A program made the position numbers and the translations under genes. Positions 1-64,000 of a stretch of DNA of 64,000 nt are shown here, in pieces (positions within the stretch are counted from its first letter, which is position 1; every line of letters begins with the position of its first letter). Source of the DNA: Spongiibacter nanhainus (GTDB lineage: Bacteria > Pseudomonadota > Gammaproteobacteria > Pseudomonadales > Spongiibacteraceae). The notes below the pieces were generated by a model. The model saw nothing but the letters and a program-made list of their open reading frames with translations, did no database searches and had not been told where the DNA came from. The stretch is taken from assembly GCF_016132545.1 (NCBI RefSeq), contig NZ_CP066167.1:1639001-1703000 (forward strand), read 5' to 3'.

Positions 1-530
1 CAGTGAAGCGCATTCCCGGCGTGGGAAAGGTCACCGCCGAGAACCTGTCTCGCCTGGGTATTGAGAACTGCGAGCAGCTGCAAGCCTGGAAGGTGGAGGA
101 CTTGGTCCAGCATTTTGGTAAGTTCGGCCGCCGTCTCTACGACTGTGCGCGGGGGCAGGATGGTCGCCCGGTGAAGGTGGCGCGCCAGCGCAAGTCTGTG
201 AGCGTGGAACGCACCTTCGCGGACGATATTGCCGACCCCAAGAAAGCGGCAGTGGCGCTGACAGAGCTGGTAACGCGTTTGCAGCAGCGGGTGGGTGACA
301 GCAGAAGTGCGCCAGTGAAGGGGATTTTCGTGAAGCTGAAGAGCTGCGACTTTCAACTGACCACGGTGGATCATCGGCTCGAGCAAGCCACTTGGGCACA
401 GGATCAATTCCTGCCATTGCTGGAGCAGGCCTGGGAGCGCCTGCAACGTCCCGTTCGATTGATTGGTGCGGGTGTGCGCTTTGCTGACCGCACGCCGGTT
501 ACCAAGCAACTTTCTCTGTTTGCCAGCTGA
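1..530 (+). CDS. dinB: DNA polymerase IV (Y family), C-terminal part
   Basis: Partial gene: the reading frame is open from the left edge and stops at 530, so only about the last 176 residues are present. DinB is an error-prone translesion polymerase acting on damaged or stalled primer ends. Visible here are the thumb-domain helix-hairpin-helix (IPGVGKVTAENLSRLGI) near the beginning, then the little-finger domain (about residues 65-165), and a terminal QLSLF, which fits the beta-clamp binding motif of DinB proteins. The polymerase active site lies upstream of the window. The GTG at position 3 is an internal valine codon, not a start. Confidence 0.93.
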   Translation, partial: VKRIPGVGKVTAENLSRLGIENCEQLQAWKVEDLVQHFGKFGRRLYDCARGQDGRPVKVARQRKSVSVERTFADDIADPKKAAVALTELVTRLQQRVGDSRSAPVKGIFVKLKSCDFQLTTVDHRLEQATWAQDQFLPLLEQAWERLQRPVRLIGAGVRFADRTPVTKQLSLFAS

Positions 531-581
531 TCAGCCAGATTGGTCAAGCACTAGGTACAACCTCGCTAGTTTTCTTGATGC

Positions 582-608
582 AAAAAAAGGGGCGGCAAAT
601 GCCACCCC
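582..608 (-). terminator. Rho-independent terminator of the OmpA-family gene
   Basis: Read on the minus strand, an 8-bp stem GGGGTGGC/GCCGCCCC (one G-T pair) with a 4-nt loop is followed by seven T. It sits 24 bp beyond the stop of the OmpA-family gene, between two convergent genes. Confidence 0.85.
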
Positions 609-631
609 TGTTTCTCTGTTGGTTCAGTGAA

Positions 632-1933
632 TTACTGACCGTTGTCTTCGCCGATAACCTGAAGCTCAACTCGGCGGTTGCGCTCGCGGCCTTCTTCGGT
701 GCTGTTGTCTGCTTTCGGCTTGCTTTCGCCGTAGCCTACAGCTCGCATCCGTGAGCGATCGATGCCTTTGCTAGTCAGGTAGTCCACAACGGATTGAGCA
801 CGGCGTTGAGACAGCGACTTGTTGTAGGCATCGCTACCCATCGAGTCGGTATGGCCCTCGATGATGATGCGCACATCCGGCTCGTTACGCAGCGACTCGG
901 CTACCTTGTCCAGTACCGCTCTGGAATCCAGCATCAGTCGAGACTTATCGAACTCGAAGTGAACACCGCTCAGTTCAACGGTTTGCGAGATGACACAACC
1001 CCGTGAATTAACCTTCATGCCGGGCAGGGTGCCTGGGCATTGGTCAATCTTGTTAGGCACGCCGTCCCGGTCGTTATCCAGTGGGCAGCCGCGGTTATCA
1101 ACGGGAACGCCTTCAGGCGTGTTGGGGCACTGGTCGATACTGTTGGGTACACCATCGCCGTCGTCGTCAATCGCACAGCCGTCAACGTCCACTTTGGCGC
1201 CCGGGGGAGTATTGGGGCACTTGTCGCGGAAGTCAGGTACACCGTCACCGTCGCTATCCAAGGGGCAGCCACTGGCGTCCACGGGAGTACCGCGAGGGGT
1301 GTTGGGGCACTTGTCCATGCGGTCGGGTACGCCGTCGCCGTCGGAGTCCCAGTTGTAGGGCAGGGGTTTTTCACCGAAGGGAATAGAAACACCCACCATA
1401 AAGGCATAGGTGTAGAACGTATCGTCTACGCCGTTAATTTGCTCGTATTCGTCCAACTGGTAGCGAGCCTCGGCGCGCAGAGAAACCCGGTCCAGTTCGT
1501 ACTGCACACCGGCAATAAAATCGTTACCCAGGTTGTTCTCGGTTTCTCCCAGGAAGTCAATTTCGTGGTAGGTGACACCGACACCTAAGTAGGGGTGTGC
1601 AGGGCTGGCGTCCAATCGAAAGGCGCCAAAGGGGAACCAAAGAAGATCCAGGCCAGTTGCGACCCGCTCGAAGGTGTCGCCCTGGCTGGTTTCTAACTCG
1701 CCGACATTAACATGGGCGTCCACCATGAAATCACTGCTGATGGGGCGACCAAAGCCCAACTTGATCTCATAACCGGTATCGTAGTCGGAGTCATCGGCAA
1801 CGCTTGAGCCGACTAAGGCGTGGATGCGCCAGCGGTTGTCGTAGACCTTTTCGTCATCAGGGTCGGCAGCCTGGGTTGCCAAGCTGGCAGTTCCCAGCAT
1901 CAAGGCCAGCGCCCACTTCCCCATGTTTTTCAT
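632..1933 (-). CDS. OmpA-family outer-membrane protein with TSP3 repeats (OprF-like)
   Basis: 433-residue outer-membrane protein linking the envelope to peptidoglycan. Order of parts: signal peptide ending near TQAADP, an 8-strand-type OmpA barrel (about residues 25-190), four consecutive 30-residue thrombospondin type-3 calcium-binding-like repeats of the form DxDGDGVPD..D.CPNTP (196-315), then an OmpA C-terminal peptidoglycan-binding domain ending with NRRVEL. The upstream ATG at 1948 is in frame, but the ATG at 1933 is preferred: it is followed at once by a typical signal peptide and has GGAG nine bases upstream. It follows the large lipoprotein gene by about 80 bp on the same strand, so the two may be co-transcribed. 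The family assignment is secure; OprF orthology is inferred. Confidence 0.9.
   Translation of the reverse strand: MKNMGKWALALMLGTASLATQAADPDDEKVYDNRWRIHALVGSSVADDSDYDTGYEIKLGFGRPISSDFMVDAHVNVGELETSQGDTFERVATGLDLLWFPFGAFRLDASPAHPYLGVGVTYHEIDFLGETENNLGNDFIAGVQYELDRVSLRAEARYQLDEYEQINGVDDTFYTYAFMVGVSIPFGEKPLPYNWDSDGDGVPDRMDKCPNTPRGTPVDASGCPLDSDGDGVPDFRDKCPNTPPGAKVDVDGCAIDDDGDGVPNSIDQCPNTPEGVPVDNRGCPLDNDRDGVPNKIDQCPGTLPGMKVNSRGCVISQTVELSGVHFEFDKSRLMLDSRAVLDKVAESLRNEPDVRIIIEGHTDSMGSDAYNKSLSQRRAQSVVDYLTSKGIDRSRMRAVGYGESKPKADNSTEEGRERNRRVELQVIGEDNGQ
989..1348 (-). repeat. Four 90-bp in-frame repeats encoding TSP3 units
   Basis: Four direct repeats of 90 bp inside the OmpA-family gene, each encoding a 30-residue Asp/Gly-rich unit with one CPNTP-type motif and a closing GC. 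The last copy is the most diverged (CPGTLPG). Long antisense frames across this block are by-products of the repeat. Confidence 0.9.
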
Positions 1934-1968
1934 TCTATGGATCTCCATATAGCACGCCCTTTAGCAAG

Positions 1969-1988
1969 GCGCGGCCCAATGGCCGCGC
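1969..1988. other. Perfect 8-bp hairpin between lipoprotein and OmpA genes
   Basis: GCGCGGCC and GGCCGCGC flank a 4-nt loop between the stop of the 936-residue lipoprotein gene and the OmpA-family start. There is no T-run behind it on either strand, so it is more likely a processing or attenuating stem than a full terminator. Confidence 0.5.
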
Positions 1989-2012
1989 TGTCAATGTTGT
2001 TTGTTGTAGGTT

Positions 2013-4823
2013 CTAGAGGTCAAAAAATCCCGCGAACATATCGAACAGATCTTGCAGTGGACCCGGTAACCCATCCGTACCACCATCGAAAAAGTCGAAG
2101 AAGGTGGAGGGGTCGAACAGCGAGAACAGATCTTCAAGTCCGCCGAAATCACCAGGAGCGCCAAAACCACCGATTGCTTCATCACAATCTTGTGAACCAA
2201 TCTCAGGGAAGCCCAGCGCATCGGGGTTGGCTGTCAACAGCGCAGTTAGTAGCGCACTGACACCGGTTGTGGTTGGGTCTAACAAACATGCATCCAATGC
2301 ATCAACCACAGGGCCGAGCGCTGCGTCACCCAACAAGGCATTAGTGATAACACCCAGGCCGCCAATCGGTGAATCGGGGAATTGCTCATTAATGGCAGAG
2401 AATTCACCGGTAATCAGGGCTTGGACGATTTCTTCGCCGGGAATCAGCCCGCCGTCATCGTTAGTGGCCAGAGTTGCCAGTAATGGGTCGGCAATCAAGC
2501 TCACACCGTAAACCAGCGGGATAACCGCACCGGCAGGTAAGAAGTCACTCGCTCCGGGAACACCAGCGCCCAGAGTCAGGACTGGCTCCAAAGTCTCGCA
2601 GAGTTCATTGGAGAACAGCAGCAAGTCATCGTCAGCAGCAGGCAGGACCAGTGTGGTTGCACTGCTATTGGCGAGAAGGTCAGAGCTGTCTTCGTCAAAC
2701 TCGCGATTGCCGTCGGTATCGACGTAGGCTTGTACGCAGACTGTGCTCAGGCGCAATAGACCGCGGGCGCGGAGTTCGCCTTTAGTTTCGGTGTCAAAGG
2801 CCGCCGCGGGACCAACGTCACCACCACCTGGGAATTCGGGGAAGTCGAAATCGCCGGGAATTGGCAGTGGGAAGTCGCCAGTCGGCAGGTCACCAAAGCC
2901 GGGCAGATCGTCAAAACCGGGCAGGTCTCCTGTGGGGAATTCGCCACCGGGAATTGGGCCGGTCAAACAGGCGCCGTTGTTGTCGGAGTAGCCGGATACG
3001 GCAGAGAAGAATACCGCATCGGAACCGGTGATATCGGGCAGGGTGGACGGGTCACCGTTATAAGTGGCCTCGTCGCTCTCAAACAATGCGTGGACGTAGT
3101 ACTGCTGGCTGCCGCGCAGATAGTTTTCACCGTCCTGGATTGTGCCTACCAGATCGGTACGACCTACACATGAGAAGCCATCTTCATTCCGAATATCCGG
3201 GTTTGAGCCATTGGAAACCTGCAGCAGGAATACCTCAACGATATCGTCCTGAATGGTGGTGATGGCTACTTGATCCGTCAGCGCACCAGACACGCCGTCG
3301 TTGTAGCTTGCTGTCAGGGTCACAATACCGTCGCCGGAGGGCTCTTCGACAGCGGATACCGTTGTTTGTGCAGAGTCAGCACTGGGGTCTGCTTCAAGGA
3401 TACCAGTGGGGCTAACAGTCCAGTCCACAAAGGCGTCAGGGCAAACTTCGGTTTCCTGAGAGTTGATGTCCTGGAAGGTACACATCAGTGTGAATTCCAG
3501 CTCTGTGCCCAGAATATTCAGCGGAATTTCATCCGCATCGCCGCTGGTACGCACGATCTCAACATCAATAACCTGTGCATCAACCAAGCGCAGCGTCAGC
3601 GAGTCGGTGATATCGTCGTTGGTGGCATCAGTGTTGTTGGTGTATGTGCCTGTAACCGTTGATTGCGGATTTTGATCCTGAATTTCCAGATATTGGTCGC
3701 GGCTGATCAACTGCGCGTCGCCGTCTTGGCTATCGGGGCCTGCCAGGAAAATAGTATCGGGATCGGCACCCCAGGTCAGTAGTGAAGGGCTGGAGCACTG
3801 GAAGGACTGGCTGGTGGTGCCGTCAGCGTTCTGATAAGTGATGCGGGCAGCCAGTTGCAGGTTTTGGCCAGCAGGGACTTCAACACTGCCAGTGTTCAGG
3901 CCGCGGCAGGCACTGACGAGCTCTTGTTGAAGGGCGCCAGTGCCAGCATCACAGGCATCAGCCGGCGGATTGGTCAGCGCGCAAACCGACAGGCTTTGAA
4001 CGGTTGCGGGAATGACCTGAACAACTTTGGACGCGACTTTTTGTGACGGGTTGTTCGTGCCGGCACTGCACTGAAGAGTATCGTCAACAGCGAAGAGCTC
4101 AATTGATACTGGTTGTGGGCTTCCGGCCACAAAAGGATTAGTAAACGTCACCGTTGCCGAGCCAGTAGTCGGTATTTCCTCGGCGTAGCTAGCATTGCTG
4201 TTGTTGGCACACCAACGCACTTCGTTGGTCAGGTTTTCGTCAATGGCGACGTCCTGAAGATCCTGCAGAAGCTGGTAGTTGGTGGTAAAGCTGGCGTTAG
4301 GGTCATTGGGATTCAGCGGGATGATATTGGGGCCGGAGATAAACGGCGCACCCAAGGGAATTGGCGGCTGAATGGTAAAGTTCCGTGTGCGGCTAACGTT
4401 GCTGCTGTTGTGCACGCCGGTAATGGTTAATGTCTTGGCAGTGTCGTTACTGCTCAGGCGCACAGAACTGAGAATGTCCTGCACATTGCCGATAGTGCCG
4501 GCGTCCCGAATTGCCGCAGCCAGCGCCGCGATGGCTGGGTCGCCCACTTGGCCACCCAGACTCCACTGGGTATTGCTGGTGACGTTGAGTTCGGGCCCGA
4601 GGTTGGTCTCTACACCATCGGTTTGCAGACCCACCATCCGCACGGGGATGGAGTTATTGCCGGTACCGGGTAAAACATTGCCGTTGGGGAAGTCAATGCG
4701 GAGCGAACTGGGATCAAGCCGGCTCGGTGGACGATCTGGGCTGCGGGAGTCACCGCCGCCGCCACAAGCCACTAAAAAGCTTGAAATAAGTGTCAGTGAT
4801 AGGGCTAACTTGCTGATTTTCAT
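2013..4823 (-). CDS. Very large predicted lipoprotein with Ig-like segments
   Basis: 936-residue predicted lipoprotein of unknown function. The N-terminus has a hydrophobic signal followed by the lipobox LVAC (Cys about residue 20) and GGGGD, a residue pattern compatible with outer-membrane sorting. The body is acidic, threonine/valine-rich and beta-strand-like, with stretches resembling bacterial Ig-like domains (about 40-560). Near residues 625-660 is a low-complexity segment of repeated GD-L-P-G-F/GDFP units. The C-terminal third has alternating helical Ala/Leu segments and ends in phenylalanine-rich repeats (LFSLF, FFDFF, MFAGFF). GGGAGGGG seven bases before ATG 4823 supports the start. 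It lies just upstream of the OmpA-family gene. I do not recognise a named family. Confidence 0.8.
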   Translation of the reverse strand: MKISKLALSLTLISSFLVACGGGGDSRSPDRPPSRLDPSSLRIDFPNGNVLPGTGNNSIPVRMVGLQTDGVETNLGPELNVTSNTQWSLGGQVGDPAIAALAAAIRDAGTIGNVQDILSSVRLSSNDTAKTLTITGVHNSSNVSRTRNFTIQPPIPLGAPFISGPNIIPLNPNDPNASFTTNYQLLQDLQDVAIDENLTNEVRWCANNSNASYAEEIPTTGSATVTFTNPFVAGSPQPVSIELFAVDDTLQCSAGTNNPSQKVASKVVQVIPATVQSLSVCALTNPPADACDAGTGALQQELVSACRGLNTGSVEVPAGQNLQLAARITYQNADGTTSQSFQCSSPSLLTWGADPDTIFLAGPDSQDGDAQLISRDQYLEIQDQNPQSTVTGTYTNNTDATNDDITDSLTLRLVDAQVIDVEIVRTSGDADEIPLNILGTELEFTLMCTFQDINSQETEVCPDAFVDWTVSPTGILEADPSADSAQTTVSAVEEPSGDGIVTLTASYNDGVSGALTDQVAITTIQDDIVEVFLLQVSNGSNPDIRNEDGFSCVGRTDLVGTIQDGENYLRGSQQYYVHALFESDEATYNGDPSTLPDITGSDAVFFSAVSGYSDNNGACLTGPIPGGEFPTGDLPGFDDLPGFGDLPTGDFPLPIPGDFDFPEFPGGGDVGPAAAFDTETKGELRARGLLRLSTVCVQAYVDTDGNREFDEDSSDLLANSSATTLVLPAADDDLLLFSNELCETLEPVLTLGAGVPGASDFLPAGAVIPLVYGVSLIADPLLATLATNDDGGLIPGEEIVQALITGEFSAINEQFPDSPIGGLGVITNALLGDAALGPVVDALDACLLDPTTTGVSALLTALLTANPDALGFPEIGSQDCDEAIGGFGAPGDFGGLEDLFSLFDPSTFFDFFDGGTDGLPGPLQDLFDMFAGFFDL

Positions 4824-4883
4824 TCAATCCCCTCCCGGAAGGCCCGGTATAGCTGGCAATTCAAAATCTTAAAAGAATAATTT

Positions 4884-4901
4884 TTCCGTATCTTTACGGA
4901 A
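4884..4901. promoter_or_regulatory. Small palindrome upstream of the lipoprotein gene
   Basis: TTCCGTA and TACGGAA with a 4-bp spacer lie 60-80 bp upstream of the lipoprotein start, in an AT-rich stretch. It could be an operator or part of the leader. It has no T-run suited to termination. Confidence 0.25.
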
Positions 4902-5008
4902 GTCGCGCACAAAAACAACTGCGCATACCTCTAGATCGCCATGTTAGAGGTAAAAGTGGTGTTATTTCTGTGACGCAAGTAGTAAATAGCGTGTTTTAAG
5001 GTTCTACA

Positions 5009-7885
5009 TTAACTGCGGTAGGCATCCACCGGCAGACAGCTGCAGACTAAATTGCGGTCGCCGTAGACGTTGTCTATACGGTTCACCGGTGGCCAATACT
5101 TGCGGTCCCGCAGCGTATCCAAAGGCAGAGCGGCTTCATCGCGACTGTAGGGCCTGGCCCAATTGTCGTCACATAGGTCGGCAACGGTGTGGGGGGCGCG
5201 GCTTAGTGGGTTGTCGTCTACTGGCCACTGGCCACTTTCTACCTTGTCTACTTCCTGGCGAATAGCCAACATTGCGTCGCAGAATCGGTCTAACTCTGCC
5301 TGGGATTCGCTTTCAGTCGGCTCTACCATCAGGGTTCCAGGTACCGGGAACGACATGGTAGGCGCGTGAAAACCGTAATCCATCAAGCGTTTGGCAATAT
5401 CCTCTTCGCTTATGCCGCTGCGCTCTTTAAGGGGGCGCAGGTCGATAATGCATTCATGGGCTACTCGGCCTTGGCTTCCTTTATACAAAATGGGGTAAGC
5501 CCCCGCTAAGCGCTTGGCAATATAGTTGGCATTGAGGATGGCAACTTCGGTCGCCCGGCGCAGACCCTCTCCGCCCATCATAGTGATATACATCCAGGAG
5601 ATGGGAAGGATGCTGGCGCTGCCATAGGGCGCCGCAGAGACGGTATCGTTGTCTGCAGCTAAATCCCCAATGGGAAATTGGTTATGATTAGGCAAAAAGG
5701 GTGCCAAGTGTGCTTTTACGCCGATAGGCCCCATGCCCGGACCGCCACCACCATGGGGAATGCAGAAGGTTTTATGAAGGTTTAGGTGGGAGACGTCGGC
5801 ACCAAATTCGCCGGGAGCCGCCAATCCAACCAAGGCGTTCATATTGGCGCCGTCGACATAGACCTGGCCGCCGTATTGGTGAACGGTGGCGCAAATATCG
5901 CTGATCGCCTCTTCAAAAACGCCGTGGGTTGAAGGGTAGGTCACCATCAACGCGGCCAGTTCATCCGCGTGTTGTTGGGCTTTATCCTTTAAATCGGCCA
6001 CATCGACGTTGCCTTTGTCATCGCATTCAACAATGACCACCCGCATACCTGCCATGGCAGCGGAGGCGGGGTTGGTGCCGTGGGCGGAGCTGGGGATCAG
6101 GCAAATGTCCCGCTGAGTATCACCGCGACTCTCATGGTAGCGGCGAATAGCTAGTAGCCCGGCGTATTCGCCCTGAGAGCCGGCGTTGGGCTGCATCGAA
6201 AAGGTGTCGTAGCCGGTACAACGCACCAATTGTTGCTCCAATTCGTCGATGAGCTGCAGGTAGCCGCCCACTTGGGCACGGGGGCTGAAGGGATGAACCC
6301 GGGAGAATGCCGGCCAGGTGATGGGGATCATCTCACTGGTGGCGTTGAGTTTCATCGTGCAGGAGCCCAGCGCGATCATGGAGTGGTTCAGGGCAATATC
6401 GCGCTTCTCCAGGCGGCTCAGGTATCGGAGCATCTCTGTTTCCGATAGGTGATCGTGGAATACCGGATGGTCCAGCACCGGGCTTTTCCGCTGCAAAGAA
6501 TCGGGTATGCCGGGGAAGTCGCCCAACATTTGATCGATCTCGTCGACATTGGGGACAGGGTCTTCATCGGCGATAACTTGCCACAAACTGACGATGTCTT
6601 CCGGTGCAGTGGTTTCATCTAGACTGATGCCAATGCTGCCCTTGTTACGGCGCAGATTCAGGCCGGCTTTTTCGGCGCGCTCTGCAATATCGGCGGCGTT
6701 ATCACAGCGGATTGTGAGGGTGTCAAAGAAGGTGTCGTTGTCGGCCTGATAACCCAGTTGCCGCAGACCATGGGCCAAAATCGCCGTCAGCCGGTGGGTG
6801 CGCTGGGCAATGCGGCGCAGGCCTTCGGGGCCGTGGTAAATCGCATAGCTCACCGCCACTATGGCCAGCAGTGCCTGGGACGTACAGATATTGGAGGTCG
6901 CCTTCTCCCGACGGATATGCTGCTCCCGGGTCTGCATGGCCATACGCAGAGCGGGTTTGCCGCGGCTATCGACAGATACACCAATGATCCGGCCTGGCAC
7001 AGTGCGCTTGAACTTGTCCCGGGTAGCAAAAAAAGCAGCGTGTGGACCGCCGAAGCCCATGGGTACGCCAAAACGTTGGGCGCTGCCCACTACCACGTCG
7101 GCGCCTTGTTCGCCGGGCGGTGTTAACAGCATCAAACTGAGCAGGTCGCTGGCCACCACCGACATCGCGTCCTGTTTGGACGCCTGGGCGCACAGTGCGG
7201 CCAGGTCGCAAAGTCGGCCGTCGCTACCGGGGTAGTGCAAGAGCACTGCAAAGCATTCGGTCTCCGCCAGTTCCCGTTCGGCGTCGCCAACATAAATATT
7301 CAGGTCCAGCGCTTGGGCCCGTGTGCGCAGTACCGCCAAGGTTTGTGGGTGGCAGTTCTGGTCCACAAAGAACACATTGCTCTTGTTCTTGCGGGCCGCG
7401 CGCTTGCACATCGTCATGGCTTCGGCGGCGGCGGTGGCCTCGTCCAGCAGCGAGGCATTGGCCAAGTCCATGCCGGTCAGGTCCATCACCATTTGTTGGA
7501 AGTTCAATAGTGCTTCCAGGCGACCCTGAGCGATTTCCGGCTGATAGGGGGTATACGCGGTGTACCAGCCGGGGTTCTCCAGCACGTTGCGCAGTACCAC
7601 TGTCGGCGTGTGACAGTCGTAATACCCCATTCCGATAAACGACCGTCCGGGCTGATTCTTGCTGGCAATCTGCTGCAACTTTGCCAGCGCCTGCTGTTCT
7701 GATAATGGCGCCGGCAGGTCGAGGGATTGCTTCAGAATACCAGCGGGCACAGTCTCCTGGATCAGAGCGTCCAGCGATGGCAGGCCCAATGTATCCAGCA
7801 TGCCCTGGACTTCGCTATTATCGGGTCCAATATGGCGGCGGATAAATTCATTGTTTGGAGACAGGGATTCAAGCTTGGCGCTCAT
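5009..7885 (-). CDS. gcvP: Glycine dehydrogenase (decarboxylating), P protein
   Basis: 958-residue P protein of the glycine cleavage system: PLP-dependent decarboxylation of glycine, passing the aminomethyl group to lipoyl-H protein in the cytoplasm. Full length for the fused (alpha-beta) proteobacterial form. The N-terminal half contains FIGMGYYD and the C-terminal half the PLP-lysine motif [14 protein letters not shown] (Lys about 702). The partner genes gcvT and gcvH are not next to it, so the system is split in this genome. It is transcribed away from the uracil-DNA glycosylase-family gene. I looked for a glycine-riboswitch-like leader in the 190-bp upstream gap and did not see one. Confidence 0.97.
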
Positions 7886-8075
7886 GGAAGGGGGTGGACT
7901 CCATTACTATAAAAAAGCTGTATAGGGCAGGCATCGTTATTAAACCACAGTGGCTCTGGGTTTCGCTGCTGCCGGCGATATTTTTACCATCGCGGTTGCC
8001 ATTACGTGCCTCGGGCCGCGGTGGTTCTGGAAACCGCAGCACAGCAAGGTTGATGGCGTTAACTGGAGGGACACA

Positions 8076-8669
8076 ATGATAGCACGGAGTGAGCCACCTG
8101 CGTTGCTCGACCTGATGAAAGAGGTCAGAGCTTGTCGGCACTGCGCCGGGGAGCTGCCATTGGGGCCGAACCCGGTGCTGAGTGTTTCCTCCCGTGCGAC
8201 CCTGTTAATTGTGGGTCAGGCGCCGGGAACCAAGGTTCATAATACCGGTGTGCCGTGGAACGATCCGTCCGGCGACCGCTTGCGGCAGTGGCTGGATATC
8301 GACAGAGAACAGTTTTACCACGACCCCCGTATCGGCATTATGCCAATGGGTTTTTGTTATCCCGGCAAGGGAAGCTCGGGAGACCTCCCGCCACGGCCGG
8401 AGTGTGCACCGAAGTGGCATCAGGCTTTGCTGTTGCACATGCCCAGGCTGGCGATGGTGCTGTTAATAGGCCAGTACGCCCAGCGACACTATCTCGAGCG
8501 GGATCGGCTATCGCTGGCGGAGCGCGTTAAATCCCACCCCAGAAATGACTATTTTATGCCCCTTCCTCATCCATCCCCTCGCAACCGGCGCTGGTTATCC
8601 CAAAACCCCTGGTTTGAAAGCGATGTTGTGCCGGTTTTGCAACATCGAGTAAAACAACTACTGATGTAG
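8076..8669 (+). CDS. Uracil-DNA glycosylase family protein
   Basis: 197-residue DNA-repair glycosylase-like protein. The core motif VGQAPGTKVHNTGVPW corresponds to the family-4/5 type GEAPG active-site loop, and HPSPRN near the C-terminus corresponds to the second catalytic loop. Four cysteines are placed as ACRHC near residue 20 and C-x15-C in the middle (CYP...PEC), a spacing compatible with the Fe-S cluster of family-4 enzymes (comparison from memory). The frame extends upstream to 7950, but ATG 8076 has GGAGGG five bases before it and starts the conserved domain. A Nudix gene follows after 11 bp. Cytosolic role in excising uracil or a related base is inferred. Confidence 0.82.
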   Translation: MIARSEPPALLDLMKEVRACRHCAGELPLGPNPVLSVSSRATLLIVGQAPGTKVHNTGVPWNDPSGDRLRQWLDIDREQFYHDPRIGIMPMGFCYPGKGSSGDLPPRPECAPKWHQALLLHMPRLAMVLLIGQYAQRHYLERDRLSLAERVKSHPRNDYFMPLPHPSPRNRRWLSQNPWFESDVVPVLQHRVKQLLM

Positions 8670-8680
8670 CAGGAGATGTC

Positions 8681-9286
8681 ATGACAGATAGGCCACTTAA
8701 GCAGCTTGGACCGTGGCAGCAGCTAAGTTGTCGAGAGGTTTACCAGAACCCCTGGCTGCGCTTGGAGCACCATGAGGTGCTCACCCCGGCTGGTACTCCA
8801 GGTATCTACGGTAAAATTTGTTTTCGCAATACTGCCGTGGGAGTGATCCCGGTCGATAAAGATGGCCACACTTTCCTGGTAGGGCAGTACCGCTATCCCC
8901 TTGAACAGTACAGCTGGGAGATTCCCGAAGGCGGCTGCCCACTGGGTACCAGTACGGCGGCCACTGCTCGCCGGGAATTGGCTGAGGAAACTGGATTGCG
9001 CGCGCGTTGTCTATATCGACTGATGTCGCTGCACACAACAAATTCAGTGAGCGACGAGAGTGCCGAAGTCTTTCTCGCCCTCGACCTGGAGCAAGGCACA
9101 GCAGATACTGAAGAGACCGAAGATATTTCAGTCAAACGAGTACCTCTTGGAGAGGCGATGGAAATGGTCCTGGACGGCAACATTACTGATGCGATCAGTG
9201 TGGCGGGACTGTTGAAACTGCAGGTGATGCTAAGTGCGGCTGGTGGTGACTTAGACGCCGTGGTTGCCAGGTTAGCAACCGTTTAA
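8681..9286 (+). CDS. Nudix hydrolase (ADP-ribose pyrophosphatase-like)
   Basis: 201-residue Nudix protein, resembling ADP-ribose or nucleotide-sugar pyrophosphatases. WEIPEGG precedes the Nudix box, which ends RELAEETGL around residues 98-106 and keeps the metal-binding REx2EE core. The first glutamate of the box (G-x5-E) is replaced by threonine. GGAG stands just upstream of the ATG and the gene follows the glycosylase-family gene by 11 bp, so they are probably one operon and could share a nucleic-acid or nucleotide housekeeping role. The exact substrate cannot be read from the sequence. Confidence 0.85.
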   Translation: MTDRPLKQLGPWQQLSCREVYQNPWLRLEHHEVLTPAGTPGIYGKICFRNTAVGVIPVDKDGHTFLVGQYRYPLEQYSWEIPEGGCPLGTSTAATARRELAEETGLRARCLYRLMSLHTTNSVSDESAEVFLALDLEQGTADTEETEDISVKRVPLGEAMEMVLDGNITDAISVAGLLKLQVMLSAAGGDLDAVVARLATV

Positions 9287-9362
9287 TTGGTACATATAGT
9301 TTTTGGGGTATGAGCCCCATGATTAACCCGAGCAACTCATAACAGTAAAGGGAGTATTTGCG

Positions 9363-9968
9363 ATGTGGATCACGACATTTTACCGGAGCCTGTTGGCTGC
9401 GGTAGCCGGTTGCCTTCTCAGTGTGGCGGCGCTGGCGGCTGATACATCTACTAGTAGTCACAGCAGTAGCTCCAGCAGTCAAACCTCGGCATTTAGCGAA
9501 GAAGAGGTGATGGAAAAAGCTAATGCCTTTTTTGGCGAGACCACCGAGGGGCTGGCCAAAGCGATTCAAAAAGTATTTGAAGACCAGGGTAAACCCAACG
9601 CGATAATCACCGGTGAAGAATTGTCGGCGGCGCTGGGTGTAGGGGTCCGCTACGGTCAGGGTGAATTGCAAACCGTGGATGGCGAGACCATGCCAGTGTT
9701 CTGGCAGGGCCCCTCTGTGGGCTTTGACCTGGGGGCGAATGCTGCCAAAGTGTTCACCTTAGTATACAACCTCAATGACGTGGAAAAACTGTTCCAACGC
9801 TTTCCAGGTGTTGAAGGCAGCATCTATGTTGTCGCGGGCGTCGGGGTTAATTATCAGAAGAGTGGCGACATGGTGTTGGCACCGATTCGCACTGGTGTAG
9901 GCCTGCGCAGCGGCGCCAATGTCGGTTATCTCCATTACAACAAGGAAAAATCCTGGATTCCCTTCTAA
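9363..9968 (+). CDS. DUF1134 / EipA-family envelope protein
   Basis: 201-residue exported protein. A signal peptide (residues 1-25, ending LAALAAD) is followed by a serine-rich linker (about 27-45) and a conserved DUF1134 domain. Recognisable landmarks are VFWQGPSVGFDLG in the middle, RFPGVEGSIY, and APIRTGVGLR...NVGYL near the end, closing with WIPF. In Brucella the homologue EipA is a periplasmic beta-barrel-like protein needed for envelope integrity; that role is transferred by family only. GGGAG lies eight bases before ATG 9363. It is convergent with the esterase gene. Confidence 0.85.
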   Translation: MWITTFYRSLLAAVAGCLLSVAALAADTSTSSHSSSSSSQTSAFSEEEVMEKANAFFGETTEGLAKAIQKVFEDQGKPNAIITGEELSAALGVGVRYGQGELQTVDGETMPVFWQGPSVGFDLGANAAKVFTLVYNLNDVEKLFQRFPGVEGSIYVVAGVGVNYQKSGDMVLAPIRTGVGLRSGANVGYLHYNKEKSWIPF

Positions 9969-9999
9969 TTCCAGCTAGGAATACAGCGCTAACTGGCGG

Positions 10000-11211
10000 T
10001 TACTTCCCCGCCAGATAGCGTTGATGCTGGGCCTTGAGATAGCGGCATACTTGGTTGACAACGTGTTGGTTACGCAGCGAGACCAAGAGATCGAAAGCGT
10101 GCTGCGCGTCTGGCAGTTCCAGGTAACCGACGGAGTTCGCTGAGGTTTCCTTCAACGCATCGTAGAAGTAGCGCCCTTCTTTAACCGTGACGAGCGTGTC
10201 AGCACTGCCGTGGATAATAAAAAACGGTGGTGCATCGGCCTCTACCCAGTCGATAGGAGAGGCTTGGTCCCACAAGGCTTGATTCTCGCTGCGACTGCTC
10301 TTAAAGACTTTTTCCGCAACCAAATCTTGAAGGGCTTCGCTGCCATATTGGCCGTGGCGATTGTTGAAGTCGTAGACGCCGTAATACGGAATGCAGCCCT
10401 GGACCGTGGTGTCCGCGCTCTCGAAACCGGGCTGGAATTCCGGGGCGTTGGCGCTAAGGGCCAGCAGGCTACTGAGGTGGCCCCCCGCGGAGCCGCCAGT
10501 GGCAATCACAAAGCCCGGATCGCCACCGAAGTCGCGGATATGCTCCTTCACCCAGGTCAGTGCCCGTTTGCAGTCGATAATATGGTCGGGAAAGGTGGCC
10601 GCTGGGCTGAGCCGGTATTGGATCGATACGCAAATCCAGCCATTCTCTGCCATCTGATGCAGCAGCGGCAGTGCCTGTTGGTGTTTGTTGCCAACCACCC
10701 AGGCGCCGCCGTGAATTTGAAACAATACTGGCGCAGCGTGGGGGCTGTCGGCAGGCCGATAAATATCCAGTTTCAGTCTGCGGCCGTTTACTTCGTGGTA
10801 GACAACGTCGCGATCCACGGTGACATTGGCCTTGCGAAAGGCGAGGGGGTTGAGGAGGCGCTGTAGGTCTGGCTGGTAAGTCAGACATTCGCCAGTGTCG
10901 CTGTTACCAATCACGTCGTCGACGGCCTGCTTGGCGATTTCCTCAACGGCCTGGGCACGAAAATAGAACAGGCCGATAGCAACCCAGCTGGCCACGGATA
11001 TGGCCAGTGCCAGGGCGTCGCTAAAACCACTTAACTCTCCAAATAAAATCACCAATAGTGTCAGCGCAATTTGTACTGCGACGAGGTGCAGTCCCAGCTC
11101 GCCGACCAGGTAACCGAATATAAAGCTGGTGAGGCCCAGCCACCTGGAAGTGCTCCGGGGTTTGTAAGCCAGCCAAGCCATGGCGGCCCACAGTAGAGAG
11201 AGTAAAAGCAT
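10000..11211 (-). CDS. Membrane-anchored alpha/beta hydrolase (HSL-type esterase)
   Basis: 403-residue esterase/lipase-like protein. The first about 95 residues are hydrophobic with three predicted membrane segments, followed by an alpha/beta hydrolase domain with the oxyanion motif HGGAW (about residue 166) and nucleophile motif GGSAGGH (Ser about 238). Asp in HGSADTL and His in QHAFD complete a plausible triad. The catalytic domain resembles the hormone-sensitive lipase/BD-FAE group. AAGGA stands 11 bases before ATG 11211. A short hairpin (9993-9999 with 10008-10014) overlaps its stop codon and may help terminate the convergent transcripts. Substrate unknown. Confidence 0.82.
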   Translation of the reverse strand: MLLLSLLWAAMAWLAYKPRSTSRWLGLTSFIFGYLVGELGLHLVAVQIALTLLVILFGELSGFSDALALAISVASWVAIGLFYFRAQAVEEIAKQAVDDVIGNSDTGECLTYQPDLQRLLNPLAFRKANVTVDRDVVYHEVNGRRLKLDIYRPADSPHAAPVLFQIHGGAWVVGNKHQQALPLLHQMAENGWICVSIQYRLSPAATFPDHIIDCKRALTWVKEHIRDFGGDPGFVIATGGSAGGHLSSLLALSANAPEFQPGFESADTTVQGCIPYYGVYDFNNRHGQYGSEALQDLVAEKVFKSSRSENQALWDQASPIDWVEADAPPFFIIHGSADTLVTVKEGRYFYDALKETSANSVGYLELPDAQHAFDLLVSLRNQHVVNQVCRYLKAQHQRYLAGK

Positions 11212-11266
11212 TGTGTATTTATTCCTTGTTCTTGACCAACACTGCGGCAGCTAAGGTGGCCGGATG

Positions 11267-11773
11267 CTATTTCGGTGCGGTGTATTGTATATCGACTATA
11301 GCGTAGCACTGCGTTCCAAGTGGGGACTCAAAATCGAATTCATCGTCCAGGGTTTTACCCAACATGGCCCGGGCCAGCGGCGAATCCATCGATAGCTTTC
11401 GCTGTTGCAGGTCAAACTCGTCAGGGCCAACAATGCGATATTGCTGTTGCCCGCCGTCTTCATCCTCCAGAGTGACCCAGGCGCCAAAGAATACGCGCTG
11501 GCGGTCTTTGGGCAACTCGTCGACCACTTTCAGCTCCTCAAGGCGCTTGCTGAGGAAGCGCACTCGGCTGTCTATTTCCCGCAGGCGCTTCTTGCCGTAG
11601 ATGTAATCGCCGTTTTCCGAACGGTCGCCATTCTTTGCCGCCTCGTGGACACGAGCGGTGACCTCTGGGCGCTCCACCTTCCACAGGTGACGCAATTCCT
11701 CCCGCAGCTGTCGTTCGCCCTCTGGCGTGATATAACGGGAGCCACGAGGGCGGGGTGGTCGATACCGGGACAT
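11267..11773 (-). CDS. greB: Transcription elongation factor GreB
   Basis: 168-residue GreA/GreB family protein that enters the RNA polymerase secondary channel and stimulates cleavage of backtracked transcripts. The N-terminal coiled coil has the acidic tip region ...GDRSENGDY; the C-terminal FKBP-like domain follows from about residue 90 (GAWVTLEDEDG). The basic, proline-rich extreme N-terminus (RYRPPRPRGSRYIT) and the length point to GreB instead of GreA. The esterase gene follows on the same strand after about 55 bp. Confidence 0.95.
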   Translation of the reverse strand: MSRYRPPRPRGSRYITPEGERQLREELRHLWKVERPEVTARVHEAAKNGDRSENGDYIYGKKRLREIDSRVRFLSKRLEELKVVDELPKDRQRVFFGAWVTLEDEDGGQQQYRIVGPDEFDLQQRKLSMDSPLARAMLGKTLDDEFDFESPLGTQCYAIVDIQYTAPK

Positions 11774-11838
11774 GCTATCTTCGCTTTTAACAACAGGTAG
11801 TGATCGGTTTAAGGATCTTTGTAGTGATGGGAGAGTCT

Positions 11839-12687
11839 ATGCGCGGCGGCAAAATTAGCCAAGGTTGGATTGCAGGCTTGTTGGCAGTGCTGTTGGCATC
11901 GCTTGCACACACTGGCTCTGCCATGGAGCTTAATGGCCGCTTGATTCAGGGTGGTTTGATCTGGGGCAAAGTACCGCCCGGCAGCACAGTGGAGTTGGGC
12001 GAATACGCCGTGCGGGTCGCCGACGACGGCACCTTTGCCGCGGGTTTTGACCGTGACGCGCCGCCCAGGGTGGTGCTGCAGGTATGCCCGCCGGAGAAGG
12101 CGTGTGAGCACAGTGAGCTGGCCATCGAGCAGCGTCAATACAATATCCAGCGCATTGAGGGGGTGCCACAGAAGACGGTAACGCCACCGGCCGAGGTGCT
12201 GGATCGCATCCGCCGGGAAGCGGCGCTGGTTGGAAAAGCCCGCAAGCGCTATGTACAGCGTCAAGACTTTGCGGCCCCTTTCCGTTGGCCTCTGATCGGG
12301 CCGATTACGGGTGTGTTCGGCAGTCAGCGAGTCTATAATGGCACCCCAGGACGGCCCCACTACGGGGTCGATGTCGCCCGACCGACAGGGGCGGTGGTGG
12401 TCGCGCCGCAAGACGGAGTGGTGACGCTGGCGCATCCCGATATGTTTTATTCGGGCGGAACATTGATACTGGACCACGGGCAGGGAATCTCTTCCACCTT
12501 TATCCACCTCAGTAAACTGCTGGTGGAAAAAGGGCAGGAAATCAAACAGGGTGACCCCATTGCCGAAGTAGGCGCCACCGGTCGAGCTACTGGCCCTCAC
12601 TTGGACTGGCGCATGAACTGGCACGGCCAGCGCCTCGATCCGGCACTGTTGGTCGGCGAAATGCCCGCTCTAGAGTCCCCGCATTAA
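11839..12687 (+). CDS. M23-family peptidase (LytM/EnvC-like), exported
   Basis: 282-residue predicted periplasmic peptidoglycan hydrolase. A signal peptide ends near HTGSAME; then a beta-rich N-terminal region, and the M23 domain from about residue 155 with the zinc motif HYGVD, HGQGIS...FIHLS and GPHLDW. The usual HxH of the last motif is HLD, so one ligand is changed. The frame reaches back to 11800, but ATG 11839 has GGGAG five bases upstream and leads into the signal peptide. It is divergent from greB, and a Trm112-like gene follows after 20 bp. Confidence 0.87.
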   Translation: MRGGKISQGWIAGLLAVLLASLAHTGSAMELNGRLIQGGLIWGKVPPGSTVELGEYAVRVADDGTFAAGFDRDAPPRVVLQVCPPEKACEHSELAIEQRQYNIQRIEGVPQKTVTPPAEVLDRIRREAALVGKARKRYVQRQDFAAPFRWPLIGPITGVFGSQRVYNGTPGRPHYGVDVARPTGAVVVAPQDGVVTLAHPDMFYSGGTLILDHGQGISSTFIHLSKLLVEKGQEIKQGDPIAEVGATGRATGPHLDWRMNWHGQRLDPALLVGEMPALESPH

Positions 12688-12707
12688 AATTAGAGTAGAG
12701 AGACATC

Positions 12708-12893
12708 ATGATCGATAAAAAGCTGCTGGAAATCCTCGTTTGCCCGGTCAGCAAGGCACCCGTGGAATACGACGCGGAAAGAGCGGAGTTGATCTGTCGC
12801 GCCAGCGGCTTGGCCTATCCTGTTCGCGACGGTATTCCTGTGATGCTGGAGTCTGAAGCCCGCCCCCTGACGGCTGACGAAAAACTCGGCTAG
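12708..12893 (+). CDS. Trm112-family small protein (YcaR-like)
   Basis: 61-residue protein of the Trm112/YcaR family. It has one CPVSK-type cysteine motif near residue 12 and a second Cys in [21 protein letters not shown], which is the family hallmark. Members act as small partners or activators of methyltransferases, or lie next to lpxK/kdsB; no such partner is adjacent here. GAGAG precedes the ATG. It is likely co-transcribed with the M23 gene. Confidence 0.88.
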
Positions 12894-12957
12894 GGCCGCT
12901 GAGGGCTTGGCTCTCGGGCAATACAAGCCCAGCGAGATTCGATATACTTATCCTTTT

Positions 12958-12983
12958 GCGCCGGAATAACTCTATTCCGGCGC
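12958..12983 (+). terminator. 11-bp inverted repeat ahead of alaS
   Basis: A perfect 11-bp stem GCGCCGGAATA/TATTCCGGCGC with a 4-nt loop, followed by T-rich sequence (TTGTCGTTGTTG) but no clean U-run. It lies between the Trm112-like gene and alaS. It could end the upstream operon or act as a leader structure for alaS, since a TATACT hexamer sits at 12943-12948. Confidence 0.55.
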
Positions 12984-13058
12984 TTGTCGTTGTTGTAGAC
13001 CGCCAGCGCACGCCTGTGCATTGGGGGACAAGCTGAAATACCGGAGAGACGCCACAAC

Positions 13059-15677
13059 ATGAAAAGTGCGGCAATACGCGACGCTTTTATCCGCTACTTT
13101 GAGAGCAAAGGCCACACCCATGTACCCAGCAGTTCGCTGGTGCCGGGCAATGATCCCACCCTGCTGTTTACCAACGCGGGTATGGTGCAGTTCAAGGATG
13201 TGTTTCTCGGCCAGGACAAGCGCGACTACGTGCGGGCGGTCAGCAGCCAGCGCTGCGTGCGCGCCGGGGGCAAGCACAACGACCTGGAGAACGTCGGTTA
13301 CACCGCCCGTCACCATACCTTCTTCGAGATGCTGGGTAACTTTAGCTTCGGCGACTACTTCAAGCGCGACGCCATCCAGTTTGCCTGGGAGTTTCTCACC
13401 AGCGAGCAATGGCTGGCTATTCCCTGTGAGAAGCTGTGGGTCACCGTCTACGCTGACGACAATGAAGCCTACGATATTTGGAACCAAGAGATGGGCGTGC
13501 CCGCCGAGCGCCTGGTGCGTATTGGCGACAATAAGGGCGAAAAGTACGCCTCGGATAATTTCTGGTCGATGGGGGATACGGGTCCCTGTGGCCCCTGCAC
13601 CGAGATATTCTTTGATCACGGCCCCGACGTGGAGGGCGGCCCCCCGGGTAGCCCCGACGAAGACGGCGACCGCTATATCGAAATCTGGAACAACGTCTTT
13701 ATGCAGTTCAATCGTGACGCCGACGGCACCATGAGCGACCTGCCGGCGCCGTCGGTGGATACCGGCATGGGCCTGGAGCGTATTGCCGCAGTATTGCAGG
13801 GCGTCCACAGCAACTATGAAATTGACCTGTTCCAGAATTTGATTGCTGACACCGCCAAGGTGTTGGGCCTGGAAGAGACGACTCACACCTCGCTGCGGGT
13901 GATTGCCGACCATATCCGCTCCTGCGCCTTCCTGATTGCCGATGGCGTGCTGCCCTCCAATGAAGGCCGGGGCTACGTACTGCGCCGCATTATTCGTCGC
14001 GCGGTGCGCCACGGCAATAAATTGGGTGCTACAGAGCCGTTCTTTCACAAGCTGGTGTCGTCCCTGGCTCGGGAGATGGGCGAGGCCTACCCCGAGTTGC
14101 GCGAGCAGCAGGATGGCATTACCCAGGCGCTGTTGCAGGAAGAGGAGCAGTTTGCCAAAACCCTGGATCAGGGCATGAAAATCCTCGAGCAGGATTTGGC
14201 CTCCCTCAACGGCAGCGAAATTCCCGGCGATACGGTGTTCCGTCTCTACGATACCTACGGCTTCCCGGTGGACCTTACCGCCGATATCGCCCGGGAGCAG
14301 GGGCTGTCGCTGGATATGGCCGGTTTTGAAGAAGCCATGGAGGCCCAGCGGCAACGCGCTCGCTCGGCGTCCAACTTTAAAATGGGTGACGGCGTCAGCC
14401 TGGACCTGGAGGGCAAAACCGACTTCTGCGGTTATGATCGCCTCACCAGCGCCGGCAAAGTCCTGACCCTGCTCAGAGATGGGCAGGAAATTGAGCAGTT
14501 GTCCGAGGGAGAGCAGGGCGCCGTGGTGCTCGACCACACGCCATTCTATGCCGAGTCCGGCGGCCAGGCCGGTGATGCTGGCCTGCTGCTGGCGCCGGGC
14601 CTGCGCTTTGAGGTCAGCGACACCCAAAAGGCGGGCAGCCACTTTCTCCACATCGGTACCCTGGTCAAGGGTGAGTTGCATCGGGGCAACGAGGTGAAAA
14701 CCGAGGTGGACGCGGAAATCCGCCAGGCCACGGTCTTGAATCACTCGGCCACCCACCTTCTGCACGCCGCGCTGCGCAAGGTGTTGGGCGACCACGTCAG
14801 CCAGAAGGGCTCACTGGTTACCGCGGAGCGGCTGCGTTTTGACTTTTCCCATTCCGAGCCAGTGTCGCCTGCTCAAATGCGGGAAATCGAGGATCTGGTC
14901 AACGCCGAGATTCGCCGCAACACCCCGGTGGAAATTCAGGAAATGGACATCGATAGCGCCAAGCAGCGCGGAGCGATGATGCTGTTTGGCGAGAAATACG
15001 GCGATTCTGTTCGTGTACTCAGCATGGGCGGTGACTTCTCTGTGGAGCTGTGCGGCGGCACCCACGCCAGTCGCACCGGCGATATTGGCATAATGCGAAT
15101 TGTCGCTGAGTCGGGGATCGCCGCCGGCGTGCGCCGTATCGAGGCGGTGACCGGTGCCGGTGCGCTGGCGGAAATTCATCGCCAAAGTGGCCAGTTACAA
15201 TCAGCCATGGGCGCGCTCAAGGCCACGCCCGAGAACTTTGACAATAAGTTGAATCAGCTACTGAGCGGGCACCGGGAACTGCAGAAGGAAGTCGACCGGC
15301 TGAAATCCAAGCTGGCCACCGCCGGTAGCCGCGACCTGAGCGCTGAGGCCAAGGACATCAACGGGGTGAAGGTGCTGGCCACTCAGATTGAAGGGGCCGA
15401 TGCCAAGTCCCTGCGGGACAGCATCGACCAACTGAAGAATAAATTGGGCTCGGCGGTAATCCTGTTAGCGACCGTAGATGGCGATAAAGTTGTGCTGGCT
15501 GCGGGCGTAACCAAAGATCTCACCGACCGCTTCAAGGCCGGCGATATTATGCGCAGTGCCGCCCAGGCGGTCGGCGGTAAAGGCGGCGGTCGGCCGGATA
15601 TGGCCCAGGGCGGTGGCAGTGACCCGTCGGGGATACCGGCGGCACTGAGCGCGGCAGTGGACTACGTGTCTGGATAA
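13059..15677 (+). CDS. alaS: Alanyl-tRNA synthetase
   Basis: 872-residue enzyme charging tRNA-Ala. The N-terminal class-II catalytic core holds [21 protein letters not shown]; the editing domain carries [12 protein letters not shown] (about residues 564-575) and the C-terminal CGGTH zinc/editing motif; a DHHA1-type C-terminal domain ends the protein. Length is normal for the bacterial family. ATG 13059 follows GGAGAG. Its position ahead of lysC, csrA and tRNA-Ser is the order known in pseudomonads. Confidence 0.98.
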
Positions 15678-15788
15678 TGTGGCTGGCTGGTCTTGGCGGC
15701 TGTAGCTGGTGATTTCCTTTCCGCGCTAACTGGTGTTTAATGACGGCCCCCTGCGATTGGCGGGGTCTGTCAAGTTAAGAAGTGTACG

Positions 15789-17018
15789 ATGAGTCTGATT
15801 GTTCAAAAATTCGGCGGTACCTCGGTGGGCACCGTGGAACGTATCCAGGCCGTGGCCCGCAAAGTGGCAGGTTTTCGGGATCAGGGGCACGATGTGGTTG
15901 TGGTGGTCTCCGCGATGAGTGGCGAGACCAACCGGCTGATCGACCTCGCCAAGGCCATGCAGGCCAACCCCACCCCCCGAGAACTGGATGTGCTGGTGTC
16001 CACTGGCGAGCAGGTCACCATTTCACTGCTGTGCATGGCCTTGCACGAGTTGGGCTATGGCGCCAAATCCTACACTGGCAGCCAAGTCAGAATTTTGACC
16101 GATGAAGCCCACACCAAAGCGCGGATTCGGGAGATCGATGACCACCGCATTCGCAGCGACCTTGCCGAAGGCAATGTAGTGGTTGTTGCGGGTTTCCAGG
16201 GTGTCGATGAAGAGGGCAATATTACCACCCTCGGTCGCGGTGGCTCAGACACGACCGGGGTAGCTCTGGCGGCGGCGCTCAAAGCCGATGAATGCCAAAT
16301 CTACACCGATGTCGATGGCGTCTACACCACTGATCCACGGGTAGTGGACAAAGCGCGGCGTCTGGATCGCATTACCTTCGAGGAAATGCTGGAAATGGCC
16401 AGCTTGGGCTCAAAGGTCTTGCAGATACGGGCGGTGGAATTCGCCGGTAAGTACAATGTACCACTGCGGGTGTTGCATGCCTTTGAAGATGGGCCGGGCA
16501 CCCTGATTAGTCTTGAGGAAGAGTCGGATATGGAAAACCCCGCCATCTCGGGGATCGCGTTTACCCGCGACGAGGCCAAAATCACCGTATTAGGAGTCCC
16601 CGATACCCCGGGCTTGGCCTACCAGCTTTTGGGGCCGGTCAGCGAGGCCAATATCGAGGTCGACGTTATCGTGCAGAATGTCGCCGAAGACAAGACCACT
16701 GACTTCACCTTTACCGTGAGCCGGGGTGATATGGCCAAGGCTGAGGCCATTGTCAAAGACCTGGTGCAACAAACCGGTGCCCGGGAAGTCAAAACGGATA
16801 ACACCATAGCCAAAGTGTCGCTGGTGGGCGTCGGAATGCGTTCCCATGCTGGTATTGCCAGCAAGATGTTCAAGGCCCTGGCGGCTGAGTCTATCAATAT
16901 TCAGTTGATTACCACTTCGGAGATTAAAGTCTCTGTGGTGATTGACGAAAAATATCTGGAACTGGCAGTAAGGGCGCTGCACGCGGCCTTTGATCTGGAC
17001 AAAGAGCCAGCCACGTAA
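15789..17018 (+). CDS. lysC: Aspartate kinase
   Basis: 409-residue kinase for the first step of the aspartate pathway (lysine, threonine, methionine, diaminopimelate). It has KFGGTSVG at the N-terminus, the GRGGSDTT substrate/nucleotide motif near residue 150, and two C-terminal ACT regulatory domains (from about 265). An internal start for a separate regulatory subunit is possible but not shown. It is a monofunctional enzyme, with no homoserine dehydrogenase part. csrA follows 67 bp downstream. Confidence 0.96.
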
Positions 17019-17085
17019 AAGGCTTAGCGCTGTAACACTTCATGACGGAAGTGGCGTGCTATTGGCTCATAAAGGAGAGTTTTCT

Positions 17086-17268
17086 ATGTTGATTCTGACA
17101 CGTCGCATTGGCGAGACCCTGATGGTTGGGGATGAAGTGACCGTCACCGTACTGGGAGTGAAAGGCAACCAGGTCCGCCTGGGTGTGAATGCGCCCAAAC
17201 ATATTGCCGTACACCGGGAAGAGATTTACGACCGCATACAGCACGAAAAAGACGGCAATAAGGAGTAA
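17086..17268 (+). CDS. csrA: Carbon storage regulator CsrA/RsmA
   Basis: 60-residue RNA-binding global regulator that blocks or protects mRNAs by binding GGA motifs in leaders. The sequence [18 protein letters not shown], the following VRLGVNAP and the HREEIY helix are diagnostic. The frame runs upstream to 16990, but ATG 17086 with AAAGGAG eight bases ahead starts the canonical protein. In relatives it is the gene between lysC and tRNA-Ser. Confidence 0.98.
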
Positions 17269-17280
17269 AAAATTTCGGGT

Positions 17281-17313
17281 TAGACTTTGCTTTGTCGCTC
17301 AGTATGTTATCAT
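17281..17313 (+). promoter_or_regulatory. Probable tRNA-Ser promoter with GC-rich discriminator
   Basis: A TAGACT hexamer at 17281 is 16 bp from TATGTT at 17303, and TATCAT overlaps at 17308. The bases immediately after are GCCGCGCG, a GC-rich discriminator typical of stable-RNA promoters under stringent control. The hexamers are imperfect, so the exact -35/-10 choice is uncertain. Confidence 0.45.
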
Positions 17314-17420
17314 GCCGCGCGTTTTCGGAGCTAAGCACATTGCTTGTAAAACAATGTCTTAGCAACGAATCGGGGAAGCGACAAGCCCAACCCCGACGCT
17401 AAAATGCGAAACCTGTTTAC

Positions 17421-17513
17421 GGAGAGGTGGCCGAGTGGCTGAAGGCGCTCCCCTGCTAAGGGAGTATGGGGTTTGTAGCCTCATCGAGGGTTCGAATCCC
17501 TCCTTCTCCGCCA
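17421..17513 (+). tRNA. tRNA-Ser(GCU)
   Basis: 93-nt type-II tRNA with encoded CCA. The acceptor stem GGAGAGG pairs with CTTCTCC; the anticodon stem CTCCC/GGGAG encloses loop CTGCTAA, giving anticodon GCU (serine AGC/AGU codons). There is a long variable arm and a GGTTCGAATCC T-arm. It is the integration target of the island: its last 14 bases belong to the 17-bp attachment core, and insertion leaves the tRNA intact. Confidence 0.98.
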
Positions 17514-17516
17514 TAA
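17500..17516 (+). repeat. attL core of the island
   Basis: The 17-bp sequence CTCCTTCTCCGCCATAA covers the tRNA-Ser 3' end plus three bases. It is repeated exactly at 33974-33990 (attR) and again at 34148-34164 outside the island. Confidence 0.9.
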
Positions 17517-17524
17517 CAAACGCG

Positions 17525-17551
17525 AAAGCCCTTGATCCTCAAGGGCTTTTT
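17525..17551 (+). terminator. Terminator just after tRNA-Ser, carried by the island
   Basis: A perfect 11-bp stem AAAGCCCTTGA/TCAAGGGCTTT, 3-nt loop and five T. It lies just inside the island's left end, so the element supplies a replacement for the chromosomal tRNA terminators now displaced to 33997-34021 and 34172-34196. Confidence 0.92.
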
Positions 17552-17580
17552 GCGTTCTAGGGGTCTTTCAAGCCGTCAGG

Positions 17581-17590
17581 CAGACCGTCA
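17581..17590 (+). repeat. Candidate integrase arm-type site, left end
   Basis: CAGACCGTCA, preceded by a partial copy GCCGTCA at 17572. The same 10-mer occurs twice near the right end (33835 and 33847), in the same orientation, and is 65 bp inside attL. Confidence 0.5.
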
Positions 17591-17608
17591 ATTTTTGTCG
17601 ATACCCCT

Positions 17609-18235
17609 TCATCCTACAGAACAGTGCACTTCAGGCACGAATCCACGCTCTAGCATTCTCACCACTGATTTTGGGGTCAATACATCGACGTGTTGGTCCC
17701 GGGGCACAGTATGCCTGAGTTCTCCGTAGCCGAAGTGAGTCCAAGGGCGTAGCATGTCCTCCCAAAGCAGGAAGGGCATGTTCTCAATGCTGACTATAGT
17801 GCCGTTAGGGAGCGATCCAGCTACAGCCTGGTAGGTCACTTTTTGCCGTTGTCGGTTTGCCCGCTGCTTGTGCATCAACTTGTCGAGGGTAGCAATGGTA
17901 GGCTTCTGACCTTCTAAAAGGTCCGCGTTCACGTCGAACCAGAGAGCTTTAAACTCTTTATACCGTTCTCGACGGCATGTGCCACAGGGGCGGTGCCCGG
18001 CGGCCAAAGCGGTGGCTTCGTCAAGGAAGAATAGCTCCGAGTATGTCCCAGCTCCAAACAGCTCCCTTTTCCATCCATTGAACTCAAGCTTGCAGATGAC
18101 CCAGTTGGGATGACGCCACAGTGCGACAATATTCTTACTCTGGTCATGCAAAATGCCCCTGTTTCCCATCCAAGTGCCTCTTGCAGACACAGCCTCGAGT
18201 TCGCCAAAGGGAGTGACTCTGTTCTGTAGCGGCAT
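17609..18235 (-). CDS. Uncharacterised protein with HRPCxxC motif
   Basis: 208-residue protein, last gene of the defence operon and starting 2 bp after the preceding stop. I recall similar uncharacterised proteins opening MPLQNRVTPFGE and carrying FFLDEATALAAGHRPCGTC followed by RRERYKEF (about residues 68-95). The HRPC-x2-C part resembles the zinc/DNA-contact motif of the Ada methylphosphotriester domain (GYRPC..C), but only two cysteines are in that cluster. There is no signal peptide or membrane segment. Likely cytoplasmic and possibly nucleic-acid binding (inference). Function unknown. Confidence 0.75.
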   Translation of the reverse strand: MPLQNRVTPFGELEAVSARGTWMGNRGILHDQSKNIVALWRHPNWVICKLEFNGWKRELFGAGTYSELFFLDEATALAAGHRPCGTCRRERYKEFKALWFDVNADLLEGQKPTIATLDKLMHKQRANRQRQKVTYQAVAGSLPNGTIVSIENMPFLLWEDMLRPWTHFGYGELRHTVPRDQHVDVLTPKSVVRMLERGFVPEVHCSVG

Positions 18236-18237
18236 AT

Positions 18238-19044
18238 TTATTCCCCCTTAGCATGAATGCCTGTAGGCGCCATATGCCACATAAAAGATTGAACATCGAT
18301 CATGTCACGAGGTTTAAGCGCTTCCAGCTTGGCGGACAGCCAGCGGCTAAAGCTCAGCACTTGCTCATACAGCTCGGCGTTCGGGCTTGCCTCGTATGTG
18401 AGTGGGTACTGTGTAATTTCAATGCTTTTCCTAAAACCTTCTGGTTTCACAAACATGCAGTTTTCAGGATCGTGAAGGAAGAGGAAATAGCTTGCATAAG
18501 TCCATTTGTTTAGCTCTAGTTCCTGCAGAATGTCGCAGAAGTGGCCGAGTCTTTTCGACGCGGACCCAGGGCCGTGTAAACAATCATATAGTGCTGGGTA
18601 GTAGCGCTCAGGGTTGCCTTGTTCCCTAATCTTGTCGAATAGCTTGGGGCGTTCGAAACTGGCTTGAATCAAGTTTGTGCTGTTCACTGATCTTTTGACC
18701 CGATCAAACAGTGCATCCCAATCTTGAGCTTTAATTAAACTCTCCATAATTGGTTGCGCTAAAAGCTCTTTACAGAGCTCACTGGCCTCTACTTTGTAGT
18801 TTCGCTCAATGTCTAAATAGGCCTGTCCATAGAAGCCGTCGGGGTATTCCTCATGGAATGTGGCAATCATGCCGGGTAAATGACGTTGCTCAAGCTCTTT
18901 GTCGATAGCGTCCAACAATAGCTCTGCACGTTGATGTCGGGCTGTTTCTGAGGGCTCGTCCAAAATAGTCTGCGTATTATGTCGTAGTGTGCAGAGCTCG
19001 GAGTCTGACTTTTTTGATAAAGAAGCAATAAGTTTGTCACTCAT
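18238..19044 (-). CDS. Uncharacterised protein of the restriction operon
   Basis: 268-residue protein with no signal peptide or membrane segment. The N-terminal third is charged and helical; the C-terminal part contains ASYFLFLHDPENCMFVKPEG and near the end LKPRDMIDVQSFMW. From memory, similar PRDxIDVQSFxW endings occur in poorly described proteins associated with McrB-like or restriction loci, so a role with the type I system is plausible but unproved. The in-frame codon at 19068 is further out, but ATG 19044 has AAAGGA seven bases before it. It follows the DUF262 gene after 94 bp and precedes the HRPCxxC gene by 2 bp. Confidence 0.72.
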   Translation of the reverse strand: MSDKLIASLSKKSDSELCTLRHNTQTILDEPSETARHQRAELLLDAIDKELEQRHLPGMIATFHEEYPDGFYGQAYLDIERNYKVEASELCKELLAQPIMESLIKAQDWDALFDRVKRSVNSTNLIQASFERPKLFDKIREQGNPERYYPALYDCLHGPGSASKRLGHFCDILQELELNKWTYASYFLFLHDPENCMFVKPEGFRKSIEITQYPLTYEASPNAELYEQVLSFSRWLSAKLEALKPRDMIDVQSFMWHMAPTGIHAKGE

Positions 19045-19138
19045 AATCAGGTCCTTTGATAGCCGCAAATGTTTATGTCTTTGATGTGGATATGCCTGTA
19101 GCGGACAATTGTTTCCTGCGAGAAAGACAGCTTGGTTT

Positions 19139-20932
19139 CTAGCCAGTCAATGCTCTTTTGCCCATTGCGTTTTCAATCAACTTTAACAGCCGGTGCTTTC
19201 TTGTTGCGTAGAAGCCATGAAAATCATTGTTACGCATTTCATCAGCGGGGATACAGTGGCCGCTAAGAATACGGTCAAATGTTTCGTCATCTGCTTGCAC
19301 GTGTGCATGGCGCTGAAGCTTATCGAGATAAATCGATGGTGCGTCCCCGCCGATCATGCGGTTGGCTTTGTAGGAGATAGGCGTTTTGTTGATGATAGAG
19401 TCGTACACTCTGGGAGCAATGCCGTGACTTTGGCACCAGGCTTTGGGGAATATATGGTGAATATCGAGGCTGACTTCCTCGGCGTCCAGGCTTTGAATGC
19501 TGCCTTTCCAAAAGAAGTCTTCCGCACCCTCGCGGATGATCAGTACATTGATGGCCTTGTAGGCCGCACTGGTGCGGGTACGAAGTGATTCTAAGCGTTC
19601 GGGATCAAAGGAGGCGTCTGTCACGGTGCGAGGTAGCTGCTCATCACCGTTGATCCAGGCCAGGACCTCTTCCAAGTCCAGGGCTATGCGGGTTTCCACG
19701 GCGCCGCCGTAGAGTTCACCCAATACGCCAGACCAGAACCAGCGGCAGAGCTTTTCATGGGTTTTAGGCTCTCGCCAGGTTTCGCCGAGTTGGGTCATCA
19801 AGGCGGCTAAAGGAACCAGTTGCGTGCGGTAGGGGAGCTCTCGGGGGCTGTAGAAGCCCTCGCCCCGCAGAAAGCGTGCGCTTTCGATAAACCCCGCCTC
19901 TACCGGGTCAGCCCAATGCCGATAGGCCTCAAGGGGGAGTTCCAAGACTGAGGCGCGCTTGGCGCTAACAGCGCGTACCTGCTTGCCTTGCTTACCCGCC
20001 TCGACATCTTTGGCTTTACGTTCCAGGGTATGGAGGAGGGTGATGGCTTGTAGAAAATCCGTGCTCTCAACCCCTTCGAGCAATTCCTGGGTAGCCAATC
20101 GACCTTTGCGCGCGTCCACCTCGCGAATCTCCGAGCCCAGCCAGTCGTCCCGTAGATTGTAGCCATCAGCAGCGTAGCTGGCGGTGATCAGCTCAAAGAC
20201 GGAGAGCTGGACGCCGCCGGTGTTGACCTTCTCAAACACCAGACACACGGCCTCTTTGCTGGTTTCCTTTTTCAGCTCGATGATAGGCAGCTGATAGTCG
20301 TTAAAGGCCTTAATGACCTGATTTTGAAAGGTCAGGTAAGTCCCCATCTCGTCCTTATTGAACTCAAACAGATTCTGAAGCCAGTCCCGGTCATCCAATA
20401 TCTGATCGCAGGGGAAGAACAGCTGCTTACATTCCTTCTCCCGAGTGGAGAGATCCAGCTCGATATCCCGGCCAAAATTGCGCCTGATATGACGATTCTC
20501 GTCCACGGCAACGATGGCGTCTTCTAGATGGTCTTCACCCTCCAGCGCTGCCTTAATATCAAAATAGTAGTGACGTTGAATAGCCTTGCCCTTGGCGGTG
20601 CGAGTATTGACGGGGGCAGCCAGTGCCACAGCCTGGGTTAAGCTGGTCAAGCGTTGTTGGCCATCTAATATAAGCAGCTCAGGGTTCTTTGCCACTGAGT
20701 TGGCATCAACCCCCTCCACCGGCCTGACCTGAAAGCGGACCTCACCGCCGGTCTCCATGAGCATGACAGCCCCCACAGGAAAGGAGCGAGCAATACTGAC
20801 TAGCAGGCTTTTAACGTGGTCGTCATCCCAGACCCAGCCGCGCTGGAAGTCCGGTAACTGAATTTTGCCCTTGCAGATGTCTGAAAGCAGGTCAGGCAGT
20901 GAGCGTTTGGTGCTGTCGAAGGTCGTCATCAT
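19139..20932 (-). CDS. DUF262/DUF1524 protein (GmrSD-like restriction factor)
   Basis: 597-residue protein. The N-terminal DUF262 domain has IQLPDFQRGWVWD and LILDGQQRLTSL (about residue 88), the nucleotide-binding ParB/Srx-like signature; the C-terminal DUF1524 domain has the His-Me finger type nuclease motif DIHHIFPKAWC (about 489). This is the domain pair of GmrS-GmrD type IV enzymes that cut modified phage DNA, and related proteins accompany type I systems and BREX-like loci. AAGGA is followed by TTG ATG ATG, so the start may be 20932 or 20929. It begins 23 bp after hsdS and is probably co-transcribed. Confidence 0.85.
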   Translation of the reverse strand: MMTTFDSTKRSLPDLLSDICKGKIQLPDFQRGWVWDDDHVKSLLVSIARSFPVGAVMLMETGGEVRFQVRPVEGVDANSVAKNPELLILDGQQRLTSLTQAVALAAPVNTRTAKGKAIQRHYYFDIKAALEGEDHLEDAIVAVDENRHIRRNFGRDIELDLSTREKECKQLFFPCDQILDDRDWLQNLFEFNKDEMGTYLTFQNQVIKAFNDYQLPIIELKKETSKEAVCLVFEKVNTGGVQLSVFELITASYAADGYNLRDDWLGSEIREVDARKGRLATQELLEGVESTDFLQAITLLHTLERKAKDVEAGKQGKQVRAVSAKRASVLELPLEAYRHWADPVEAGFIESARFLRGEGFYSPRELPYRTQLVPLAALMTQLGETWREPKTHEKLCRWFWSGVLGELYGGAVETRIALDLEEVLAWINGDEQLPRTVTDASFDPERLESLRTRTSAAYKAINVLIIREGAEDFFWKGSIQSLDAEEVSLDIHHIFPKAWCQSHGIAPRVYDSIINKTPISYKANRMIGGDAPSIYLDKLQRHAHVQADDETFDRILSGHCIPADEMRNNDFHGFYATRKHRLLKLIENAMGKRALTG

Positions 20933-20955
20933 CAATCCTTGATCGTCGCAATACG

Positions 20956-22347
20956 TTAAGACTTGGCTCTGCGTGAGCGGGTCTTCTTTTTAGGCTTGGC
21001 CGCCTCCCGCTCGGCTTTGATGCGGGCCAATAAGGCCTCGGCGGAATTCTCGCCGCTAATCAGCTCGGGATTATCCTTGCGCCATTGCTCGGTCAGTTCT
21101 CCGCGAAAGGCTTTGGCGAGGATCGACTGGGTAAGCTTATCTACCCGTGCTTGGGCTTTATTGACCTGTTGTCCGATTTGGTCGGCGTAGGCGAAGAGTT
21201 GGTCTACCCGGTGGACTATTTCGATTTGTTCTTCTGGGCCGGGCATTGGGAGTTTCAGGTCATTGAGTACTTTGAGATTAATATTTTTTTGAGCAGTTGC
21301 AGGCGCGAACTCCTCCAAATTTGTTTTATTGTTTTCTATTAGAAATTTGACAAACTTCTCGTGAGATCTGGTCCTGTCAGGCGTAAATCCGACGACACTG
21401 TCGGGGAAGCAAGCATCGATTCCTAGGATTGCAGTGTCAGCAATATTGGCAGCGATAGTGATGCAAAGCGTTCCCCTCGGAAATAATTGACTCTGTGCTA
21501 GACCAAATTCACTGTAAAATTTTGACGCTGACTTGACCTCACCGCGTGAGTTCGCAACCTCTCCGGTCTGGATAAACGGATATTTATCGCCAAAGAGTCT
21601 AGGGTCATTACGGGGGCGATGTTTTGACTTTCCACGGGCCAGTGTTCCGACATCGGAAAGCCTCTGGTAACTCCATGTGATAGGATAACCTTGATCATCA
21701 CAGCTAACGTCATCCCTCCAATCCTCCGTCAATCTCCCACTCACCGCCGCCGCAAGAACAGACTGGCGGAAACGTTTGAGTATGGCTGGGATCGCGTCGA
21801 GACGGGCTTTCAAGATATCGACCTGGGCCAGCAGTTCGTCCAGCTTGTCGGCGATGACTTTTTGTTCGGCGGCTGGAGGTAAAGGGATCGTGTACTGCGA
21901 TACAAAATCTTTGGGAACGCGTTTGTGACCGACAGAGCCGCTCATATTAACTGCGCCATTGACTAAAAATTCTTTGGTGCTAAGGAGAGCGTGTACATAG
22001 CGCGGATCAAGCTCAGATATAACTGGTCGAAGCACGTAGTATTCCGTGCTACCTGCTCCCCAGCCGCTTGGAAAATTTCTGACAACGGTCGATTTTCCAT
22101 TCTCAAAGCAAGGTGTGATTTTAGCGAAAAGTACGTCGCCATCTCGGAATTGCGTAAACCCCTTTTTCTTCTCATGCCAATGGCATTTAGAGAACGAGCA
22201 TTTACCAAGGTAATCAGTAGGCATACCGGCCATTGGCATGAAGCCAATCTCTAATTCGTCGTGCAATTTCTCCTTTGGGTTAATGTAGACAATGCTTCCT
22301 AAGTCTGATATGCGCCATGCGTCTGGACAGTCTGAATAAGTAACCAT
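20956..22347 (-). CDS. hsdS: Type I restriction-modification specificity subunit HsdS
   Basis: 463-residue specificity subunit that recognises the bipartite DNA target and holds the HsdM and HsdR subunits. Two target-recognition domains are visible, each followed by a helical spacer: the first ends with IPLPPAAEQKVIADKLDELL (about residues 150-175), the second with LPMPGPEEQIEIVHRVDQLF (about 370-395). The C-terminus is basic (KPKKKTRSRRAK). Its start overlaps the hsdM stop by one base (TAATG), so translation is coupled. The recognition domains look AT-richer than their neighbours, as expected for exchangeable parts. Confidence 0.94.
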   Translation of the reverse strand: MVTYSDCPDAWRISDLGSIVYINPKEKLHDELEIGFMPMAGMPTDYLGKCSFSKCHWHEKKKGFTQFRDGDVLFAKITPCFENGKSTVVRNFPSGWGAGSTEYYVLRPVISELDPRYVHALLSTKEFLVNGAVNMSGSVGHKRVPKDFVSQYTIPLPPAAEQKVIADKLDELLAQVDILKARLDAIPAILKRFRQSVLAAAVSGRLTEDWRDDVSCDDQGYPITWSYQRLSDVGTLARGKSKHRPRNDPRLFGDKYPFIQTGEVANSRGEVKSASKFYSEFGLAQSQLFPRGTLCITIAANIADTAILGIDACFPDSVVGFTPDRTRSHEKFVKFLIENNKTNLEEFAPATAQKNINLKVLNDLKLPMPGPEEQIEIVHRVDQLFAYADQIGQQVNKAQARVDKLTQSILAKAFRGELTEQWRKDNPELISGENSAEALLARIKAEREAAKPKKKTRSRRAKS

Positions 22348-23972
22348 TAGTTGGTAACGCCCATTACTTCTTCTAGCATTTTCTTTTGACTATCTGCTTC
22401 GTCGCCAGCACCCAAAACACGCATTAACCCATCAATCTCCCGAAGGGCCTCCGTCAACTCTGCCATAGCCTCAGCCGCCAACACCTCCGGCTCCGGCAAG
22501 TTTGCCGCATCCACGCTGTCTTTATCCTTCAGCCAGCTAATATCCAACGAGTCACCCTTAGTGTCCCGTATCCAGTCCCGGCTAAAGACCCGCCAGCGGC
22601 TTTTTTCCAAGTTTTCATTGTCACTGGCCGCATCGCCGGTTGTCTCAGCGTCTTTGGCGTTCCAGCTCCATTCGCCTTCAGTGCGTTTGGAAGTGCCGTC
22701 GGCCTTTCTGCCGTACACCTTTTCAAAGGGCTTTAAATGTGCCTCGGTGAAGGGCGTGCGTTTACCAAAGCTGGGCATGTTGGTCCGTAGATCGTAGACC
22801 CAGACTTTTTCAGTACAGTTTTCTTCCTGAAGCTTGGCTTTGGGGTTCTTTGAGGCGTCGGCGCCCTTGGTAAAGAACAGCACGTTGGTCTTTACGCCCT
22901 GGGCGTAAAAGATACCGGTGGGCAGGCGGAGTATGGTGTGCAGGTTGCACTTGTCCATGAGGTCGCGTCGGACTTCCGTGCCGACACCGGCCTCGAATAA
23001 AACATTGTCCGGTAGCACAACAGCCGCCCGGCCCCCAGGCTTAAGGTTGCGGTAGATATGCTGGAGAAAGGCCAGCTGTTTGTTGCTGGTTTTATAGGTG
23101 AGGTCGTCTCGGGTAATACTGGCCTCGCCACCCTTGGAGGTACCAAATGGCGGGTTGGCGAGGATCACATCCGCTTTACTGAGCCCCTGGCCCACCATAC
23201 CCAAGGCATTACCCAGGTGAACAACCCCTTCATCATCACCTTCCATGCCGTGCAGTAGGCAGTTCATTAAGGCTAAGCGCCGAGTGCCGGGCACCAGCTC
23301 TACACCAAGAAAGGCTTTGTTACGCTGAAATTTTTGCGCTTTGGCATTCAGGTCAAACAGGTCGTCTGTCTGGGATTTTATGTAGGCGTCAGCGGCGATC
23401 AGGAAGCCGGCGGTGCCGGCGGCGGGGTCTTGGATAACCTCACCGGGTTGGGGTTTGATGCAGCGCACCATGGAGTTGATTAAGGCACGGGGGGTGAAGT
23501 ATTGCCCGGCACCGGATTTGGTCTCGTTGGCGTTTTTCTCAAGCAAGCCCTCGTAGAGGTCGCCAAGGCCATCTTGCTGGGCGCTGTACCAGTCGATCTG
23601 GTCCAGGGATTTAACCAGCTGCTCCAAATGCCGAGGCTCCCGCAGCCGGGTCTGGGCGTCGGCGTATACCGCCAGGATCAGCGGGTCGGCATGGATGTTG
23701 TTTCCTTGGCCGTCTTTACCGGAGGAGAGGGCTAACAATATGCGTTTGTAATCATCCAGCAGGTTGAGGCCGGATTTACTGTTGAGGTCGGTCCAGCGGC
23801 ACCCTTCGGGGAGAGGGTGTTTATCCAATAGGCCGGACTCGGTGTTCTCATGGGCCATTTTCATAAACAGCAGCATGACTAGCTCGGTGACGTAGTCGCT
23901 GTAGTTAATGCCGTCGTCCCGGAGAACGTCGCAGAGATTCCAGAGTTTTTGGACGATGTCGTTATGGGTCAT
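22347..23972 (-). CDS. hsdM: Type I restriction-modification methyltransferase HsdM
   Basis: 541-residue N6-adenine methyltransferase. The SAM-binding motif DPAAGTAGFL lies near residue 181 and the catalytic NPPF (ANPPFGTSKGG) near 273, preceded by the helical HsdM N-domain. With HsdS it methylates host targets; with HsdS and HsdR it forms the restriction complex. It overlaps the fic stop by four bases (ATGA) and hsdS by one, indicating a tightly coupled operon. Confidence 0.97.
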   Translation of the reverse strand: MTHNDIVQKLWNLCDVLRDDGINYSDYVTELVMLLFMKMAHENTESGLLDKHPLPEGCRWTDLNSKSGLNLLDDYKRILLALSSGKDGQGNNIHADPLILAVYADAQTRLREPRHLEQLVKSLDQIDWYSAQQDGLGDLYEGLLEKNANETKSGAGQYFTPRALINSMVRCIKPQPGEVIQDPAAGTAGFLIAADAYIKSQTDDLFDLNAKAQKFQRNKAFLGVELVPGTRRLALMNCLLHGMEGDDEGVVHLGNALGMVGQGLSKADVILANPPFGTSKGGEASITRDDLTYKTSNKQLAFLQHIYRNLKPGGRAAVVLPDNVLFEAGVGTEVRRDLMDKCNLHTILRLPTGIFYAQGVKTNVLFFTKGADASKNPKAKLQEENCTEKVWVYDLRTNMPSFGKRTPFTEAHLKPFEKVYGRKADGTSKRTEGEWSWNAKDAETTGDAASDNENLEKSRWRVFSRDWIRDTKGDSLDISWLKDKDSVDAANLPEPEVLAAEAMAELTEALREIDGLMRVLGAGDEADSQKKMLEEVMGVTN

Positions 23973-25132
23973 GCTTGATCCTGATTCAAAATATCGATGT
24001 AGGCGCTGTAAGCAAACACGCGATTGCGCTTTTGTCCGGTGAGCTCCCGTACCAGTGCCATATCGGGCTGGGATAGACGGTCCATTACTTTGCCGACGGT
24101 TGCGGCTGTTAAATTGCTGTCCGCTACCACGGTACTGATATTGGCAATGGGGTGCTCAAATAAAACATCCAACACCTGGCCGGCAGAGGACGCCAGGCGG
24201 CCCAGACTGCCGAGTTGTGCCTTGTGGTGCTGGCGCAGGGTGTTGAGCTGTTGCGCTGTGGCCACCGCCTGGGTGGCTGTTTCGGCGACAGCATCAACAA
24301 AAAACAACAGCCAGCTCTCCCAGTCACCGGTCAGGCGGACCTGTTGCAGGTGGTCGTAATAGGTCTGACGGTGCTTCTTGAAGAACACCGACAGGTAGAG
24401 CAGGGGTTCGTGCAGGATGCCGGCGGATACCAGTATCAATGGGATTAGCAAACGCCCCAGTCGGCCGTTGCCGTCCAGAAAGGGGTGTATGGTCTCAAAC
24501 TGCACGTGGGTCAGTGCCGCTTTTATCAGGGGGTCAGTAGCGTTGGGTACGTCATTGATAAAGCGCTCCAACTCGGCCCAACTGTCGGCCAGGGCGGTGG
24601 CCGGGGCGGGGACAAATGTTGCTTCATCAGCACGGTGACCGCCAATCCACACCTGATTTTGCCGAAACTCCCCAGGGCGCTTGTTGATACCCCGACCAGA
24701 AGTCATCAATGAGCTGTGAAGTTCGCTGAGTAAGCGAAAGGCAATGGGGTGACCTTCTCGTATGCGCTGCACGCCGAGAGACAAGGCATTGACGTAACAG
24801 GACACTTCTTGCACGTCGTCCATGGGAACGCCGGGCATGCCTTCCATTTCGTAGAGCATCAGGTCGCTGAGCGACGATTGGGTGCCCTCGATTTGTGAGG
24901 ACATCACCGCCTCTTTGCGCACATAGCTATAGAGGAAGAGGTGGGCGTCGGGCAGTAGTGTGCTGATGGCGTCAAGACGGCCCAGCGCCAACATGGCCTG
25001 GTTGATCCGGGATTGCAGTTTGCCGGAAATCGCCAGCGCTGGCTCTGGAGGCAGAGGGGCTGGGATAAAGGCCTGACAGTGCACACCGCCGGCGATGCTG
25101 GGTTCGTAGCGCCCGGTAAGGCCTCGTTCCAT
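23969..25132 (-). CDS. Fic-family protein inside the hsd operon
   Basis: 387-residue Fic protein, likely an AMP-transferase or related nucleotidyl-transferase acting on proteins. The catalytic motif HPFLDGNGRLGR is complete near residue 211. The N-terminal segment includes SSQIEG (about 80), which fits the inhibitory helix S-x3-E-G, so this is a self-inhibited enzyme with the inhibition carried in the same chain. A winged-helix-like C-terminal region follows. It is encoded between hsdR (91-bp gap) and hsdM (4-bp overlap). Its target is unknown; co-transcription suggests it modulates or guards the restriction complex. Confidence 0.93.
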   Translation of the reverse strand: MERGLTGRYEPSIAGGVHCQAFIPAPLPPEPALAISGKLQSRINQAMLALGRLDAISTLLPDAHLFLYSYVRKEAVMSSQIEGTQSSLSDLMLYEMEGMPGVPMDDVQEVSCYVNALSLGVQRIREGHPIAFRLLSELHSSLMTSGRGINKRPGEFRQNQVWIGGHRADEATFVPAPATALADSWAELERFINDVPNATDPLIKAALTHVQFETIHPFLDGNGRLGRLLIPLILVSAGILHEPLLYLSVFFKKHRQTYYDHLQQVRLTGDWESWLLFFVDAVAETATQAVATAQQLNTLRQHHKAQLGSLGRLASSAGQVLDVLFEHPIANISTVVADSNLTAATVGKVMDRLSQPDMALVRELTGQKRNRVFAYSAYIDILNQDQA

Positions 25133-25223
25133 TGGGGTCTCTAAACGTAAAATAAGCGAAGTGGTTATTTTAACTTTGCTTTTAAAATAAAATAAAGCGG
25201 AGATTTAATTTACTCTGTTGAGG

Positions 25224-28200
25224 CTAGGCCGAATCGGGCCACAACGCCTCCCCAAGGCCGTCGATTACCATATCTAGTTGATTATTCAATACTTTGTCGA
25301 GCTGTTTGGCGCCACCGTTAAACGCGGGTAGCTGGTTGATCGCGTCACGATCAATGATGACCTCATTGGTGAGCTGCTTGCCCAATCGCGTTAACCACTT
25401 GCGCTGCAGGGGCGTCCAGTTGTGCTGGCTGAGAATGCGCTCAATACCGGATTGCACCCGTTGCTCAAAGGGCACCATGGCCTCACCCAGGGCGGCGCGG
25501 CGGATATGCCCAATGATACTGGCCGCAATATCTTGGTTAGTCTGTTGGCGCCAGGCACTGCGCAGCGTGGGCTCGGTGTAGCCATGCTCGTCCAACAACA
25601 GGCGGATTTCTTTTAACTGGTCGCGGGTGAGGTCCCGAGGGCGATTCACAACGGCACTGAGAGCGGCCGATTGGTTTACCTGCTGGCGAATAAACTGGTT
25701 GAAGCTGTCGAGGTAATCTTGGGGCTTTTCGTATTTGCCGTAACTCTGATCCCGGGCTACTAGTTCATCTTCGTGATCAGACAGGACGGGCATGTGGTCG
25801 CTGCCCAATAGGGTTTTGACCTCCGCGAGCTGTTGTAGAAAGCCGCTGTGCTGAGTGAGGAACTCTGAGGCTTGTTTGGGGCCGAGAGTGTGGAGGTGTT
25901 GGTGGAGTTTGGTGGGTTCGACTCCCCAGCTGTACTCCAGCTCCTCTAGCTTCTTTTTGACTTGTGGATTGGTTTCGCCGCGTTTGCCGGCTTTGCGCAT
26001 CACCTGCATGACTTTTTGCCCCAATTGGCTAAGCACTGTGTCGGCATGGCTGTGGTCGGTGTCGTCACCGGGGGCATTAAGACTGGCTTCGAGCTTGGCG
26101 GGGTCAGTCAGTTCGTCGCAAAGCTGCTCCAGGGTGATATTGGGGTTACGCACCAGGGGCTTCATGGTGGAAACGTCTTGCAGTGCAGCGTAGATGTCCA
26201 CCGGGTCGTAAATGCGGAATACGGTCTTGCCAATCTCATCGCAGCGGCGGGTAGCGCGTCCAATCATCTGCTCATAGAGGATGCGAGATTTAACACGGCG
26301 CAAGAACACCAAGTGGCAGATGGGTGGCACATCTATGCCAGTGGTAAGTAGATCTACAGTAATGGCGATATTGGGGTAGCGCTCATTTTTATAACGGCTG
26401 ATCAACTGACTGACCTTGTCGCTTTGGCCGGTGATTTTGGCAACAGCGGCCTGATTGTACTCGCCGTTGTAGAGCTCGGAGAAGGCGGCATCTAGCAGGC
26501 GTTTCACCATGTCGGCGTGAAGATCGGTGGCGCAAAAGATCATGGTCTTCTCGTCGCCGAAGGGGTCCAGCTCTTGGGCTAGCTGTTCACAGATCACGCG
26601 GTTAAAGTTCTCGTTGATCACCCCGCGGTTAAATGACTCGACTTCAAAGTCTAGCTCGTCTTCCAGCTCAGAGGCTTCTATTTCCCCAGTGGAGGTATTG
26701 ATGGCCTGGACTGTTTCGCCTTTGTCAAAATGGATGTTGTTGCGCGTGAGCAAGGTCTCGTAGCGGATGGGGGGCTCGTGGTCGATCAACCAGTCGTCAG
26801 CCACCGCCTCCCGGTATGAGTAGGTATAGACCGGCTTACCGAATATCTCACTGGTGTGTTTTGCCGGGGTAGCGGTAAGGCCCACTTTGACGGCATCAAA
26901 GTAATCCAGCACCCGCCGGTAGCTAGACAGGTACTGATCGGTATCCCGTACCGCCAGCTCGCCGTCGGTCATCTCCTGATCCAGGGTATAGCCGCGGTGG
27001 GCCTCATCAATAATGATGCAGTCAAAGGCATCCACCGGCGGAGGATGATCTGACATGAAGATACGTTTAACCATGGACTGGACGGTGGCGACCTGGACCC
27101 GGGTTTCTGCATCGAGGACGATATCGCCAAGCTCATTAACCGTATAGATTTCTGTCAGGGTGTGATTCTGCTCCAGCGTTGCCTCTTTGAAGGCATCTAA
27201 GGCTTGGGTACCCAGCGCGTTGCGGTCTACCAGAAACAAGACTCGCCGGAAGCGCTCTGTTTTTAGGAATCGATACATCAAGCCAATGATGGTCCGTGTC
27301 TTCCCGGTGCCGGTGGCCATCGCCAGCAGGCACTCGCGCTGGTTTCGCGAAAGCGCTTCTTCTACGGCGGTGATGGCTTTTTGCTGGTAGTCACGGAGCT
27401 TGAGGTACGCCATGCCCTCCTGTTGCAGCTCCTGCTCGGCCTTTAGGCGGTCTCGTGTCAGTAAGTCCAGCAAGCCGTCTGGACTGTGGAAGCTTGATAG
27501 GGCGCGACTGGTGTTGCTGGGATGACGCACATCCCGGAACCAGGTTCCGGATTGCTCAGTAAGTTGTTTGACGTATTCCCGCCCGTTGCAGGAAAACACA
27601 AAGGGAATTTGATAGTGGCCATCGGCCTCGTCTGGCCAGGCTATGCTGCGACCTTGGTGCTCCCATGCCGAGACTTGCGGCGGAGTGAGTTCGAAGCCTT
27701 TGGCATAGCGCTCTGCCTGGGGAATCATCCCTGCAACGTTCTTGTTTTCGCGCTTGGCTTCGACCACTGCAATCGGTATCAAGCCGGCAAATAGGACATA
27801 GTCGGCACGACCGGTGCGGGTGGGCCATTCTGCGATGGCTTTGTTGGTGCCTTTTTCGGGACGGGCGCCGGATTGGTAGGTCAATGCCTGGGTGTCGGCC
27901 TCCCAGCCAGCATCCATCAACATTTGGTCGATGAAAACCCGGGTCATCTCTTCGTCAAGCACCAGGGTTTTGCTGGCAGACTGGGTTTTGGCTTTGACGT
28001 CGGTGCGTTGTTGGGCGGCGTTGGCCGTATTGGCTGCGAGTTGCTCCTGGAGCGCCGCCAACTGCTTGGCGAACTGCTTTCTTTCGGTGTCCAGCTGTGC
28101 CTCAGCGGCTTTGGCTTGCTCCTCAAATTGACGAGCTTCTTGATCCATCAATTCGGCGAGCTGCTGGTACTCCTGCTTTTCGGCCTCGAGTAGCTCATCT

Positions 28201-28736
28201 CGCTGCGACTCCTTGTCCTGCTGGTCGGCTTTGGTGGCGAGTTCAGCGTTGAGTTGCTCGATTTCTTTTTGCAGTTCCCTGAGTCTGAGACTGGGGTCGT
28301 GAGGAGGGACAAAGGGGCCAGGCTTGAATTGCGTACCCGACTTACCGAATGAGCGGTGATACCACACAGCCAATGCACGGGCGACCTTCAGACCCTGCAT
28401 GGCCTCCCGGTGGAGGGTCTTGAACTGATGGGTGGCTTTGTTGCCCTCAATGCGCAAGGTATGGAATAGATTGCGGATATCTGGCTCGAGCGTTATCTCG
28501 CGATTAAGGCGATACAACAGGTCAGCTTGGTTGGTGCCCTGGTCAAATTCGAGGCCGGCTCGGGCGGCAAGGTCCTGAGCTAAGGCTTCGCCCAACTGTC
28601 TCAGCTTTATCAGTGTGGTATTGGGATCGGACGCAAACACATACTCGGCGGCGGAGGCCAAGTGTAGGAAAATCGGGTCATGTTCGCCTAAAAAGGCAAA
28701 GTTACTGCTTGGCGGCTCAGTGCTTTTGCTGCCCAT
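25224..28736 (-). CDS. hsdR: Type I restriction endonuclease subunit HsdR
   Basis: 1170-residue translocating nuclease subunit. Order: DUF4145-like N-terminal domain, a long Gln/Glu-rich coiled coil (about residues 155-255), the PD-(D/E)xK nuclease (DYVLFAG...PIAVVEAKREN, about 305-325), an SF2 helicase with Walker A ATGTGKT (about 475) and DEAH box IIIDEAH (about 575), and a C-terminal EcoEI-type region. An in-frame codon exists at 28820, but ATG 28736 has GAGGG just upstream and opens the conserved domain. First gene of the defence operon. Confidence 0.95.
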   Translation of the reverse strand: MGSKSTEPPSSNFAFLGEHDPIFLHLASAAEYVFASDPNTTLIKLRQLGEALAQDLAARAGLEFDQGTNQADLLYRLNREITLEPDIRNLFHTLRIEGNKATHQFKTLHREAMQGLKVARALAVWYHRSFGKSGTQFKPGPFVPPHDPSLRLRELQKEIEQLNAELATKADQQDKESQRDELLEAEKQEYQQLAELMDQEARQFEEQAKAAEAQLDTERKQFAKQLAALQEQLAANTANAAQQRTDVKAKTQSASKTLVLDEEMTRVFIDQMLMDAGWEADTQALTYQSGARPEKGTNKAIAEWPTRTGRADYVLFAGLIPIAVVEAKRENKNVAGMIPQAERYAKGFELTPPQVSAWEHQGRSIAWPDEADGHYQIPFVFSCNGREYVKQLTEQSGTWFRDVRHPSNTSRALSSFHSPDGLLDLLTRDRLKAEQELQQEGMAYLKLRDYQQKAITAVEEALSRNQRECLLAMATGTGKTRTIIGLMYRFLKTERFRRVLFLVDRNALGTQALDAFKEATLEQNHTLTEIYTVNELGDIVLDAETRVQVATVQSMVKRIFMSDHPPPVDAFDCIIIDEAHRGYTLDQEMTDGELAVRDTDQYLSSYRRVLDYFDAVKVGLTATPAKHTSEIFGKPVYTYSYREAVADDWLIDHEPPIRYETLLTRNNIHFDKGETVQAINTSTGEIEASELEDELDFEVESFNRGVINENFNRVICEQLAQELDPFGDEKTMIFCATDLHADMVKRLLDAAFSELYNGEYNQAAVAKITGQSDKVSQLISRYKNERYPNIAITVDLLTTGIDVPPICHLVFLRRVKSRILYEQMIGRATRRCDEIGKTVFRIYDPVDIYAALQDVSTMKPLVRNPNITLEQLCDELTDPAKLEASLNAPGDDTDHSHADTVLSQLGQKVMQVMRKAGKRGETNPQVKKKLEELEYSWGVEPTKLHQHLHTLGPKQASEFLTQHSGFLQQLAEVKTLLGSDHMPVLSDHEDELVARDQSYGKYEKPQDYLDSFNQFIRQQVNQSAALSAVVNRPRDLTRDQLKEIRLLLDEHGYTEPTLRSAWRQQTNQDIAASIIGHIRRAALGEAMVPFEQRVQSGIERILSQHNWTPLQRKWLTRLGKQLTNEVIIDRDAINQLPAFNGGAKQLDKVLNNQLDMVIDGLGEALWPDSA

Positions 28737-29185
28737 CAATCCCTCGAGCGTTATTATGTCGCTTGGCCATATCCACAGCCAGATAGTTAGGACTATATGA
28801 GAAATCTCGGCGACCCACAAACCCTGTTTGATGCGGTGGCTTTAGTTTATGTTGTGTCAACGATGGTAGTGGAGCACCCGGTCGTCTTTAATTTGTTAGA
28901 GCAAGTCTTCCGGTTGATCAAAAAGCGACCAGATAATGCCGACTATTGAGTAGTTGATAGCCCCGGGTCGCCGGTAGCCCACGAAGCGCCAGCGTAGTGG
29001 GGATGCCGGCGGCACGGGGCACGGGATATAAGGAAGAGGATCGGATTTAACATAGGACTGATTATGCGGCGCAGGCGGACAGTGCTCGTCACTGCGCATA
29101 ATCCCGTCTTATGTTGAACCTGGGACATCCTTATTCCGACCAACAAAAAAAGAACGAGCACCCGGTAAGGGTACTCGCAATCCAA
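28737..29185. other. 449-bp gap without a convincing gene
   Basis: The region between hsdR and the radC-type gene has only short, unsupported frames. It contains the imperfect inverted repeat at 29047-29118 and probably the promoter of the hsdR-led operon. Otherwise I see nothing definite. Confidence 0.6.
29047..29118. repeat. Imperfect 22-24-bp inverted repeat
   Basis: The left arm (29047-29068, core ACATAGGACTGATTATGCG) and the right arm (29095-29118, core CGCATAATCCCGTCTTATGT) are near-complementary around a 26-bp centre that itself contains GCGCAG/CTGCGC. It looks like a protein-binding or recombination site, not a terminator. Confidence 0.55.
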
Positions 29186-29665
29186 TCAAATCAGGCCTTT
29201 CTCGGCAAAGGACAGTGTGCCTTCGACAGTAACCAGGATGTGATCCAAGGTGCGTACATCGATAAGAGATAGCGCGTCTTTCAGCTTTTTGGTTATAGCC
29301 TTGTCGGATTGGCTTGGCTCAAGGTTTCCGGACGGATGGTTATGCACCAGGATGGCTGCGGCGGCGTTGTGCTCTAGGGCTTTTCTGACCACGACCCTGG
29401 GGTGTACGGCGGCGGAATCTATGGTGCCGCGGAACAGCTTTTCAAAGGCGACCATCTTATGTTGGTTATTGAGGTACAAGGCGCAAAACAGCTCCTCGGA
29501 TTCCGTGGCTATTTCAAGCTGGCAGTAGCTCTGGACATGGGCGGCGCTGGTGCAGGCGACACCCTCGCGAAGTGTTGATGCCAGTATACTGATGGCTTCT
29601 TGGATGATGTGCTCCTGGGTTGGGCTCAGTGAGGTGGGTGGAAATGTTGAGAGCGAGTTCTCCAT
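29186..29665 (-). CDS. RadC-type JAB-domain protein
   Basis: 159-residue RadC/JAMM-domain protein lacking the N-terminal HhH part of full-length RadC. The metal motif appears as HNHPSG (about residue 107) followed by S-x2-D (PSQSDKAITK), with the glutamate earlier in the chain. Such short RadC proteins are typical cargo of integrative elements; the biochemical role is not settled. GGAG lies about seven bases before ATG 29665. Confidence 0.9.
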   Translation of the reverse strand: MENSLSTFPPTSLSPTQEHIIQEAISILASTLREGVACTSAAHVQSYCQLEIATESEELFCALYLNNQHKMVAFEKLFRGTIDSAAVHPRVVVRKALEHNAAAAILVHNHPSGNLEPSQSDKAITKKLKDALSLIDVRTLDHILVTVEGTLSFAEKGLI

Positions 29666-30015
29666 GATATGGCTCCGGTCTTTAGTTGGCAGAGGAGGGG
29701 TATGAACGGCTGCAATACCATCAGTGATACCCCGGCTTTGGCGGGAAGCGCCTGAACAGGGGCGGAGCCAAGTGCTCTCTTGCTTAGTGAGCTAATCCGA
29801 ACAGTTGGAAGCAAAAAGCGGTGGGGGGTATCCCTACAGCACGCAATTAGATCGCTACCGGGGGGGGGAGGTCACAGAAGTGTGAGCCGACAGACCAGCA
29901 CTGGGGGCGTAGGCAGATGAGATATTTTTGAAAAACCTGCGGATATGTGATGACTACCAGGCCGTCACCAGCACCCTCGGCGCTGCGGGAAAACTGCCGC
30001 CCCTCCCTCGCGGCC

Positions 30016-30054
30016 CTTCACTTCCGCGCCACTGCGTGGCGTGCTCCAGTGAAG
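30016..30054. repeat. Two-tier hairpin in the gene-free stretch
   Basis: An outer 7-bp arm CTTCACT/AGTGAAG encloses an inner 6-bp arm CGCCAC/GTGGCG with a 3-nt loop. There is no U-run, so a terminator is unlikely. Confidence 0.5.
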
Positions 30055-30379
30055 CTCCACTCGCCTCGGTACGTCATTTTCGCCTCGCTTGGGGTGCTGA
30101 TGTCGGCCTTTCAGCGGCTGGATAGTATGAGGTTGTCTGAAGGCCATTCACTGAGCGCTCCCCAGTTCTGGCATAGGATATCGGCTTTATATAGTCGAAA
30201 TTGCTATTTTTCGTACCGTTAGTATATCGGGAAAGATCAGCGTATGACTCTTAGTACATCGGGTGAATATCGTTTCTTGAAAAATTGTATTTAGAGGGCC
30301 GGTCCGGGCTTAAATGGCTGCTTCGAAGTGCTACGGTGCTACAAGCTAGGCATACCAAAGGTTTGCGGGGAGCGCGTTG

Positions 30380-30461
30380 TGCGACATGCAACACGACAAG
30401 TCCGCGACATATTATTCTTGGCGTTGAGGTTGTGTTGGAACCTTGTCGTGGACATGTTGCA
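30380..30461. repeat. 21-bp imperfect inverted repeat downstream of the DUF3631 gene
   Basis: The left arm at 30380-30400 (ending ACACGACAAG) is nearly complementary to the right arm at 30442-30461 (beginning CTTGTCGTGG), with about three mismatches and one gap. It ends 56 bp from the 3' end of the DUF3631 ATPase gene. Confidence 0.5.
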
Positions 30462-30517
30462 ATCTGCTTTGGCTAGACCCCATGATTCTAGCGGGGTGTA
30501 GCACTGTCGCAGTTTAA

Positions 30518-31861
30518 CTAATGGTTGTTGTACCGGGCAAAGGCGTCAGTAAACTGCTCCCTTTCATAACCACGCCTCGTGCCTATTTCGGGGAAGCGGA
30601 TGTCCTTAGGGCGAATTCCAAAATCAGAAAGCATAGACGCTACTTTATTTTGGGTGATGCTTTTACCCGAACTGAATGTTGACCAAGGTTTTGTAGGGTC
30701 ACCGCAAAGAGTATCTACTAGTGCCTTGGAGGCAATGCGATCATCCTTGTGAGACGCCCACACAGCCTGAATATCCTGCAACAAGAGCCCCTTTGCATCA
30801 GGTTCGGGGATCACGGTTATTGCCTTGTAGGCAGCCTCGCAGCGCAATCCCCAGTCGGCCCCCATGATTTCTGCTACCTTAAATAGTGGGTCCCAATTAT
30901 CCGCTGCCCGGTCGTTGCCAATATTTGGGGCCTCTACGGTAGATTGCTCTACGGCGTGTTTGTTGTCGATGCACCAGCGGAGAAGTTTTTCCCGGTAGAT
31001 TTTATTCAATGTCGCCAGGTTTTCTGGGGGCTTTGAGACTACTTCGTGTGCCAGCTTACGACGCAAGTTAATTACGATGCTCCTATCCATAACTGTTGTA
31101 GGCAGAGCGCCAATTGATCCCAGCGCCACGGGCATCCAAGTGCTGTAGGCTTTCGGTGTATGGTCATCTCCAGTGCAACGCATGACGTATGCTGAGCTCT
31201 TGGTGTGTCCAGAGTTGAGAATGTTAATAAGGTCGGAGTCGGCCGAGCGGATAAGCGAATCGGCCTCATCCAGGAAAATGGTTGGCTGACAGCGCCTTGT
31301 TACCCGGAACATTACTGCCGCCGAAATGTTGGAAGTCATCAGGCAATCTTTGGCAAAGGTGCTAACGACTTCCATCGTAGTAGTTTTCCCGCAACGCTTC
31401 ACCGGGCTCTGAAAAAAAAGCTTGCCGAACACTCGGAAGGAGTTGATCAAGTAACTTGCGATGACCCACAGAACAATTGCGTCTACCTCTTCATCCCGCA
31501 GCACACAATACTTTTTAATGATCTCCGTAATATCGTCGGCTTCCTTTGCCATAGTTACCGGGCTATGCCAGGGTACGAGGCCTTCAGGAAACTCCCGCTT
31601 CGGGGGAGCCAATATTGCGGCATCTGCGGTCTCTAGCTGCCCCTCCTGGACAATGTCAACATGTTCGCCAGAAGTAGGGTCTGGGGCTGCTGCGGTGGTA
31701 GGAAGAAGCGGAAGGTCCGCTTCATTTGTGCTACTCTCGGTAGTGAGGGATGTGTCGTTTGTCATTGCATTTTCCTCATGAGGAGTAAGGGGCTGTTTCT
31801 GCTGGCAGGCGGGCAGCCCCTTTTCTACATCTGAACGTTGAGTATCTGATGTTCCACTCAT
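30518..31861 (-). CDS. DUF3631-containing ATPase (element replication-type protein)
   Basis: 447-residue protein. After a disordered N-terminus (1-90), it has a P-loop variant SPVKRCGKTT (about residue 152) and Walker B-like PTIFLDEAD (about 196), followed by sensor-like VMDRSIVINLRRK and a C-terminal DUF3631 part (SKALVDTL...GIRPKDIRFP). Such proteins in satellites and integrative elements are thought to be helicase or primase-helicase-like. It starts at 31861, overlapping the upstream stop by four bases (ATGA), so it is translationally coupled to the winged-helix gene. Confidence 0.82.
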   Translation of the reverse strand: MSGTSDTQRSDVEKGLPACQQKQPLTPHEENAMTNDTSLTTESSTNEADLPLLPTTAAAPDPTSGEHVDIVQEGQLETADAAILAPPKREFPEGLVPWHSPVTMAKEADDITEIIKKYCVLRDEEVDAIVLWVIASYLINSFRVFGKLFFQSPVKRCGKTTTMEVVSTFAKDCLMTSNISAAVMFRVTRRCQPTIFLDEADSLIRSADSDLINILNSGHTKSSAYVMRCTGDDHTPKAYSTWMPVALGSIGALPTTVMDRSIVINLRRKLAHEVVSKPPENLATLNKIYREKLLRWCIDNKHAVEQSTVEAPNIGNDRAADNWDPLFKVAEIMGADWGLRCEAAYKAITVIPEPDAKGLLLQDIQAVWASHKDDRIASKALVDTLCGDPTKPWSTFSSGKSITQNKVASMLSDFGIRPKDIRFPEIGTRRGYEREQFTDAFARYNNH

Positions 31862-32172
31862 GGCGTAATACCTTTGAAGGTGTAGTGAGCCACGTTTTTG
31901 TGAGTCCAGCCGTTGCGGTCAGTATCGCTGCGGCACTGCGTTTCAATGATCGCTCCCATGGCCCGAAGCCGACTAACGTAATTGCTTGGATGTAGCAGCC
32001 CTTCGTTCACTAACGCAAGGCTGCTTGTACCCTTCGCACCAGATTCGACAATTAAGGCCAGAGTCAGCGCAAGACGATGCGGGAGGTGGGCTGGCTTCGT
32101 ATAGGGAGCCGGCGGAGCCACAAAGTAGAAGTTTTTCTTGCGGGCTGGGGTGATCAGATTGCAAGTATTCAT
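31858..32172 (-). CDS. Small winged-helix DNA-binding protein of the element
   Basis: 104-residue basic protein with a predicted helix-turn-helix/winged-helix core (LALTLALIVESGAKGTSSLALVNEGLLHPSNYVSRLRAMGA in outline, about residues 35-75). GGAGG lies seven bases before ATG 32172, which overlaps the AlpA stop by one base (TAATG), so it belongs to the same operon. A frame to 32217 exists but would run into the AlpA gene. Probably a regulator or replication accessory (inference). Confidence 0.68.
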   Translation of the reverse strand: MNTCNLITPARKKNFYFVAPPAPYTKPAHLPHRLALTLALIVESGAKGTSSLALVNEGLLHPSNYVSRLRAMGAIIETQCRSDTDRNGWTHKNVAHYTFKGITP

Positions 32173-32441
32173 TAACAGTCCTCCATTTTGCGAGTAGCAA
32201 TACGACTCATTACCCAATCATCTACCTCGCTCTCGACCCAGCCGCGAGAGGCGCCGCCCGGGACGATTGCCAAGCTACTTGGGAATAGACCTTTGTTTGC
32301 TAAGAGGTAGATGTGGGACTTAGAGAGCCCTGTTTTCAACATCACGTCCTTGACACGGATGATGCGGATATTCCTTTGAGAGTTAGCCGTCTCGAGGTTG
32401 TTGGGGCTTTGGTTTAGGTCGCGTTTGAGCGGTTTTGGCAT
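32172..32441 (-). CDS. AlpA-family transcriptional regulator
   Basis: 89-residue MerR-like helix-turn-helix protein of the AlpA type. The pattern IIRVKDVMLKTGLSKSHIYLL and PGGASRGWVESEVDDWV is diagnostic. These small proteins activate excision or element genes in P4-type satellites and islands. ATG 32441 with GAGG nine bases upstream is preferred over the in-frame codon at 32456. First gene of the AlpA-winged helix-ATPase operon. Confidence 0.9.
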   Translation of the reverse strand: MPKPLKRDLNQSPNNLETANSQRNIRIIRVKDVMLKTGLSKSHIYLLANKGLFPSSLAIVPGGASRGWVESEVDDWVMSRIATRKMEDC

Positions 32442-32570
32442 AGTTGCACACCTCATTTGTCAGTGGTTGCAAGCCGTCATTAACGAAGGCTTGATAGTGA
32501 CTTTGAGGGAAGTGCAAAAAAATATCTGAACTTTTTGCACCACTGGGTGCAGGGGGGCCTATGTAGTGCT

Positions 32571-33794
32571 CTATGGGCAATCCGGAGAAGTCCGAAGCTT
32601 GTCTAAGTAGTCCGCCCACTCCTGCATCATCCTGATACGCTCGTCCATTAGTTGGGCTTTGTTGTAGGTAGCCCTCACCCTATCCTTATTCACGTGGGCA
32701 AGCTGAAGTTCCACAGCGTCAGGGGAATATCCCATCTCATTCAGGAAGGTGCTGGCGGTGTGTCGAAATCCATGGCTAGTCATAAAGCCAGTGCCAAATG
32801 GTTGACCTGTTTTAGGGTTTATAAGTCGCTTGATGGCTGCTGTGGTGGTGTTCTCGCTCATTGGCTTTCCATGGCCGTGGCTGGTCACAAACACGTATGA
32901 GCTCTGGGCTCCGAGTTTTTTCACCTCCTCCAATACCGCGATCGCCTGGGTCGCGAGTGGTACTTTTAGCTCCTTGTTGGACTTCATCTCTGAACCCGGA
33001 ATAGTGAGCATATTTGCCTTGAAATCGATGTACTCCCATTTCATGAATCGAATATTGTAAGGGCGAAGAAAAAGAAGGGGCATCAGCTTGAGCGCGGCTG
33101 TGGTAAATGGGCTTTGGCGGGCGCTCGGGCTGTGAATTTGCGTCAACAGGTTCTTAAAGTCCTCCTCAGCAGTGATGTGGCCGAAGTTGGTCTTTTGTCG
33201 GTGGTCTGGCTTGGGGAGTAGTTCAGCAAGCCCTTGCGCAGGATTATTGTCAATCATGCCCAATAGCAGGAGGTCGTTGAATACCTGCCTCATGATGCCT
33301 GCCATGCGCTTCGCCGTCTCTTTGGCGCCTCGCTTTGCGATTGGAGTGAGTATCTCCAGCAATTCTCTGGTTGTGAAGCTATCCACGGATCGCTTGTCTA
33401 GGGCAGGGTATATGTTTTTTTCAAGGCGTTGCTCCAGGTCGTGAAGGGTGGTCACCGCGTAGTTCTGCTTGGCTATCCAGTCCTTGCAGTAGTCACTAAA
33501 GCGCATGTCCTGAGCAGCTTTTTTAGCTTCCTCAAAACGCTTAGCGTCTGTGGGATTCTGACCCTGGCTGACCAACTTTCGCGCCTGTAGGTGAGCTTCT
33601 CGCGCCTCTTGAAGTGAAGTTTCTGGGTAGGTGCCTATTGTAAAGGTGCCTTGTTTACCATTGAGCCTGTAACCATATTTCCAGGTCTTAGTGCCCGATT
33701 TGCGCACTATAAGGTGAAGCCCGCCTTGGTCAAATAACTTGTAGTCGCTGTCCTTTGATTTGGCATTTTTGACGCTTGTGGCTGTGAGCGGCAT
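32571..33794 (-). CDS. int: Tyrosine integrase (DUF4102/P4 type)
   Basis: 407-residue site-specific recombinase that integrates and excises the island at the tRNA. The N-terminal DUF4102 arm-binding domain (residues 1-85, SDYKLFDQGGLHLIVRK) is followed by a core-binding domain and a catalytic domain with Arg (FLRPYNIR, about 240), HGFRHT (about 338) and the Tyr in ATYNKAQ (about 376). ATG 33794 opens the family N-terminus; a frame to 33857 exists but lacks a ribosome site. The 10-bp repeats lie just upstream of its start. It points into the island, with attR about 180 bp behind its start. Confidence 0.95.
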   Translation of the reverse strand: MPLTATSVKNAKSKDSDYKLFDQGGLHLIVRKSGTKTWKYGYRLNGKQGTFTIGTYPETSLQEAREAHLQARKLVSQGQNPTDAKRFEEAKKAAQDMRFSDYCKDWIAKQNYAVTTLHDLEQRLEKNIYPALDKRSVDSFTTRELLEILTPIAKRGAKETAKRMAGIMRQVFNDLLLLGMIDNNPAQGLAELLPKPDHRQKTNFGHITAEEDFKNLLTQIHSPSARQSPFTTAALKLMPLLFLRPYNIRFMKWEYIDFKANMLTIPGSEMKSNKELKVPLATQAIAVLEEVKKLGAQSSYVFVTSHGHGKPMSENTTTAAIKRLINPKTGQPFGTGFMTSHGFRHTASTFLNEMGYSPDAVELQLAHVNKDRVRATYNKAQLMDERIRMMQEWADYLDKLRTSPDCP

Positions 33795-33834
33795 ATCTGG
33801 GATTCCAACTTGAGCATGTGGCGGAGGAGCTAGG

Positions 33835-33856
33835 CAGACCGTCATCCAGACCGTCA
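33835..33856 (+). repeat. Two candidate integrase arm-type sites, right end
   Basis: CAGACCGTCA at 33835-33844 and again at 33847-33856, in the same orientation as the copy at 17581. They lie between the integrase start and attR, so occupancy could also control int transcription. Confidence 0.5.
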
Positions 33857-33973
33857 TTTGGATAGGATGCTATAGTTCGCTCTGGAATTGATGATACAGT
33901 AACCTATTGAATATAAACAAATATAAATTTATTGTTCGTCGTATACGTCCTATGTATTATTGTTTTCGACGTT

Positions 33974-33990
33974 CTCCTTCTCCGCCATAA
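33974..33990 (+). repeat. attR core of the island
   Basis: Exact 17-bp copy of the sequence at 17500-17516. Beyond it the chromosomal repeat and terminator begin. Confidence 0.9.
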
Positions 33991-33996
33991 ATAAAG

Positions 33997-34021
33997 AACC
34001 CGGCTCTGTGCCGGGTTTTTT
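33997..34021 (+). terminator. Terminator, first repeat copy
   Basis: Stem AACCCGGC/GCCGGGTT with a 5-nt loop and six T. Before the island inserted this would have been the first terminator after tRNA-Ser. Confidence 0.9.
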
Positions 34022-34171
34022 ATTTGAGGTGAAGGCGGGAGAGAAGCCTCGTCGGGTTCGATAAAATGCGCCGCATTTTAGACGCCGCCGCGCAGCGGAG
34101 GCGCCCCGCAGGGGGCAAAGCAGGCCTTAGCCTGGTTTGATCAATCCCTCCTTCTCCGCCATAAATAATAG

Positions 34172-34196
34172 AACCCGGCCCCGTGCCGGGTTTTTT
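34172..34196 (+). terminator. Terminator, second repeat copy
   Basis: Same stem as the first copy with loop CCCGT and six T, in the second 174-bp unit. Confidence 0.9.
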
Positions 34197-34307
34197 ATTT
34201 GGGGAGAAGGCGGGAGAGAAGCCTCGTCGGGTTCGATAAAATGCGCCGCATTTTAGACGCCGCCGCGCAGTGGTGGCGCCCCGCAGGGAGAGCCCGGGTG
34301 TGGTCTA

Positions 34308-34733
34308 CTAGCCGGCCAGTGAGTGGGATACCACAATCCAGATAAGAACAAAGAAACCGATAATCTGCGCAAAGAAAAAAGCAAAACGGATTGATGTCAG
34401 GGTGTTGGTTTGCTCAAAGCACACGTGGGTTAGCGACTGTGCGATTCTTGCGATGAGCACACCTAGCGAGACAACATCGACGGTCATGCCGGTGGTAGCA
34501 CTGGCATGTATCGCAAACACGATGGCGCCAAATACAGGCAGATTTTCTACGCAGTTTGTGTGGGCTCGCATGGCGCGCTTGTACCAGTCGCTGCCGTCTC
34601 CGTCAGCAACAAACTCACGGATGGGGGTGCGCCCAGACAATATTCGGGTCCAGCGGTATACCCCGACGGTGAACAGCAATAGCAGTATTGTCCAAGCGGC
34701 AAACCCCAGCAGTGCCCAGGTAGCGATACTCAT
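34308..34733 (-). CDS. MAPEG-family membrane protein
   Basis: 141-residue membrane protein of the MAPEG (microsomal glutathione S-transferase-like) family. It has four hydrophobic segments and the signature RAHTNCVENLPVF around residues 55-67. Bacterial members may conjugate or detoxify lipophilic compounds with glutathione; activity here is unproved. GAGGT stands directly before ATG 34733. First chromosomal gene right of the island repeats. Confidence 0.88.
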   Translation of the reverse strand: MSIATWALLGFAAWTILLLLFTVGVYRWTRILSGRTPIREFVADGDGSDWYKRAMRAHTNCVENLPVFGAIVFAIHASATTGMTVDVVSLGVLIARIAQSLTHVCFEQTNTLTSIRFAFFFAQIIGFFVLIWIVVSHSLAG

Positions 34734-34968
34734 ATGACCTCACAAAATAATTTACTGAAAGAGAGTAGCCGGCAATAACCGCGCGTTCCAAAGATAGTGT
34801 AGGCACGGATAGTGTGAGCACGCTTGCCTTGGCTTTGGGTATTATCGCAGAGATCACAGATAGTCGTGTGGTGACTTTTCCTTGCCCGGCTAGCTATTTG
34901 TTAAGAGGCAGACGGGTGAGAAGGGCATAGCCAGGCCTTGTGTCCTGGCAGGGAAGTTAGTTTGGAGG

Positions 34969-35370
34969 TTACTCCAGTGCTGCCAGTAAGCGCTGCAATT
35001 TGCCCTCATCAAGGGGCTTGTTTTCAAAGCAGTGGACACAGTCGAATTGTTTGGCGCGTTCACGGTCATCGGGGTTTAGCGAGGTCGTCAGCATGGCGAT
35101 GACTGCACCAGCTTTGCACTCGTCCGGCAGATCTCCATAGCTGCGCAGGAATTCCCAGCCATCCATTCTGGGCATGTTGATGTCCAGAAATATCAGGTCG
35201 GGCTGAGGGTAGCCCACCTCTGTTGCGGTTGTCAGATACTCAAGTGCTTCGAGGCCGTCGCCGGCTTCGGTTATGGCGTCGCAAATTCCGCACTCTTCAA
35301 TAACCATCCGGTGCAGGAAGTTAGTGGCTGCGTCGTCATCAATCAGCAGGATCGAGTTTATTTTTTTCAT
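34969..35370 (-). CDS. Single-domain response regulator
   Basis: 133-residue receiver domain alone, with acidic pocket DDD (about residue 10), phospho-acceptor Asp in FLDINMP (about 61), a Thr in MLTTS, and the conserved Lys in NKPL. There is no output domain, so it must act through protein contacts. AAAGGAGG six bases before ATG 35370 is an unusually strong ribosome site. The gene overlaps the end of the upstream kinase gene by 32 bp. Confidence 0.93.
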   Translation of the reverse strand: MKKINSILLIDDDAATNFLHRMVIEECGICDAITEAGDGLEALEYLTTATEVGYPQPDLIFLDINMPRMDGWEFLRSYGDLPDECKAGAVIAMLTTSLNPDDRERAKQFDCVHCFENKPLDEGKLQRLLAALE

Positions 35371-37324
35371 TGACAACCTCCTTTAAGGTAAACACAACAC
35401 AGGTGCCGTTGGGGGCGTTACCCTCTATCCAGATGTCGCCACCGTGTAGCTTAACGACTTTAAGACAGTGGGCGAGACCAATTCCTGTACCCGGATAATC
35501 TTGGCGATTGTGAAGCCGTTTAAATACGCCGAACACCTTGTCCCGGTATTCTTCCGGTATTCCTATGCCGTTGTCACAGACTGCAAATTGCCAACCGCTA
35601 TCGACGGGCCGCGCGGTGATTTTGACCTTTGGCTGGACCCCCACCTCGGTAAATTTAAAGGCGTTGGAGAGCAGGTTTTGAAACAGTAATCTCAGCTCCG
35701 TTTCCAGTCCAATGACATTTGGTAACTCTTTGTACTCTACTACTGCACCGCGGCTAGTCATAGTGCCGGATAAATCGTCCTCTACATCCTGCACCAGCTG
35801 CATTAAGTTTATGGGTTTTGGCGTCAGATCACGTCCGATGCGCCCATAGTCCAATAGGTCTTTTACCAAGTCCTGCATGCGCGCACTTGCGTCGTCGATA
35901 AAACCCATCATCTGTTTGCCACGCTCGTCGAAGTGGCTGACGTACTTTTTGTTGATTACATCGACAAAGCTGCGCACCGTACGCAGAGGCTCTTGCAGGT
36001 CGTGGGAGGCGATATAAGTGAACTGCTGCAGCTCACGGTTTTTGTTGTCCAGCAAGGCAATTTTTTCTTCCAGTTCATTTTGCGCTCTATTCTTTGCGGC
36101 AACTTCTTGCTCGAGCTTGCGTTGTTGATCTTTTGTTATATCGCTTGCCTCATCCAATGATGAGGCCAAAAAATAAAACTCTGCTGAGGCGTATCTCGGT
36201 AACGATGCCCGCAGCTTGCCTTGACCAGTGGCCCCTTTTAAGACTTGCTTAGACATCAGCTCAATCGGTCGGGCCAGGCGCCGGGAGGTCGCCACGCTGA
36301 TTAGGATTGCCAGTAGAAACAGTAATATTAAGATAAATACGGTTTGTCGGATGACCATGCTGCGCACCTTTACCGCGTCTGCATTGTCGCTGCGCAGTGC
36401 AAGATACATATTGCTATTGCCATGGTAGGGGATGGGTGCCACTGCTATGGTGTAGTTTTCGTGATGATATAGATCCTGATTTTCTGCAGTGATGGACGTG
36501 TTAAGTGGTGGAAAGTCAGTGAGAAAGTTATGAAGCTCGCCATTTTTGGCTATTAACGTTCTATTCGGGTCCGGATGAAAAAGGTATTGGCCAGCGTCGT
36601 TAATGACCATTAATTGATGCGTGGGGTCGCTAAAAGATGGTAGCAACTGCAGAGCTTTATTCAATGCCAGGTTGATTATTACGATGCCAAAACGCTCGTC
36701 AGTCACCCCGTTAAACAAGGGGACGGCGGCACGCACAACAAGTTGCCGAGGCTCGGCGATTTTGCCAAATTCTCTGTTGAGATCTACCTGGGAGAAATAG
36801 ATTTCACCACGTGGCAGAGCATTTGCAGCCTGGAAGTAATCCCGCTCACTTTTATCCTGTAGGTTTTGTCTGGACACCACCCTCAACTGGCCATTGGCGC
36901 CGTATTGGTCCACCCGAATTAGCTCTTTTCCGGTATGGTGGATCAGCCTCATTTGGGCGTAACGGGGTTTAGCCCTTATCAGGCCGGAGAAGAGTTGTGT
37001 GACATCCTCTTGCCATGGATTATTCGCAGATTCTAATTCAGTGTCCCTTGATGCCTGAATATACTGGATAAGAGCTGGAAATTGAGCGACCTGTTCCAGC
37101 TCAACACCAAGGGCGGCGATAGTGCGCTGCAAATAATAGGATAGCGCTTTGGTATCGCTTTGTAACAGCAAGTCGTCTTTTGCTTCCAGCTCGCGGTCCA
37201 GAGCCAGGTAAGTGGTGCCCAGAGTCATCATGTTGCTCAACACCACCAGGGCAATGGTGATCAGCAGGATGTGAAAGAAGATCCGTTGGTGCGGACGCCC
37301 CTTGTAGATGGCAGGTGTGTTCAA
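35339..37324 (-). CDS. Cache-domain sensor histidine kinase
   Basis: 661-residue membrane kinase: TM helix at about 15-40, a large periplasmic double-Cache-like sensor (about 45-320), a second TM (about 325-345), HAMP-like segment, coiled coil, HisKA with SHDLQEPLRTV (His about 439) and HATPase with DNGIGIPEE and GTGIGLA. Similar ends occur in phytochrome-type kinases that pair with single-domain regulators, consistent with the overlapping downstream receiver gene. The start is a TTG at 37324 with a weak ribosome site. Ligand unknown. Confidence 0.9.
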   Translation of the reverse strand: MNTPAIYKGRPHQRIFFHILLITIALVVLSNMMTLGTTYLALDRELEAKDDLLLQSDTKALSYYLQRTIAALGVELEQVAQFPALIQYIQASRDTELESANNPWQEDVTQLFSGLIRAKPRYAQMRLIHHTGKELIRVDQYGANGQLRVVSRQNLQDKSERDYFQAANALPRGEIYFSQVDLNREFGKIAEPRQLVVRAAVPLFNGVTDERFGIVIINLALNKALQLLPSFSDPTHQLMVINDAGQYLFHPDPNRTLIAKNGELHNFLTDFPPLNTSITAENQDLYHHENYTIAVAPIPYHGNSNMYLALRSDNADAVKVRSMVIRQTVFILILLFLLAILISVATSRRLARPIELMSKQVLKGATGQGKLRASLPRYASAEFYFLASSLDEASDITKDQQRKLEQEVAAKNRAQNELEEKIALLDNKNRELQQFTYIASHDLQEPLRTVRSFVDVINKKYVSHFDERGKQMMGFIDDASARMQDLVKDLLDYGRIGRDLTPKPINLMQLVQDVEDDLSGTMTSRGAVVEYKELPNVIGLETELRLLFQNLLSNAFKFTEVGVQPKVKITARPVDSGWQFAVCDNGIGIPEEYRDKVFGVFKRLHNRQDYPGTGIGLAHCLKVVKLHGGDIWIEGNAPNGTCVVFTLKEVVNEKNKLDPAD

Positions 37325-37366
37325 GGTAGGAACTCAGTTGGCCCAGTGTATGTATATAGATTCTAG

Positions 37367-38530
37367 CTAATCCGATGTGCTGCAGGTGGTGGGTTTAGCT
37401 ACGGTAAAGTGGAAGGTTGAGCCAACATCCGGTGTTGATGTCACCCATATCTGTCCTCCCATCAGTCCAACAGCTTTTCTACAAAAGCTTAGCCCCAGTC
37501 CACACCCAGCGGGGCCGCGGCCTTTGTGCAAACGCTTCAGATAGTCAAACACCCGTTCCAGATCAGCGGCGGCAATACCCTGACCATTATCTGCAACAGC
37601 GAATCGCCAGTGATCACCGGTATCTACCACTGAGATCACAATATGGGGTGGTATGTCTGGCTTGGCGTATTTAATGGCGTTCAGCACCAGGTTATACAGC
37701 ACCTGGTTGATCAGCACTGAAGATGCTGTGATGCGGCAGTCTGCGGAGAGTTCGATCTGTGCGTGACTGCTTTCGATATCGTAGCGAAGGTCGTAGCGAA
37801 CCTGTTTCAGTACTTCAGCTATCGAGAAGGCTTCGGTTTTATAGTCGTCGTGCTCTATGGTGGCAATCCGGTGAAGGGCATCGATGAGCGACACCATGCG
37901 CTTCATCGATTTTTCGACCTCTTCCAGAAGTCTTGTGCTGGTTGCATCGAGTTTGTCGGCGCTGCGTTGGTAAACCAGATTAAGCGCTAATCCGGCATTG
38001 CCAATGGGGCCTTTCAGGTCGTGGGAGATGGCATAACTGAAATTGCGGAGTTCATCATTTTTTTCTTGTAACTGTAGCTCGGCCTCCTTGAGGGAGGTCA
38101 CATCAGTATGGGCCCCCAATAGGCGGATAGGTTTGCCTTGCTCATTGCGCATTGCCAGGCCCCGACATCGAATCCACACAGTATGACCGTCGGAGTGACG
38201 ATAACGAACGATTTGATCATAGGGGTGGTTAGGATCGTCGCAGTGGTGGCGGAAATTCTCAATGGCAAGCTCGAGATCTTCCGCAAAAATAATATCCTGC
38301 CACGCCGATGCTTTGTGGGGCATTTGAGCGGGATCGTAACCCAGGGACTCCCAGAAGCGCGGACTCATCCACTCGTTCTCGGGTTGCTCTAAATCCCAGT
38401 ACCATACGCCGTCCAGGCAACCCGATTGGAGGAACTCGAATACCGTTGCATCTTGTCTTACGCGCTCGTAAAGCTCGCGCTGGAGGTAGTGTTCAGCGCC
38501 GGGCTTGGCTGGTGCGGTTGTGGCTGACAT
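37367..38530 (-). CDS. PAS-domain sensor histidine kinase
   Basis: 387-residue soluble kinase: PAS/PAC sensor (about residues 30-150, GVWYWDLEQPENEWMSPRFWESLGYDP in outline), a short coiled coil, HisKA with SHDLKGPIGN (His about 170) and HATPase with DNGQGIAAAD and GCGLGLSFCRK. No membrane segment. GGAAAG precedes ATG 38530. It is 42 bp ahead of the Cache kinase gene, so kinase, kinase and receiver form one cluster of three. Confidence 0.92.
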   Translation of the reverse strand: MSATTAPAKPGAEHYLQRELYERVRQDATVFEFLQSGCLDGVWYWDLEQPENEWMSPRFWESLGYDPAQMPHKASAWQDIIFAEDLELAIENFRHHCDDPNHPYDQIVRYRHSDGHTVWIRCRGLAMRNEQGKPIRLLGAHTDVTSLKEAELQLQEKNDELRNFSYAISHDLKGPIGNAGLALNLVYQRSADKLDATSTRLLEEVEKSMKRMVSLIDALHRIATIEHDDYKTEAFSIAEVLKQVRYDLRYDIESSHAQIELSADCRITASSVLINQVLYNLVLNAIKYAKPDIPPHIVISVVDTGDHWRFAVADNGQGIAAADLERVFDYLKRLHKGRGPAGCGLGLSFCRKAVGLMGGQIWVTSTPDVGSTFHFTVAKPTTCSTSD

Positions 38531-38743
38531 AGCAGGCTTTCCGTACTGACGTTGGTTATTGTGGGGGAGCGCCGTTTTCAGTGCTCCTTGCCTAACAGTA
38601 CTAATGGTAAAAGTAGTCTGTGATGCTAGTTTGAGCCAGTCTTTAGAGTGAATTAATACGGTGTATTACTTAAGGTTATATAGATATTAAAGCCCTGTTA
38701 TTTTTGCGGCGTGCTGCTGTATTCCCCCTCAAGTCCGGACTCT

Positions 38744-40045
38744 TCAGCTTGGGTGTTGGCGAAATAGGCTCTGAAAGTGCGCCTGTATGTTTTTCAGGTC
38801 GATGGCTGCAAAGCCACTGGAGAAGCCAAACCACACATACAGACCATTGAGGTCTCGGAACATGGGTGGCAGGTAGCGGGGCGGGGCAATTATCTGCTCT
38901 TTGTGATAGTGGTACAGAGTGGGGATATCGTCCAGGGCCACTTTGCCGGCAAACAGCCAGGGTAGCAGCTCTGGCCGGTCTGCCAGAATGGCACTGCGAA
39001 TGAAATTGACGGTTTCCACCAGGCCGCGAACATAGGACAAATCCTTGGTGAAACAGGCGCCACCGGCCACATCACCGCCACGAAATACCCGCTGGGCAAT
39101 TTTATAGCTTTCCCTTTGCCCAAGACCCTGGTTTATAAAATGGCGGTAGACCTCCATAAAATCGGCGCCGGCCTCTGCCATATCTATGGCGACAACCCGA
39201 TCGCTAATGCGTCGGGCCCGACCGGGGAAGGAGCTGAAAGTCAGGGTTTCAATCAGCACCGCCAGGCCCTCTTGCAGGGCGGTAATGCGCGGTGAGCCGG
39301 CACTTAGCCAGGTGGCCCAGGGCTGGTTGCGCCCGTTGAGTGTGGTGCCGACATGAACCCAGCCCTCGTGGACTTCCAGAACCTGAAGGTCCAGCTTTGA
39401 GAAGGCGGCGTGGGTATTGACCTTGATACAGTCACCACCGGCGGAGGCATCCGACACAATGCCGTCGGTCTCTTTGACGGTAAAAGCGCTGTCGACAAAG
39501 TAGGGTTGCAGTCGTTGACGCAAGATATCCACCGCCGCTCCGGCTTCAATATTTTTGGGATGAGAGGCGTTGAGGTGCTGGGCCGCTGGCAGTGAGAAAA
39601 TCTCACACAAGCGCTTGCCCAAGTCGATCAAACTCAAAGTGTCGCCGCGCAGCGCATCCCGGGTCGAGCCGTATAAGGTCTGGCTAGCCGCCTGGAAAGC
39701 CGGGGTTCCGCGGTTTTCCAGCATGCTCACAACGGTCTGATACTGATTCAATGTCTGTAACAGAATGCGCCCCAGCGGGTCGTCGGCCCCCAATCGTTGA
39801 GTAATGGTATGGGCGATGCTCTCCAGCTCTCGGCGCTTGTCGTCCGGATCGAAGCCCAACGGGTTCATGCGCGCATAGTCTTCTCGGCTAATGGCAGGAA
39901 GGCGCTTTGCGCCGTCGGCAAAGAACTCGACTTCGGTCTGCTGGGGCCACTTGATGGCATCGAGAATAAGAATGGGCTTTTGCGCACTGATCATGGCATC
40001 AGAGCAATGCTTCAAGGCCTCAAGATAGGTTTGGGGCTGAGTCAT
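38744..40045 (-). CDS. DUF1704 / QEGLA-motif metallopeptidase-like protein
   Basis: 433-residue protein of the family annotated 'flavohemoglobin expression-modulating QEGLA motif'. It shows HEGWVH (about residues 224-229), an HExxxH zinc motif, and LQEGLAVLIETLTF (Glu about 259), whose glutamate would be the third ligand. The same arrangement defines the human tubulin carboxypeptidase MATCAP/KIAA0895L, also a DUF1704 protein. A carboxypeptidase-like activity is therefore plausible (inference). It starts inside the stop of the upstream GNAT/C39 gene (ATGA), so the two are coupled; the RimK-type ligase is divergent next door. Confidence 0.85.
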   Translation of the reverse strand: MTQPQTYLEALKHCSDAMISAQKPILILDAIKWPQQTEVEFFADGAKRLPAISREDYARMNPLGFDPDDKRRELESIAHTITQRLGADDPLGRILLQTLNQYQTVVSMLENRGTPAFQAASQTLYGSTRDALRGDTLSLIDLGKRLCEIFSLPAAQHLNASHPKNIEAGAAVDILRQRLQPYFVDSAFTVKETDGIVSDASAGGDCIKVNTHAAFSKLDLQVLEVHEGWVHVGTTLNGRNQPWATWLSAGSPRITALQEGLAVLIETLTFSSFPGRARRISDRVVAIDMAEAGADFMEVYRHFINQGLGQRESYKIAQRVFRGGDVAGGACFTKDLSYVRGLVETVNFIRSAILADRPELLPWLFAGKVALDDIPTLYHYHKEQIIAPPRYLPPMFRDLNGLYVWFGFSSGFAAIDLKNIQAHFQSLFRQHPS

Positions 40046-41193
40046 GGCGAATCCACATTTTCTATGGCTAACAGACAGCGCAGCCGGCGTTTACCAAAAC
40101 TGGCCATGCCGACAAAGCGATCGATGGCAATGGGCACATGCACAAACTCTGCTTCAGACTGTCCGGCCTGCTCCTCGGTATCCGGGTCGTGGATGTAGAC
40201 ATAGTTGCGGTCGGAGCGGTGTATATAGACCCAGTGAGGAGCGCGATTGCGATTCAAAGACCAAGTGCTGATCAGCGCGACCAAGTGATTGTGCCGATCT
40301 AGCGCCTCGCTAAAGGTGGCGTTATCCAGGTGACAGGTTGTCAGTGTATCGGGGTAGTCCTGTAGCTGATCCAGGAAATCGTCGTGTACCAGTTGAATGA
40401 CTTCCCGTTTGTGGGGATCGCGAACACTGTCTATAAAGGGCGTGCCACTATCGTTGATATACATCAGTACCTGAAAATGTCGCCGCAGCGCGGCCAATGC
40501 CAAGCCCTGTGGTGAGCAGCCGCCGTGACCGCTGGTCATAAAAATGGTGGTCGCTTCCCGCCACAGTTGCAGCTCGTTGCGTCGGTCCATAGGTGTGGTG
40601 GGGCGCAGCGCATGCATGGCCATCATCAGTGATGCGGGACCACAGGTAAACTCTGTGGTCTGTCGATAGTATTTGGGGGCGTTGAGTGCGCTACTGCGCA
40701 CCAGGCTGGTCAGGCGTTTTTCGTAGCGCAGCGCGTCGCAACCGTCGTCGTAGTAGTCGGCGACCTGGCCAAAGCGCTGGTAGCCGCAGCGCTGGTAGAG
40801 CGCAATGGCGGCTTCATTGTCGGTGCGTACCTCCAGTCGCAGATAAACGCTGTCTAAGGCAGCGGCGCATTCCTCGGCATCCTGCAGTAAGCGTTGGGCA
40901 AGCCCCTGACCACGTCTCTCAGGTGCCAGCGCCAGGGAGTACAGCCGTGCCAAACTGGTGCCGCGCCGCAGCAGAATCAGGCTGTAGCCGGCGATTGTGT
41001 CGTCGATGAATAGCGCCCTGAGCCTATGAGGACCGGGCTGACAAAAGCGTTTGAAACTGCGGCGTGAAAGGCGGTCGCTGTCGAAGCAACGAGCCTCTAG
41101 TGCGACCAAGGCGTCGACATCGCTGAGTACGGCTTGACGAAATTGGATAGACACCAGGGCATGGCACGCTGAACGGATAAGTCGCGCCATCAT
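40042..41193 (-). CDS. GNAT acetyltransferase fused to C39-like peptidase domain
   Basis: 383-residue two-domain protein. The N-terminal GNAT domain (about 15-150) has LALAPERRGQGLAQRLL with the acetyl-CoA loop; the C-terminal half begins YYRQTTEFTCGPASLMMAM (Cys about 183), a C39-type nucleophile context, and closes with His in PHWVYIH and Asp in YIHDPD as plausible triad members. No membrane segment. The frame starts with TTG at 41202, with ATGs at 41193 and 41190 more likely. It overlaps the DUF1704 gene by four bases. Confidence 0.83.
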   Translation of the reverse strand: MMARLIRSACHALVSIQFRQAVLSDVDALVALEARCFDSDRLSRRSFKRFCQPGPHRLRALFIDDTIAGYSLILLRRGTSLARLYSLALAPERRGQGLAQRLLQDAEECAAALDSVYLRLEVRTDNEAAIALYQRCGYQRFGQVADYYDDGCDALRYEKRLTSLVRSSALNAPKYYRQTTEFTCGPASLMMAMHALRPTTPMDRRNELQLWREATTIFMTSGHGGCSPQGLALAALRRHFQVLMYINDSGTPFIDSVRDPHKREVIQLVHDDFLDQLQDYPDTLTTCHLDNATFSEALDRHNHLVALISTWSLNRNRAPHWVYIHRSDRNYVYIHDPDTEEQAGQSEAEFVHVPIAIDRFVGMASFGKRRLRCLLAIENVDSP

Positions 41194-41292
41194 ACTGCGC
41201 AAAAATTACCCAGTCTATCGGCGTGAAAACTATTGTGGCAGGGGCGATTCAGTCGCAGAATGCCGGTTTTTCCACGCCCCTGAGTGACGCCC

Positions 41293-42759
41293 ATGTCGCG
41301 CTTTTATGTGGTGGTCGATGACCCCAAAGATTGGTCGCCTTACTACCCCAGCCAGGATGTGATCAGCTTCGATCACTACCTGGAATCTGTTCATCACAAC
41401 TCTGCAGAGCGAGTGCGAGTCATCAATTTGTGCCGCTCCTACCGTTACCTGGGTACCGGCTATTATTGTTCACTGCTGGCGGAGGCCAGGGGCCATCATG
41501 TACTGCCCTCAGTGAAGACCTTAAGTGAACTGTCCCGCAAGTCGCTGGCAGCCATTCAGTGGGAAGAGGCCAACGCACAGTTGACCAAGTTGCCCGCTGG
41601 CGATGAGGGTGAGCAGCGGTCGGTGCGCACGTGGTTTGGCGACACTCTGGCGACGTCCTTCAAGGGAATTGCCAAGGCAGTATTCGAGCGCTTTCCCTGC
41701 CCGCTACTGGAGATCTCCCTGGAGTACCGCAGTCGCTGGCGCATTCGCAAAGTACAGGCCCTACCACTGAGCAGTTTAAAGGATGCTGAAGAGCAAGAGG
41801 CCTTTGCCAATCGCTTTGAAAGCTTTAGCAGCAAAATGTGGCGCAGGCCTAAAGCCCGCAAAAGTTTTCGCTATGACCTGGCGATACTGATGGATCCGCA
41901 AGAGGCGCTGCCGCCGAGTAACAAAAGCGCGCTGCAGAAGTTTATCCGCGCTGCTGAACAAATGGGGATTTCCGCCGAGAAGATCACCAAGCGGGACTAC
42001 CAGCGCCTGGCTGAGTACGACGGCCTGTTTATTCGGGAGACCACGTCGGTGGATCATCATACTTATCGCTTTGCCAAAAAGGCCGAGGCGGAGGGTTTGG
42101 TGGTCATCGATGACGCCACCTCCATCCTGCGCTGTACCAATAAAATTTACCTGGCTGACCTGCTGAGGGCCAATAAAGTCCCCGTGCCCAAAACGGCGTT
42201 TTTACGCCGGGACAAAGAGGGCGAGCTTGAGCGGTTGGTTGACGACTTGGGACTGCCCATGGTGCTCAAGGTCCCCGACGGTGCCTTTTCCAAAGGTGTG
42301 GTCAAGGTCGACGATTGGCCGGCGCTGGCCGCCGAGAGCCAGCGCCTGTTGGTCAAGTCCGCGTTGCTGCTGGCCCAGGAGTTTATGTACACCGATTACG
42401 ATTGGCGTATCGGTGTACTGGATGGCAAGCCTCTGTACGCCTGCCGTTACTACATGGTGAGAAACCACTGGCAGATCTACAAGCATGGTAAGAGTCGCAG
42501 TCAGTCCGGCGGCTTTGACACCATGCCTACCTACGAGGCACCCAAGCCGGTGCTGGATGCCGCCGTCAAAGCGTGTCGCCTGATCGGTAAGGGTTTCTAC
42601 GGCGTCGACCTAAAACAGAGCGGCGACAAGGTGGTGGTCATTGAGGTCAACGACAACCCCAGCATCGATGCGGGGGTTGAGGATCGCTATCTGGGCGACG
42701 GCTTATACCAGGCCGTAATGGAAGTGTTCCGTCAGCGGATGGAAAAACGCGGACGCTGA
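41293..42759 (+). CDS. RimK-type ATP-grasp ligase with RLAN N-terminal domain
   Basis: 488-residue predicted amino-acid/peptide ligase. The N-terminal part (1-170) matches the RLAN domain that precedes RimK-like ATP-grasps, with DDPKDW and SYRYLGTGYYCSLLAEARGH in outline; the ATP-grasp domain runs from about 230, with MVLKVPDGAFSKGV (about 323) and the metal motif VIEVNDNP (about 451). It should form an amide bond using ATP, adding an amino acid to an acceptor. ATG 41293 is preferred to the in-frame GTG at 41284. Divergent from the GNAT/C39-DUF1704 pair with a 99-bp gap. Confidence 0.87.
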   Translation: MSRFYVVVDDPKDWSPYYPSQDVISFDHYLESVHHNSAERVRVINLCRSYRYLGTGYYCSLLAEARGHHVLPSVKTLSELSRKSLAAIQWEEANAQLTKLPAGDEGEQRSVRTWFGDTLATSFKGIAKAVFERFPCPLLEISLEYRSRWRIRKVQALPLSSLKDAEEQEAFANRFESFSSKMWRRPKARKSFRYDLAILMDPQEALPPSNKSALQKFIRAAEQMGISAEKITKRDYQRLAEYDGLFIRETTSVDHHTYRFAKKAEAEGLVVIDDATSILRCTNKIYLADLLRANKVPVPKTAFLRRDKEGELERLVDDLGLPMVLKVPDGAFSKGVVKVDDWPALAAESQRLLVKSALLLAQEFMYTDYDWRIGVLDGKPLYACRYYMVRNHWQIYKHGKSRSQSGGFDTMPTYEAPKPVLDAAVKACRLIGKGFYGVDLKQSGDKVVVIEVNDNPSIDAGVEDRYLGDGLYQAVMEVFRQRMEKRGR

Positions 42760-42777
42760 GCTGTGAATTTTAGCCCT

Positions 42778-43848
42778 TCAGGGTTCCCGGCCCGGTGCCA
42801 GGCCGCACTGTGAAAGCAATGCCTCGACAGCGGCCACATGGTCGCGTTGGGCTGCCTTGGCGGCATCAAGTAGCGCGTCCCGCTGTCTTTGCCACTGTCG
42901 ATAGGTTTCGGGGATCGCATTCCCCGAGGCCGATAGCGCCCCAGCCAAATCAGCCTCTATTTGACGTACCGCACCCAGTAGAGCCAGCTGATGGCGGTTG
43001 GCATCGCTGGCTTGGCGCTGCAGGCCGGTGATAAAAAACTGACTCACCACATTCTGAAAATAGCGGGCTTCGTTGATGGGCTGGCGGTTTAAACACAGCG
43101 GGCGGCCCTCCACGCGCTGGCGGATCATGGCGGTGCTGCGGCGCAGACCATCCAGAGTCGTTTGCTGGAAGGCCAGTAATTCACCGCCACGACCGTGGCG
43201 GAGCTGACCCAAGGATTCCAGAAGCGCGTCGCCGCTGTGCTGCCACTCGCCCCGCAACCAAGCCGCTTGCCAGCGCTGCCATTGCCTGAGTGCCTGGACC
43301 GCGGGGTCGGCCTCTTGAGGGGGGTAATCCCGTTGACGCTGAGGGGGCTGCCAGATCTGCCGAAACTCCTTGCCGGCCAATAGCGCCATAAACAACCTCG
43401 CTGGCAAATCGCGCTGTTTGCTTGCTTGGGCGTCGATTAAGGCCTGGGCCAGCTCGCTGTCGTCGTCGGCCTTAAGCTCCTCGATGCAGGCGGGCGCTTC
43501 GTTGAGAAAGCGGAGATCAAATATTAAGTGGCTGGAGGCGTCCCCGTGCCGGCCGAGAATGCTGTTTCGCTCGGCCAGTGTTTCCCGCAACTTGCAGCGC
43601 CGCAGGCGCAGGAACTCCAGTAGGTTAATATCGCTTTGTGAGAACGTCAGCGCCAGCTCTCGGGTACGGGGAAATTGGGGGTAGGGTGGTGGCGCCGGGT
43701 CAGGTATTGCCACATCCAACACCCGGCTCAGGCGGGTAAGGTAATCCTCCCAGGCGGAGTTTGCCGACGATGTGCTGTCACAGGCGCTGAGCGCAATAAG
43801 CAATGCCAGCGCCGCCAAGCGGGGCGGCGCTGAAAGAAATGCCCTCAT
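42778..43848 (-). CDS. DUF3080 lipoprotein
   Basis: 356-residue lipoprotein with signal and lipobox LSAC (Cys about residue 24). The DUF3080 family pattern is visible: YPQFPRTREL, INLLEFLRLRRCKLRETLAERNS (in outline, about 75-97) and a C-terminal helical tail. No function is known to me. Its ATG overlaps the glutathione peroxidase stop by four bases (ATGA), so it is translationally coupled to that gene. Confidence 0.85.
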   Translation of the reverse strand: MRAFLSAPPRLAALALLIALSACDSTSSANSAWEDYLTRLSRVLDVAIPDPAPPPYPQFPRTRELALTFSQSDINLLEFLRLRRCKLRETLAERNSILGRHGDASSHLIFDLRFLNEAPACIEELKADDDSELAQALIDAQASKQRDLPARLFMALLAGKEFRQIWQPPQRQRDYPPQEADPAVQALRQWQRWQAAWLRGEWQHSGDALLESLGQLRHGRGGELLAFQQTTLDGLRRSTAMIRQRVEGRPLCLNRQPINEARYFQNVVSQFFITGLQRQASDANRHQLALLGAVRQIEADLAGALSASGNAIPETYRQWQRQRDALLDAAKAAQRDHVAAVEALLSQCGLAPGREP

Positions 43849-44399
43849 TCTCCGGCAAGTAGGGGCCGAAGCGCCTCGTCAATGCTATCTGAGCCGGGTT
43901 TGGTCAGAGAAGAAAACGCCGTCGCCGAGCCATCTTTGGGGTTCAGCACATACTTATAAAAATTCCATTTGGGCTTGGAGCCACTGGCATCGCTAACCAA
44001 GGCCAGCAGAGGGTGGGGGTTGTCACAGCGAATACAAGACTTGCGGAACATCGGGAAGGTCACGCCGTAATTGGCGTGACAGACCTCGCTGGTCTTGGCG
44101 GCGCTGTCGTATTCCTGGCCGCCAAAATCCGCTGTTGGAACCCCCATGATCACCAGGCCGCGATCCTTATATTTTTGATATAGCGCTTCCAGCCCCTCAA
44201 ATTGGGGGGTAAAGCCACACATGCTGGCGGTATTAACCACCAGCACGGCCTTGGCGTTTTTGACGGTATCGCAGAGGTTTAATTCTCCTGCCTCCAGCGT
44301 GGGCATGCTGGTATTCAGATCGTCGGGGCACTGCCAGTCGGCATAAGCGCCGCCGCAGAAAACTAATGTGATAAGAGCGAACGCGCGTCGAGCAAACAT
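43845..44399 (-). CDS. Exported glutathione peroxidase-family protein
   Basis: 184-residue thiol peroxidase. A signal peptide (MFARRAFALITLV...GGAYA) precedes the domain, so it is predicted to be periplasmic. The peroxidatic site is NTASMCGFTPQFEGL (Cys about 60, not selenocysteine); further cysteines (EVCH, KSCIRC) could serve as resolving residues; WNFYKYV is the family tryptophan motif. AAGGA six bases before ATG 44399 decides the start over 44423. Reductant unknown, likely thioredoxin-like (family knowledge). Confidence 0.92.
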   Translation of the reverse strand: MFARRAFALITLVFCGGAYADWQCPDDLNTSMPTLEAGELNLCDTVKNAKAVLVVNTASMCGFTPQFEGLEALYQKYKDRGLVIMGVPTADFGGQEYDSAAKTSEVCHANYGVTFPMFRKSCIRCDNPHPLLALVSDASGSKPKWNFYKYVLNPKDGSATAFSSLTKPGSDSIDEALRPLLAGE

Positions 44400-44509
44400 G
44401 ATCCGTCCTTCAGTTGTATTCACCGGTTTTGAGTGACTTTATGGCTAACAATATACACCTCAGATAACTAACTCTATACCACCTCAGACCAAGAATAGAT
44501 CACCCCCTT

Positions 44510-46183
44510 TCAAAGGCTTGGTGAGGCACTATCCGGCTCCACCGCTTCGGCCTCTTTACCATCGGACTTGATATCTTGCTCCAGCTTGGCAAGCACGCGA
44601 ATGGCCTTATACCAATGCTCATTCAGCGACTTAATCTCACCGAGGAAGTCGATATTGTTCATCATGCTCTGCAGACTGATTTGGCCGATCGTTCCCGCAG
44701 TGAGTAGTTGCTGTTTGACTTCTTTGTGGGCATGCATAAGTTTCAGGTAGCTCGCCTCCCAATCCTCAAAGTAGTGATCCGAATCCGCGTGGGTGGAAGC
44801 GGTGAGAAAGTCAGCAGATTGTTGTTGGATGTCGCTGACGGCTTGGTCCAGTTCCGGCACGGGAAGAGTGTGGAGGTTTTGCCGGGTCTCCAGAGCGGTG
44901 GCCAGTTGCCCAGCGCAGGTAAGAAAGTACTGGTCAACCCGCATTAGCGCCGAGAGCTCCCGGGTGACCTGTTCAGAAAGCGCAGATCGCTCCAGTTGGA
45001 CGATAAACGCTGAGATGCTGTGGCTCAGCTGGTTGATAGCGTCGATATTCTGCGCCAAGTCCGGCTCGCGGGGGTTGCCCACCAGGACGGCGCGGGCAGC
45101 ATCGCCAAGGTGTCGGGCATTGCGTTGCAGTTCGAGGCTCAGTGCGCCCACCGCCAGTGAGGGTGTGCCCACAGTGGTTTTGTCCAGGTGGCGGGGCGTG
45201 GCCAGGGATTCGCTCTTGGAGGTAAACATCCGGTTTAGCAGGCGCACCAGTCGTCCATTGAGGGGGATGACCAATGCGACCCCCAGGCAGTTAAACACAG
45301 TGTGAAACAAAGCCAGCGTCATGCCGATATTGGGTGATAAGCTCAGCGCTTGCTGCAAATGTTCCACCACAACAAACATCAACGGCAGCAGCGCCAGTGC
45401 CACCACGGCGGTGCCGAGGTTAAAAATCACCTGGGCGGCAGCCAGACGTTTGGCATTGGGAGTGGCGCCCAGTGCCGCCAAAATGGCGGTGGAGGTGGTA
45501 CCCACATTGGCGCCAATCACCATGGCCGCCGCCGCGTACAGGCCAAAAATTTCCGCGCCGGCGGCGGTGATGGTAATGGCGATGGCCGCACTGGAAGACT
45601 GAGTCAGGATGGTCATAACGATGCCGATCAGCACGTAGATGAGCACTTCGGTGGCGCCCTGCATTCGTACCGTGCCCAGATCAAACTCGTTAACCAGGCC
45701 CTCGAAGGCCGATTGCAGCGTGTCGATGCCCAGGAAGAACAGCCCAAAGCCCACCAGCGCCCGGCCCAGGCCAAGGCGTTTGCCCTTGCTGCGGGTCAGG
45801 CTCAAAAAGGCGCCGATACCAATGGCAGGTAGGGCGAAGGCGTGGATATTAAGCTTGAAGCCGATCACGGCTACTAGCCAGGCGGTCATAGTGGTGCCGA
45901 TATTGGCGCCGTAAATAACGCCAAGGGCCTGGCGCATCTTTAATACCCCGGCATTGACGAAACTTAACGATGCCACGGTGACGGCGCTGGAGGATTGCAC
46001 GATTGCCGTCATCGCCATACCGGTCATGACACCCCGCAGGGTGGTGCTGGTCCAGTTGGAGAGCAATCGCCGTAATGAATGTCCGGAGGCCAACTTGAGG
46101 CCATCGGTCATCATGTCCATGGCGACCAGGAACAGGCCAAGCCCACCGAGGAGCGTGGCGATGACTATTACACTTTGCGGCAT
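44510..46183 (-). CDS. Na/Pi cotransporter-family protein with PhoU-like tail
   Basis: 557-residue membrane protein. Two inverted repeats of the NptA fold are seen: MAMTAIVQSSSAVTVASLSF (about 55-75) and ILTQSSSAAIAITITAAG (about 190-210), each with the QSSSA motif. About eight membrane helices end near residue 310, followed by a cytoplasmic helical PhoU-like domain. Expected to move phosphate with Na+ or to act in phosphate export (YjbB-like); direction cannot be decided. Divergent from the DnaQ/GIY-YIG gene. Confidence 0.92.
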   Translation of the reverse strand: MPQSVIVIATLLGGLGLFLVAMDMMTDGLKLASGHSLRRLLSNWTSTTLRGVMTGMAMTAIVQSSSAVTVASLSFVNAGVLKMRQALGVIYGANIGTTMTAWLVAVIGFKLNIHAFALPAIGIGAFLSLTRSKGKRLGLGRALVGFGLFFLGIDTLQSAFEGLVNEFDLGTVRMQGATEVLIYVLIGIVMTILTQSSSAAIAITITAAGAEIFGLYAAAAMVIGANVGTTSTAILAALGATPNAKRLAAAQVIFNLGTAVVALALLPLMFVVVEHLQQALSLSPNIGMTLALFHTVFNCLGVALVIPLNGRLVRLLNRMFTSKSESLATPRHLDKTTVGTPSLAVGALSLELQRNARHLGDAARAVLVGNPREPDLAQNIDAINQLSHSISAFIVQLERSALSEQVTRELSALMRVDQYFLTCAGQLATALETRQNLHTLPVPELDQAVSDIQQQSADFLTASTHADSDHYFEDWEASYLKLMHAHKEVKQQLLTAGTIGQISLQSMMNNIDFLGEIKSLNEHWYKAIRVLAKLEQDIKSDGKEAEAVEPDSASPSL

Positions 46184-46427
46184 AGCATCAGGGTCTTTTG
46201 TATTGGTTCAGGAGCTCAGTGAAATCATAGAATGAGCGGCGGCGCTTTGCACAGTGGCGTGGTCTGTTTTTTATAAATCGCCGGATTGGTGAATTACTGC
46301 AAGGGTAGCCGAGGATGTTGATGCGGCGTAGTGGAAGGCGGGCGAGCCGGCTCCGTCGATGTGCTGTGATCTTACCGGGCGCCGGGATACCATTGCTATC
46401 GAGTTAATTTGGGGGATAAATATTGCT

Positions 46428-47870
46428 GTGCTGACTGAGCTTCCGCTCGCACTGGTGGACCTGGAAACCACCGGCGCCAGCGCCAAACACGACCGTATTA
46501 TGGAGGTGGCGGTATTGTGCCGGGGTGGCGGGCAACTCGCCGACACTTTCTCAACCCCCCAGACCAATTCGTGGGAGTCTCTGATTGAACCCGGTGTTTC
46601 GATTCCTCCTTTTATTCAGGGTCTGACCGGTATCAGCGATGGGGATCTTGCCGACGCGCCGACATTCAAGGATGTGGCGGAAGTACTGTGGCAGCGCCTG
46701 GCGTCACGGATTCTGGTGGCCCACAATGCCCGCTTTGACTTGGCTTTTCTCAAACGGGAGTTTGCCGCACTGGGTTACGATTACCGGCCCAAAGTGCTTT
46801 GTACCCTCAAGCTTGCCCGGGCCCTTTACCCGCAGTGGCCCCGTCACGGGCTCGAGTCGATCTGTGGATATATCGATTTTCAAACCGAGCGCCATCACCG
46901 TGCCATGGCGGATGTGCTGGCGATGCAGGCCTTCCTGGATTACGCCATTGCCGATTGTGGCGAGGCGGCGGTGGCCTACCATATTGCCCTGCAGCTGCAG
47001 ATGCCCGCGTTACCACCCAAGCTGCCCCGGGAGCAGATTGACGCCGTTCCCAGTCGGCCCGGGGTATACCGCTTCTATGGCGACAACGACCAGCTGTTGT
47101 ACATCGGCAAGAGCGTGAATATGCGCAGCCGGGTTCTGTCCCATTTTAGCGCTGACCAGCACGGCGGTAAGGCGATGAAAATCGCCCAGCAATTGCGTCG
47201 CATCGAGTTTTCGGAAACGGCCGGTGAGATGGGGGCGCTGCTGCAAGAGAGTCGCGAAATCAAACAGCGGATGCCGATATACAACCAGCGTCTTCGACGC
47301 CAGCGCAGTCTGTGTTGCGTCACCCTTGAGGCAGATAAGGAGGGCTATGACCAGCTGCACTTCCACGCTGGTCTGCCCAGTGACATTCTCGCGGCGGGGC
47401 GTGAATTCGCGGTTTTCAGAACCCGCAAGCAAGCGCGAGACTATATGACCGATGCGGCTGCGGATGCTGGCCTGTGCCTGCAACGTTTGGGTATCGAAAA
47501 AGGGGGGCGCCCATCCAGGCCGTGCTTTGCTTTCCAGCTGCAGCGCTGTCGAGGGGCGTGTTGCGGCCAAGACCCCGCTGCCGACTACAATGATCGGCTG
47601 CGAGGGGCGCTGACTTCCCGAATGGTGGAGGCCTGGCCCTATGGTGAGCCGGTACTGCTGAGGGAATCCGGGAATGGAGGCGACGCCGCGTGGCACCTGG
47701 TAGACCGCTGGGTTTACCTGGGCGTGCTGCCACCCGGTGAACCCAGCCGGGATGCTTGTCTATCGATACTGGCAGAGGCGACGGAGCGGGACTTTGATTT
47801 TGACAGTTATCGCATCCTTAAAAAATTTGAGGCCGAGCTGGAATGCCTGCCCTTATCGAGCCTGGGCTAG
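46428..47870 (+). CDS. DnaQ-like exonuclease fused to GIY-YIG (UvrC/Cho-like) nuclease
   Basis: 480-residue fusion. N-terminal DEDDh exonuclease: DLETTG (about residue 11), HNARFDLAFL and HHRAMADVLA complete the metal sites. C-terminal GIY-YIG domain: PGVYRFYGDNDQLLYIGKS (about 209-227) with conserved Arg/Glu further on. These fusions resemble the Cho/UvrC incision nuclease plus an epsilon-like exonuclease, pointing to DNA repair. The start is uncertain: GTG 46428 gives the domain start, with GGGGGA 11 bases upstream; the frame continues to 46359. Confidence 0.87.
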   Translation: MLTELPLALVDLETTGASAKHDRIMEVAVLCRGGGQLADTFSTPQTNSWESLIEPGVSIPPFIQGLTGISDGDLADAPTFKDVAEVLWQRLASRILVAHNARFDLAFLKREFAALGYDYRPKVLCTLKLARALYPQWPRHGLESICGYIDFQTERHHRAMADVLAMQAFLDYAIADCGEAAVAYHIALQLQMPALPPKLPREQIDAVPSRPGVYRFYGDNDQLLYIGKSVNMRSRVLSHFSADQHGGKAMKIAQQLRRIEFSETAGEMGALLQESREIKQRMPIYNQRLRRQRSLCCVTLEADKEGYDQLHFHAGLPSDILAAGREFAVFRTRKQARDYMTDAAADAGLCLQRLGIEKGGRPSRPCFAFQLQRCRGACCGQDPAADYNDRLRGALTSRMVEAWPYGEPVLLRESGNGGDAAWHLVDRWVYLGVLPPGEPSRDACLSILAEATERDFDFDSYRILKKFEAELECLPLSSLG

Positions 47871-47876
47871 TGATTT

Positions 47877-47918
47877 GGGTTTAGCTACTCGGGCTTAGCT
47901 ACCTGGGCTTAGCTACTT
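47877..47918 (+). repeat. Three tandem 14-bp repeats after the fusion nuclease gene
   Basis: GGGTTTAGCTACTC, GGGCTTAGCTACCT and GGGCTTAGCTACTT in direct tandem, then GGG. They lie just past the stop codon (47870) and before the aminotransferase gene. Confidence 0.85.
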
Positions 47919-48027
47919 GGGCGCAGTGTAAAGGCCGCAGATTAAAATCGAATAGCGTACAATAGCGCCCCATCCGGCGCTGTCAGGCAGCGTCATAGTT
48001 TAAGACACGACCCAAAAGGCGGCCATT

Positions 48028-49212
48028 ATGACTTCGATCACCTCCTTCCATCCCACTCCCAGGACCTTGATGGGCCCCGGCCCCTCGGATGTTCATCCAC
48101 GTATTCTGGAGGCCCTGGGCCGGCCCACCATTGGCCACCTGGATCCGGATTTTGTGGCGATGATGGATGAGATCAAGACGCTGCTGAAATATGCCTTTCA
48201 AACTGACAATGAACTGACACTGCCGGTATCGGCCCCCGGTTCGGCGGGGATGGAAGCTTGTTTTGTCAATTTGCTAGAGCCCGGCGACAAGGCCGTCGTC
48301 TGCGTGAACGGGGTTTTTGGCAATCGCATGGTAGAAAACGTCACCCGTTGTGGCGCCACCGCGGTTCGCGTGGATCAGGAGTGGGGTAAACCGGTGGACC
48401 CGGACGCGGTAAGCGCCGCCCTTGAAGCCAATCCGGATGCCAAGGTGTTGGCCTTTGTGCACGCCGAGACCTCCACTGGGGCCCGCAGCGACGCGGAAAC
48501 ACTGTGCAATCTGGCCCAGCGCCACGGTTGCCTGAGTATCGTCGATACGGTGACCTCACTGGGGGGCATCCCCTTGTATGTGGATCGCTGGAAGGCCGAT
48601 GCTGTCTATAGCGGCACCCAGAAGTGCTTGTCCTGCACCCCCGGTCTATCGCCAGTGACCTTCAGCGATGCCGCTGTGGCGGCGATCAAGGCCCGCAAGC
48701 ACCCGGTGCAAAGCTGGTTCTTGGATATGAATCTGATCCTGGGTTACTGGGGTGAAGGTGCCAAGCGGGCCTACCACCATACCGCGCCGATCAATGCGCT
48801 TTACGCCCTGCACGAATCCCTGGTGATGTTGCAGGAAGAGGGGCTGGAAAACGCCTGGCAACGCCATGCCACCATGCACCGGGCTCTGGCAGCGGGTCTG
48901 CAATCCATGGGCATCGAGTTTGTTGTGGCCGAGGCTGCGCGGCTGCCCCAACTCAATAGTGTGTATATCCCCGAGGGGATCGACGATGCCCAGGTTCGTC
49001 AGTATCTGTTGAGCAAACACAACCTGGAGATCGGTGCCGGTCTGGGGGATTTTGCCGGCAAGGTGTGGCGCATTGGCCTGATGGGCTACAGTGCCCGCCG
49101 CGAGAATATTGAGCTGCTTATCCGCGCCCTGTCAGACGCGATGAGAGAGCAGGGGCGCAGCGTCGATACCGACGCCGCTTTGTCTGCGGTGTCTGCGGCC
49201 CTGGCGCCATAG
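48028..49212 (+). CDS. Alanine/serine-glyoxylate aminotransferase family protein
   Basis: 394-residue PLP enzyme of fold type I, class V. The conserved opening LMGPGPSDVHPRIL, VSAPGSAGMEACF, D in SIVDTVTSLGG (about 174) and lysine in SGTQKCLSC (Lys about 199) for the internal aldimine are visible. Family members transfer the amino group from alanine or serine to glyoxylate. Soluble. It precedes the convergent ftsH gene. Confidence 0.92.
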   Translation: MTSITSFHPTPRTLMGPGPSDVHPRILEALGRPTIGHLDPDFVAMMDEIKTLLKYAFQTDNELTLPVSAPGSAGMEACFVNLLEPGDKAVVCVNGVFGNRMVENVTRCGATAVRVDQEWGKPVDPDAVSAALEANPDAKVLAFVHAETSTGARSDAETLCNLAQRHGCLSIVDTVTSLGGIPLYVDRWKADAVYSGTQKCLSCTPGLSPVTFSDAAVAAIKARKHPVQSWFLDMNLILGYWGEGAKRAYHHTAPINALYALHESLVMLQEEGLENAWQRHATMHRALAAGLQSMGIEFVVAEAARLPQLNSVYIPEGIDDAQVRQYLLSKHNLEIGAGLGDFAGKVWRIGLMGYSARRENIELLIRALSDAMREQGRSVDTDAALSAVSAALAP

Positions 49213-49220
49213 TTGCACTC

Positions 49221-49238
49221 AGCGCGCAGAGGCGCGCT
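49221..49238. terminator. Possible hairpin between convergent genes
   Basis: AGCGCGC/GCGCGCT with a 4-nt loop between the aminotransferase stop and the ftsH stop. The following sequence is not a clean T-run, so termination is doubtful. Confidence 0.35.
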
Positions 49239-49255
49239 TGTCGGGGGAGCTGGCT

Positions 49256-51118
49256 CTAGCTTGGTTTTTGAGCGCTCCCCAGCAAGCTGTCGATTTCTGT
49301 GTGCTGCAGGGTCTCTTTCTCCAATAGCGCATTCAGTAAGTGTTCCAGTTGGGGGGCGTGCTGTTCCAGCAGGTCTTCGGTGTGTTTTTCTGCCGCGCTC
49401 AGGGCGGCGCGCACCTCTGCATCCAGTAGGCTGGCAGTGTGTTCGCTAAACTCTCGGGGCTCGCTGAGCTCCCGGCCCAAAAAGGGATGCTCTTCAGACA
49501 CGCTGTAGCCTACCGGCCCCAACTCGTTACTCATGCCCCATTGCCCCACCATCTTATACGCCAGTTTGGTGGCCTGTTTAAGGTCGTCTGCAGCGCCGGT
49601 GCTGGTGTCTCCGAACAGCCGTTTTTCGGCGCAGCGCCCTCCCAATAGAATTGACAACCTGGCCCGGAGGTAAGCTTCACTGAGGTTGTGGCGGTCCTCC
49701 TGGGGGATTTGCTCGGTCATGCCCAGCGCCTGCCCTCGGGGCACAATACTGATTTTCTGGACCGGATCGCTGTGGGGCGAAAAGTAGGCGGTCAGGGCGT
49801 GGCCGGCTTCGTGACAGGCAATGCGTCGGCGCTCGTCGGGGTTTAGCAGATCGGCTCGCGGTGCGCCCATAACGACCTTTTCCCGGGCCTGCAAAAAGTC
49901 CTCGTGGGTGATGGATTGGCGATCTTCTCTGGCGGCATGCAATGCGGCCTCGTTGACGATGTTGGCCAAGTCGGCGCCGGCAAAGCCGGGGGTGATGGCG
50001 GCAATGTCCTCCAAGTTGACCTCCGGGCTGATTGGCTTACCGCGGCAGTGCACGGCCAGAATCGCCTCTCGGTCCTGCCGCTGGGGGAGTTCCAAGGTGA
50101 CTTTGCGATCGAAGCGGCCGGGGCGCAGCAGCGCTGGGTCTAGCACATCGGGGCGGTTGGTGGCGGCGAGCACGACAACGGCCTCTTCGGCATTAAATCC
50201 ATCCATTTCCGCCAGGACCTGATTGAGGGTTTGCTCGCGTTCGTCGTTGCCGCCCCCCAGCCCGGTGCCCCGGACCCGTCCCACGGAATCGATCTCGTCG
50301 ATAAAGATCAGCGCCGGGGCATCATCCCGGGCTTGCTTAAACATATCCCGGACCCGGGAGGCGCCCACACCCACAAACATCTCGATAAATTCTGAGCCAC
50401 TGACCGAGTAAAAGGGCACTCCAGCTTCCATTGCCGTGGCCCGGGCCAACATCGTTTTACCGGTGCCCGGGGCGCCCATCATTAGTACGCCCTTTGGCAT
50501 ATGTGCGCCCATGGCACGGTATTTATCGGGGTTTTTGAGATAGTCAATAATCTCCCGAAGGTCGTCCTTAGCCGAGTCGAGGCCGGCGATATCGCTGTAG
50601 TGAGGGCCCTCAGTCGTACTGTCAAAACGCCGGGCCTTGGAGCGGTTGTAGCCGCCCAGGCCCCCCGCACCGCCCAGCTTGCCCCGCAGCATATTGCCGC
50701 TCCACACAAACAAGCCGATGATCAGCAGCCAGGGCAGAAAGCCAATCAGCAATTGCGCCCACAGGGAAGGCTTATCGGCCTGGGCTTTGATGGTCACATT
50801 GTGGGTTTCGAGAATGTCCAGCAGTCGCTCGCTTTCGACAGTGGGGGCGTAAACTTTGAAGTGGTAGCCACTGCGGCTCACTCGCTCGTCCTCAGCCAAC
50901 TTATAGTGGCCGTGGATCTCATTGCTTTTCATCAGCACGTCGGCCACTTTATCGCTGCGGACCTGGTCCAGGAAGGTGGTATAACTGATTTCCTGGGTGG
51001 CGCCACCCGCCAGCATCTGGCTCAAGTAATACAGGCCAAAGGCCATAAACAGAATGGGTAACCAACTTTGTAGGTTGTTCAAGGGTGGCGAAGGTGGTGG
51101 AGGTGCTTCTTTGCTCAT
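49256..51118 (-). CDS. ftsH: ATP-dependent zinc metalloprotease FtsH-type
   Basis: 620-residue membrane AAA+ protease. A proline-rich N-tip, first TM (about 17-36), a periplasmic part with [14 protein letters not shown], second TM (about 120-140), AAA with Walker A GAPGTGKT (about 214) and [10 protein letters not shown], and zinc motif HEAGHA (about 430). It stands alone, not in the usual rlmE-ftsH-folP order, so it may be a second paralogue. Degrades unfolded or regulatory membrane proteins. Confidence 0.94.
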
Positions 51119-51328
51119 CGGTACTCTGCCAATTGGGTTGTGTCGCTATTACACCAATCATCTTGTGGCCTTGTCATTAATCGATTGATGGTCGTGCTCG
51201 CTACCATTTTGCGGTGAGTCATGCAGGCAGTTTGCGCAAAGGGGCGCCGCGAGATAACTTGATATGGATCAGTGCGATTAATTGTCCCCATAGACTAGGC
51301 TTGGGTCATCATAAAGCGGGAGAACTCC

Positions 51329-52468
51329 GTGAAGAAGAAAGCTGTAGTGGCTGTCGCGGTAGTTGCTGTCGTCGTGGCGGCAATTGTCTGGAAATTCACT
51401 CACTCAGTCCCCTTGCCGGTATGGGTGGTAGAGGTTGAGCAGGGGCCGGTGGAAGCCTCGGTGGCCAATACCCGCGCGGGCACGGTCAAGGCCTGTCGCC
51501 GCTCGCGATTGTCGATGCCCATTGGCGGGGTGGTCGATCGCCTGTTGGTCACTGAGGGTGACCGGGTGGAGCAAGGACAGTTACTCCTAGAGCTGTGGAA
51601 TCGCGATCGCCAGGCCGAGGTCAACCAGGCCGAGCAGACCCTGCAGGCGACCCGTCACGAGCGCGATAGCGCGTGTCTGCAGGCAGAGCACAAAGCCCGC
51701 GAGTCTGAGCGAGTTAAGCGCCTGGTGGCGCGTCGGCTGACCTCGGAGGAAAATGCCGATATTGCCGCCACCGCCGCCAATGCCCAGCAGCGTGCCTGTG
51801 AGGCGGCCAAGCATCAAACCGGGGTGGCAGAGGCGCGGCTGGCCTTGCAACAGGCGGTGCTTGAGCGCACGCGACTGCACGCGCCCTTTGCCGGAGTGGT
51901 GGCGGAGGTCAACGGCGAGCAGGGGGAATATATTACCCCTTCACCGCCGGGCATACCGACGCCGGCAGCGGTAGATTTGATTGACTACAATTGCCTCTAT
52001 GTCACCGCGCCGATTGATGAAATCGATGCTGGCCGTCTGGCAGTGGGGCTGCCTGCCCGGGTGACCTTAGATGCCTACCGGGATCAGGACCTCAGCGGCA
52101 CCGTCACCCAAATTGCTCCCTATGTGTTGGACCTGGAAAAGCAGGCCCGGACTGTCGATGTGGATGTGCGTTTGGACGACCTCCCCGAGGGGGTCAAACT
52201 GCTGGTGGGTTACAGCGCCGATATCACCGTGATACTGGACGCCCGGGAGCAGGCCCTCAGGCTGCCCACCGAAGCGATTCTTCCCGACGATAGTGTGTGG
52301 GTGCTGGGCGAGGATCAAACCCTCAGTAAAAGAAATATCGAGCGGGGCTTGAGCAACTGGTCCTACACCGAAGTGGTATCGGGCCTGTCGGTGGGAGAGC
52401 GGGTAGTGAGCAGCCCCGACAAGCCGGGTATAGACGACGGCGTGACGGCGGTGGCGGTGGATGATTGA
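51329..52468 (+). CDS. MacA-like periplasmic adaptor
   Basis: 379-residue membrane fusion protein: an N-terminal TM anchor (about 4-22), lipoyl/hairpin region with alpha-helical hairpin about 85-170, and beta-barrel domain. It starts at GTG 51329 with GGGAG upstream. The gene overlaps the ATPase start by eight bases. It should bridge inner-membrane ABC permease and an outer-membrane channel. Substrate unknown. Confidence 0.9.
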   Translation: MKKKAVVAVAVVAVVVAAIVWKFTHSVPLPVWVVEVEQGPVEASVANTRAGTVKACRRSRLSMPIGGVVDRLLVTEGDRVEQGQLLLELWNRDRQAEVNQAEQTLQATRHERDSACLQAEHKARESERVKRLVARRLTSEENADIAATAANAQQRACEAAKHQTGVAEARLALQQAVLERTRLHAPFAGVVAEVNGEQGEYITPSPPGIPTPAAVDLIDYNCLYVTAPIDEIDAGRLAVGLPARVTLDAYRDQDLSGTVTQIAPYVLDLEKQARTVDVDVRLDDLPEGVKLLVGYSADITVILDAREQALRLPTEAILPDDSVWVLGEDQTLSKRNIERGLSNWSYTEVVSGLSVGERVVSSPDKPGIDDGVTAVAVDD

Positions 52469-53153
52469 CCTTACCGGCATCCACAAAACCTTCTGGCTGG
52501 GTGAGCAGGCTGTGCACGCCCTTAACGACGTTAATCTCCACGTCGAGCAAGGGGACTACCTGTCGGTGATGGGGCCATCGGGCTCGGGGAAATCGACGCT
52601 GCTGAATATGCTGGGCCTGCTGGATAGGCCGGACAGTGGGCGCTACTGTTTGGCCGGGCAGGAGACCACGTCGATGGCGGAGGAGGAGCTTGCAGCGCTA
52701 CGCAGTGAAACCATTGGCTTTGTGTTTCAGGCCTATCACCTTATCCCACGGCTTACCGCCCGGGAAAATATCGAGCTGCCAATGATGTTGGTGGGGGTCG
52801 CCGCCGCCGAGCGTCGCCGTTTGGCCGACCAGGCCATGGAGCGGCTCGGCATTTGCGATCGGGGGCATCACCTTCCCAAGCAGTTGTCTGGTGGCCAGCG
52901 GCAACGGGTGGCCCTGGCGCGGGCTATTGTGCGCCGTCCCAAATTGTTGCTGGCCGACGAACCCACTGGCAACCTGGACAGCCACAGCGGCGCTGAAGTG
53001 GTGGCCTTGATTGAAGAACTCAATAGCGAAGGCATCACCGTGCTGGTAGTGACCCACGACAACGACCTGGGTGCCAGGGCTCGGCGGCGTATTCGCATGG
53101 TGGATGGTCGCATTGTTGGCGAGTTGGCGGGGGGTACCCATGCAGCATCGTGA
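52461..53153 (+). CDS. ABC transporter ATP-binding protein (LolD/MacB-type)
   Basis: 230-residue nucleotide-binding subunit: GPSGSGKST Walker A (about 38), Q-loop FVFQAYHLIP, signature LSGGQRQR (about 140), Walker B LLLADEPTG (about 160) and H-loop VVTHD. It overlaps the adaptor by eight bases and the first permease by 14, so expression is tightly linked. Confidence 0.94.
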   Translation: MIDLTGIHKTFWLGEQAVHALNDVNLHVEQGDYLSVMGPSGSGKSTLLNMLGLLDRPDSGRYCLAGQETTSMAEEELAALRSETIGFVFQAYHLIPRLTARENIELPMMLVGVAAAERRRLADQAMERLGICDRGHHLPKQLSGGQRQRVALARAIVRRPKLLLADEPTGNLDSHSGAEVVALIEELNSEGITVLVVTHDNDLGARARRRIRMVDGRIVGELAGGTHAAS

Positions 53154-54348
53154 TCTGCTGCGCTTCAGTGGTCAAACCATCGCCCGCTACCGTTTTCGCA
53201 GTGCCATGGTGTTATTGGCCATTGCGTTGGGTGTGGCAGCAGTGATTGTGTTGACGGCACTGGGTGAGGGTGCCCGACGCTACGTCCTGGGGGAATTTGA
53301 TTTTCTCGGAGCCGATGTGGTGGCGCTGTTTCCAGGTCGTAACGAAACCACCGGCGGGCTGCCCCCGGTTACCGGCGCCGCTGCCCGCGATATTACCCTC
53401 GACGAAGTGCATGTGCTGCAGCGCCGGCTATCTGGCATAGAAAACGTCGCCCCTATCGTGGTGGGCAGTGCGGAAGTCTCGTTTCAACAGCGGGCCAGGG
53501 AGGTGCTGGTGATGGGGACCACCGCAGCGTTTGTCGATGTGCGGCAGATGCAGTTTTCTCAGGGTCGCAATCTGCGTAGTGAAGATATCCGCCGGGTGGG
53601 GGACGAGTGCATTATCGGCGAAACCCTGCGCGACGAGTTGTTTGGTCGGGAATTGCAAATGGGTGAGCTGATCCGGGTGGCCGATTCCCGCTGCCGGGTA
53701 GTTGGTGTGCTGGCGGGGCGGGGCGATGCCTTTGGCCTGGATCTGAGCGACAGCGTAATGATGCCGGTGGCCAGCGCCCAGCGCCTGTTTGATATTCACG
53801 GCTTGCTGCGGGTCATTATTCAGCTCCGGGACGGACGCGATGTCGACATCATGCAGGAGCAGATTGCGGCGGTTATGGCCGAGCTGCATCAGGGGGAGCG
53901 TGATATTACCGTGGTAAGTCCAAAGGCCATGCTGGAGACCTTTGACGATATCTTGTCGGTAATGACCCTGGGGGTTGCCGCTATCGCCTTTGTTAGCCTG
54001 TTAGTGGCGGGAATATTGATAATGAATATCACGGTGATCAGCGTTGCCCAGCGCACCAATGAGATCGGTCTTCTCAAGGCGCTGGGGGCCTCGTCGCGGC
54101 AGGTGATGGCGGTATTTCTCACCGAGTCGGTATTGTCGGCGGGCCTGGGCGCGCTACTGGGAGTATTGCTGGGAGGTGCGCTGGTAATGGTGGGACGCCT
54201 GCTTGCGCCCTCGATCGATTTTGTCCCACCGCTTTGGTCGGTGCTGGCCTCGGTCGCGGTTGCCTTGATCAGCGGCGTAGTGTTCTCCTGGCTGCCGGTG
54301 CGCCGCGCCAGTTGTCTGGCTCCCGTGACTGCCTTGCAGAAGCGTTGA
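53140..54348 (+). CDS. ABC permease 1 (MacB/FtsX-type)
   Basis: 402-residue permease: TM near the N-terminus, a large periplasmic MacB-type core (about 50-260) and three C-terminal TM helices. ATG 53140 is the likely start, since it opens the family N-terminus; the frame reaches 53071 but overlaps the ATPase heavily. It has the FtsX-like NEIGLLKALGAS motif near residue 306. Confidence 0.9.
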   Translation: MQHRDLLRFSGQTIARYRFRSAMVLLAIALGVAAVIVLTALGEGARRYVLGEFDFLGADVVALFPGRNETTGGLPPVTGAAARDITLDEVHVLQRRLSGIENVAPIVVGSAEVSFQQRAREVLVMGTTAAFVDVRQMQFSQGRNLRSEDIRRVGDECIIGETLRDELFGRELQMGELIRVADSRCRVVGVLAGRGDAFGLDLSDSVMMPVASAQRLFDIHGLLRVIIQLRDGRDVDIMQEQIAAVMAELHQGERDITVVSPKAMLETFDDILSVMTLGVAAIAFVSLLVAGILIMNITVISVAQRTNEIGLLKALGASSRQVMAVFLTESVLSAGLGALLGVLLGGALVMVGRLLAPSIDFVPPLWSVLASVAVALISGVVFSWLPVRRASCLAPVTALQKR

Positions 54349-54350
54349 CG

Positions 54351-55547
54351 ATGAGAGTCTGGGATGCCATGGCGTGGACGATCCGGGCTGTGTCGGGTAA
54401 TCGTCAGCGCAGCGGACTCACGGTACTGGGGATTGCCATCGGCATTGCCGCGGTGGCCGCATTGACCTCGGTCGGCGAGGGTCTCCGCTTGTATGTGTTG
54501 GAGAGTTTCTCTCAGTTTGGTACCCGCATTATCGCCGTGTCGCCTGGCAAGGTCACCACTCAGGGTATGGCCGGGATGTTGTCCTCGACAAAGCCATTAC
54601 GGATTCAAGATGCTGAGGCCCTTAGGGATCTGCCCTATGTGGACGCGGTGGTTTCGGTGGTCAGCGGAACCGGTCGCGTGGAAGCGGGGCGGATGGGACG
54701 CGATACCAATGTTATGGGGGTTAGCCACCAAGCCGCCGAGGCCTGGCAGATTGCGGTGGCTCAGGGGCGCTTCTTGCCGGCGGACGACCCAGTATCGGCT
54801 CGGGCCTACGCCGTTTTGGGGGCTAAACTCAAGCGGGAGCTATTTGGTGCCGGCAGTCCGCTGGGTAAGTTGATTCGGGTGGGCGGTGCCCGCTACCGAG
54901 TGGTTGGTGTCATGGAGGAGAAGGGCCAGCTATTGGGTTTCGATCTGGATGATGTGGTTTACATCCCCGCCTCGCGAGGCTTGCAGTTATTTAATCGCGA
55001 GAGCCTGATGGAAGTGGACATTATCTTTGATCAGCGGGGAAACTCGGCGGACATGTCCCAGCGAATTCGGGAGCGACTTACCCAGCTCCACGGGCGGGAA
55101 GATTTCACCCTGTTTACCCAGGAGGATATGCTGGGGAGCCTGGATAATATACTGCGTATTCTGACCCTGGTGGTGGCGGCTCTTGGGGGTATTTCCCTCC
55201 TGGTTGGCGGCGTTGGGGTGTTGACGATTATGACTACCGCCCTGCAGGAGCGCAGGGCAGAAATTGGCTTGCTGGCGGCACTGGGTTGTACCGCGCGGCA
55301 GATCATGGTGTTGTTTTTAGGGGAGGCTGTTGTGCTGGCAGTCACCGGTGGCCTGGCGGGAATCACCCTGGTTATCGTGCTGGTCGGCGGCACAAAAATC
55401 ATCGCGCCGGACTTGCCTCTGGCGATAAACCCCCTATATCTATTAATGGCGTTGATGCTGTCGATGGTGGTGGGGCTTTTGTCGGGTATCGCCCCGGCCG
55501 TTCGCGCCGCGCGGCTCAACCCCATCGAGGCGCTGCGCGATGAGTAA
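54351..55547 (+). CDS. ABC permease 2 (MacB/FtsX-type)
   Basis: 398-residue permease related to the first, with the same TM-core-three TM layout and RRAEIGLLAALG near residue 300. ATG 54351 is two bases after the first permease's stop, so the pair is coupled; the frame extends to 54234 inside that gene. The two permeases may form a heterodimer served by one ATPase. Confidence 0.9.
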   Translation: MRVWDAMAWTIRAVSGNRQRSGLTVLGIAIGIAAVAALTSVGEGLRLYVLESFSQFGTRIIAVSPGKVTTQGMAGMLSSTKPLRIQDAEALRDLPYVDAVVSVVSGTGRVEAGRMGRDTNVMGVSHQAAEAWQIAVAQGRFLPADDPVSARAYAVLGAKLKRELFGAGSPLGKLIRVGGARYRVVGVMEEKGQLLGFDLDDVVYIPASRGLQLFNRESLMEVDIIFDQRGNSADMSQRIRERLTQLHGREDFTLFTQEDMLGSLDNILRILTLVVAALGGISLLVGGVGVLTIMTTALQERRAEIGLLAALGCTARQIMVLFLGEAVVLAVTGGLAGITLVIVLVGGTKIIAPDLPLAINPLYLLMALMLSMVVGLLSGIAPAVRAARLNPIEALRDE

Positions 55548-55590
55548 GTCGCGCTGGCCCTGAAAATGTTGATTGAGGACGCTGATCACA

Positions 55591-56535
55591 ATGGAGTTTA
55601 AAGACTACTACAGTGTGTTGGGTGTAGAGCCTGACGCGGATCTCAAGGCGATAAAAACGGCTTATCGGCGTTTGGCTCGCCAGTACCACCCCGATGTGTC
55701 GACGGAGAGCAACGCTGAGGATCGCTTTAAAGAAGTGACTGAGGCCTACGAGGTGCTGGGCGACAAAGACAAGCGCGCCGAGTACGACGAGCTGCGTCAG
55801 TACGCCGGGCGCGGTGGCGGCTTTGAGCCACCCCCGGGTTGGCAGGGGCGCGGTGGCGAGTACCGGGAGGAACACGTCTACGACGGTGACTTCTCGGAGT
55901 TCTTTAACAGTATCTTCGGCGGCGGCTTTGGCGGTGGCGGCTTTAGCCAACGGGCCCAGGGCGGCTTGCGGGGGCAGGATGTTGAGACAGATTTGCCGAT
56001 CTTTTTAGAAGACACATTATCGACAGAGTCAAAGACTGTGCAGTATCACCTGCCGCAGATCGATGCTCAGGGACGCCGGCAGGCGGTTGAGAAAACGCTC
56101 AAAGTGAAGGTGCCTGCCGGTGTGCGGGACGGTGAGCGCATTCGTCTCAAAGGCCAGGGCGCACCTGGACCCGGTGGGGGGGCGGCCGGGGACTTGTACC
56201 TTCGGATACGTCTTGTGCCCCACCCAATGTTCGATGTGGAAGGGCACAATCTAGTGGTTACCGTGCCCGTGGCACCCTGGGAAGTGGCGCTGGGTGCCAA
56301 GGTCACCATCCCCACGCTGGAAGGCGATATCCGTATTACCGTGCCGGAGAACAGCCAGTCTGACAAACGGATTCGTATTAAGGGCAAGGGCCTGCCCAGT
56401 AAGCAGGGTAGAGGTGACCTCTACGTGACGCTTAAAGTGGTGATGCCCGACAAACTGGATGACGATGTTAAGGCGCTGTGGCAGCAACTGAGCGAGCGGG
56501 CGGCCTTTAACCCCCGCGCCCAGTGGAGGAAATAA
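55591..56535 (+). CDS. cbpA: DnaJ-family co-chaperone CbpA
   Basis: 314-residue J-domain protein: J domain (about 1-70) with HPD (YHPDVS), a Gly/Phe-rich linker (about 75-130), then CTDI and CTDII substrate-binding domains; no zinc finger, as for CbpA. ATG 55591 is preferred to 55573. CbpM follows after 1 bp, which supports the name. Stimulates DnaK ATPase, co-chaperone in stress and DNA binding in the nucleoid (family knowledge). Confidence 0.95.
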
Positions 56536-56536
56536 G

Positions 56537-56842
56537 ATGAGCGAGCGAGTGACACAGATTAGTTTTGAGCAGTTTTGCACGCTTACCGATTTGTCAGGCG
56601 AACTGGTGATAGAGATCGTCAATTTGGGCATCGTCGAGCCGCCGGGCCAGCGACCCCAGGAATGGCTGTTTGACAGCGAAATGCTGTGCCTGGTCCGGCG
56701 CGCTGAGCGTCTGCATCGACAGTTGGAAATCAACTGGCCGGGGGTGGCCTTGGCTATGGACTTGCTGGATCAATTGGAGCGCAGCCGCGAAGAGAACCGG
56801 GTACTGCGCAGCCAACTCCAGCGCCTGGTCGAGTTAGATTGA
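56537..56842 (+). CDS. cbpM: CbpA modulator CbpM
   Basis: 101-residue partner that inhibits the CbpA J domain. MerR-like helical start (ISFEQFCTLTDLSGEL), acidic/aromatic middle (EWLFDSEMLCLVRRAERLHRQLEINWPG in outline) and C-terminal coiled coil are the CbpM pattern. One base separates it from the cbpA stop. Confidence 0.93.
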   Translation: MSERVTQISFEQFCTLTDLSGELVIEIVNLGIVEPPGQRPQEWLFDSEMLCLVRRAERLHRQLEINWPGVALAMDLLDQLERSREENRVLRSQLQRLVELD

Positions 56843-56924
56843 GAGGTTTGTGGGTCAGTGCCGAGAATTATCGGTGTTTTAGGGCGCTTTGCCGCCAGGG
56901 AAATCATATTGATGCTGGATAATA

Positions 56925-58121
56925 ATGCACGACTCCGTTGAGCACACCCTGCTGCTGATAGGGGCCATGATGTTATTGGGCCTGCTTGGGGAAACCTTGG
57001 GTAAACGTACCCAGCTGCCCCGGGTGACCATTCTTATCGGCCTGGGGCTGGCTGTGGGGCCCTTGGGCTTGGCATGGCTGCCCAGCGGACAATTGCCCTG
57101 GTTTGACTTTGTCGCCACCGTGGCGCTGACCATGATCGGCTTTTTATTGGGCGGTAAATTTACCGGCCGCACCTTTCGACTCTACGGCAAGCAGTCGCTG
57201 TGGCTGGCATTTGGTATCACCGTCGGTACCTTTGCGGTGGTTTGCGGGGGGATGGTCGCCGTGGGTATCGAGTTGCCCATCGCCCTGGTGCTGGCGGGGG
57301 TAAGCCTGGCGACCGACCCGGTGGCGACACTGGAGTCGGTAGAGGACGGCGGCTTCGATTCACCTTTATCCAACCTGCTAAGCGGTATTGTCGCCATGGA
57401 TGATATGTGGGGCCTGGTCCTGTTCGGATTGGTTATGACCGCGGTGGGTGTTGCGGTGGAAGGCTCTTATCAAGCCCATTACATCTGGATCGGGCTCTGG
57501 GAGATGTTTGGTGGTATCGGCTTAGGGATCGCCTTGGGCCTACCGATGGCGGCGTTGTCGGGACGGATAAATAAAGGCAAGCCGATGCTGCTGGAAGCGC
57601 TGGCTGCAGTGTTTTGCTGTGCCGGCTTGTCCTTGATGCTAGAGGTCTCCTATCTGCTGGCGGCGATTACCATGGGTGTGACTGTGGCGCAGCTAGCCCG
57701 CCACCATCACCGGCCGTTTCACGAGGTAGCACATATCGAGTGGCCATTTTTGGTGTTATTTTTAGTTTTGGTGGGGGCGTCCTTTGCACCGGCTGACCTG
57801 GCCCAGTATTGGCCACTGGCAGTGGCCTACATTTTACTGCGGGTAATGGGCAGAGTGCTGGCTTGTTGGGTGTTTGGACGCTCGATGGCGGTGGGCGATC
57901 GGGGATTATTGGGAATGAGCTTATTGCCCCAGGCGGGGGTGGCCTTGGGTACGGCCCTGTATGCCAAACAGCACTTTCCGGAACTGTCTGAAGCCATTAT
58001 TACCGTTACTGTGGCGGCGACAATTTTCTTTGAAATTGTGGGTCCGATCAGCACCCGATGGGCCTTAAAGCGTTATGCCCAACGCCACATGTCTCAAGAC
58101 AAGAAAATAGTGACGGAGTAG
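56925..58121 (+). CDS. Cation/proton antiporter, CPA2-type
   Basis: 398-residue inner-membrane protein with about 12 hydrophobic helices. The central ATDPVATLESVED (about 126-138) is the acidic ion-binding region of Na+ or K+/H+ exchangers, and there is no C-terminal TrkA domain. Likely Na+/H+ exchange, ion not proven. Upstream is a short gap from cbpM. Confidence 0.9.
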   Translation: MHDSVEHTLLLIGAMMLLGLLGETLGKRTQLPRVTILIGLGLAVGPLGLAWLPSGQLPWFDFVATVALTMIGFLLGGKFTGRTFRLYGKQSLWLAFGITVGTFAVVCGGMVAVGIELPIALVLAGVSLATDPVATLESVEDGGFDSPLSNLLSGIVAMDDMWGLVLFGLVMTAVGVAVEGSYQAHYIWIGLWEMFGGIGLGIALGLPMAALSGRINKGKPMLLEALAAVFCCAGLSLMLEVSYLLAAITMGVTVAQLARHHHRPFHEVAHIEWPFLVLFLVLVGASFAPADLAQYWPLAVAYILLRVMGRVLACWVFGRSMAVGDRGLLGMSLLPQAGVALGTALYAKQHFPELSEAIITVTVAATIFFEIVGPISTRWALKRYAQRHMSQDKKIVTE

Positions 58122-58196
58122 GTATATTTCTCAATAATCCCGCCGGACTTTCCTTGCTACCCTAAGTCGAAAAATGGGAGCGAGTGAGATAATTCC

Positions 58197-59039
58197 ATGA
58201 CGGCAGCGAGCTTTATCGATCAGGTCCGCCAGGACCTGTACAAAGCAATTGAGAATGACTCTATTGTATTACCCACCCTTCCTGAGGTCGCTCTCGAAGT
58301 CAGAGAGGCCGCCAGCGACCCGGATATCAGTCTAGGCAAGCTCGCGTCGATTATCGAACAGGACAGTTCCATTGCCACCCGTATTTTACGGGTATCCAAC
58401 AGCTCCTTGCTGCGAGGCAGTGAGCCGATTCAAGACGTCAAAAATGCGATTGGTCGTATCGGCTTGGCCTATACGTCGACCCTGGTCACTACCATGGCCA
58501 TGCAGCAGATATTCTTGTCCACCAAAGAATCCCTCAACAAACGTATGCGCTCGATTTGGGTACACAGTACCGATGTCGCGGCCATCAGTCACACCCTGGC
58601 AAAAGGGCAGCGTCACCTTAAGCCTGAGCTGGCGACATTGGCCGGAGTTGTCCATCAGATCGGTGCACTACCGATTTTATCTTACGCCGTGGGTCGAGGG
58701 TTTCTCCGCGATCACCCGGAATTGCTGGACGAGGCGCTGGTGGCGCTGACCCCTGAAGTGGGGACCATGATTCTTGAGTCTTGGGGCTTCGCCAATGCAA
58801 TCGTTATGGTACCCACTGCCCACCTAATGTTCGACCGGGAAATCGAACGGCCCGATTATGCCGACCTGGTTACGGTGGCTAATCTTCACACCTATGCCGG
58901 GACTGATCATCCCCTGGCTCAAGTTGATTGGGCTGAGGTTACAGCTTTTCATCGTTTGGGGCTGCCCGTCACGCCCGGCGAAGAAGATGAAAGTTACCTG
59001 CAACAAGTTGAGCAGATGCAGGAACTGTTGCGAGCCTAA
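58197..59039 (+). CDS. HDOD-domain protein
   Basis: 280-residue HDOD protein, a catalytically degenerate relative of HD phosphohydrolases. Family features are LPTLPEVALEVREAASDPDISLGKLASIIEQDSSIATRILRVSNS in outline (about 25-70) and an HQIG segment (about 159). Family members are linked to signalling and stress; function here unknown. It ends 226 bp before the convergent flgN stop. Confidence 0.9.
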   Translation: MTAASFIDQVRQDLYKAIENDSIVLPTLPEVALEVREAASDPDISLGKLASIIEQDSSIATRILRVSNSSLLRGSEPIQDVKNAIGRIGLAYTSTLVTTMAMQQIFLSTKESLNKRMRSIWVHSTDVAAISHTLAKGQRHLKPELATLAGVVHQIGALPILSYAVGRGFLRDHPELLDEALVALTPEVGTMILESWGFANAIVMVPTAHLMFDREIERPDYADLVTVANLHTYAGTDHPLAQVDWAEVTAFHRLGLPVTPGEEDESYLQQVEQMQELLRA

Positions 59040-59056
59040 GGCCGGGGCAGAAGGGC

Positions 59057-59137
59057 CCTAGCAGGCTGTTGATTTCCGTTTTCAACGCCGCAGTGGCAAA
59101 GCAGATAGGAAATCAACCACCTGCTAGGCCTATCTGC
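59057..59137. repeat. 21-bp inverted repeat with an alternative hairpin
   Basis: Left arm 59057-59077 and right arm 59108-59128 pair in 19 of 21 positions (CCTAGCAGG...). A second, mutually exclusive stem joins GCAGATAGG (59101-59109) with CCTATCTGC (59129-59137). It lies between convergent HDOD and flgN genes and could be a REP/MITE-like element or terminator. Confidence 0.7.
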
Positions 59138-59265
59138 CTTTCTGAGAATCATCCTATTGGATAAAGATGACTGGAGCGTTTTGGCGGGTCTGCGGGACGC
59201 CGCCAGGGAAGACTTTTTCTGTAGAAAGCTCGACTTAGCGAGGCCTTAACGAGCAAAAGGGATGG

Positions 59266-59721
59266 CTAGGCTCTGCCCAAGGCCCGGCTTGCGTGAGAAG
59301 AGGAAGCTCGACCTTCCGCGCTGTATACCGTCGCATTGCCGGTCTCGCTGCCACTGAGAATATCCACCGCTCGCTGGGTGTAATTGGCTTGGGCAACAAT
59401 ATTGGCGCCAATCAAATCGTTAAGCTTGCGACACTGTGACAAGGTATCGCGAATAGCATTCCACTGGGGATCGGTGCTTTCCTTAGCGTCGCCGCCGCGA
59501 TAGAAATGAGGGTCGGGGAGGGACTGGCGTTGTTTTTCCAGAGCTTCCAACTGTTTGACCTGCTGCATTTTTTGCTGGCTTAGCGATTCTATACTGGCTG
59601 CGAGATCGACAGACATCGCTTGATTTTCGGCGTAGGCTTGCTGTTCACGCTTTAGTACATCCAGCAGCGATTGCGCCGCCAGCTGCATCTCATTCAGAAT
59701 GCTTGTGCGGTTTTCGCTCAT
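59266..59721 (-). CDS. flgN: FlgN-family flagellar export chaperone
   Basis: 151-residue helical protein, the chaperone for hook-filament junction proteins FlgK and FlgL. N-terminal helices (about 1-75) with a glutamine-rich coiled coil, a short linker, then a C-terminal helix with RKLNDLIGANI. Its ATG overlaps the flgM stop by four bases, so it is coupled to flgM. C-terminal tail is Ser/Ala-rich. Confidence 0.88.
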   Translation of the reverse strand: MSENRTSILNEMQLAAQSLLDVLKREQQAYAENQAMSVDLAASIESLSQQKMQQVKQLEALEKQRQSLPDPHFYRGGDAKESTDPQWNAIRDTLSQCRKLNDLIGANIVAQANYTQRAVDILSGSETGNATVYSAEGRASSSHASRALGRA

Positions 59722-60020
59722 CCCGAAATCATTCCTTCTAGCTCGACAAAGGCTTTGGCTACCCGGTCCGCGTCAATCTGGAACTCACCATTGCGGATCG
59801 CCGTTTTAATTTCATCGACTTTTGCCCGGTCAATGCCATCGCTGGCGGACACTTGAGCGCGGACTTGTTCCATTAACGGCGTCTGCACAATATTGTTGTC
59901 GGCACTGCTAGCGACACTGCCGGCTTTGTCTGAGCCACCACTTTTTTCACTGCTGACGCCACGTTGGCTGTCCAGCGCGCGATTTTGCGGCAGGCCGGTA
60001 TGAGTTATACGGTCGACCAT
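59718..60020 (-). CDS. flgM: Anti-sigma-28 factor FlgM
   Basis: 100-residue anti-sigma factor that holds FliA until the hook is complete and is then exported. The unstructured N-terminus and C-terminal helices with IDRAKVDEIKTAIRNGEFQIDADRVA in outline are the family pattern. GAGAGG nine bases before ATG 60020. A sigma-28-like promoter lies at 60088-60114, giving feedback control. Confidence 0.93.
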   Translation of the reverse strand: MVDRITHTGLPQNRALDSQRGVSSEKSGGSDKAGSVASSADNNIVQTPLMEQVRAQVSASDGIDRAKVDEIKTAIRNGEFQIDADRVAKAFVELEGMISG

Positions 60021-60087
60021 AATTTTGTTCCTCTCACTGTGTGGGGTGAGACCTGGGGTCTGTTCACACTACTCACCTTGTATCGTC

Positions 60088-60114
60088 ATATCGGTACTTC
60101 CCTAAAAAACTTTA
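60088..60114 (-). promoter_or_regulatory. Sigma-28 (FliA)-type promoter of flgM-flgN
   Basis: Read on the minus strand, TAAAGTTT (60114-60107), 11 bp, then ACCGATAT (60095-60088) against consensus TAAAGTTT-N11-GCCGATAA: 14 of 16 positions. It is 68 bp upstream of the flgM start. Confidence 0.75.
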
Positions 60115-60172
60115 GGGGTGATAGTGGTATTTTTCCTGATACAGCACAAAATGTGATATTGCTCACACTTAT

Positions 60173-60940
60173 TCATCGCAGAACCACCACTTCACTGGAC
60201 TCCACCACGCCCTCCAAGCGCCGCCCCGAGCTAAGGTTGCGGACCGGAATACGACTGTTTATAGCGCCGTCCTGCAGAGCAATGCCAGACATCGTGACGG
60301 ATATAGAACCGCTGTCACTGCGCAAAGAGATGCGCTGCCCTTTGTGGACGATGGCATTGGCTTCCACCATATTGGCGGTAATTACCGCTCCCTGGGGAAT
60401 GCTGCGACGCGCTCGCAGGCCCCCCTGACCTTTCAGAGAGGGGAGGTAGCCATAACTGAGTGTTGAGACGTCGCGCTCAACCCAGCTCACTGAATCTTGG
60501 GAAATACTCGCGCCTGGCCCAATAGGCCGATTTGCCACCATAACTTTTGTATAAGCCGCCACCGTCACGGGAACATAGATCTTCCAGGGGCTGGGGCCGC
60601 TGCAACGAACGCCGACGGTGGTGCGACGACGAATTGTCCCTCCGGGAGGCAGAAACGCTTCCAGTGATGTCTTGCAACGGGCCAAGCGGGTACGGGGGTC
60701 GAGCCGGTCCACTTCAATACGGTGGTCCATGCTCTTCCAGGGATTGTGCTTTGCGACATAGGCTGTTGCCGTAGCGGCTATGCGGTCTGGATTTTCTATC
60801 GTTGGGTCGGAAGCGGCGTTGGTGGTTGCGCTGGCAGCGCCAACGACAAGGATACAGGACACGCGGCGCAGCGCCTTTAAAAGGCAAGCGTTGCCGAGCT
60901 GTGTTGCCGCTGTCTGTTCTTTCCTTAATCGCCTAGCCAT
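60173..60940 (-). CDS. flgA: Flagellar P-ring assembly chaperone FlgA
   Basis: 255-residue periplasmic protein aiding P-ring formation. A signal-type N-terminus precedes a SAF domain in the C-terminal half (VMVANRPIGPGASISQDSV region, about 150-170), and LQDGAINSRIPVRNLSSGR closes it. Start uncertain: GTG 60964 or ATG 60940; neither has a strong ribosome site. It is divergent from flgB. Confidence 0.9.
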   Translation of the reverse strand: MARRLRKEQTAATQLGNACLLKALRRVSCILVVGAASATTNAASDPTIENPDRIAATATAYVAKHNPWKSMDHRIEVDRLDPRTRLARCKTSLEAFLPPGGTIRRRTTVGVRCSGPSPWKIYVPVTVAAYTKVMVANRPIGPGASISQDSVSWVERDVSTLSYGYLPSLKGQGGLRARRSIPQGAVITANMVEANAIVHKGQRISLRSDSGSISVTMSGIALQDGAINSRIPVRNLSSGRRLEGVVESSEVVVLR

Positions 60941-61026
60941 TATTTCAAACCAATGATCACTCACTTTTCAGCGTTTTCCGCGTTGCGTCAAAATTCTGTC
61001 GCCACGCTGCTTGTAGATTAGCTAAA

Positions 61027-61041
61027 GCAAGGAATATGCCA
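61027..61041 (-). promoter_or_regulatory. Sigma-54-type promoter of flgA
   Basis: On the minus strand TGGCAT, five bases, TTGC: the -24 GG and -12 GC are correctly spaced. One base differs from TGGCAC. It is about 65-85 bp upstream of flgA. Confidence 0.65.
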
Positions 61042-61176
61042 TTGGCTTGGGGGGAGGGGAGATTAGTGTACAAGGCGGCGAAAAATTGGCTTTTGGGTCG
61101 GCAAGGGCTTGCCGTAACAGTGCCAAAAAACCAGCGCTTGCGCCGTAACTTATTGATATAAATATAAAAATAAATA

Positions 61177-61191
61177 TGGCACAAGGATTGC
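61177..61191 (+). promoter_or_regulatory. Sigma-54-type promoter of flgBCDE
   Basis: TGGCAC, five bases, TTGC, matching the sigma-54 consensus core exactly. It is about 130 bp upstream of flgB, so the flgB leader is about 120 nt. Flagellar class genes of pseudomonads and vibrios use such promoters with FleQ-type activators. Confidence 0.85.
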
Positions 61192-61324
61192 GTTATAGCC
61201 AGTGCGTTAGGTGCGAGCAGTAAAAACGCTAATCCTAAGGTGTGTCGGGTTGCAGTAGGTAGCTACATCCACTGAACAAGACATCGACACCAAGACAACA
61301 AACTTTAGCAAAAACAGAACGATT

Positions 61325-61744
61325 ATGGCGATTAGTTTTGATAAAGCTCTGGGTATTCACCAGCAGGCGCTGTCTCTAAGGGAGCAGCGGCAGTCGGTGT
61401 TGGCTGCCAATATCGCCAACGCGGATACCCCGGGCTATCAGGCCCGGGATGTGGATTTTCGCAGTGCTCTCGCCAGCACCCAGGGCAGTTCCAATGGCGA
61501 AGGTTTGGCTATGACGGTAACCAATCAACACCACATAGCCCGCGGCAATGCGACTCAGTCCAACCCCGAGCCGGTCGCACCTAAATATCGTGTGCCGACC
61601 CAGCCCTCTGAAGATGGCAATACCGTGGAGTCTCATATTGAGCAGGCCGCTTTCGCAGATAACACCACCCGATACCAGACCACACTGCATTTTCTCAGTG
61701 GTCGTTTCGCCAGCATGAAGAACGTGATCAGTGGAGGACGCTAA
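61325..61744 (+). CDS. flgB: Flagellar proximal rod protein FlgB
   Basis: 139-residue rod protein exported by the flagellar type III apparatus. The hallmark near the N-terminus is NIANADTPGYQARDVDF (about 30-46), with a long helix at the C-terminus (RYQTTLHFLSGRF). First gene of flgBCDE, with the sigma-54-type promoter upstream. Confidence 0.97.
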   Translation: MAISFDKALGIHQQALSLREQRQSVLAANIANADTPGYQARDVDFRSALASTQGSSNGEGLAMTVTNQHHIARGNATQSNPEPVAPKYRVPTQPSEDGNTVESHIEQAAFADNTTRYQTTLHFLSGRFASMKNVISGGR

Positions 61745-61746
61745 AT

Positions 61747-62148
61747 ATGAGTAGTCCCTTGGATATCGCCGCATCGGCAATGCACGCACAAATGCTGCGG
61801 CTTAACACTGTCGCCAGCAACATCGCTAATGCGGATACCGTCAGTAGTACAGAGGAAGGTGCCTATCGCTCCCGTCAGCCAGTATTTTCAGCAGTGCTGC
61901 AAGAGCAGCAGGGTATGGCTTCGGTTCAGGTCAGCGAGATCATGGAGAGCCAGGCGCCGGTCCAAAAACATTTTCAGCCTGGACACCCTCAAGCCGATGA
62001 AAACGGATTTGTATACAGCAGTAACGTCAATACGGTTGAGGAAATGGCCAATATGATGGCGGCGTCCCGCTCTTATCAGAATAACGCTGAGGTGTTCACC
62101 ACAACTAAAGCGCTGATGCTGAGAGCCCTGCAGTTGGGACAGCAGTAG
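61747..62148 (+). CDS. flgC: Flagellar proximal rod protein FlgC
   Basis: 133-residue rod protein, with N-terminal NTVASNIANADT (about 20-31) and C-terminal NTVEEMANMMAASRSYQNN (about 96-114). It starts two bases after the flgB stop. Confidence 0.97.
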   Translation: MSSPLDIAASAMHAQMLRLNTVASNIANADTVSSTEEGAYRSRQPVFSAVLQEQQGMASVQVSEIMESQAPVQKHFQPGHPQADENGFVYSSNVNTVEEMANMMAASRSYQNNAEVFTTTKALMLRALQLGQQ

Positions 62149-62170
62149 TCGGGGGCACGAGGAGTAGAGT

Positions 62171-62842
62171 ATGGAAATACGCACGGTAGAACAGTATCAA
62201 CAGGCTAAAGCCGACGCCGCCAAAGCAAAGAGAGGTGGTGAGTCGGGCTTGGGACAAGATGATTTTTTGCGCCTGATGATGGAACAAATGAAGGCCCAAG
62301 ACCCCTTTAACCCCATGGACAATACCCAGTTCATAAGCCAAATGGCACAGCTGACCTCTGTTAGCAGCATCAGTGAAATGAACAACAATTTTTCCAATTA
62401 CCTCGGGTCGCTGAATCAAACTCAGTTTGTGAACGCTTCAAATCTGGTGGGTAGGGAGGTGTTGAGCGCCGCAGACTTTGGTGTGCTCGATGGCAATAAA
62501 GGCATCAGCGGCCAGGTCGATCTGCCTAACAGCACCAACGCTCTGGATATAGAAATTTTAGCCCCAACCGGAGAGGTCATGGGCCGTGTTTCCATGGGGC
62601 CCCAAGGTGCTGGCCCGGTGCCCTTTGAATGGGATGGCGCGGGGCTCAATGGCGAACAGTTGCCGGCAGGTAAGTATTACCTGAGGGCGAATTACTTGAA
62701 TGGGGGATCTGTGGAGCAGTTATCAACACAGGTTAATTTTGAAGTTCGGAGCGTCTCACTTCCCACTGCGGGAGGGGGTGTTCATTTGGAGCTGAATGGC
62801 GGTGGCACCGTCAAATTGTCTGATCTTGTATCCGTAAGTTAA
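62171..62842 (+). CDS. flgD: Hook-capping protein FlgD
   Basis: 223-residue hook-cap protein needed to assemble FlgE. N-terminal FLRLMMEQMKAQDPFNPMDN (about 35-54) is diagnostic; a FlgD Ig/tudor-like domain follows from about 90 (VGREVLSA). 22 bp after flgC. Confidence 0.96.
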   Translation: MEIRTVEQYQQAKADAAKAKRGGESGLGQDDFLRLMMEQMKAQDPFNPMDNTQFISQMAQLTSVSSISEMNNNFSNYLGSLNQTQFVNASNLVGREVLSAADFGVLDGNKGISGQVDLPNSTNALDIEILAPTGEVMGRVSMGPQGAGPVPFEWDGAGLNGEQLPAGKYYLRANYLNGGSVEQLSTQVNFEVRSVSLPTAGGGVHLELNGGGTVKLSDLVSVS

Positions 62843-62866
62843 CGCCACTGGCGTAGGAGAAATAAC

Positions 62867-64000
62867 ATGAGTTTTAGAATTGCTTTGAGTGGATTGAATG
62901 CGGCGGCAAGTCATCTGGATGTCACCGCCCACAATATTGCCAACGTGAATACCACGGGCTTTAAGTCTTCCCGGTCGTCCTTTGCCGACGTTTACGCAAC
63001 GGCAAATAACGACGTAACGGCGACCACGCCCGGCGCCGGTGTTCGACTCAATACCATTACCCAGCAGTTCAGTCAGGGTAATATCAACTTTACCGATAAT
63101 GCCTTGGACTTGGCGATTAGCGGCGAGGGCTTCTTCCGTATGCGGGGGGAGAGTGGGGTTACCTACACCCGTGCCGGTGAATTCAGTGTCGACCGAGAAG
63201 GGTATCTGGTTAACGATTCTTTGGAAAAGCTCCAGGTTTATCCGCCCTCTGTAGACGGTTCCTTCTCAACCGGGTCGATACAAGACCTGCAACTGCAAGT
63301 CACTGAGAGCAGTCCACAGGAGAGTACCGAAGGTACTGTAGCTGTCAATCTGCCCGCAAACGCTCCTGAGCCCGTGGCTGCGCCTTTTGACCCAGCTGTT
63401 TCGACCTCCTACAACCACGCGACATCCATGACAGTGTATGACTCACTAGGTACAACCCACACTGCAACGATGTACTTTGTTAAAGATCCGGCAGCAAATA
63501 CCTGGTCACAATACACCTATGTGGACGATACCGCCGTGGGCGGTGCTAATACTCTGGTGTTTGACGATCAGGGTGAATTGACTTCACCGGCCTCCGGGCT
63601 GGTTAACTTACCAGCATATACCACGTCCTCGGGTTCTGCCGATATTGAGATGACTCTGGATTTTGGTAGCTCAACGCAGTATGGCAATGAATTTAGCGTT
63701 AACGAATTGCAACAGGACGGTTACGCTTCGGGCCGTATGACCGGTATCGAAGTAAGTAGCAACGGTGTTGTCTCGGCCCGGTTTACCAATGGTCAATCTA
63801 CCCAGTTAGGTAAAGTTGTCTTGGCCAGTTTCTCAAACCCTAACGGTCTCCAGCAAAAGGGCGGCACCTCCTGGGCTGAAACCTTTACTTCAGGGAGTCC
63901 ACGTTTGGGTGAGGCCGGTACCTCTAACTTTGGCCTGCTGCAGGCCGGTGCCTTGGAGGGCTCCAATGTTGAGCTTACCGATCAGTTAGTAGAGATGATC
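62867..64000 (+). CDS. flgE: Flagellar hook protein FlgE, 5' part
   Basis: The reading frame is open from ATG 62867 to the window edge (378 codons), so the gene is cut at the right. GGAGA lies six bases before the ATG. Rod/hook signature NIANVNTTGFKSSR appears near residue 27; the D0/D1 portion is followed by hook beta domains (YDSLGTTHTATMYF, about 189). It polymerises into the hook. The C-terminal D0 helix is outside the window. Confidence 0.97.
   Translation, partial: MSFRIALSGLNAAASHLDVTAHNIANVNTTGFKSSRSSFADVYATANNDVTATTPGAGVRLNTITQQFSQGNINFTDNALDLAISGEGFFRMRGESGVTYTRAGEFSVDREGYLVNDSLEKLQVYPPSVDGSFSTGSIQDLQLQVTESSPQESTEGTVAVNLPANAPEPVAAPFDPAVSTSYNHATSMTVYDSLGTTHTATMYFVKDPAANTWSQYTYVDDTAVGGANTLVFDDQGELTSPASGLVNLPAYTTSSGSADIEMTLDFGSSTQYGNEFSVNELQQDGYASGRMTGIEVSSNGVVSARFTNGQSTQLGKVVLASFSNPNGLQQKGGTSWAETFTSGSPRLGEAGTSNFGLLQAGALEGSNVELTDQLVEMI

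Follow-up and report, generated by a model that had tools for sequence, protein, structure and literature searches.

A MATCAP-family metallopeptidase gene beside a widespread RLAN ligase and GNAT-C39 module in one bacterial family, possibly acting on a small N-acylated peptide

What might a bacterium build, and then trim, with an ATP-grasp amide ligase, an acetyltransferase fused to a papain-fold peptidase, and a relative of the tubulin peptidase MATCAP, all encoded side by side? The three genes lie in a 64,000-nt stretch of DNA (the window), and a first-pass annotation had read them as a possible cycle that adds and removes tails on a protein or peptide. The ORFs were found where that annotation had placed them; its names for them were borne out by Pfam and NCBIfam matches, and the active-site motifs are intact. 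The features are as follows.

38744..40045, minus strand: MATCAP/DUF1704 family metallopeptidase (TIGR02421, 'QEGLA motif protein'), 433 aa; Pfam/NCBIfam and alignment
39260..39274, minus strand: QEGLA, MATCAP residues 258-262, E259 the predicted third metal ligand; alignment with EEGLA of 7z5g
39353..39370, minus strand: HEGWVH (HExxxH), MATCAP residues 226-231, predicted metal-binding/catalytic; alignment with 7z5g
40042..41202, minus strand: GNAT + DUF3335 C39-like papain-fold peptidase fusion, 386 aa; the start may be an inner codon
40234-40236, minus strand: His323 codon, C39-like domain; invariant in 25 sequences
40642..40644, minus strand: predicted catalytic Cys187 codon, C39-like domain; invariant in 25 sequences
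41203..41283, no strand: intergenic region from which the GNAT-C39 and ligase genes diverge; the DUF2817 site in many relatives
41284..42759, plus strand: RLAN + RimK-type ATP-grasp amide ligase, 491 aa; Pfam/NCBIfam and alignment
42637..42660, plus strand: VIEVNDNP, ligase residues 452-459; invariant residues in 30 sequences

The window MATCAP matched PF08014 with 440.2 bits (cut-off 27) and TIGR02421 ('QEGLA') with 363.3 bits (cut-off 338.65), and by score and metal-ligand motifs it is a predicted metallocarboxypeptidase of this family. The zinc-peptidase motifs previously pointed out, HExxxH and QEGLA, are both present, and H226, E227, H231, Q258, and E259 are invariant among 20 aligned MATCAPs. 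The proposed kinship of DUF1704 with human MATCAP was likewise confirmed: the MATCAP profile found the human protein's PDB entry, 7z5g, at E 1e-9, and both HExxxH and EGLA fell into register. According to PMC10499314, the E316A mutation strongly reduced the activity of human TMCP1, an enzyme that regained activity with Co and Mn but not with Zn; tubulin tails are the target of the characterised members.

The fusion protein matched DUF3335 (PF11814) with 264.6 bits and Acetyltransf_1 with 61.1 bits, in agreement with the GNAT/C39-like fusion first proposed. Its papain-like site (Gln181, Cys187, His323, Asp339) is present, the Cys-His pair being intact; Q181, C187, and H323 are invariant in 25 GNAT-C39 rows, and Asp339 varies. 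The top GNAT match was RimI, below its cut-off, and TIGR03103 (NAGGN synthetase) reached 22.1 bits against a cut-off of 569, on the GNAT part of this protein only. PMC10318531 treats DUF3335 as a separate family with PF09778 as a close relative and, citing Iyer et al. 2009, reads GNAT-DUF3335 fusions as possible peptide ligases or acylases.

The ligase carries RLAN (PF14401, 159.2 bits) together with RimK/ATP-grasp_3 domains. In VIEVNDNP, which we take to be the ATP-grasp Mg-ATP-binding motif, residues E454, N456, D457, N458, and P459 are invariant across 30 aligned ligases, as expected of the RLAN/ATP-grasp enzyme that had been called. An earlier parallel with tubulin tyrosine ligase was not supported: the nearest described families are RimK-type, and no TTL domain was matched in Pfam-A at E <= 0.001. 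The RimK scores themselves are below cut-off (TIGR00768, 73.7 vs 143.4; PRK10446, 23.9 vs 331), and because another stretch of the same genome (3905607-3906170, E 4.7e-63) matches RimK far better, the window ligase is probably not the S6 ligase. Among the papers listed under the family names, none was, judging by title, a study of function for any of these proteins (bacterial MATCAP, RLAN, or DUF3335).

The two peptidase-type ORFs overlap by four bases (40042-40045), as had been reported. The ligase is indeed divergent from them, but the 99 bp once given as its distance applies only with the inner ATGs at 41193 and 41293, and the longest ORFs leave 81 bp; the ligase start is a predicted one, ATG 41293 fitting relatives better than the GTG. 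A single promoter-like match in 38500-43000, at the GNAT-C39 side of the intergenic region, was not above chance. The order and orientation of the trio are the same in 19 other gene-holding genomes of the window's family, and the arrangement therefore exceeds chance. MATCAP adjoins GNAT-C39 in all 20 family genomes holding both (21 searched; two genera; ligase identity 62-77%), which overturns the idea that the adjacency is private to the window's organism.

Outside the family, the picture is different. RLAN ligases are common (91/370 class genomes), and MATCAP and RLAN occur together in 16 of these 370, a chance level (Fisher p=0.74), with linkage in the window's genome alone and in 0/15 others. 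MATCAP was absent from the flanks of 90 other class RLAN loci (flanks up to ~6-7 kb, some cut by contig ends). The phylum sample gave a weak excess (9/199, p=0.023, kinship ignored), and 0/8 other co-holding genomes were linked, one genome (G145) belonging to both samples; in several genomes the two genes lie on different contigs, and linkage was counted from contig positions and flanks. Thus, co-occurrence of MATCAP with the ligase locus is conserved within the family; beyond it, the random co-occurrence that the first-pass annotation had named as refuting its reading was observed, and a general three-gene system was rejected.

The conserved partner of the ligase is instead a GNAT(-C39) gene, and DUF2817 in many genomes, not MATCAP. 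In the 199-genome phylum sample, 37 of the 38 DUF3335 genomes also hold RLAN, and in 35 of these 37 both domain matches lie within 1.7 kb. A GNAT-type neighbour was detected at 71/90 class RLAN loci (GNAT-C39 at 59, GNAT at 12); these counts come from profile searches, longest-ORF calling having given misleading antisense ORFs in some genomes. Among 80 named RLAN-type loci, the best 80 of 587 and thus biased to close relatives, three were without a GNAT match, two of them cut by contig ends (L152, L155) and one not (L159). A second RLAN operon type, complete at 13/90 loci and partial at three, combines a C39_2 peptidase, a GCS2 carboxylate-amine ligase, and an N-formylglutamate amidohydrolase; two GNAT-labelled rows (L291, L294) were placed in its clade of the ligase tree. 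The ligase and GNAT-C39 genes hence form a widespread, almost inseparable module, and the trio is half general and half local, with MATCAP added to the set in one family.

Could MATCAP then be a passenger, a metallopeptidase of general function whose gene came to lie downstream of GNAT-C39 in an ancestral member of this family, is retained through shared expression, and takes no part in processing what the ligase makes? The chance-level co-occurrence across the class fits such a history, as do the other two members of the linked MATCAPs' subclade (G426, G184), which are unlinked although their genomes hold RLAN. However, the linkage is unbroken in 20/20 genomes, even where ligase identity has fallen to 62%; the distance between MATCAP and GNAT-C39 ranges from -8 to +38 bp in 19 relatives, and the flanking genes are less kept than the trio (DUF3080 12/19, glutathione peroxidase 9/19, exonuclease 6/19). 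In addition, ATP-grasp ligases other than RLAN neighbour MATCAP at 11 of 40 MATCAP loci (38 of 60 MATCAP-holding class genomes plus two from the phylum sample) and at 0/40 control loci (36 with RLAN, four with DUF3335 only; p=0.0004). We therefore regard mere carriage as rather improbable.

Comparison with relatives suggests what MATCAP may contribute. In many of them, a gene for an M14-like carboxypeptidase, DUF2817, stands between the ligase and GNAT-C39 genes, and seven aligned DUF2817 rows keep HGxEG, DxNRN, DxHxG, and LEFGT, as M14 carboxypeptidases do. Full-length DUF2817 was found in 31/199 genomes, and RLAN is present in 22 of the 31 (p=4e-10, kinship ignored); DUF2817 lies within 3 kb of RLAN in 13 genomes and from DUF3335 in one more, 12 of these 14 belonging to f31 and two to f32. 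Closer to the window, it is present in 2/3 sister-genus genomes and in 0/18 of the window's genus (Zhongshania). In the ligase tree, the window falls in a supported nine-row clade comprising loci with MATCAP (four), with both MATCAP and DUF2817 (three), and with DUF2817 (two). This tree is a quick search with SH-aLRT support only, on chosen rows (the window, 5/19 family relatives, 23/80 named loci, and one GNAT-C39 class locus in three; loci that were short, partial, or labelled 'none' did not enter). Because the sister genus has both genes and Zhongshania only MATCAP, MATCAP probably joined, and then outlasted, another metallocarboxypeptidase, an order set by parsimony and a direction that we infer. 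A more specific proposal, that a family-specific exchange let MATCAP take over from an M14-type carboxypeptidase the removal of what a RimK-like ATP-grasp enzyme adds, seems to us doubtful.

We tentatively favour, at somewhat below an even chance, the reading that the GNAT-C39/RLAN module, with MATCAP added, produces a short N-acylated peptide and trims it. Gene identities, intact motifs, the family linkage, and a single ligase clade in which loci have DUF2817, MATCAP, or both are its observed ground; the reactions, their order, and the product are predictions from domain content. An amino acid or a short peptide would be acylated by the GNAT domain, and the RLAN-ATP-grasp enzyme would use ATP to activate the carboxylate of that substrate and couple it to an amino acid; the C39-like papain-fold domain may cleave, or transfer within, the product; and MATCAP would trim residues from its free C-terminus, the job that M14-like DUF2817 may do in relatives. 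In this way, a single locus would both build up and trim a pool of a small N-acylated peptide. A small peptide is favoured because related operons carry GCS2 and N-formylglutamate amidohydrolase; a small-molecule substrate is also suggested by the 11/40 ATP-grasp neighbours of MATCAP and by one locus (L090) in which MATCAP is fused to N-formylglutamate amidohydrolase beside a glutathione-synthetase-like ligase. Against it count the lack of a class-wide MATCAP-RLAN association, by which MATCAP may have an independent function, and the seven DUF2817 changes (several gains or losses) that the quick tree needs, with addition and later replacement resting on parsimony.

A protein target also has its arguments. 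If C-terminal residues that the ligase had added to a protein were taken off by MATCAP together with the C39 domain, the locus would resemble RimK/RimB, the closest proven bacterial cycle, which acts on ribosomal protein S6; according to PMC11957791, the glutamates that RimK adds to RpsF are removed again by RimB, a retropepsin-like protein. MATCAP relatives of human and Tetrahymena process protein tails, polyglutamate included, and this counts against a small peptide. The ligase's RimK-type kinship agrees with such a cycle, and MATCAP stands beside a rimK-like gene and a PF05618-type (RimB-type) neighbour at 3/40 loci (Pfam-checked in L069; by clustering and profile in L073 and L076). A lean towards a protein target also follows from RimI, the below-cut-off best GNAT match, which acetylates a ribosomal protein. 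On the other side, the genome has its separate RimK, nearly all RLAN loci examined are without MATCAP, second-type RLAN operons carry GCS2 and amidohydrolase, and no common extra partner was seen among neighbours of at least 90 aa. A survey of small ORFs flanking the window trio (20-95 aa) gave 23, of which just four recur in relatives, all antisense within the DUF3080 gene, and a small conserved substrate gene was accordingly rejected for the family. A protein-tail cycle is thus possible, less supported than a small peptide, and on balance unlikely.

The same ORF survey bears on a modified-peptide pathway, in which the C39 domain and MATCAP would cut a precursor to yield a substrate finished by the ligase and GNAT. 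Transporter C39 peptidases remove leader peptides (PMC10318531); however, the family has no conserved small ORF by the trio (elsewhere only ORFs above 80-90 aa were covered), and DUF3335 is set apart as a family close to PF09778. We consider this pathway very improbable. Other contexts were rejected: the three proteins matched 0 PADLOC defence families (E <= 0.01), the histidine kinases at 35339-38530 had no match in the loci of 19 relatives, and the locus lies 4.6 kb outside the right repeat of a nearby integrative island.

Known systems resemble the locus in part. Like RimK/RimB, it pairs a RimK-type ATP-grasp ligase with a peptidase that may undo its work; however, RimB is a retropepsin-like aspartic protease, the window peptidases are papain-like and metallo-type, the RLAN ligase falls below RimK cut-offs in a genome with its own RimK, and no PF05618 retropepsin-like partner was found among the three genes and two flanking genes scanned. 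TTL has an ATP-grasp fold, so the tubulin tyrosination cycle (TTL with MATCAP/TMCP) likewise joins a ligase of this fold to a MATCAP-family peptidase; the window ligase differs in its Pfam domains, and a protein target is here a hypothetical one. Ngg, which has an ATP-grasp part, acts in NAGGN synthesis with AsnO and an aminopeptidase, where acetyl transfer and peptide-bond formation are again encoded with a peptidase. In PMC8070244, Ngg is called an acetyltransferase of the GNAT family; it puts an acetyl group on the nitrogen of one glutamine and links this to another glutamine, and the NAGGN operon has an aminopeptidase. This precedent counts in favour of a small peptide at the window locus. 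Ngg thus performs both steps in one protein, whereas the window locus divides these domains and scores far below the TIGR03103 cut-off; no asparagine-synthase-like gene was found among the five genes scanned.

RLAN and GNAT-C39 (DUF3335) amidoligase neighbourhoods were reportedly described by Iyer et al. 2009 (Mol BioSyst); the present analysis adds to them a MATCAP linkage specific to one family and a comparison with DUF2817 loci. The linkage offers a tractable handle on a common RLAN ligase, its product, and the possible undoing of the ligase's work by MATCAP, and the locus gives MATCAP a bacterial context. If the proposed exchange, with MATCAP taking over from an M14-type carboxypeptidase, is true, this family would possess a bacterial add/remove cycle that uses a tubulin-code peptidase family, which would show a role for MATCAP outside tubulin biology.

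The first-pass annotation had placed three ORFs in one part of the window, and an ORF check bore them out at these positions:

38744-40045, minus strand: protein 1, assigned to the MATCAP/DUF1704 family with scores exceeding the Pfam and NCBIfam cut-offs
40042-41202, minus strand: protein 2, a fusion of a GNAT domain with the C39-like, papain-fold DUF3335 family (domain profiles)
41284-42759, plus strand: protein 3, RLAN plus a RimK-type ATP-grasp domain (domain profiles)

Active-site motifs are intact in the window's MATCAP, GNAT-C39 and ligase proteins, and alignments of 20, 25 and 30 relatives, respectively, show no variation at the key active-site residues. A profile of the 20 MATCAPs matched the human MATCAP structures 7z5g (E 1e-9) and 7z6s (E 4e-8) and aligned HExxxH and EGLA of the bacterial proteins with them; the window MATCAP as a single-sequence query reached neither structure. 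A metal in the bacterial MATCAP site is predicted from sequence.

We found that the ligase and GNAT-C39 form a two-gene module. Among 199 phylum genomes, RLAN occurs in 46, DUF3335 in 38 and both in 37, with the domain matches at most 1.7 kb apart in 35 of these 37; in the two exceptions they lie far apart (G006) or on different contigs (G169). In a survey of RLAN loci from 90 class genomes, the window's own excluded, the fused GNAT-C39 gene adjoins RLAN in 59 (with DUF2817 in between in five), and GNAT alone, without C39, adjoins it in 12. A GNAT or GNAT-C39 neighbour is present at 77 of the 80 named loci, which are the best 80 of 587 and so biased towards close relatives. The trio including MATCAP is also found on contig C35 of G211, from the window's genus, and on NZ_PQGG01000040.1 of Zhongshania marina. 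Two genomes, G062 and G058, have two RLAN ligases each, one beside GNAT-C39 and the other beside GNAT without the C39 domain (L102 and L139 contrasted with L101 and L138); the genome of L133 (G172:C15) has two extra DUF3335 genes away from RLAN, and the GNAT part of the one at 15273-16394 is divergent. Iyer et al. in 2009 reportedly treated RLAN and systems of such kind. PMC10318531, citing Iyer et al. 2009, describes frequent fusion of DUF3335 proteins to GNAT domains. No functional study of bacterial MATCAP, RLAN or DUF3335 was found by title, subscription papers being outside the coverage.

MATCAP is distributed otherwise, and the three genes did not hold up as a general co-occurring set: in the class sample (n = 370), MATCAP was present in 60 genomes and RLAN in 91, their overlap of 16 genomes being at chance level (Fisher p = 0.74), and linkage was seen in none of the 15 other class genomes holding both. 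The two occur together in nine of the 199 phylum genomes (p = 0.023, kinship ignored), and only in the window's are they linked. Within the window's family, 20 of the 21 genomes searched have both, the lone exception being 70% complete, and in all 20 (window included) GNAT-C39 is followed immediately by MATCAP, and the RLAN gene is divergent. The MATCAP/GNAT-C39 gap ranges from -8 to +38 bp across 19 relatives, and the flanks are kept less well (DUF3080 beside the trio in 12, glutathione peroxidase in nine and an exonuclease in six of the 19). Four of the 23 small ORFs neighbouring the window trio recur in relatives, all antisense within DUF3080.

Elsewhere in the window, positions 17495-34164 probably constitute an integrative island, with these features:

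17421-17513: tRNA-Ser; an exact 22-base copy of its 3' end lies at 34143-34164
32574-33857: phage-type integrase, inside the island
25227-28820, 22350-23972 and 20959-22347: HsdR, HsdM and HsdS of a type I restriction-modification set, inside the island
Inside the island: a SoFic-like Fic protein, a GmrSD_N protein, RadC and DUF3631
33995-34113 and 34170-34288: a pair of direct repeats of 119 bases each, 95% alike, flanking the right repeat copy of the island

MATCAP also keeps company with other ligases. Across 40 loci with MATCAP, taken from 38 of the 60 class genomes that have it and from two phylum-sample genomes, an ATP-grasp ligase lies in the stretch covered in 11; of 40 control loci, 36 with RLAN and four with DUF3335 only, none has one besides RLAN (Fisher p = 0.0004, kinship uncorrected). 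Eight of the 11 are glutathione-synthetase-like (Pfam check in L089 and L090), and MATCAP in L090 is fused to the N-formylglutamate amidohydrolase. Three are RimK-like, beside or near a PF05618-type (RimB-type) gene (assigned by Pfam in L069 and by clustering plus profile in L073 and L076), and here MATCAP is possibly a second deglutamylase at a ribosome-modification locus.

Full-length DUF2817 lies between RLAN and GNAT-C39 in both sister-genus genomes that carry the trio, a four-gene order repeated in the named MAG L141; it was absent from the 18 genomes of the window's genus, with only weak partial matches elsewhere in the genomes. It is present at 13 of the 80 named loci (best 80 of 587), and seven aligned DUF2817 rows keep HGxEG, DxNRN, DxHxG and LEFGT, which we take to be the M14 carboxypeptidase motif set. 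The L058 protein gave weak PDB matches to 4oko (E 0.0066) and 3ieh, a 'putative metallopeptidase' (E 0.33). Full-length DUF2817 occurs in 31 of the 199 phylum genomes, 22 of them with RLAN; 14 genomes, drawn from two families, have it no more than 3 kb from the module. Several genomes (L111, L121 and relatives) have a DUF155 (RMND1/YagE-type) gene close to DUF2817 and to the RLAN or GNAT-C39 gene. The ligase tree places the window's group within a supported nine-row clade that contains only MATCAP, MATCAP plus DUF2817 and DUF2817 loci; in the MATCAP tree, the linked MATCAPs and two unlinked ones (G426 and G184) make up one subclade (23 rows, support 100/100), and the RLAN locus of G426 (L256) retains DUF2817. 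The simplest series would be DUF2817 first, then addition of MATCAP and loss of DUF2817, with several further DUF2817 changes across the ligase tree. That two metallopeptidase families attach to one module is the strongest indication that the module's work includes trimming of carboxyl ends. MATCAP could also be a passenger at the locus, which we consider less likely.

A second neighbour set, comprising a C39_2 papain-like peptidase, a GCS2 carboxylate-amine ligase and N-formylglutamate amidohydrolase, was found at 13 of the 90 class RLAN loci, on the ligase strand in the loci drawn; three of the remaining loci are partial examples and three have no partner.

L270:3100-7498: C39_2, RLAN ligase, GCS2 ligase and N-formylglutamate amidohydrolase (12 further class loci)

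The 13 loci fall within one 15-row clade of the ligase tree (support 100), whose other two rows, L291 and L294, are both labelled GNAT. A small-peptide product is preferred mainly because GCS2 and the amidohydrolase belong to enzyme families that act on small molecules. We tentatively propose a four-step scheme acting on a small N-acylated peptide, in which the GNAT domain would acylate, the RLAN enzyme would join an amino acid in an ATP-dependent manner, the C39 domain would cleave or transfer, and DUF2817 or MATCAP would trim the C-terminus. Ngg, which acts in NAGGN synthesis, includes an ATP-grasp part. According to PMC8070244, one glutamine is N-acetylated by Ngg, a second is joined, and an aminopeptidase is in the operon; NAGGN is a parallel in parts, its acetylation, joining and operon peptidase resembling the proposed scheme. 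The first-pass annotation was confirmed in its observation and supported in part in its interpretation, a bacterial cycle adding and removing residues at the tail of a protein or peptide. The protein-tail form, which we regard as less likely than the small-peptide scheme, has a precedent in RimK/RimB (PMC11957791) and draws on the known substrates of MATCAP. The window genome carries a separate RimK elsewhere, so that the RLAN enzyme is unlikely to be the S6 ligase. The RLAN/GNAT-C39 pair is a common module, for which the window's family provides a clean genetic test.
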